Virus record (IMG/VR): IMGVR_UViG_3300027608_000196
Location: 1-20,984 of that record
Direction: 5' to 3' (one strand)
DNA: 20,984 bases
Origin: a virus
The position numbers were made by a program, and so were the translations under genes. This document shows, one piece after another, positions 1-20,984 of the stretch (the stretch's first letter is position 1; each line of letters opens with the position of its first letter). The notes under the pieces were generated by a model. That model did no database searches, had not been told where the DNA came from, and worked only from the letters and a program-made list of their open reading frames with translations.

Positions 1-101
1 GTGGTGGAGGTGGTGGTGGTGGTTGTTGCGCTTTCGGTTTTACTTCGGGTGCAGGAGGAGCAGGAGCCAATGGTGCTATTGTAATTACAACATACTTTTA
101 A
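1..101 (+). CDS. Glycine-rich tail protein, C-terminal end (partial)
   Basis: The window opens inside a reading frame whose codons start at base 3 and which stops at TAA 99-101. The visible 32 residues begin with a run of seven glycines, then two cysteines, and end in GANGAIVITTYF. A glycine-rich stretch followed by a short Ile/Val-rich beta strand ending in an aromatic residue is a familiar C-terminus of phage tail fibre or adhesin proteins. The protein probably lies on the virion surface. The next gene starts four bases after the stop. Its length and N-terminal domains cannot be seen. Confidence 0.7.
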   Translation, partial: GGGGGGGCCAFGFTSGAGGAGANGAIVITTYF

Positions 102-104
102 TTT

Positions 105-269
105 ATGAACGGATACGCTTTACTCGACGAAGAAGGTGGTTGGCTAGTAAATACCATTGTCTGGAATGGAAATCTTGAAGACTGGCAACCTCCAGTTGGA
201 ACAATTGCAAAACCAATAGAAGAGGTAGATATTTCGCAGCTTCCAGAAAGACCAGAAGATGCCATTTAA
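105..269 (+). CDS. Small tail-fibre-associated protein (54 aa)
   Basis: This 54-residue protein begins MNGYALLDEEGGWLVNTIVWNG and continues with a WQPPVGTIA segment. The pattern 'YALID...V.N.IVWDG...WQPP.G..A' recurs in small phage proteins encoded next to tail fibres, so a tail-associated or fibre-assembly role is likely, although the biochemical role is unknown to me. ATG 105 is the only reasonable start. It lies four bases after the previous stop in an A/T-rich leader with no Shine-Dalgarno sequence. The 3' end overlaps the start of the next gene by 11 bases, which suggests co-translation. Confidence 0.65.
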   Translation: MNGYALLDEEGGWLVNTIVWNGNLEDWQPPVGTIAKPIEEVDISQLPERPEDAI

Positions 270-2502
270 TCTTAATCCATTTACGGGGAAACTTGATTTC
301 TTTAAAAGTTCTACAACTTCTGTAATCAATGAAACTGTAAATGACCTTCCAACAAGCCTCCCAGATGGGACTACCGCATATAGCCCGAATGCAACAGGAT
401 TTGGCAAACAGGGGAATAATAGCCAATCTATAGTTTACCCAAAAGATAACACTTGGTATCGTGCAGATACAAACAATGAAGTTGTTCCAGATGTTAATTC
501 CATTTGGAATGTAGGTTCAAGGTACAATAACTACGATCCAAATGCTGGTGCTTTTAATGAGACTATTATTAATGCAACAACGCTGAATGGAGTTCTTACG
601 CAAAACTCATTCATTGATATGCCAATCGACGGGGAGTTGATTCGTGTTTATGTTAAATACCAAGTAAAAGTTTCTCTTCGTGGACAAGGCAATCTTCCAT
701 GTTTTATTTTCACAAATGGATGGTGGGCAGGAGTAGCTGACTACACTAATTACGCAAATCTTGGTTATGCTGTAATTCAGTACGATTGGCGCGGAACTGC
801 TGGAGGAACAATCCCTGCATATCCCGCAAATCTAATGACAGTTTATCCATCTGCATTGAGCAGATTGAATCAATACGTTAATCCTAATTCTAACTATGCA
901 AGTCAAGTATCTGTTGCGACTATCACTGATGTTCGCGCCCAAGATATGTATTATTGGTCAGCAATTCCTCGCAGAGTATTAGCGTTTGTTAAGACTCTTA
1001 CCGCTGATATTGATGTAACTAAAATCGGATTTTGGGGAAATTCTTGGGGTGGAAATATTGCTTGGGGTATGGCAATCGAGCCAGACATTAAAGCCGTTAT
1101 TTCGACTTTTGGGAATGGTTGGATTCACTACTGGAAGACATTCAATGTTCTGCCATACGCTTTGCCATATGTAGAACCAACATTTGTTGAGGGAAATAAT
1201 TATTATATTTCCACGCTTGAATCACAGGCATATGCTCCATACGCAACAGCACCTGTTCTCTGGCTAACGGCAACAAATGATTTTCATGGGAACTTTGATC
1301 GAGGATTCCATAACTTTGAGGTATGCCCAATAACGGGAAGCTATGCATTTATCCCAAATGCAAATCACATTATTACAGGCATAGAGCAAGACGTTCAATT
1401 ATGGTTTGACCATAAACTCAAAGGCACAATTGCCACTTGGCCTAGCAATCCAAACACGATTCCTAGCCTAGTCACTTCTGGGGCAAATACTGGATACCCA
1501 ATGGTAACAGTTGCTCCGTCCGACACAGCAAATATTTCAGCGATTCAAATCTATTATGCTCTTGAAACTGCTGATTGGCAGAATAGAACATGGCTTACAG
1601 CAACAACTGTAAACAATGGTGATGGCACATGGAGTGCAGAAACTCCTTGCTTTAACATTGATGGATATGTCTTTGCTTACGCACAGATCACATACACCAA
1701 CACGATTGTTGTTTGCTCTAAACAAGCTGCATTTATTCCGTCTTCCCTTGGTAATGCAGTTGCGGCTCCTAATAATTACTGGAGTCCAACAAACGCAACT
1801 GCAACGATCAATTTATGGTTGGATGGAGCGGATAACAATACTTTGACACTAAACGGGCCGCTAGTAACTGAATGGAGAGATAAATCGAGCATAGCAAACC
1901 ATGCTATTCCTAACTCTGGTGAAGAACCAGTCTTTACAACAGTAAATGGAATGAATGCAATTCGTTTTACTGGGCTTAAACGTCTATTCTCAACGAACCA
2001 AGTAACAACGAGAGATTACAGAAATGTGTTCATCGTTGCCCAATACGAGGGTGGAACAGTATTTTACAATGGAGCATATTCATTCATGCCTTTGTTTGGT
2101 GGAGCGATTGATGGGGGCAGCGCAAACGGAAACTGTTTCTTTGGAAATAGCTTAACCCAATCGTTTGCTAATAACACATTTTTAGGTGGGCCATTCTTCT
2201 TGAACGCAACCCAAATATCCGCAGACGGAACGAATCGGGTTGTCCTTCCTCAACTCAATACCTCAATGGGATTCATTTCAGCTAACTCAGCATCAGCAGT
2301 TACTGTTGCAGGATACGGAATCGGAACTCTGCGACAAAACATTAGCCCGTGGGATGGAGTTGTATGCGAAATTGTATCTTATAGCTCAACTCTAACCTTG
2401 ACTGACAGACAAAAAATGGAAGGGTATATCGCATGGAAGTGGAATTTAGTTTCCTTGCTTCCAGCAGGACACCCTTATAAAACAACAAGACCAACTGTAT
2501 GA
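259..2502 (+). CDS. Tail protein with alpha/beta-hydrolase and LamG-like domains (747 aa)
   Basis: Residues 1-15 (MPFNLNPFTGKLDFF) match the NPFTGKLD opening seen on many phage tail proteins and probably anchor it to the virion. Residues about 120-390 look like an alpha/beta-hydrolase of the CocE/S15 (Xaa-Pro peptidase/esterase) type: a GYAVIQYDWRGTAGG strand-turn at 169-183, a nucleophile elbow GNSWGG with Ser262, a likely acid Asp341 (LTATNDFHG) and a likely base His370 (NANHIITG), followed by WFDHKLKG. Residues about 515-747 resemble a LamG-like jellyroll: LWLDGADNNTLTLNG near 519, and near the end DRQKMEGYIAWKW and LPAGHPYK. It is therefore probably a virion-borne esterase or peptidase acting on surface polymers; the substrate cannot be told. 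The stop overlaps the next start (ATGA). Confidence 0.8.
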   Translation: MPFNLNPFTGKLDFFKSSTTSVINETVNDLPTSLPDGTTAYSPNATGFGKQGNNSQSIVYPKDNTWYRADTNNEVVPDVNSIWNVGSRYNNYDPNAGAFNETIINATTLNGVLTQNSFIDMPIDGELIRVYVKYQVKVSLRGQGNLPCFIFTNGWWAGVADYTNYANLGYAVIQYDWRGTAGGTIPAYPANLMTVYPSALSRLNQYVNPNSNYASQVSVATITDVRAQDMYYWSAIPRRVLAFVKTLTADIDVTKIGFWGNSWGGNIAWGMAIEPDIKAVISTFGNGWIHYWKTFNVLPYALPYVEPTFVEGNNYYISTLESQAYAPYATAPVLWLTATNDFHGNFDRGFHNFEVCPITGSYAFIPNANHIITGIEQDVQLWFDHKLKGTIATWPSNPNTIPSLVTSGANTGYPMVTVAPSDTANISAIQIYYALETADWQNRTWLTATTVNNGDGTWSAETPCFNIDGYVFAYAQITYTNTIVVCSKQAAFIPSSLGNAVAAPNNYWSPTNATATINLWLDGADNNTLTLNGPLVTEWRDKSSIANHAIPNSGEEPVFTTVNGMNAIRFTGLKRLFSTNQVTTRDYRNVFIVAQYEGGTVFYNGAYSFMPLFGGAIDGGSANGNCFFGNSLTQSFANNTFLGGPFFLNATQISADGTNRVVLPQLNTSMGFISANSASAVTVAGYGIGTLRQNISPWDGVVCEIVSYSSTLTLTDRQKMEGYIAWKWNLVSLLPAGHPYKTTRPTV

Positions 2503-2675
2503 ACGACAACGCCACCAGCCACGGAGTAATGGGTACGATCATATCGACCACAGGATTTATAGTAAGTATGTTACCAGAAATAGAAGCGTCAATTAGAATC
2601 GGGGGCGGAATCATCAGTATTATTGCTGGTGTCCTAACGTGCATCTACATGACCAAACAAATAATTAAAAAATGA
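2499..2675 (+). CDS. Holin-like two-TM membrane protein (58 aa)
   Basis: The ATG lies inside the stop of the hydrolase gene (ATGA), so translation is probably coupled. The 58 residues have a polar N-terminus (MNDNATSHG), one hydrophobic segment at about 11-25 (GTIISTTGFIVSML), a short acidic turn (PEIEAS), a second hydrophobic segment at about 34-50 (GGGIISIIAGVLTCIYM) and a Lys-rich tail (KQIIKK). This is the topology of small class II holins, which form membrane lesions that release or activate the endolysin. It is the first of four overlapping genes ending in the endolysin. A second holin-like gene lies two genes downstream, so one may act as antiholin or pinholin. The call rests on topology and context. 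Confidence 0.6.
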   Translation: MNDNATSHGVMGTIISTTGFIVSMLPEIEASIRIGGGIISIIAGVLTCIYMTKQIIKK

Positions 2676-2836
2676 AACCAAAAAAAATAGTAATAGTAAT
2701 GATAGTTATATCATTTATCTTTTTGGGCATGGCATTCTTAACGGGATGTGCTGGGGTTCAACCAAACGTATGCCTCGAAACAAAATACGGAAAGTTCTGT
2801 TACGAACTTCCAGAAATTAAAGGACTTAAAAAATGA
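2672..2836 (+). CDS. Small lipoprotein in the lysis cassette (54 aa)
   Basis: The protein begins with a basic end (MKPKK), a hydrophobic stretch at 6-25 and the lipobox LTGC with Cys26, a clear lipoprotein signal for signal peptidase II. The mature part is only 29 residues (Cys26-Lys54) with two more cysteines (Cys34, Cys43) and the pattern VCLETKYGKFCYELPE. Start and stop overlap both neighbours as ATGA. In lysis cassettes of phages of Gram-negative hosts, short lipoproteins can be outer spanins such as Rz1. This one lacks the proline richness of classical Rz1, and I see no inner-spanin partner. It may instead be an outer-membrane or superinfection-related lipoprotein. Confidence 0.6.
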   Translation: MKPKKIVIVMIVISFIFLGMAFLTGCAGVQPNVCLETKYGKFCYELPEIKGLKK

Positions 2837-3006
2837 AAAACCTACTAACTACACTACTCGAAAAACTGAGTGAGAACTCCACATGGCGCGGACTGATCCT
2901 AATTGCTATTGCAGTTGGGGTTAAAATTGAGCCAGAACTCCAAGAGTCTATCATCGTCGCAGGACTAGGACTTGTTGGATTAATTAATGTAGTTCGTAAA
3001 GGCTAA
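2833..3006 (+). CDS. Holin-like protein (57 aa)
   Basis: The 57-residue product has a polar helix (MKNLLTTLLEKLSENSTWRG), a hydrophobic segment at about 21-32 (LILIAIAVGVKI), a PELQES turn and a second hydrophobic segment at about 40-54 (IIVAGLGLVGLINVV), ending RKG. The pattern 'STWRGL...G......E.I...GL.LVGLI.V.RK' is one I know from small phage holin-like proteins encoded next to endolysins. It overlaps the lipoprotein gene (ATGA) and the endolysin gene (TAATG), so it is the immediate coupled partner of the endolysin and the stronger holin candidate of the two. Confidence 0.65.
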   Translation: MKNLLTTLLEKLSENSTWRGLILIAIAVGVKIEPELQESIIVAGLGLVGLINVVRKG

Positions 3007-3548
3007 TGGTTCCAAACTCCCGACCGCAGCAAGCAAAGGAGAAGACGCTCTCGATGGTAATTAAATCGGGAATCGTTGATCGTGTTGCTTTGGTTGGTAT
3101 TAGAGGCTATTATCGTGATACTATGGGAGAGAAAGGGAAGAACGATAGGGGTATCTACGATGATGCGATTATACTTTTATCTCCTTCTGTTCATGCTACT
3201 TTCAATGCGAATACTGATCCGTCAGTTCATAAGAAGGGTATCGCGGTTCTCAAAACGGGCATTCATAGGTTCCGTAAGGGGAATCATGGCATTAGTAAAC
3301 CCGGAGGCGGCTACCCTGCGCTTCGACCTTCTAACCCAAAAGAAGAACTGCCAGTCACGCGGGATGGGATTGGGGATGATATGGGAATCGCTATTAACAT
3401 ACATCGGGGAGGATACAACACCACATCGTCGTTGGGTTGCCAAACGATCTACCCGCCGCAATGGGACGGATTCATCAATTTAGTCTACTCAGAAATGACT
3501 AGATACAACCAAAAGACAATTCCCTATCTATTAGTGGAAACGACTTGA
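3006..3548 (+). CDS. Endolysin with L,D-transpeptidase-like motif (180 aa)
   Basis: The protein contains GIRGYYRDTMG (31-41), NDRGIYDDAI (46-55), a TFNANTDPS segment (65-73) and INIHRG-x6-SLGCQTIYP with His133 and Cys145. The His...SxGC arrangement resembles the catalytic motif of YkuD-type L,D-transpeptidases, and this set of motifs is shared by a group of phage endolysin-like proteins. It probably cuts or remodels peptidoglycan after holin action. There is no signal peptide, so it needs the holin for export. ATG 3006 overlaps the holin stop (TAATG). An internal start at Met17 (base 3054) would give a slightly shorter product starting nearer the conserved part. The exact bond cleaved cannot be told. 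Confidence 0.72.
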   Translation: MVPNSRPQQAKEKTLSMVIKSGIVDRVALVGIRGYYRDTMGEKGKNDRGIYDDAIILLSPSVHATFNANTDPSVHKKGIAVLKTGIHRFRKGNHGISKPGGGYPALRPSNPKEELPVTRDGIGDDMGIAINIHRGGYNTTSSLGCQTIYPPQWDGFINLVYSEMTRYNQKTIPYLLVETT

Positions 3549-3579
3549 CTGAAGCTAAATTATCGTTAACGATAAAATT
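3543..3579 (+). promoter_or_regulatory. ACTTGACT-N10-palindrome element before the collagen-like fibre gene
   Basis: The short gap before the fibre gene holds ACTTGACT (3543-3550; TTGACT resembles a -35 box), 10 bases, then the perfect 16-base palindrome TTATCGTTAACGATAA (3560-3575), then AATT and the ATG. An equivalent arrangement with the same 10-base spacing to TATCG lies at 5444-5483. If TTGACT is a -35 box, the palindrome would cover the spacer and -10 region and act as an operator. No good -10 hexamer is visible at 16-18 bases, so the promoter part is uncertain. Confidence 0.55.
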
Positions 3580-5439
<1,860 letters not shown>

Positions 5440-5443
5440 AAAC

Positions 5444-5483
5444 ACTTGACTTAACCCAAACTATCGTTAACGATAAATATATT
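5444..5483 (+). promoter_or_regulatory. ACTTGACT-N10-palindrome element before the short fibre gene
   Basis: The 44-base gap holds ACTTGACT (5444-5451), 10 bases, then TATCGTTAACGATA (5462-5475), a 15/16 match to the 16-base palindrome at 3560, then a run of A/T ending in ATTATG. ACTTGACT, its spacing and the palindrome match the element before the previous gene, while the sequence between them differs. This argues that both parts are functional. A promoter with an overlapping operator is the simplest reading. Confidence 0.55.
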
Positions 5484-6020
5484 ATGAGTTGCGGAAATTC
5501 CAGAAGTTCAAAATGCAATCCGTGTGGCCCAAGTGAGTCCGCAGTAAATGCTATTGCTGATCGCGCAGCTTACTATGCTAGATTAGCTAAGATACTTGAA
5601 GAGCAAGCTCAAGCTATTCTTGATGAAATTGAAGCACTACAAACATCGTTTGGTGGGTTAAGATGGTCTTATGTTGGAGATGGGGTAGATGTTACATTTG
5701 ATATTACTGGCGCAATCACAACAAATCCAAACGCATACCTTGTCGCAATAGATGGAGTTATACAAGACCCCAATAATTATACAATCGCAAGCGGCACACC
5801 ATATGTATTAACAATGTCTTCTCCAGTTCCAGCAGGATCAATTCTTGTGATAGTATCATTATATGGTTTTGCAGAAATCTACAATGGAATAGGAAGTCCA
5901 GAAGGAGTTGTAGTTGCTCAATTGGGCAGTCTATACACAAATAAATCTGGAGGAGCCGGGCAAACTCTGTGGGTCAAAGAATCTGGTGGAGCAACATTTA
6001 ATGGATGGACAGCAAAATAA
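5484..6020 (+). CDS. Short tail fibre protein (178 aa)
   Basis: The N-terminus has cysteines at 3, 11 and 14 (MSCGNS...CNPCGPSES). Residues 18-53 form a likely coiled coil for trimerisation. Residues about 60-128 (YVGDGVDVTFDIT...IDGVIQDPNNYTI...VPAGSILVIVSLYG) are related to the C-terminal domain of the collagen-like fibre just upstream. The end (GSPEGVVVAQLGSLYTNKSGGAGQTLWVKESG...GW) is a C-terminal module common on phage tail fibres and spikes. It is probably a virion attachment or adaptor fibre. It starts eight bases after the palindrome, has no Shine-Dalgarno sequence, and ends six bases before the tailspike start. Confidence 0.78.
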   Translation: MSCGNSRSSKCNPCGPSESAVNAIADRAAYYARLAKILEEQAQAILDEIEALQTSFGGLRWSYVGDGVDVTFDITGAITTNPNAYLVAIDGVIQDPNNYTIASGTPYVLTMSSPVPAGSILVIVSLYGFAEIYNGIGSPEGVVVAQLGSLYTNKSGGAGQTLWVKESGGATFNGWTAK

Positions 6021-6026
6021 AATATT

Positions 6027-8585
6027 ATGGCACTAACTAAAGCAACACAAAACGTCCTAGAAGGGATCGTATCGACTGGATCAACTGGAGTATCCGCAGG
6101 ATCATTCGTTGTAGCACAGCAATACAAGATCACTGCTCTTGGAACAACCACACAAACGCAATGGAACACAATTGCTGGAACCACGGGACAAACTTATGTC
6201 GTAGGGTCTTTGTTCACGGCAACAACCACTGGATCAGGTTCTGGAACTGGGGCAGCAGCAGTAGCAAGGACATTGGCTAATAGGTTTGCTGATGTGGTGA
6301 ACGTATTAGATTTCGGTGCTGATCCTACTGGAGTAGTTGATTCTGCAACATTTATTCAAAATGCAATAAATTACGCAAATTCATCTACGACTAAAAAATT
6401 CGTATACATCCCTTCTGGTAAATATAAAATTTCAAGCCAACTTCAAACTTATAGTAATGTTACGATAAGCGGTGATATTAATGGGTCTACAATTTTTGAT
6501 TACTCAACTCAAACAACTGGTGATTTCATATACACAGTTCCAACAGTTGGATCACCAATAGCAATATCTTCTAATATTGGAAGATATGATACGAGCGTTT
6601 CAACAGCATCACCGCATGGCGCATCTGTCGGAGACAAGTATGCGTTGTTGTCGCAAAGAAATGCTTTGACTCCTGATGGTGGTGATTGGCAATTGGGTAT
6701 TGGAACTGGGTCACTAAAAGCATCGTATTATAGTGAAATTCTTAATGTTCAAACAGTAAATGATTCTGATACATTTGAATTTTATCCACCGCTTATATTT
6801 CCAGATTACAATACAAGTAACTCAGCGGAAACTCCAAATACAACAAAAGTATGTAATATACCAACTGTTGCATCTGGGAATTATGCTTTTACAATTACGC
6901 TTGCATCTGGAGATACTACTGGATTGGTAGAACAAATGACTGTGACTGGAACTGGAATTCCATCAAGTTATGTTGTTAGGATTTCTGCAATTATAAATTC
7001 TACACAAATCAGGATGTATTCTTCATCTGATGCTGGATTTACTCTTACGAGCGGAACAACACTTACTTTTACAATCAACAGTAGAGCGAATGCAGATATT
7101 AGAAAGATAAATTTTGTTGATGATGTAAGGATTCAAGACATTAATTTTATTTCTGGAACAGGATCAAACAAAATAAATCTGTATGGAGTAAATAATGGAT
7201 TGGTTAAAAATTGTCACTTTTCATTAAATGCTATTGGAGAAGCAGTAAATTATTTAAATTGTTACAATACTAAATCTGTTGGATGTTCTGTTTTTTACAC
7301 GGCAGGAATTGCAAATTCATTTACTTACAATCCACTTTCAAATATCTCAAGTTGGAATTGTGGATATGAAGATTGCAAAATTGAAAATGGTTATCAAGGA
7401 TTTGATGTAACATATTCTGACGGATTTTTTGGATCAAGTGTATTTTCACCATGTCTTTTTGCATATGTAGATAGGTGTATTGTTATAAATTGTGCAAATG
7501 GAATGACATCACACTCAGGATCATATGGTGTAAAAGTTACAAATAATCAATTTTTATATTGCGGCACCGGAGTGTTTTTAAGATCGCCAAATTCAATTTG
7601 CACGAATAATGTAATTACTGGTGACAGTTCAACTCAAGGATCTGGTATTTTATTATTTAATTATTGTTATAATACATTAGTATCTAATAATTTAATTGAA
7701 GCATTCCAAGAAGGAATTTACATATCTCCTTCAGTTGCTCTACTCGGATTTGCTATTAAAAATGTAAGAGCAAATGTATCGAATAATGTTATAAAAAGAA
7801 CACTTATGGGGATTCGCATTGAGGGTTCAGATTATTACCATAAAACCGCAGATTTGATGAATGTTATCATTAATAACAATACGATTACAGATTCAGATAA
7901 ACATATTGTTTGTGAAGAGTATTCAAATGGAATATCAATTGTTGGAAATAATTTAGTAGGCCCAACTACAGGTGGAACTGGGCCATCTATAAGTATTGCA
8001 AATGATTGCTTTTCAGTAAATGTAAGAGACAATATGTTTTCAGATATTGGAACTGGAAATCCAATAAGCGTTGGAACATTAACAGATACTACAGTATATC
8101 CACCATCTAATTACAAATATAAAACCAACATGGTTTTTTGGAGTGGAAACAAATTCTTTGGAGACACAGTTGGAGCGCAACAAATATTTGCAACATCGTA
8201 TGATCCTAATGTAGATAACAAATATGTTGATTCTGGAACATATACACCATCGCTTGCTCTATCAACAAATGTTACTACAGTTGTATTTTCTTTGTGCAAT
8301 TTTTCTATAAAAGATAGGATTGCAACTCTTTCTGGAAGAGTTACAATTACTCCAACAGCAAACGGAGTCGCAACTGTTAGATTTGCTCCACCAATTCCAT
8401 CAAATTTAAACGCACTTCTTACAAATGCGTCTTCTTCTGGAACAGCGGCTTCAACAAGTAATAGCACTCAAACAATTGGAACAATATCATATGATGGAAC
8501 AAATAATGTAATTTCTCTTGGGTTTATTGCAACAAATACATTGGCAAATGAATTTAGATATATTTTTCAATATCCAATTTGGTAA
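6027..8585 (+). CDS. Beta-helix tailspike, pectate-lyase-like (852 aa)
   Basis: Residues 1-80 hold a tail N-terminal module (FVVAQQYKITALGTTTQTQW...VGSLFTATTTGSGSGTG). Residues 88-115 (FADVVNVLDFGADPTGVVDSA...IQNAI) are the typical entry of pectate-lyase-3/glycosyl-hydrolase-28-like right-handed beta-helix domains on phage spikes. The next 500 or so residues carry many short Asn-rich turns (VSNNLI, VSNNVI, INNNTITD), as expected of beta-helix rungs. The last ~110 residues (YTPSLALSTNVTTVVF...DRIATLSGRVTITP) form a separate beta-rich cap. It probably binds and cleaves capsular or exopolysaccharide; substrate and chemistry (lyase or hydrolase) are unknown. The gene is clearly more A/T-rich than the hub gene downstream. 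Start context is AATATTATG. Confidence 0.82.
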   Translation: MALTKATQNVLEGIVSTGSTGVSAGSFVVAQQYKITALGTTTQTQWNTIAGTTGQTYVVGSLFTATTTGSGSGTGAAAVARTLANRFADVVNVLDFGADPTGVVDSATFIQNAINYANSSTTKKFVYIPSGKYKISSQLQTYSNVTISGDINGSTIFDYSTQTTGDFIYTVPTVGSPIAISSNIGRYDTSVSTASPHGASVGDKYALLSQRNALTPDGGDWQLGIGTGSLKASYYSEILNVQTVNDSDTFEFYPPLIFPDYNTSNSAETPNTTKVCNIPTVASGNYAFTITLASGDTTGLVEQMTVTGTGIPSSYVVRISAIINSTQIRMYSSSDAGFTLTSGTTLTFTINSRANADIRKINFVDDVRIQDINFISGTGSNKINLYGVNNGLVKNCHFSLNAIGEAVNYLNCYNTKSVGCSVFYTAGIANSFTYNPLSNISSWNCGYEDCKIENGYQGFDVTYSDGFFGSSVFSPCLFAYVDRCIVINCANGMTSHSGSYGVKVTNNQFLYCGTGVFLRSPNSICTNNVITGDSSTQGSGILLFNYCYNTLVSNNLIEAFQEGIYISPSVALLGFAIKNVRANVSNNVIKRTLMGIRIEGSDYYHKTADLMNVIINNNTITDSDKHIVCEEYSNGISIVGNNLVGPTTGGTGPSISIANDCFSVNVRDNMFSDIGTGNPISVGTLTDTTVYPPSNYKYKTNMVFWSGNKFFGDTVGAQQIFATSYDPNVDNKYVDSGTYTPSLALSTNVTTVVFSLCNFSIKDRIATLSGRVTITPTANGVATVRFAPPIPSNLNALLTNASSSGTAASTSNSTQTIGTISYDGTNNVISLGFIATNTLANEFRYIFQYPIW

Positions 8586-8594
8586 TATAATATT

Positions 8595-8795
8595 ATGGAA
8601 AATAATGAAGTAACATGGAATTTAATTGAAAATACAATTTCAATTATGACAAATGACGGAACAATTAAAGAATATACTCAAAATGAGTCTTCTGAATATG
8701 TAAAGGATACTGGAAGGGCTGAAGATATAAAAGTTTTAAACTGGCCATCCGACTTCCCAAGCAAACACGATAAGCCAGAAGATTACCAAAACTAA
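8595..8795 (+). CDS. Small acidic hypothetical protein (66 aa)
   Basis: A 66-residue acidic protein (MENNEVTWNLIENTISIMTNDG...WPSDFPSKHDKPEDYQN) that I cannot assign to a family. It starts nine bases after the tailspike stop with the same ATAATATTATG context and has the same A/T-rich composition, so it probably belongs with the spike, for example as a chaperone or accessory protein. That role is inferred from position only. No membrane segment, signal peptide or cysteine is visible. Confidence 0.6.
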   Translation: MENNEVTWNLIENTISIMTNDGTIKEYTQNESSEYVKDTGRAEDIKVLNWPSDFPSKHDKPEDYQN

Positions 8796-8850
8796 AAAAC
8801 TACCTTAACATTTCTCCTATCCTAATCTGCCTTACACTCAAATAACCCAC

Positions 8851-9597
8851 ATGGATGAAGTGAAATTATTAGAGTTTATGAAAATAAACTATGCGACAAG
8901 AAAAGATATGTCGCAGTCCGTTAAATTATTTCAAGAAATCGGTTATAATGTAATAAAGTATTTTGATATTGATGGAGCGCAAGGTTATCTAACTAAGAAA
9001 GATGATGATATTGTGCTGTCTTTTAGAGGCACACAAGTATCATTTACTGGCATAAATAAAACGGAAAAGTCAGATATTTTAGCTGATTTAAATGTCAGTA
9101 AAGAAAAAGAAAGCGGTGGCAAGGTTCATACTGGATTTCAAAAAGAAGCAAATAAATTATGGGAAGCGGTAGCTGTTGAAATCGCTCAACATATTTCTGG
9201 AAACAAATTGTTTATAACTGGTCATAGTTTGGGAGCGGGAATCGCTACAATTGTTGCATCTAGGCTGCAAGATAAAGTCGATACTCTTATTACATTCGGT
9301 TCGCCCAGAGTAGGGGATGGTGATTTTGTAAAGCATTTAAAAGTCAAACACCTTAGAGTTCAAAACACAAATGACTATGCTTGTTTTCTACCGCCACTAT
9401 GGATGGGGTTTAGGCATCATGGCACAAATCTGTACATTGACCGTATTGGTAATGTGCAAGAAATCGGTTTAATTAAAAAATCGAAAGATATGGTACTATC
9501 ATTAGTCAAAGATTTCAAGAATGGTAATTATATTTCTGCATTTGTTGATCATAAGCCGATTAACTATATTAATAAACTAACCTTTTTAAATAATTGA
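8851..9597 (+). CDS. Class 3 (alpha/beta-hydrolase) lipase (248 aa)
   Basis: The protein shows the class 3 lipase pattern: VLSFRGTQ (55-62), VHTGFQKEA (92-100), the nucleophile elbow ITGHSLGAG with Ser126, TFGSPRVGD (148-156), NTNDYACFLPP with the likely acid Asp175, and FVDHKPINYI with the likely base His234. A full catalytic triad is therefore present. It would hydrolyse acyl esters of lipids. It has no signal peptide or obvious tail-anchoring domain, so it may act inside the cell, at lysis, or be packaged in the virion. It sits between the tailspike and a fibre gene on the same strand. The 55-base leader shows no Shine-Dalgarno sequence and no clear promoter. Confidence 0.85.
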   Translation: MDEVKLLEFMKINYATRKDMSQSVKLFQEIGYNVIKYFDIDGAQGYLTKKDDDIVLSFRGTQVSFTGINKTEKSDILADLNVSKEKESGGKVHTGFQKEANKLWEAVAVEIAQHISGNKLFITGHSLGAGIATIVASRLQDKVDTLITFGSPRVGDGDFVKHLKVKHLRVQNTNDYACFLPPLWMGFRHHGTNLYIDRIGNVQEIGLIKKSKDMVLSLVKDFKNGNYISAFVDHKPINYINKLTFLNN

Positions 9598-9603
9598 TTG
9601 CAG

Positions 9604-9658
9604 ACTTGACAATCCCTTCGACAATAGTAATAACAATAGCAATAATCTTACAAATACT
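9604..9658 (+). promoter_or_regulatory. Possible promoter before the Cys-rich fibre gene
   Basis: The 61-base gap contains ACTTGACA at 9604-9611. TTGACA is a perfect -35 hexamer, and ACTTGAC is shared with the gaps at 3543 and 5444. A/T-rich sequence follows (TAGTAATAACAATAGCAATAAT), with only weak -10 candidates at 16-18 bases. There is no palindrome here. The gene start context is AATACTATG. The call rests on the -35-like box and on being the longest gap in the window. Confidence 0.35.
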
Positions 9659-10570
9659 ATGAGCCTCTGCACACCTTGCACTCCCTGCCCACCATGCGAT
9701 TCCGAATATCCATTGTTGTGCGAACCACTTGAGACGACAGCTAATGGTAAACGATTGGTAGTAGAAGACTCTGCTGCCTGTCAGAAAACCATTCAGACAC
9801 CAGCTTCCCAGCAAGTCTTGAAGACTGATGGGGCAAGCAATCTGACTTGGACTAACGGAGCTAACAATACTGTCCTAGCTAAATCATCTACTGGGATTGT
9901 TGAGTTTGCTACAATTAATAGCGTTCTTCAAGTTGGCCCAATTGATCTTGGTATCCAGCCATTGACTACTACTGGGGCAGTAAGCACAGGAGCAATTACC
10001 GCGACAGGAGCAATTACCGCAGCAAGTGCTGCTATTATAGGAGCAATTACCGCAACAAGTGTTACATTGGCTGCTGATCCAACAACAAATCTTCAAGCGG
10101 CAACTAAGCAATATGTTGATACTGCTAATGCGCTAAAGTTAAATAAAGCTGGCGATACAATGACTGGTGCATTGATTGTGAATAGCACAATTGCATCAAA
10201 CAGCACGATCCTTGCTAATGGCAATTCTTCTAAAATTGGATACAATACTGGTGCAGGAGGAACGATCACCCAAGGAGCAGGCGCAAAGACAAACTCTGTT
10301 ACTCTGAATCGTCCTACTGGAACTATCGTTACCGATAATGCGGCACTCGCAGCAGACACCTCCGTTACATTCAATGTGAGCAACACAGTTATTTCTGCTA
10401 CAGACATTGTAGTTGTAAGTCATATTGCTGGAGGAACGCTTGGTTCATACAACTTCGCGGTGGAGCCAGCGGCAAGCAATGCTAATATCGTAATCCGCAA
10501 TATCACAGCAGCGAGTCTATCAGAAGCATTGACATTGCGATTCATTGTAATCAAAAGCGTTAACTCCTAA
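9659..10570 (+). CDS. Tail fibre protein with Cys-rich N-terminus (303 aa)
   Basis: The N-terminus has cysteines at 4, 7, 10, 13, 21 and 41 (CTPCTPCPPC...). Then comes a repetitive, beta-prone segment (about 100-140; TGAVSTGAITATGAITAAS) and the phage-fibre motif AATKQYVDTANALKLNKAGDTMTGAL (145-170). The C-terminal ~110 residues (TLNRPTGTIVTDNAALAADTSVTFNVSN...TDIVVVSHIAGG...LSEALTLRFIVIKSVNS) match a recurring phage fibre end domain. The protein is probably a trimeric fibre or an adaptor for other fibres. The stop overlaps the next start (TAATG). One TATCG-N4-CGATA dyad lies inside the gene at 10324-10337. Confidence 0.78.
   Translation: MSLCTPCTPCPPCDSEYPLLCEPLETTANGKRLVVEDSAACQKTIQTPASQQVLKTDGASNLTWTNGANNTVLAKSSTGIVEFATINSVLQVGPIDLGIQPLTTTGAVSTGAITATGAITAASAAIIGAITATSVTLAADPTTNLQAATKQYVDTANALKLNKAGDTMTGALIVNSTIASNSTILANGNSSKIGYNTGAGGTITQGAGAKTNSVTLNRPTGTIVTDNAALAADTSVTFNVSNTVISATDIVVVSHIAGGTLGSYNFAVEPAASNANIVIRNITAASLSEALTLRFIVIKSVNS
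10324..10337. repeat. Dyad TATCG-TTAC-CGATA inside the Cys-rich fibre gene
   Basis: An exact TATCG-N4-CGATA dyad with spacer TTAC, in codons for the residues TIVTDN. It matches the palindrome at 3560 at 14 of 16 positions. The 14-base string ATCGTTACCGATAA at its core recurs at 17816-17829 in a different codon phase, which argues for a DNA- or RNA-level signal rather than a shared peptide. Confidence 0.5.
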
Positions 10571-12417
10571 TGCCAGCAGATGGATCAGTCTTTGATGGTT
10601 TCACAAGTATCGTAGCGCAAGACGCAGATACTCATCCATCGTATTTGCCTCCATCAATGGTGGCAGAGTCTGTTAATAGAACATTCCGAGGCGGGATTAA
10701 CAGAACAAGGCCGAGCATCCGCAACATCTCAATCGTAGTAGGGGAAGGCCAAGATGAGATTATCGTTAACGATATTCAGAATGGTAGTTTCCAAGGTTCA
10801 TATCCATATCGGGCAACGAACTTAAATACCAACGATGGGATTCTTCTATCGGTATCTGGGGTGATCTACTTCCTAAAGATAGTAAACAACATAGCCTACG
10901 CTTATAAGTTAATCGGAGGCAATGACCCCGGCATGATGCACACATGGTTCGTGCAAGCCGAAGATCGGGTGTACATCCAGAACGGATACCAGAATGCGAT
11001 TGCGTGGGATGGAGACTTGAGTGTACCAGCCTATAGACTGAACCCATACCTCAAGAAGATGCCGATTGGGACTATCATGGAATACGCTTTCGGGCGAGTA
11101 TTCGTAACGGATAGGCTTAACCAAATCTACGCTTCAGATATTATCTACGGAAACGGATTCACCGATACCAAGAATACCGAGAACTTCACAGAGATCGGAT
11201 ACTGGGCAGAAGGTGGAGCTTTCTCCACTCCATCTATGATGGGAAATATCACAGGCATGAAAGTAATGCCACAGATTGGAACTAACCTCCGCGCCCAAGG
11301 TGCATTGGTCATCCTAACTGCTAACGGAGCATTCGCAATGGATGTCAGTATCCCAAGAGCGCAATGGGCTACAACCAATATGCAAACGATCAGCTTGCTT
11401 GGTCGTGGATGCGTATCACCATACACAGCTTTAGCTAACTCTGAGCTTTGGTTCAGATCACATGATGGTTGGGCATTCTATTCCAATAGCCAATCAGAAT
11501 TTGCCAGATACTTCTCGCTTCGTAAACTATCTAGAGAAGTGAACAAGTGGGTATCAAATGATACTCCTTGGTTAAAGCAGTTCGCTTCTACGATGTTCTT
11601 CGATAACTATCTGATCAGTACAGTAGCACCAGAAACCTATCGGGCGGCAGGGGTAGAAGGATTGAATAGGTATCATAGGGGAATGGTAGTGCTTGACCTA
11701 GATCAATCCTCTTCACCCTCACCTGACGCACAGCTTTCTTTTCGCTGGAATGGCATCTGGACGGGCTTTAGACCAACTCAACTGCTATCTGCATTGATCA
11801 CTGGTCAGAAGCGTGGATTCGGGTTCTCATTCGATAACGATAATAAGAATCGTTTGTATGAGTTCACTAACTCTACTGGAAGTGATTTCGGTGCTAATGG
11901 AACTAGAGCAATCGAATCATTCTTCACATCGGGAAGGTATGACTTCGCGCAAAGCGGGGCATCGAATAAGTTCTTGAGGAAAAGAATCACTGGTGGAGAA
12001 ATGTGGCTATCTGAAATCAAAGGAGAAGTCACAAGTAAAGCTGAGTTCAGACCAGACTCCTATCCATGTTGGAGTGAGCTTAAAGTTCCTACGACCTATG
12101 GGTGTGACCCATGTTCACCCGTTCTAAAAACACCATGCAATCCACGCAGGGGCGGAGACTCCTACAAGAGATACAAGTTTAACTCACCCGATCCGTCTGA
12201 ATGTAATTACATTTCTGATATACCAGTTATTGAAGGAAGTGAATTTCAATTAAAGATTAACTTGACAGGAGCGGCAACAGTGGACAGAGTAAGAATAATG
12301 GCAAACATTAAGAATTTGGAAGACTCTCCGATTGGTGACTGCCCAGAAAACGATCAAGAGTGTCCAGACATTAACTGCTGCCCAGAAAGATATTACGACT
12401 ACTCAATCAATGGATAA
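10570..12417 (+). CDS. Probable tail nozzle/hub protein (615 aa)
   Basis: This is a 615-residue beta-rich protein. Repeated short Trp/Tyr/Gly segments (YAFGRVFVTDRLNQIYASDI, LWFRSHDGWAFYS, FRWNGIWTGFRP) suggest a beta-propeller-like tail component comparable in place and size to podovirus nozzle/stabilisation proteins (T7 gp12 or P22 gp10 type); I infer this rather than recognise a clear match. The C-terminal part is Cys-rich: CW near 499, CDPCSPVLKTPC near 514-525, and CPENDQECPDINCC at about 591-604. It is coupled to the upstream fibre (TAATG), and its end overlaps the next gene by eight bases. A 15/16 copy of the palindrome lies inside at 10760-10775. Confidence 0.6.
   Translation: MPADGSVFDGFTSIVAQDADTHPSYLPPSMVAESVNRTFRGGINRTRPSIRNISIVVGEGQDEIIVNDIQNGSFQGSYPYRATNLNTNDGILLSVSGVIYFLKIVNNIAYAYKLIGGNDPGMMHTWFVQAEDRVYIQNGYQNAIAWDGDLSVPAYRLNPYLKKMPIGTIMEYAFGRVFVTDRLNQIYASDIIYGNGFTDTKNTENFTEIGYWAEGGAFSTPSMMGNITGMKVMPQIGTNLRAQGALVILTANGAFAMDVSIPRAQWATTNMQTISLLGRGCVSPYTALANSELWFRSHDGWAFYSNSQSEFARYFSLRKLSREVNKWVSNDTPWLKQFASTMFFDNYLISTVAPETYRAAGVEGLNRYHRGMVVLDLDQSSSPSPDAQLSFRWNGIWTGFRPTQLLSALITGQKRGFGFSFDNDNKNRLYEFTNSTGSDFGANGTRAIESFFTSGRYDFAQSGASNKFLRKRITGGEMWLSEIKGEVTSKAEFRPDSYPCWSELKVPTTYGCDPCSPVLKTPCNPRRGGDSYKRYKFNSPDPSECNYISDIPVIEGSEFQLKINLTGAATVDRVRIMANIKNLEDSPIGDCPENDQECPDINCCPERYYDYSING
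10760..10775. repeat. Near-perfect palindrome copy inside the hub gene
   Basis: TTATCGTTAACGATAT matches the 16-base palindrome at 15 of 16 positions and keeps the exact TATCG-TTAA-CGATA core. It lies about 190 bases into the hub gene, in codons for IIVNDI. It could be an internal operator or a roadblock-type site. Confidence 0.55.
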
Positions 12418-12937
12418 TCAAGATTCCAGTCCAGCCTTAACATTCCCGAATGTTCCAATTGATTTCTGCCCTACAGGAAACTGGTCAGAAATCTTGCAAG
12501 AATTTATTGACGTTGTTCTAGTCAACGGAACGATCAACGTACCCGGCTTAGGTGACGTAACACCAGAACAGATTGCTCAGATCAACGAGACTTTAGCTGA
12601 TCAACAGAATCAGATTGATGCGCTAGAAGCAGAAGGAGTTGCGCTTGACGCTCGCATTGATGTGCTTGAGTCTAATCCAGTAGTAAAAGTAAGATCAGGA
12701 AATGTTGCTGTAGCATCTGGAGATACAACAACTCTTGGAATATCATTCTCGTCCGTGTTGCCAACAAATGTGTATGGCGTTTCTCTTACTCCAGTCTATG
12801 CTTCTGGAACACCGCTAACAACCCCCTTGTTTTCATTGGTAACTGGAAGTAAAACTACTGCTGGATTTACAGTTAGAGTTGATAATAATATTGCAGAAAT
12901 AACGAGTTTGGACTGGATGGCGGTTCACACTTCGTAA
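12410..12937 (+). CDS. Small coiled-coil fibre with lectin-like C-terminus (175 aa)
   Basis: I chose ATG 12410 (MDNQDSSPALTFPN) because it overlaps the hub gene by only eight bases; a longer reading from 12332 would overlap by 86. Residues about 54-85 (PEQIAQINETLADQQNQIDALEAEG...) form a coiled coil with heptad-like spacing. The C-terminal ~85 residues (VRSGNVAVASGDTTTLGISFS...GSKTTAGFTVRVDN...DWMAVHT) resemble the H-type lectin/receptor-binding knob found at the tip of some phage fibres, with its closing W-x-A. It probably forms a trimeric receptor-binding or capping fibre on the hub. The knob assignment rests on pattern only. Confidence 0.68.
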   Translation: MDNQDSSPALTFPNVPIDFCPTGNWSEILQEFIDVVLVNGTINVPGLGDVTPEQIAQINETLADQQNQIDALEAEGVALDARIDVLESNPVVKVRSGNVAVASGDTTTLGISFSSVLPTNVYGVSLTPVYASGTPLTTPLFSLVTGSKTTAGFTVRVDNNIAEITSLDWMAVHTS

Positions 12938-12965
12938 GTAAATAGCCATAAAGAAAACAAATACT

Positions 12966-13124
12966 ATGACACCACTAAAAGGAACTGACCCTCGCCTCGT
13001 CTCTGGCGGCTCACCAACTCGCGGTAAGATCGGCGAAGGTATGGGCAATATGCCAAACCTTGGAGCCAAAAAGCCTAGCATCTACACGACTGCTGGCACT
13101 CCAAAACAAGGCTACCAGAAGTAA
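12966..13124 (+). CDS. Small basic hypothetical protein (52 aa)
   Basis: This 52-residue reading frame (MTPLKGTDPRLVSGGSPTRG...GNMPNLGAKKPSIYTT...GYQK) is rich in Gly, Pro, Lys and Arg with few hydrophobic residues. It starts in the same CAAATACTATG context as the fibre gene at 9659, which supports it as real. The stop is next to the palindrome before the adaptor gene. I do not recognise the family. A disordered, DNA- or protein-binding structural accessory is possible but not shown. Confidence 0.55.
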   Translation: MTPLKGTDPRLVSGGSPTRGKIGEGMGNMPNLGAKKPSIYTTAGTPKQGYQK

Positions 13125-13140
13125 TTATCGTTAACGATAA
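13125..13140. promoter_or_regulatory. Perfect 16-base palindrome overlapping the adaptor start codon
   Basis: TTATCGTTAACGATAA fills the gap between the 52-residue gene and the adaptor gene, and its last base is the A of the adaptor ATG. Its sequence is identical to 3560-3575. Unlike the copies at 3560 and 5461, no ACTTGACT precedes it. As DNA it is a symmetric site for a dimeric protein; as RNA it could form a six-pair stem with a UUAA loop that would hide the start codon. Confidence 0.6.
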
Positions 13141-14102
13141 TGGGTGATACCCTCAAAGAGATGGCAGAACTCGTAAAGGGTTTTGTCGGAGATAGTGGCG
13201 TATGTTCTGATGAGAGAGCTTTTAAAGCAATCAATCAGGCCAGACGCTTGCTATGGAATAAACGTGCGTGGACAACTCAAGAAGAGTACGTCCAGATTTG
13301 TTGCGTTAACGACTGCTTCACTCTACCCAATCGCTATGAGCAAATCAAGCTGGCGTGGGTAGGGGATAACGCAGTATCGTTAGCTGACGAATGGTTCAAT
13401 TCGACTAACGCATTTGCGCTGAATGCTGACCAATCCTGCCATCGTTTGATTACGGAAGTAGGAGGGAAGCACGTTCTCTTTAGGGACTACACCACCCACT
13501 TCTATCGTTTAGGTGTGATGTTAGAAAACGCAGAAGACATCGGCGTGACTCTGACATTTGAAGTACAAGACCAATACGACACCTACCATACGATCAAGGT
13601 AACTGGGGTTAACCCACCAGACCTAGCTCAATCTGATCTATTGATCAAAGGAGTTAGATCAGTATCTAAACCCGCAACCAAAGGAAGAGTAAGAATCTAT
13701 GCGTACGATACCTCGCTGGAAGCTAAAACATTAATCTCTGTCTACCAACCTAATGATGTTAACCCATCATTCCGTAGGTTCAAAGCACCAAGAACGTGCG
13801 AGTGCATCACTCTGTATGCTTCTAAGAGATACTTTGATCTGGTAGATGAACAAGAGCTAGTTGAGTTCATCCCAGATGCAATGATCTACGCTATCCTTGC
13901 TCTGAACTCCAGAGACAACAGGAAAGCGCAAGAGTTCTTGATGAACCTAGACCTTGCTATCAAAGAGCAAGAGAAGGAAATGGAAGGTGAAGAGATACCA
14001 ACCGCCGCTCCTATCCGCTTTGCTAACTATAGCAGAGCAGAGAACCTAATCGGTTCTGATTTACTTTCTCCATCAGCTAACGACTACTTCTTGTATAGAT
14101 GA
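13140..14102 (+). CDS. Head-tail adaptor-like protein (320 aa)
   Basis: The N-terminal ~45 residues are helical with the pattern 'VCSDERAFKAINQARRLLWNKRAWTT', like the helical start of podovirus adaptor/tail-tube A proteins and related connectors. A Cys-containing beta segment follows (YVQICCVNDCFTLPNRYEQIKLAWVG), then a mainly beta middle. A helical C-terminal part contains AILALNSRDNRKAQEFLMNLDLAIKEQEKEME (about 255-286). It probably joins the portal to the nozzle, in keeping with the hub upstream and internal proteins downstream. The start codon overlaps the palindrome at 13125-13140. The stop overlaps the next gene (ATGA). The family call is moderate. Confidence 0.6.
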   Translation: MGDTLKEMAELVKGFVGDSGVCSDERAFKAINQARRLLWNKRAWTTQEEYVQICCVNDCFTLPNRYEQIKLAWVGDNAVSLADEWFNSTNAFALNADQSCHRLITEVGGKHVLFRDYTTHFYRLGVMLENAEDIGVTLTFEVQDQYDTYHTIKVTGVNPPDLAQSDLLIKGVRSVSKPATKGRVRIYAYDTSLEAKTLISVYQPNDVNPSFRRFKAPRTCECITLYASKRYFDLVDEQELVEFIPDAMIYAILALNSRDNRKAQEFLMNLDLAIKEQEKEMEGEEIPTAAPIRFANYSRAENLIGSDLLSPSANDYFLYR

Positions 14103-14449
14103 CGGCATACGACCTAGCTAATAAGTGGCAATTACAATATGGAGAAGAACCTTTACAAGAAAGAATCGACTGGCACAAAGATTTCGGGCTTGTATTTATA
14201 ACAAAGAAACTATTTATTCTAGCAAGCGAATTAAATTACGATCCAGAAACAAAAGATATAGATATGCAAACATCGAATACTAACGCATGGTTTATTGAAC
14301 TAGCTGCTAACGCAACTAGCGAATCTTTGTTTGAACATATTAAAAGGATTTTCCCAAATAAACAAGATTGGGTTTTGTGGTTGCGTAGGGGAAGCAGTAA
14401 ATTACACGCATATAAATGGGATGAGTTTGCTAGAAAGGCAGGGGTTTAA
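14099..14449 (+). CDS. Hypothetical protein between adaptor and internal-protein genes (116 aa)
   Basis: A 116-residue soluble protein (MTAYDLANKWQLQYGEEPLQERIDWHKDFGLVF...DWVLWLRRGSSKLHAYKWDEFARKAGV), Trp-rich and likely alpha/beta. I do not recognise it. It overlaps the adaptor gene as ATGA and is followed after two bases by the next gene, so it is translated with the virion proteins. The position corresponds roughly to T7 gene 13 (internal virion protein A), but no sequence evidence supports homology. No signal, membrane segment or clear active-site motif is visible. Confidence 0.6.
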   Translation: MTAYDLANKWQLQYGEEPLQERIDWHKDFGLVFITKKLFILASELNYDPETKDIDMQTSNTNAWFIELAANATSESLFEHIKRIFPNKQDWVLWLRRGSSKLHAYKWDEFARKAGV

Positions 14450-14451
14450 TC

Positions 14452-15282
14452 ATGGGTGGATCAGCAAAAAAATCTAAGACAGCTAAGTATATCGAACGCC
14501 CCGGAGTTGCGTTAGCACAAGACTTACCATCGTATACTGAGTCAGCGCAAAAAGCTACAGCCGCTAGATTGGCTGAGATTGAACGAGTCATGCCGGGGGC
14601 TACTGCCCAACGTAGGCAAGCTAGTGACATTACAGCATCATGGATGAGGGGAGAACTCCCTCAAGATGTACAAGAACAAACCATGCGAAACATTGCTGAG
14701 TTTGGTGGCGCAGGATTCAACCCAGCAACAGCGGGTAGGGCTGGTGGATTCCAGATGGCGCAAGGCATGGTTCCAAGGCAATTCGGTCTACAATCTACAC
14801 AACTCCAAGAAAAAGGAGTTAGCACAGCAATGGGCTGGCAGCAACTAGCTGACTCATTTGCTTATGATCCATTTGAAACAGCAGGATTTGTTGGCCCATC
14901 ACAATCGTATGGACAACAAAAAGCGGCAGCAGAACAATACGATGCTAAAGTAAATGCTGCTAACCAAGCATCTAAAACCAATCAGATTATTGGTGCAGTA
15001 GGAACTGCTGTAGCAATTGGTGCTGCCCCATTTACAGGTGGAGCATCACTAGGACTTCTTGGAACTACACTACCTATGATGGGTGGAGGAAGTGCTGGCG
15101 GTGGAGGTGGCGGCGGTGGTGGAATTGGCCAATTCGGAGGAGGTTCTGGAATGGGGTTCACTAATCCATTTGGAGCGAAGCCAGTATCTGGATATGGTGG
15201 ACAAACATACACCCCATCACAAGGTGGAAACTTTTACAAACCAAGTAGTGGTTCAATTACTGCGCCAGTTTACGGAAAATAA
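14452..15282 (+). CDS. Probable internal/ejection virion protein, Gly-rich (276 aa)
   Basis: The N-terminal ~170 residues are helical and Gln/Ala-rich (SAQKATAARLAEIERVMPGATAQ...). A glycine/alanine-rich hydrophobic stretch spans about 178-206 (IIGAVGTAVAIGAAPF...LGLLGTTL). Next comes a poly-glycine run (211-224), and the C-terminus is rich in Gly, Pro, Ser and Tyr. A helical protein with a short membrane-compatible segment, placed after the adaptor and before two larger internal proteins, recalls T7 gp14-type proteins that are ejected and insert into the host envelope. A GGGG 13-16 bases upstream of the ATG is a weak Shine-Dalgarno-like string and may be only coding sequence. Confidence 0.55.
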   Translation: MGGSAKKSKTAKYIERPGVALAQDLPSYTESAQKATAARLAEIERVMPGATAQRRQASDITASWMRGELPQDVQEQTMRNIAEFGGAGFNPATAGRAGGFQMAQGMVPRQFGLQSTQLQEKGVSTAMGWQQLADSFAYDPFETAGFVGPSQSYGQQKAAAEQYDAKVNAANQASKTNQIIGAVGTAVAIGAAPFTGGASLGLLGTTLPMMGGGSAGGGGGGGGGIGQFGGGSGMGFTNPFGAKPVSGYGGQTYTPSQGGNFYKPSSGSITAPVYGK

Positions 15283-15287
15283 CTATT

Positions 15288-16658
15288 ATGGCCGAAGATA
15301 ATATATTAGCAAGTAACCTAGCACAACTGGGAGGTCAAATCTCTTCAACATTCCAAACTGTTGCATTACAAAACCAATACAAGAATGCACTACCCGGAAT
15401 GCAAGAAGCCTTCAAATCTGCCATGACAGACTTCGACTCTGGTAAAAGTGGCGCAGGATTCAGCAAGATCATGGCAATAGCTATGGAGAATCCTAACAAT
15501 CCCTACATCCAGAACATTACCCAGATGGCATTCAAGGCTGGTCAGTTTGCTTCTGATGATTACTTTAAGGGTCAGCAGATTGATGTATCTAGGGCTAGAT
15601 ATGGTGGTGGAGGTGGTTCTCAAGTCACCGCAGATGATATTATAACTGGACTAAATGACCAAGATGGAATAACACCAGATGTAACTGAAGAAGGAATTGT
15701 TGATCAAGGAGTAGCTGAAGCATCAAGGGCTGGAGCAATGGGGCTTCCAATTGGTGAAGCAATCAGGGCAAGGCAGCAAAGAATGCAGCAGCCAACATTA
15801 GTTCCACAACAACAGTCAATGCAAGCTCAAGAAGATAACCTAGCTGTACAAGGTGATCTATCGACCCCAGTTGAAGTGCAACTGCCAGTACAAGAATCAG
15901 CACCAACACCTCTCGCATTTAAACAAGAGAAACCACAAGAGCAACCAAGCCCACTTGAGATAACTTTCCAAAAGAAATTTGATGATTGGTCATCTATGCC
16001 ACTAGAGAAGCAAAAGGCACAAGATGAAGCTACATCTATATCGTTTGGTTCTGAATCAGATTTAAGTAGTCATGTCAGCAAACTTCCAAGAGGACAAAAG
16101 TTTGTTGCTGCTGACCCATCTTTACAATCCGTTATCCCCGGAGTAACTGGATTTATTCTTCCAGAAAAGTTTTCTCAATGGGTTAGAAGAGGAGTGACTG
16201 TAGGCAAATCAATCAGTCAAACAATTGGTAAAGAAGACAAGTTGGCAGATGAATCTAAGAAATCGGCTGAATGGTTCGATGCTTTTAGTGATGCAGCAGT
16301 GAGTGTAGACGCTAACCCAAGGTTGCGTAATCTACTAAAAGACGCTGGTGGTGTAGCCAATATTGAATACCAACCTGTTAAACGACCTCCAACAGATGAG
16401 GAAAGAAGGGCTAATTACAATGCTGGAATGCAAGAAGTAATTCAAGCATCTATTCGTGGATCAAAACTTCCTCCAATTGAAATCACAAAAGATGAGGCTC
16501 AAGACCTTCAGACATTAAAAACAAAAGCTGCTGCTATGCAAACGATGGGTGCGAAAGCAGTTATTAACAGATCATCTATAAAGAAACCAGAAGCAGTTAC
16601 ACCAGCACCAAAAAGTGCTGGACAAAAGAAAGAACTTAAATCTATATTCCTTAAATGA
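15288..16658 (+). CDS. Probable internal/ejection virion protein (456 aa)
   Basis: This hydrophilic, Gln-rich protein has a helical N-terminal part (1-100; IMAIAMENPNNPYIQNITQM), a glycine patch (YGGGGGSQ near 105), and a low-complexity Gln/Pro linker (about 165-235; QQRMQQPTLVPQQQ). Further helices lead to a Lys-rich tail. It has no membrane segment and no recognised enzyme motif. Its place between a membrane-active internal protein and a giant C-terminal one fits a T7 gp15-like partner. The start context is AACTATTATG, and the stop overlaps the giant gene as ATGA, so the two should be made in fixed proportion. Confidence 0.55.
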   Translation: MAEDNILASNLAQLGGQISSTFQTVALQNQYKNALPGMQEAFKSAMTDFDSGKSGAGFSKIMAIAMENPNNPYIQNITQMAFKAGQFASDDYFKGQQIDVSRARYGGGGGSQVTADDIITGLNDQDGITPDVTEEGIVDQGVAEASRAGAMGLPIGEAIRARQQRMQQPTLVPQQQSMQAQEDNLAVQGDLSTPVEVQLPVQESAPTPLAFKQEKPQEQPSPLEITFQKKFDDWSSMPLEKQKAQDEATSISFGSESDLSSHVSKLPRGQKFVAADPSLQSVIPGVTGFILPEKFSQWVRRGVTVGKSISQTIGKEDKLADESKKSAEWFDAFSDAAVSVDANPRLRNLLKDAGGVANIEYQPVKRPPTDEERRANYNAGMQEVIQASIRGSKLPPIEITKDEAQDLQTLKTKAAAMQTMGAKAVINRSSIKKPEAVTPAPKSAGQKKELKSIFLK

Positions 16659-19600
16659 TCTTCACGGCAGACAAGCTAAAAGAAGCTAGGGATGCTGGAT
16701 ATTCTGATGATGAAATATTTAGTTTTGCAAGTCAATCAGACCCAAAATTTAATGATGCTAAATCAGAAGGCTATTCACTTGATGAGATAGCATCTTACTT
16801 TTCCACTCAACAACCAGTAGGAACTTCAGTAGAGCAAGAAGTATCACAACTTGGAACTGCGCTTAAATCTGGTATCGCTCAACCATTGCAAGCGATGGGC
16901 GTTACTGCTGAGACTCTCGGTATGCCAGCAGTTGGTTCTGCACTCAAGGGTGCGGTTGAACAACCAGAAGGCTATATCCCAGCAGCACAGAGATTCATGG
17001 AGCCGCAAGCTGGCGAAGCTCAAATCGGAGGATTTGCATTACAATATCTACCTCGCGCTATCGTTGAACAGGTCGGACAACTCGCAGGGAGTGTCGCATC
17101 TAGGGCTGCTGGGGGAGTCATCGGCGGTGCTGCTGGCTCAGTAGTTCCCGGCGCGGGAACAGCAGTTGGTGCTGGTATTGGTATGTTTACTGGCCCAGCA
17201 TTGTTTGAAGCTGCACAGATCGTTGGCCCAGTCGCACAAGAACGAGCCAAGAACAATGGCAGGGAAATCCCGAATAGCGAAGACTTGGCCTATGCTTGGA
17301 CTACAGCAGGGACTGGAGGTGCGCTGAATGCTATTGGTGCAAAGTATCTCCCCGGTGGAGAGAAGGCCGCTGGAGCATTAAGCAAGAGGATTGCGGCATC
17401 CTTCCTTGGTGAAGGAGCCACTGAAGGAGCGCAGGCAATAGCCCAGCAAACAGGCGAAACAATCTTCACAGAGAAGGGGCTAGAGATTAAACCAAAGGCC
17501 GCGCTAGGTGAGGCATTGATCGGTGGCGTGTCAGCAGGCGGAGCTACTATTGTGATGAGTCCACTTCAGAAAGAACAAGTGGACATAGATAAACAAGCCG
17601 ATCTTGAATCCCGTGATCTTTCCATCCCTGTAGATGATCCAGAAGTGCGAGCTAATTTGGATAAAGCAAATATCCTTGAGCAAGAGAACAAGGATTCTCT
17701 AGCTATCATCAACAAGTTTGGCGTTGAGTCTGAAGAGGGGAAAGCTGCCCAGCAAACTATTGTTGATAATACCGATGAGATTACCAAGATCAACGAGACT
17801 CTTCCTGCTTCAGCATCGTTACCGATAACTGAAGCAGAGAAGCAACAGATTGAGTTAGCAAAAGCGATTGCTGCTCCCGAAGTTGCCGCACCAGTCACAG
17901 AAGTTGCCGCTCCAGTTACTCCAGCACCTACCGAAGTTATCCCAACTCAGGCAGCAGTCGCAGAAGCTGCAACACCCGCTGAACAAGTTCCTCCAAAGGT
18001 AGAAAATGTTTCATCTATTCCAACGCCAGAAGAATCTAAAAAGTGGGATGACTTATCAGCTTATCAAAAACCAATCATTGAAGCACAAGAAACTGAAGCG
18101 TTAGACCTACTTGCATCTAAAATTGGAGTTAAAAGACAAGGCATTTCAGATGTTAAACTGCAAGAAAAAATAATAACGAACACGCATCCAGACGATATTC
18201 AAGATGCGCTTGTTGAGTTAAAACTTTCACCATCACCAACCCCCGTAGCCCCCACCCCTGCTGTAACAGAAGCACCCGTAGAGGTTGCAATAACAGAAAA
18301 AACACCAGAGCAGCAACGTATAGCGTTAGGAACAAAGCGAGTTGGAGATACCGCTGTAGCTGCAAAACCTTCAAGTTCCAACACAACACTTCAAGACTTC
18401 ACTGTTGGCATGACTCCAATGGCATCAAAGCGAGCCATAGATGCCTTGAATAATTCAGTGACTGCTGAAGGAATGCCCTTCAGAAGAAGAGAGCTTGTTG
18501 AAAAAGATATTTCAGAGGGAGCAGAAGTTGTATTATCAAAGTCAGGTAAGCGCAGATTACAGCGACCAAATGGAAGCTATAGGGACGAGTCGCAAATCAG
18601 CAAAACAGCAATGGATTATGCGGAGTTTCTGATTGCAAATAAGTCCACCCCCGCAGTATCGGAAACGATAGCGAAGCCAACTACGCCAAAACTTCAAAGA
18701 GAAAAGGCAGATACAGACTTTGCGAGTATTGATGAAATCACAGATATTATCCAAGAATCATCTGCGAAAGGAACGGATAAATCTGAATCTAAAAGAATCG
18801 CTATAAATTTTGTTAAAGATTCTATAAATGAAAGCATTGATTGGGTCAGAGATACTTTTGGAAGTGCGCCAGAAAAAGTTGGATTTGATGCAAGTCAAAT
18901 GAAGAAATGGTTACAGAATGCCGTCTCCATAAGGCCAGTTACAGAAGATGAATTTACTCGCGGAATAATAAAGAAAAAGGGTCAACTAACTAAGGAAGGA
19001 AGAGATCGAGGGAAAATAGATGTTAGTGTAATATCCCCAATGGAATCGAGGATGATTGCTTTGCATGAAGCATCTCACTTCTTGTATCATTTGGATGAAG
19101 ATAAACAAATTCCAGAAAAAGTATTAAATTCAATTAAGAATAAAAGACTTATGCCGGATAAGTTTCCTAATCCGGGCAAGGGAATCAAAGAAAGATTTGC
19201 TGATGCTTTTACAAACTGGGCATTTACGAAAATGCACCCAGAATATGCAAATGAATTTCCAACAGTCCCTCAAGAGTTTGTTTCTTGGATAGAATCAGAA
19301 GCAATAAGCGAACCGCTTGATTACATTTCAAGTGTAAATAAAATTAGAAAGCAAAAGCAAGCCAAACCAAAACTTGGCGAGAAAGGTGGCGTTCTAATCC
19401 CATCAAGAGAAGACTTCATCCAAGCAGGACAGAACATCTACGAAAAAGGAATGGAGTTTGGCGCTTGGGCCAAGCAGATGATCCAGCAATTCGGTGATGT
19501 AGTCAGAGAGTTCCTTGGTGATGTATGGCAAGCGGTGAGTGGTGCGCCAGCTAAACTGAATGAACTGATGGGTTACTTGCCGGGTAAAGGTGAGGCTGGT

Positions 19601-20984
19601 GCATTAAGATTTGGTAAAGGTAAGCTAGAACGCTACACAGACAAGGGAACAATCGTTGGTCTAGCTATCAGACAAGAGAAGGATACTCCCAAAGGGATAT
19701 TATCGGAAACGATAAAGATCATTAAGCAAAGGGTATTTGATGGTGACTCTACCCCATCTGAGTCTTCTACTAAGAAAGCATGGGGATTAATTGAGCGGTT
19801 GAAAGCAACTAATCCAGATGCCAAAAACAACGCCGAGGCTATCAACCAACTTACCCGCGAAACCATGCAGGAGGTTGATGTAGCAGAAGACGCAACTGAG
19901 GCAGAGCGCAACGCATTTGAAGTTATCAAACAGACTGTTGGTATGTCTAAACTTCGCAATGAGTTGTATAAGTATGCCATCAAGTTATCGGGGCAGGGCG
20001 ATAATTCCATGTTGAATTACTTGCTCAACAATAAACTCAACATTGTTGGAACAAGTCTTGCAACTGAAGAAGACATTGCTCGCACACTCGGCGCATTGGC
20101 GGGGCTTAAAAGCTACATCATCCAAGCTAACGAAGCAGAGCAGGCAGGATTTATTGAACTGGCAGCACAGAGATTCTTCAACACAACTACACCAACTGAA
20201 GATCAGGTTGCCAAAATCAAAAGAATCCTTACCGCTGTAAATGAGACAAAGGTAAATGAGGAAGAAGTAATTCTTGATGAACTCACTCAAGTAGGTGAGA
20301 AGATAGGAACTGAACTTGTAGAGAATATCAATACCCAAATTGATAAAGCAACAAAGCCAGAGATTAAAGACCCATTGGTTGCAGCTATGCTTGCGTTACA
20401 GAAGCTATTTGGAGGCACAATCGAAACTAAATATGTATCCCTTAGTGAATCGGCAAACAAAATTAAGCAGGGTGTAAAGAACATCCTACAAGGCGGCCTC
20501 ACCAACTACAGAAGCAAACTGATCGAAGGAGCAGCTAATGGACTAGAGACGGGATTCTGGAAGACTCTATCTAATCAAGAGAATAAGCCCGGCCCACTAG
20601 GAGAACTTGATAATGCACAGAACAGAGAGCTTGGCAGTATAGTTAAAAACGCACTCATTTCCCTTGGCCTAAAAGGAACTCCCCCTAATACCAAGATGTC
20701 TATCTACGAACAGGTAGCTAGTATCCTTGGTGAGAAACCACTTTCACAAGATAAAACAAAGTCTGCTGACGAGAAGATCAGACAAGAAATTGAGAGTAAA
20801 CGTCAAAGCGACTTGGAATCTACAGAGGATGAAGACGTTAAGAATGCTATCAATCTCAAGTATGATAAGATAGAACTAGCATGGGATCAAGCAATGTCTA
20901 GGCAGCTAGATATGCCAATCAGTGACACACTACTACGCAGACTTATCTTCAATGAGCTTAAAGAAGGTAAGACTAACCTAGCTG
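16655..20984 (+). CDS. Giant internal/ejection virion protein with zincin-like motif (partial, >=1443 aa)
   Basis: The frame opens at ATG 16655 (ATGA overlap) and stays open to the window end. Two tandem N-terminal motifs, ARDAGYSDDEIFSF (11-24) and AKSEGYSLDEIASYF (35-49), are followed by a Gly/Ala-rich, membrane-compatible region (about 141-185). A Pro/Ala/Val linker spans about 405-450. A zinc-protease-like site HEASH (804-808) is followed 38 residues later by KERFADAFTNWAF with Glu846 as a possible third ligand. A module near 935-961 (FGAWAKQMIQQFGDVVREF...) is seen in large phage virion proteins; a long helical part follows. It is probably ejected with DNA and cleaves or remodels host components. 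I infer metalloprotease activity. T7 gp16 has a similar place, but no lysozyme motif is visible here. Confidence 0.7.
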   Translation, partial: MIFTADKLKEARDAGYSDDEIFSFASQSDPKFNDAKSEGYSLDEIASYFSTQQPVGTSVEQEVSQLGTALKSGIAQPLQAMGVTAETLGMPAVGSALKGAVEQPEGYIPAAQRFMEPQAGEAQIGGFALQYLPRAIVEQVGQLAGSVASRAAGGVIGGAAGSVVPGAGTAVGAGIGMFTGPALFEAAQIVGPVAQERAKNNGREIPNSEDLAYAWTTAGTGGALNAIGAKYLPGGEKAAGALSKRIAASFLGEGATEGAQAIAQQTGETIFTEKGLEIKPKAALGEALIGGVSAGGATIVMSPLQKEQVDIDKQADLESRDLSIPVDDPEVRANLDKANILEQENKDSLAIINKFGVESEEGKAAQQTIVDNTDEITKINETLPASASLPITEAEKQQIELAKAIAAPEVAAPVTEVAAPVTPAPTEVIPTQAAVAEAATPAEQVPPKVENVSSIPTPEESKKWDDLSAYQKPIIEAQETEALDLLASKIGVKRQGISDVKLQEKIITNTHPDDIQDALVELKLSPSPTPVAPTPAVTEAPVEVAITEKTPEQQRIALGTKRVGDTAVAAKPSSSNTTLQDFTVGMTPMASKRAIDALNNSVTAEGMPFRRRELVEKDISEGAEVVLSKSGKRRLQRPNGSYRDESQISKTAMDYAEFLIANKSTPAVSETIAKPTTPKLQREKADTDFASIDEITDIIQESSAKGTDKSESKRIAINFVKDSINESIDWVRDTFGSAPEKVGFDASQMKKWLQNAVSIRPVTEDEFTRGIIKKKGQLTKEGRDRGKIDVSVISPMESRMIALHEASHFLYHLDEDKQIPEKVLNSIKNKRLMPDKFPNPGKGIKERFADAFTNWAFTKMHPEYANEFPTVPQEFVSWIESEAISEPLDYISSVNKIRKQKQAKPKLGEKGGVLIPSREDFIQAGQNIYEKGMEFGAWAKQMIQQFGDVVREFLGDVWQAVSGAPAKLNELMGYLPGKGEAGALRFGKGKLERYTDKGTIVGLAIRQEKDTPKGILSETIKIIKQRVFDGDSTPSESSTKKAWGLIERLKATNPDAKNNAEAINQLTRETMQEVDVAEDATEAERNAFEVIKQTVGMSKLRNELYKYAIKLSGQGDNSMLNYLLNNKLNIVGTSLATEEDIARTLGALAGLKSYIIQANEAEQAGFIELAAQRFFNTTTPTEDQVAKIKRILTAVNETKVNEEEVILDELTQVGEKIGTELVENINTQIDKATKPEIKDPLVAAMLALQKLFGGTIETKYVSLSESANKIKQGVKNILQGGLTNYRSKLIEGAANGLETGFWKTLSNQENKPGPLGELDNAQNRELGSIVKNALISLGLKGTPPNTKMSIYEQVASILGEKPLSQDKTKSADEKIRQEIESKRQSDLESTEDEDVKNAINLKYDKIELAWDQAMSRQLDMPISDTLLRRLIFNELKEGKTNLA
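18657..18670. repeat. Dyad TATCG-GAAA-CGATA in the giant gene, copy 1
   Basis: An exact copy of the dyad half-sites with spacer GAAA. As RNA it would form a stem closed by a GNRA-type tetraloop. It codes for VSETI. Confidence 0.5.
19700..19715. repeat. Dyad TTATCG-GAAA-CGATAA in the giant gene, copy 2
   Basis: Full six-base half-sites with spacer GAAA, so a six-pair RNA stem with a GNRA-type loop is possible. It codes for LSETIK. About 270 bases on, at 19985-20004, the same half-sites occur with an eight-base spacer. Confidence 0.5.

Follow-up and report, generated by a model that had tools for sequence, protein, structure and literature searches.

The locus and the two ends of the protein

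The window analysed here, the whole 20,984-nt stretch of IMG/VR record IMGVR_UViG_3300027608_000196 (positions 1 to 20,984), carries a gene for a fibre-type protein with a central alpha/beta-hydrolase domain, located in a tail/fibre gene cluster (Table 1). Upstream lies the cut end of a glycine-rich fibre gene, whose ...TTYF ending is of the same type as that of the NPFTGKLDF fibre that comes before the hydrolase in a related contig, L013. Farther downstream, the window holds fibres, a pectate-lyase-type tailspike and tail proteins. The earlier note on this DNA had called an open reading frame here with the candidate triad Ser262, Asp341 and His370; the frame is intact and the residues are exactly where claimed.

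Table 1. The hydrolase gene, the parts of its product and the adjoining genes, in window positions
Feature	Position	Strand	Basis or remark
Upstream glycine-rich fibre gene, 3' end (last ~32 residues), cut by window edge	1..101	+	...TTYF ending as in L013
54-aa ORF between fibre and hydrolase, overlapping the hydrolase start	105..269	+	Similar short ORF in L013
Fibre-type protein with alpha/beta-hydrolase domain, 747 aa	259..2502	+	Intact ORF, position check, dN/dS
N-terminal region, residues 1-82: NPFTGKLD motif, then fibre-like stretch DGTTAY...GFGKQG...WYRADT	259..504	+	Motif common to fibres
Alpha/beta-hydrolase domain, residues 83-395	505..1443	+	Pfam, profile against PDB, AlphaFold model, fold searches
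Ser262, predicted nucleophile, in GNSWG	1042..1044	+	Position check, alignment
Asp341, predicted triad acid, in NDFHG	1279..1281	+	Position check, alignment
His370, predicted triad base	1366..1368	+	Position check, alignment
Small beta-rich domain 3' of hydrolase, residues 396-498, in both clades	1444..1752	+	Alignment, strands in model
C-terminal beta-rich phage-structural domain, residues 499-747; LamG-like label tentative	1753..2499	+	phrog_10356 match
Holin-like small membrane protein	2499..2675	+	ATGA overlap with hydrolase stop
Small lipoprotein-like (2672-2836) and membrane (2833-3006) ORFs, probable lysis cluster	2672..3006	+	
Conserved ORF, possible endolysin	3006..3548	+	phrog_3000, function not annotated

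Among 2.9 million viral contigs scanned, 18 loci proved to be related to the hydrolase protein, and these fall into two architectures: a full-length form with the C-terminal domain (L002-L007, 76-87% identical to the window protein) and a short form of ~490 residues that ends after the small beta domain (L010-L016, 63-66%). L013 carries two family members on one contig, both in the fibre cluster, one belonging to clade 1 (about 8896-10365) and the other a diverged paralogue (clade 2, 12903-14369). Through this paralogue a second clade was found, ~32% identical to the window protein and present on some 20 further contigs. The Ser/Asp/His triad and the glycines of the nucleophile elbow are invariant across both clades (16 of 16 aligned sequences), and dN/dS lies at ~0.04-0.2 in every domain of the gene (Nei-Gojobori, window against relatives). 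A reading frame kept in relatives, low dN/dS and an invariant triad together point to more than chance; such purifying selection on an unchanging triad indicates a constrained, presumably functional protein.

The proposal of a virion-type N-terminus was supported. NPFTGKLD also opens the collagen-like fibre gene directly upstream of the hydrolase in relatives, and in one case the N-termini of hydrolase and adjacent fibre are 44% identical over 52 residues (E 1.8e-5). NPFTGKLD-type starts recur in the Synechococcus phages S-RIP1 (in an annotated tail fiber protein), S-SRP02 and KBS-S-2A. At the other end of the protein, residues 500-747 match phrog_10356, 'virion structural protein' (5.9e-22), and also phrog_11772; among 50,697 phage records, this domain was matched in cyanophages, Rheinheimera phage Barba, Erythrobacter phages and a Pseudomonas phage, with 24-33% identity to the cyanophage and Barba homologues. 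The domain is optional, being absent from the short forms; receptor-binding tips often are. Its earlier LamG-like label is plausible but weak: Pfam finds nothing in the C-terminal domain of the window protein and a profile search of that domain against the PDB returned no LamG, while the S-CBS4 homologue gives a weak Laminin_G_3 match (E 0.014). In Erythrobacter phage ZS04, a tail-region virion structural protein (XYM60563.1, L133:2929-5193) likewise contains a relative of this C-terminal domain together with a serine hydrolase and Laminin_G_3, but its hydrolase belongs to the S11 DD-carboxypeptidase family and the domain order differs. We regard the window protein as likely to be a fibre or virion component, and features of its sequence suggest that it would be present in the virion.

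Fold and family of the hydrolase domain

The call of an alpha/beta-hydrolase holds at the level of both sequence and predicted structure. Pfam Abhydrolase_1 matches residues 159-346 (E 6.7e-6) at 26.4 bits against a curated cut-off of 25.8, and the DLH, BAAT_C and S9 models score above their cut-offs in clade-2 homologues. Ser262 lies in G-N-S-W-G, the sole GxSxG of the 747-residue protein. The structure prediction and fold search that the earlier note had proposed were run on residues 83-498 and returned an alpha/beta-hydrolase. This AlphaFold domain model, built on a 16-row alignment of divergent sequences, has a mean pLDDT of 65 and a pTM of 0.68; the sheet and the nucleophile elbow are well modelled, and the loops bearing Asp341 and His370 are of low confidence (pLDDT 30-50). 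A full-length model of the protein (pLDDT 31) was of no use, and it gave no confident fold for the C-terminal domain. With the domain model, Foldseek returned 330 PDB chains at E<=0.001, the best being acetyl xylan esterases (1e-9), then CE15. VIA placed first 6agq, a CE7 acetyl xylan esterase (Z 21.2, rmsd 3.3, 263 residues), together with at least 11 further CE7-type entries at Z 20.4 or more among the 50 matches listed. That the central domain adopts the alpha/beta-hydrolase fold is virtually certain; with the fold thus settled, both rankings make carbohydrate esterases its nearest kin by shape.

The closest of these is CE7, the family of acetyl xylan esterases and cephalosporin C deacetylases, which resembles the domain in structure (Z ~21, ~260 of ~316 residues), in its GxSxG and in the Ser-Asp-His order, the triad being 183/273/302 in AXE-HAS10 (PMC9606172) and 262/341/370 in the window protein. 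Against this stand an identity of ~14% and the setting, a phage fibre-type protein with extra domains. The CE7 motifs are RGQ, GxSxG (GxSQG) and HE (PMC9606172); in our alignment, RGQ is altered to RGT or AGx and HE to HI, HV, HN or HD, and the elbow, GNSWG or GHSYG, agrees with GxSxG but departs from the CE7 form GxSQG. In each of the four records searched, AXE1 (PF05448) stayed unmatched up to E 10, with controls matched. Formal CE7 membership was accordingly rejected, RGQ and HE being missing and AXE1 silent.

The CocE/S15 identity that the earlier note had assigned was rejected as well. Likeness to Peptidase_S15 (PF02129) consists of the shared fold and a short match round the nucleophile elbow, which reaches 14.7 bits in the window protein and 21.8/19.8 bits in clade 2, below the cut-off of 23 in both clades. 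PepX_C (PF08530), the S15-specific C-terminal domain, had no match at E<=10 in the window and three related records, again with controls matched, and no S15/CocE structure occurs among the 50 VIA matches listed, in which the nearest solved folds are the carbohydrate esterases. An SGNH hydrolase was ruled out by the alpha/beta-hydrolase model and the GxSxG elbow, and the Pfam scan of the window gave no SGNH/GDSL match. Since RGQ and HE are not kept, AXE1 is silent and PepX_C is absent, neither CE7 nor S15 is the proper home of this domain, which the model would instead place as a CE7-like alpha/beta-hydrolase outside the named families compared.

Proposed role of the enzyme

Tail-borne O-deacetylation by SGNH-type fibres is an established mechanism, represented by G7C gp63.1, Pectobacterium phage Possum gp66 and Klebsiella prophage RBPs (PMC9569702, PMC13123978). 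The window protein is built like these enzymes: an anchor is joined to a serine esterase domain and, at the C-terminus, to a domain of receptor type, all in horizontally spread modules. It differs in being a classical alpha/beta-hydrolase, with GxSxG and with Asp and His far downstream, and the removal of O-acetyl from surface polysaccharide that has been shown for the SGNH proteins is proposed for it. We interpret the protein as a tail-fibre or fibre-associated esterase, most likely a surface polysaccharide O-deacetylase, and put the probability of this reading at about 0.5; that the domain is an esterase of some kind is a good deal more probable. We infer the esterase activity, the acetyl leaving group and the glycan substrate alike. 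If so, the fold serving tail-borne deacetylation here would be a different one from SGNH.

We picture the NPFTGKLD region as anchoring the enzyme at a site of the kind used by the adjacent collagen-like fibre; the C-terminal beta domain, where present, probably holds the surface glycan. Once the phage touches a cell, His370 and Asp341 would activate Ser262, which would attack an ester on a cell-surface glycan and release an acyl group, most likely O-acetyl, from capsule or O-polysaccharide. The phage could then hold on or reach its receptor.

A virion-borne esterase could also act on a different ester, be it glucuronoyl, feruloyl-type, methyl or a cell-surface lipid ester. CE15 is among the best Foldseek matches, and next below CE7 in VIA, among the 50 matches listed, come a thermophilic lipase (Z 20), feruloyl esterases (Z 19), and the methylesterase BT1017 and CE15 (Z ~18). 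We consider such a substrate unlikely, as CE7 comes first in VIA and Foldseek and its alignment spans the entire domain, beginning at model residue 1, whereas the lipase match starts only at model residue 31.

A LysB-like lysis enzyme, that is, a late esterase acting on an outer-envelope lipid or polymer and not part of the virion, is a real rival to the fibre-borne deacetylase, because the hydrolase stop overlaps the holin-like start and lipoprotein, membrane and endolysin-like genes adjoin, likewise in many relatives. The holin-like gene overlaps or abuts the hydrolase in the window and in most podovirus-like relatives, many of which share the same gene order. Mycobacteriophage LysB is such a phage alpha/beta-hydrolase esterase near lysis genes, likened to the window protein on its general description; to our knowledge, it has neither a fibre N-terminus nor a lectin-type domain. 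The fibre-type N-terminus of the window protein, its phage-structural C-terminal domain and the fibre genes on both sides argue against this role, as does the gene following the hydrolase in L112 and in L115, which is of a non-lysis type. In L112 the genes immediately after the clade-2 hydrolase (528-2015) encode a T4-like prohead protease and a gp23-type capsid protein, so that the hydrolase keeps company with structural genes and not with lysis genes alone. On balance, we hold a lysis function to be rather improbable.

Acyl removal and the cleavage of surface peptides had both been suggested earlier, and the first is now favoured over the second, given that CE7 folds rank above S9 and that S15 is sub-threshold. 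A virion-borne S9/S15-type peptidase cleaving surface peptides or proteins would accord with the two-clade profile, whose best single match in the PDB is PH0594, an S9 acylaminoacyl peptidase (4.6e-5; xylan esterase 1, 5.2e-4), and with the S9 Pfam matches of clade 2. It would also accord with 99 Acidobacteria genomes, which contain partial matches only, round the catalytic core, many of them in proteins as long as S9 peptidases. Yet the missing PepX_C, the S15 score and the rank of the S9 folds under CE7 (Z near 18 among the 50 VIA matches listed) make a peptidase distinctly improbable. A binding module that kept the hydrolase fold and lost catalysis is the least credible reading of all, with triad and nucleophile elbow invariant in two such distant clades under strong purifying selection.

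Distribution and exchange among phages

The podovirus-like phages that carry the fibre-type hydrolase, for which we favour deacetylation, divide into lineages (G002, G003 and G010 versus the window, G005 and G011) between which portals are 21-22% and tail proteins ~24% identical, compared with 68-84% within lineages. Across these lineages, identity between the hydrolases reaches 95% for G010 with G011, and 86% for G003 with G005, where the portals share 22%; the adjacent fibre gene travels with the hydrolase. Clade 2 extends to L112 and L113, where it stands beside the prohead protease, scaffold and gp23-type capsid genes of a T4-like myovirus. Such uncoupling of a module from the head genes is characteristic of functions in host recognition. 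Alteromonas phage tail fibres are reported to behave in the same way (PMC10579305).

Neither the hydrolase part, searched up to E 10, nor the terminase, portal and major capsid proteins encoded by the podovirus-like relatives could be matched to any of 50,697 phage records. A scan of bacterial and archaeal genomes, which relies on short exact peptide patterns that distant relatives may escape, gave no relative, nor did 299 genomes of a phylum other than Acidobacteria at 1e-6. The pattern IGFxGNSWGG retrieved 8 loci, all unrelated or barely related, and the pattern match in L073 was discarded as a chance hit.

An alpha/beta-hydrolase on a fibre is unusual, as the earlier note had said of such a fold on a tail, though rare rather than unheard of: four alpha/beta-hydrolase-fold depolymerases are counted among the false negatives of DepoScope (PMC11326577), so that the kind is already known. 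Programs that predict phage depolymerases learn from beta-helix, propeller and triple-helix folds, and other folds escape them (PMC11326577). We tentatively propose, at slightly less than even odds, a new family of fibre-mounted alpha/beta-hydrolases, traded as a host-range module by unrelated podovirus-like phages and T4-like myoviruses, which would unmask the cell surface beside beta-helix depolymerases and SGNH deacetylases and is unmatched in cultured phages. Such a family, with its members all in uncultured phages, would extend the surface-modifying enzymes by one class and would suggest that the hosts bear esterified surface glycans acting as receptors or shields; its sharing among phages with unrelated heads suggests competition for the same hosts.

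Other genes of the window encode further enzymes and virion parts. The ORF at 6027-8585 specifies a tailspike-type protein with a Pect-lyase_RHGA_epim domain (5.3e-17), which suggests that this phage has a beta-helix depolymerase in addition to the hydrolase fibre. A second, different alpha/beta-hydrolase of the same phage is the class-3 lipase-type product of an ORF in the fibre/tail region (8851-9597; Pfam Lipase_3 1.8e-20, phrog esterase/lipase), which occurs in 0 of 19 related contigs. The very large ORF at 16655-20983 runs past the window end with at least 1443 residues; its counterpart in G005 has 2388, and it is perhaps an internal virion or ejection protein.

The window also contains a perfect palindrome, TATCGTTAACGATA, in four exact copies (3561-3574, 5462-5475, 10761-10774 and 13126-13139), where ~0.01 would be expected even allowing one mismatch. 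Its core is found in two copies each in the related G005 and G011, and in none of the examined stretches of G002, G003 and G010. Three of the window copies lie just upstream of the ORFs at 3580, 5484 and 13140, and the palindrome is possibly a regulatory site.

Follow-up and report, generated by a model that had tools for sequence, protein, structure and literature searches.

A probable zinc-metallopeptidase domain in a giant late phage protein looks like an optional, exchangeable cassette

Introduction

Zincin-like MPTase domains in polyvalent proteins were described by Iyer, Burroughs, Anantharaman and Aravind in 2017, and processing or effector roles were proposed for them, with autoprocessing placed first and host-directed effector use given as a further possibility (PMC5512222). 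The CLCA_X family, published in 2013, was seeded with Bbp10 of Bordetella phage BPP-1 (PMC3650047). What the ejected enzymes do has been a question for phage MPTases since that period (2013-2017).

Here, we analyzed an IMG/VR record of 20,984 bases (IMGVR_UViG_3300027608_000196) from an uncultured phage, the whole of which is referred to below as the window. A preliminary description of this DNA had interpreted a HEASH motif in a giant, presumably ejected protein as a zinc-protease site. We find this interpretation probable, and we examine how the domain is distributed among related phages, what it resembles, and which role would fit it best.

Results

The motif is encoded in the last gene of the window, which runs past the window end, so that the protein is cut off at residue 1443:
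16655..20983, + strand: first 1443 of the 2445 residues of a giant late protein (ORF, open at the 3' end)

A complete copy of 2445 aa was identified at L002:10001-17335, on the 49,718-bp contig IMGVR_UViG_3300027659_000050 (L002), with 100% identity across all 1443 window residues. The giant protein is probably carried in the virion, and since its gene position resembles that of the giants of BPP-1 and Pseudomonas phage AF, by this analogy it would probably be packaged and ejected with the DNA. In each of these two phages, the gene of the giant follows genes with the annotations internal virion protein and transglycosylase/endolysin; homology of the window phage's neighboring proteins to BPP-1 or AF was not detectable. 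With regard to membrane-spanning helices, the giant has one hydrophobic 19-mer above KD 1.5, at 2262. As had been noted from the sequence, no transglycosylase family was matched in the window proteins tested, and scanning the full-length giant with Pfam or PHROGs yielded no N-terminal transglycosylase of the T7 gp16 type; this feature is missing in P22-like gp16 as well (PMC8954989).

The phage group to which the window belongs looks poorly represented in reference collections. Neither the C-terminal 1001 residues of the giant, nor a 320-aa neighbor protein, nor an 812-aa ORF (L025) had a tblastn match among 50,697 phage records, and the 812-aa ORF and three further ORFs had no PHROGs match. 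The ORFs without PHROGs matches include the large ones at L025:1628-4066, L025:5928-7337 and L025:1-1200. Neighboring genes may encode nozzle, adaptor, portal and terminase, an impression which was not used as evidence. Elsewhere in the window, a 619-aa protein (3580-5439) displays collagen-like GATGATG repeats (Pfam Collagen), an 852-aa protein, perhaps a tailspike, includes a pectate-lyase-like stretch (6027-8585; PF12708, E 5e-17), and two predicted alpha/beta hydrolases lie in the same gene cluster (259-2502 and 8851-9597), one of them a class 3 lipase (PF01764, E 2e-20). For a 180-aa protein (3006-3548) no Pfam match was obtained; its HRGGYNTTSSLGC stretch is reminiscent of L,D-transpeptidase-type lysins. 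An ORF cluster at L024:10608-14183 (- strand) resembles, as an impression from sequence, glycosyltransferases and a methyltransferase.

Next, we compared the region around HEASH among giants of related phages. Presence/absence and identity among relatives delimit the following segment:
18647..19363, + strand: swappable cassette, residues about 665-903

The cassette was found in 2 of the 8 records searched at E <= 10. It is carried by L003 (91% identity), whose contig ends early, and by L014, in which the homologous block spans residues 660-910 at 80% identity while the C-terminal backbone is just ~35% identical. Conversely, the giants of L004, L005 and L006 are 79-92% identical over residues 904-2445 and display no trace of the cassette. 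Besides the window, carrier searches found only the same three contigs (L002, L003 and L014), with none among genome contigs; these searches relied on exact matches to peptide words or on tight patterns, by which distant carriers could be missed. The GC content of the cassette is 0.33-0.35 versus 0.42-0.47 for its flanks in all three carriers measured, although its GC3 is not the lowest of the blocks within the L002 gene. Since close relatives lack the domain or have other pieces in its place, the cassette looks optional and seems to move between diverged backbones, i.e., it looks like an interchangeable infection tool and not a fixed part of the virus.

The surrounding sequence is mosaic as well, with another module immediately upstream:
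18308..18637, + strand: second shared module, residues about 552-661 (also in giants without this protease cassette)

This module is 66% identical to L007, 33% to L011 and 34.5% to a Desulfovibrio phage, and it occurs in two Desulfovibrio phage records. L006 has a counterpart, at 82% identity, of a 60-residue segment that follows the cassette in L014, and L007 has a HEWAH of its own at another place. The L014 giant also includes a second HExxH site, HELGH, from L014:11132 onward (residue 1267), and an ART-PolyVal-like stretch at L014:11369-12013 (PF18760, E 0.0013, below Pfam's cut-off).

Sequence comparison at the cassette junction revealed a short recurrent DNA word:
18647..18670, + strand: linker DNA ACCCCCGCAGTATCGGAAACGATA (TPAVSETI), residues 665-672, at the cassette junction

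Over 15-24 nt, this word is present at 7 of 7 junction sites in 6 giant genes (window 18647-18670; L003:12056; L004:11495; L005:12527; L006:11774; L014:9932 and 10661), with the first 15 nt identical at all of them, and in L014 it stands on both sides of the cassette. The flanks upstream of the linker sites are near random. Among 135 loci, the word was found nowhere beyond those same contigs and the window; genome contigs contained none, phage records gave no convincing match (E 4), and L007, L010 and L011, giants that are more distant, lack it in the parts examined. Across the backbone that four sisters share, identity at the DNA level was seen in only 29 of 444 windows of five codons whose amino acids are invariant, and in 184 of 467 fourfold codons. 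Judged by this comparison, the linker DNA is conserved beyond synonymous expectation. Another recurrent word encodes AEAPAPE and is present in four giants.

Homologous exchange at conserved boundary sequences is a known model for phage genes (PMC3233612), and the linker pattern is consistent with exchange of this kind at a short linker that the giants have in common; alternatively, the word may simply have been co-inherited with recent cassettes. Our searches of freely accessible literature, including PMC10684548 and PMC3233612, revealed no account of such exchange inside an ejected protein. It is possible, if on the unlikely side, that the N-terminal half of the giant is an effector exchange site for which the linker word provides the homologous joint of in-frame cassette swaps. 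The linker DNA would then be kept nearly identical across lineages as a joint for whole cassettes, i.e., the zinc protease and other modules.

We then evaluated what the cassette encodes. Both HEASH at residues 804-808 and Glu846 in the later KERFADAFTNWAF (residues 845-857; Glu846 codon at 19190-19192) can be read directly in ORF 16655-20983, as the preliminary description had stated:
19064..19078, + strand: HEASH, with His804, Glu805 and His808 as predicted zinc ligands and general base (family alignment)
19187..19225, + strand: KERFADAFTNWAF helix with Glu846, predicted third zinc ligand (pattern search, alignment, model)
18824..19330, + strand: predicted zincin-like metallopeptidase domain, residues 724-892 (models, alignment, fold searches)

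Since HExxH by itself occurs at only about twice its chance frequency in TrEMBL (PMC3650047), the motif alone is weak evidence. Viral contigs were searched with a pattern for the Glu helix, E-x-F-A-D-A-F-x-x-W, which has no HExxH in it, and the 15 stretches found comprised the 3 known carriers and 12 others. An HExxH lay 29-64 residues upstream in the same ORF for 8 of these 12, or 5 of the 9 non-redundant groups obtained after merging identical or near-identical loci. Given a background of 0.024 HExxH per 120 residues (11 in 55,993 residues from long ORFs of the same 12 loci, a rate that counts the hits themselves), ~0.2 of the 9 groups would be expected to carry the motif, versus 5 observed. 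HExxH and the Glu helix were found together in unrelated giants and in smaller ORFs, and by these counts their pairing is not chance. Across a 37-row alignment, whose rows were partly selected by motifs that include the Glu-helix stretch, columns H81, E82 and H85 (HEASH) and E123, F125 and A126 (Glu helix) were invariant in 37 of 37 rows. Carriers L002, L003 and L014 (84-100% identity) retain HExxH, the Glu and the F and A after it. Relatives lacking these residues had been named as grounds for doubting the site, and the outcome is mixed: all carriers found, i.e., the three contigs and the window, keep them, while the three sisters are without the whole cassette.

One domain found via the Glu-helix pattern, L034, had tblastn matches to 14 phage records, of which 8 were examined, the rest being duplicates or near relatives. 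All 8 displayed an HExxH followed by E[KQ]FAxxFExY in a giant late protein, including Bbp10 of BPP-1 and gp16 of AF. When a 3-row window profile was compared to the 8 reference phage domains, hhalign paired HEASH with HExGH and KERFADAF with HEQFARGF (prob 63%, E 7e-5), and 7 control segments from the same giants reached at most 1.5%. Adding L034, L039 and L040, which were pattern-picked, i.e., chosen for the Glu motif, raised this to prob 88% and E 3e-6 (11 rows), while reversed and shuffled controls did not exceed 0.5%. The probability dropped to 20% (E 1e-3) when 79 close BPP-1-type domains served as the reference. Kinship of the window domain with BPP-1-type phage domains is probable, and not proven by sequence. 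At least 549 of the 600 candidate stretches listed were relatives of the BPP-1-type domain; of the 80 relatives kept, 79 match both motifs and the remaining one has W for F. The window domain itself is about 15-21% identical to this phage family in the 37-row alignment.

Curated models did not recognize the domain, with no Pfam match up to E 10, no NCBIfam match, and PHROGs matches only at E 0.08-0.12. Scanning the giant, whole and in pieces, against libraries placed no protease family on the HEASH domain, and the profile of the 37-row alignment matched nothing below E 0.1 among PDB sequences. Weak matches to IBP39, GeBP-like, BrxL-like and ETV6 chains at PDB, to a Vibrio phage protein without HExxH, and to Pseudomonas phage head-region proteins were judged chance. 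Kinship with ArdC was set aside, as hhalign covered just 27 columns around motif 1 (prob 41%).

Structure prediction by AlphaFold2 was poor from only three close sequences (pLDDT 53.1) and reached pLDDT 70.6 and pTM 0.70 with 37 rows. In the latter model (model residue n is protein residue n+723), a helix comes first, followed by three strands, the HEASH helix and then the Glu helix, an order which is that of the described core of polyvalent-protein MPTases (PMC5512222). The predicted elements ahead of HExxH are H23-33, E34-38, E53-55 and E65-69 (block pLDDT 52-74). HEASH lies in model helix 72-90 (mean pLDDT 77 for the ten residues from HEASH onward), and Glu846, model residue 123, lies in helix 121-137 (pLDDT 74-92 for blocks 101 to 160). 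The gluzincin-like layout suggested earlier gains support from this model, which places HEASH and Glu846 on successive helices in zincin order; as a kind of site, it had already been published and is not new. In Foldseek searches, the first 18 PDB rows were structures of anthrax lethal factor (M34), with prob up to 0.97 and a best E of 5e-3, and no match had E <= 0.001. VIA-align listed lethal factor, PPEP enzymes, IrrE/PprI and one HExxH oxygenase (8s5f) at Z 4.6-6.4, none at Z >= 8; nearly all rows listed were HExxH enzymes, and the alignment with 4dv8 had Z 6.4 and rmsd 4.9 over 128 aligned residues. Overall, the model best resembles gluzincins, though weakly, and a 37-row model may inherit the fold of relatives at 15-21% identity.

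Discussion

The layout of the site, the family resemblance, the fold resemblance of the predicted model, the presence/absence pattern and the cassette exchange are direct observations. On balance, we lean towards an effector that is a zinc metallopeptidase, is optional, enters with the genome and is exchanged as a cassette; its metal, activity, delivery and host target are what we infer. Residues about 665-903 would form a zincin-like zinc-metallopeptidase cassette that is complete in itself and belongs to the type known from phage polyvalent proteins. The large late protein that houses the cassette, in its mosaic N-terminal half, would probably be packaged in the virion and leave it together with the DNA. 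Within the cassette, His804 and His808 of HEASH and Glu846 are predicted to bind Zn, with Glu805 as the predicted general base. Given that phages can do without the cassette and that it passes between diverged backbones, it would most likely act on host proteins just after entry, as an effector or in counter-defence, rather than in virion maturation. Virion maturation, one of the three roles offered in the preliminary description, is disfavored: close sister phages do without the whole module, so an essential role of this type is unlikely.

An accessory role after delivery thus fits best, with self-processing of the giant as its chief competitor. Under the latter, the peptidase would cleave the linkers between modules of the giant, either ahead of packaging or once the protein has been ejected, and free the neighboring modules. 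Autoprocessing has been proposed for P1 DdrB and for polyvalent-protein MPTases generally (PMC5512222), and the recurrent peptide TPAVSETI does stand between modules. However, L004, L005 and L006 retain this linker without a HEASH cassette, which makes the linker independent of this protease; its DNA is conserved more than the peptide needs, and N4 vRNAP is packaged unprocessed (PMC5512222). We consider autoprocessing rather doubtful here.

It is less probable still that the zincin-like fold is no working protease, i.e., that it represents a decayed copy, a binding module, or chemistry like that of alpha-ketoglutarate HExxH oxygenases. The fold search did list an HExxH oxygenase domain (8s5f, Z 4.6), and a preprint likens the C1 HExxH of N4 vRNAP to zincin metalloproteases and radical-SAM-type enzymes (PMC12633501), but the carriers and the 37-row alignment keep HExxH and the Glu together with the F and A that come after it, and most top structural rows are peptidases. 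That HEASH is a chance motif within a non-enzymatic structural region, as the roughly twofold excess of HExxH over chance in protein databases (PMC3650047) and the lack of any family-model match might suggest, is highly improbable against its co-occurrence with the Glu helix, the profile match with its controls, and the zincin-like topology of the predicted fold.

If the effector reading is right, one slot holds different modules in sister phages whose backbones are almost alike, and such sisters would offer a natural comparison for what ejected enzymes do. The linker word would likewise be a defined joint at which domain swapping within an ejected protein could be tested.

Compared to known systems, the best structural matches of the predicted model are the catalytic domain of M34 lethal factor and PPEP-type Pro-Pro endopeptidases, at 11-18% identity and Z 4.6-6.4; their biology is different, and a shared substrate is not claimed. 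The HExxH-to-Glu spacing is 42 in the window and 43-49 in M34 and PPEP enzymes. ArdC-type MPTases of conjugative plasmids start with HEAxHxxxH, similar to HEASHFLYH in the window, but have a shorter spacing to the Glu. T7 gp16-like ejection proteins have a transglycosylase at the N-terminus, whereas the scans of the window giant matched no such family. CLCA_X and Bbp10, the latter a late protein of roughly 2000 aa encoded after internal-virion and transglycosylase genes, share with the window an HExxH and a downstream ExFA helix; in the published CLCA_X consensus HExxHxxxD, an Asp stands four positions beyond the second His, where the window has His812, with Asp814 at +6. The polyvalent-protein MPTases share the HExxH helix followed by a Glu helix, the zincin core, and the setting in a giant, multi-module late phage protein, and modules like the HELGH site and ART-PolyVal-like stretch of L014 are their expected company. 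Unlike them, the window copy is not recognized by library models and is about 15-21% identical to the phage family. We regard the window domain as a probable phage-type MPTase of polyvalent proteins, i.e., a known kind of domain for which exchange as a cassette is the fresh part.
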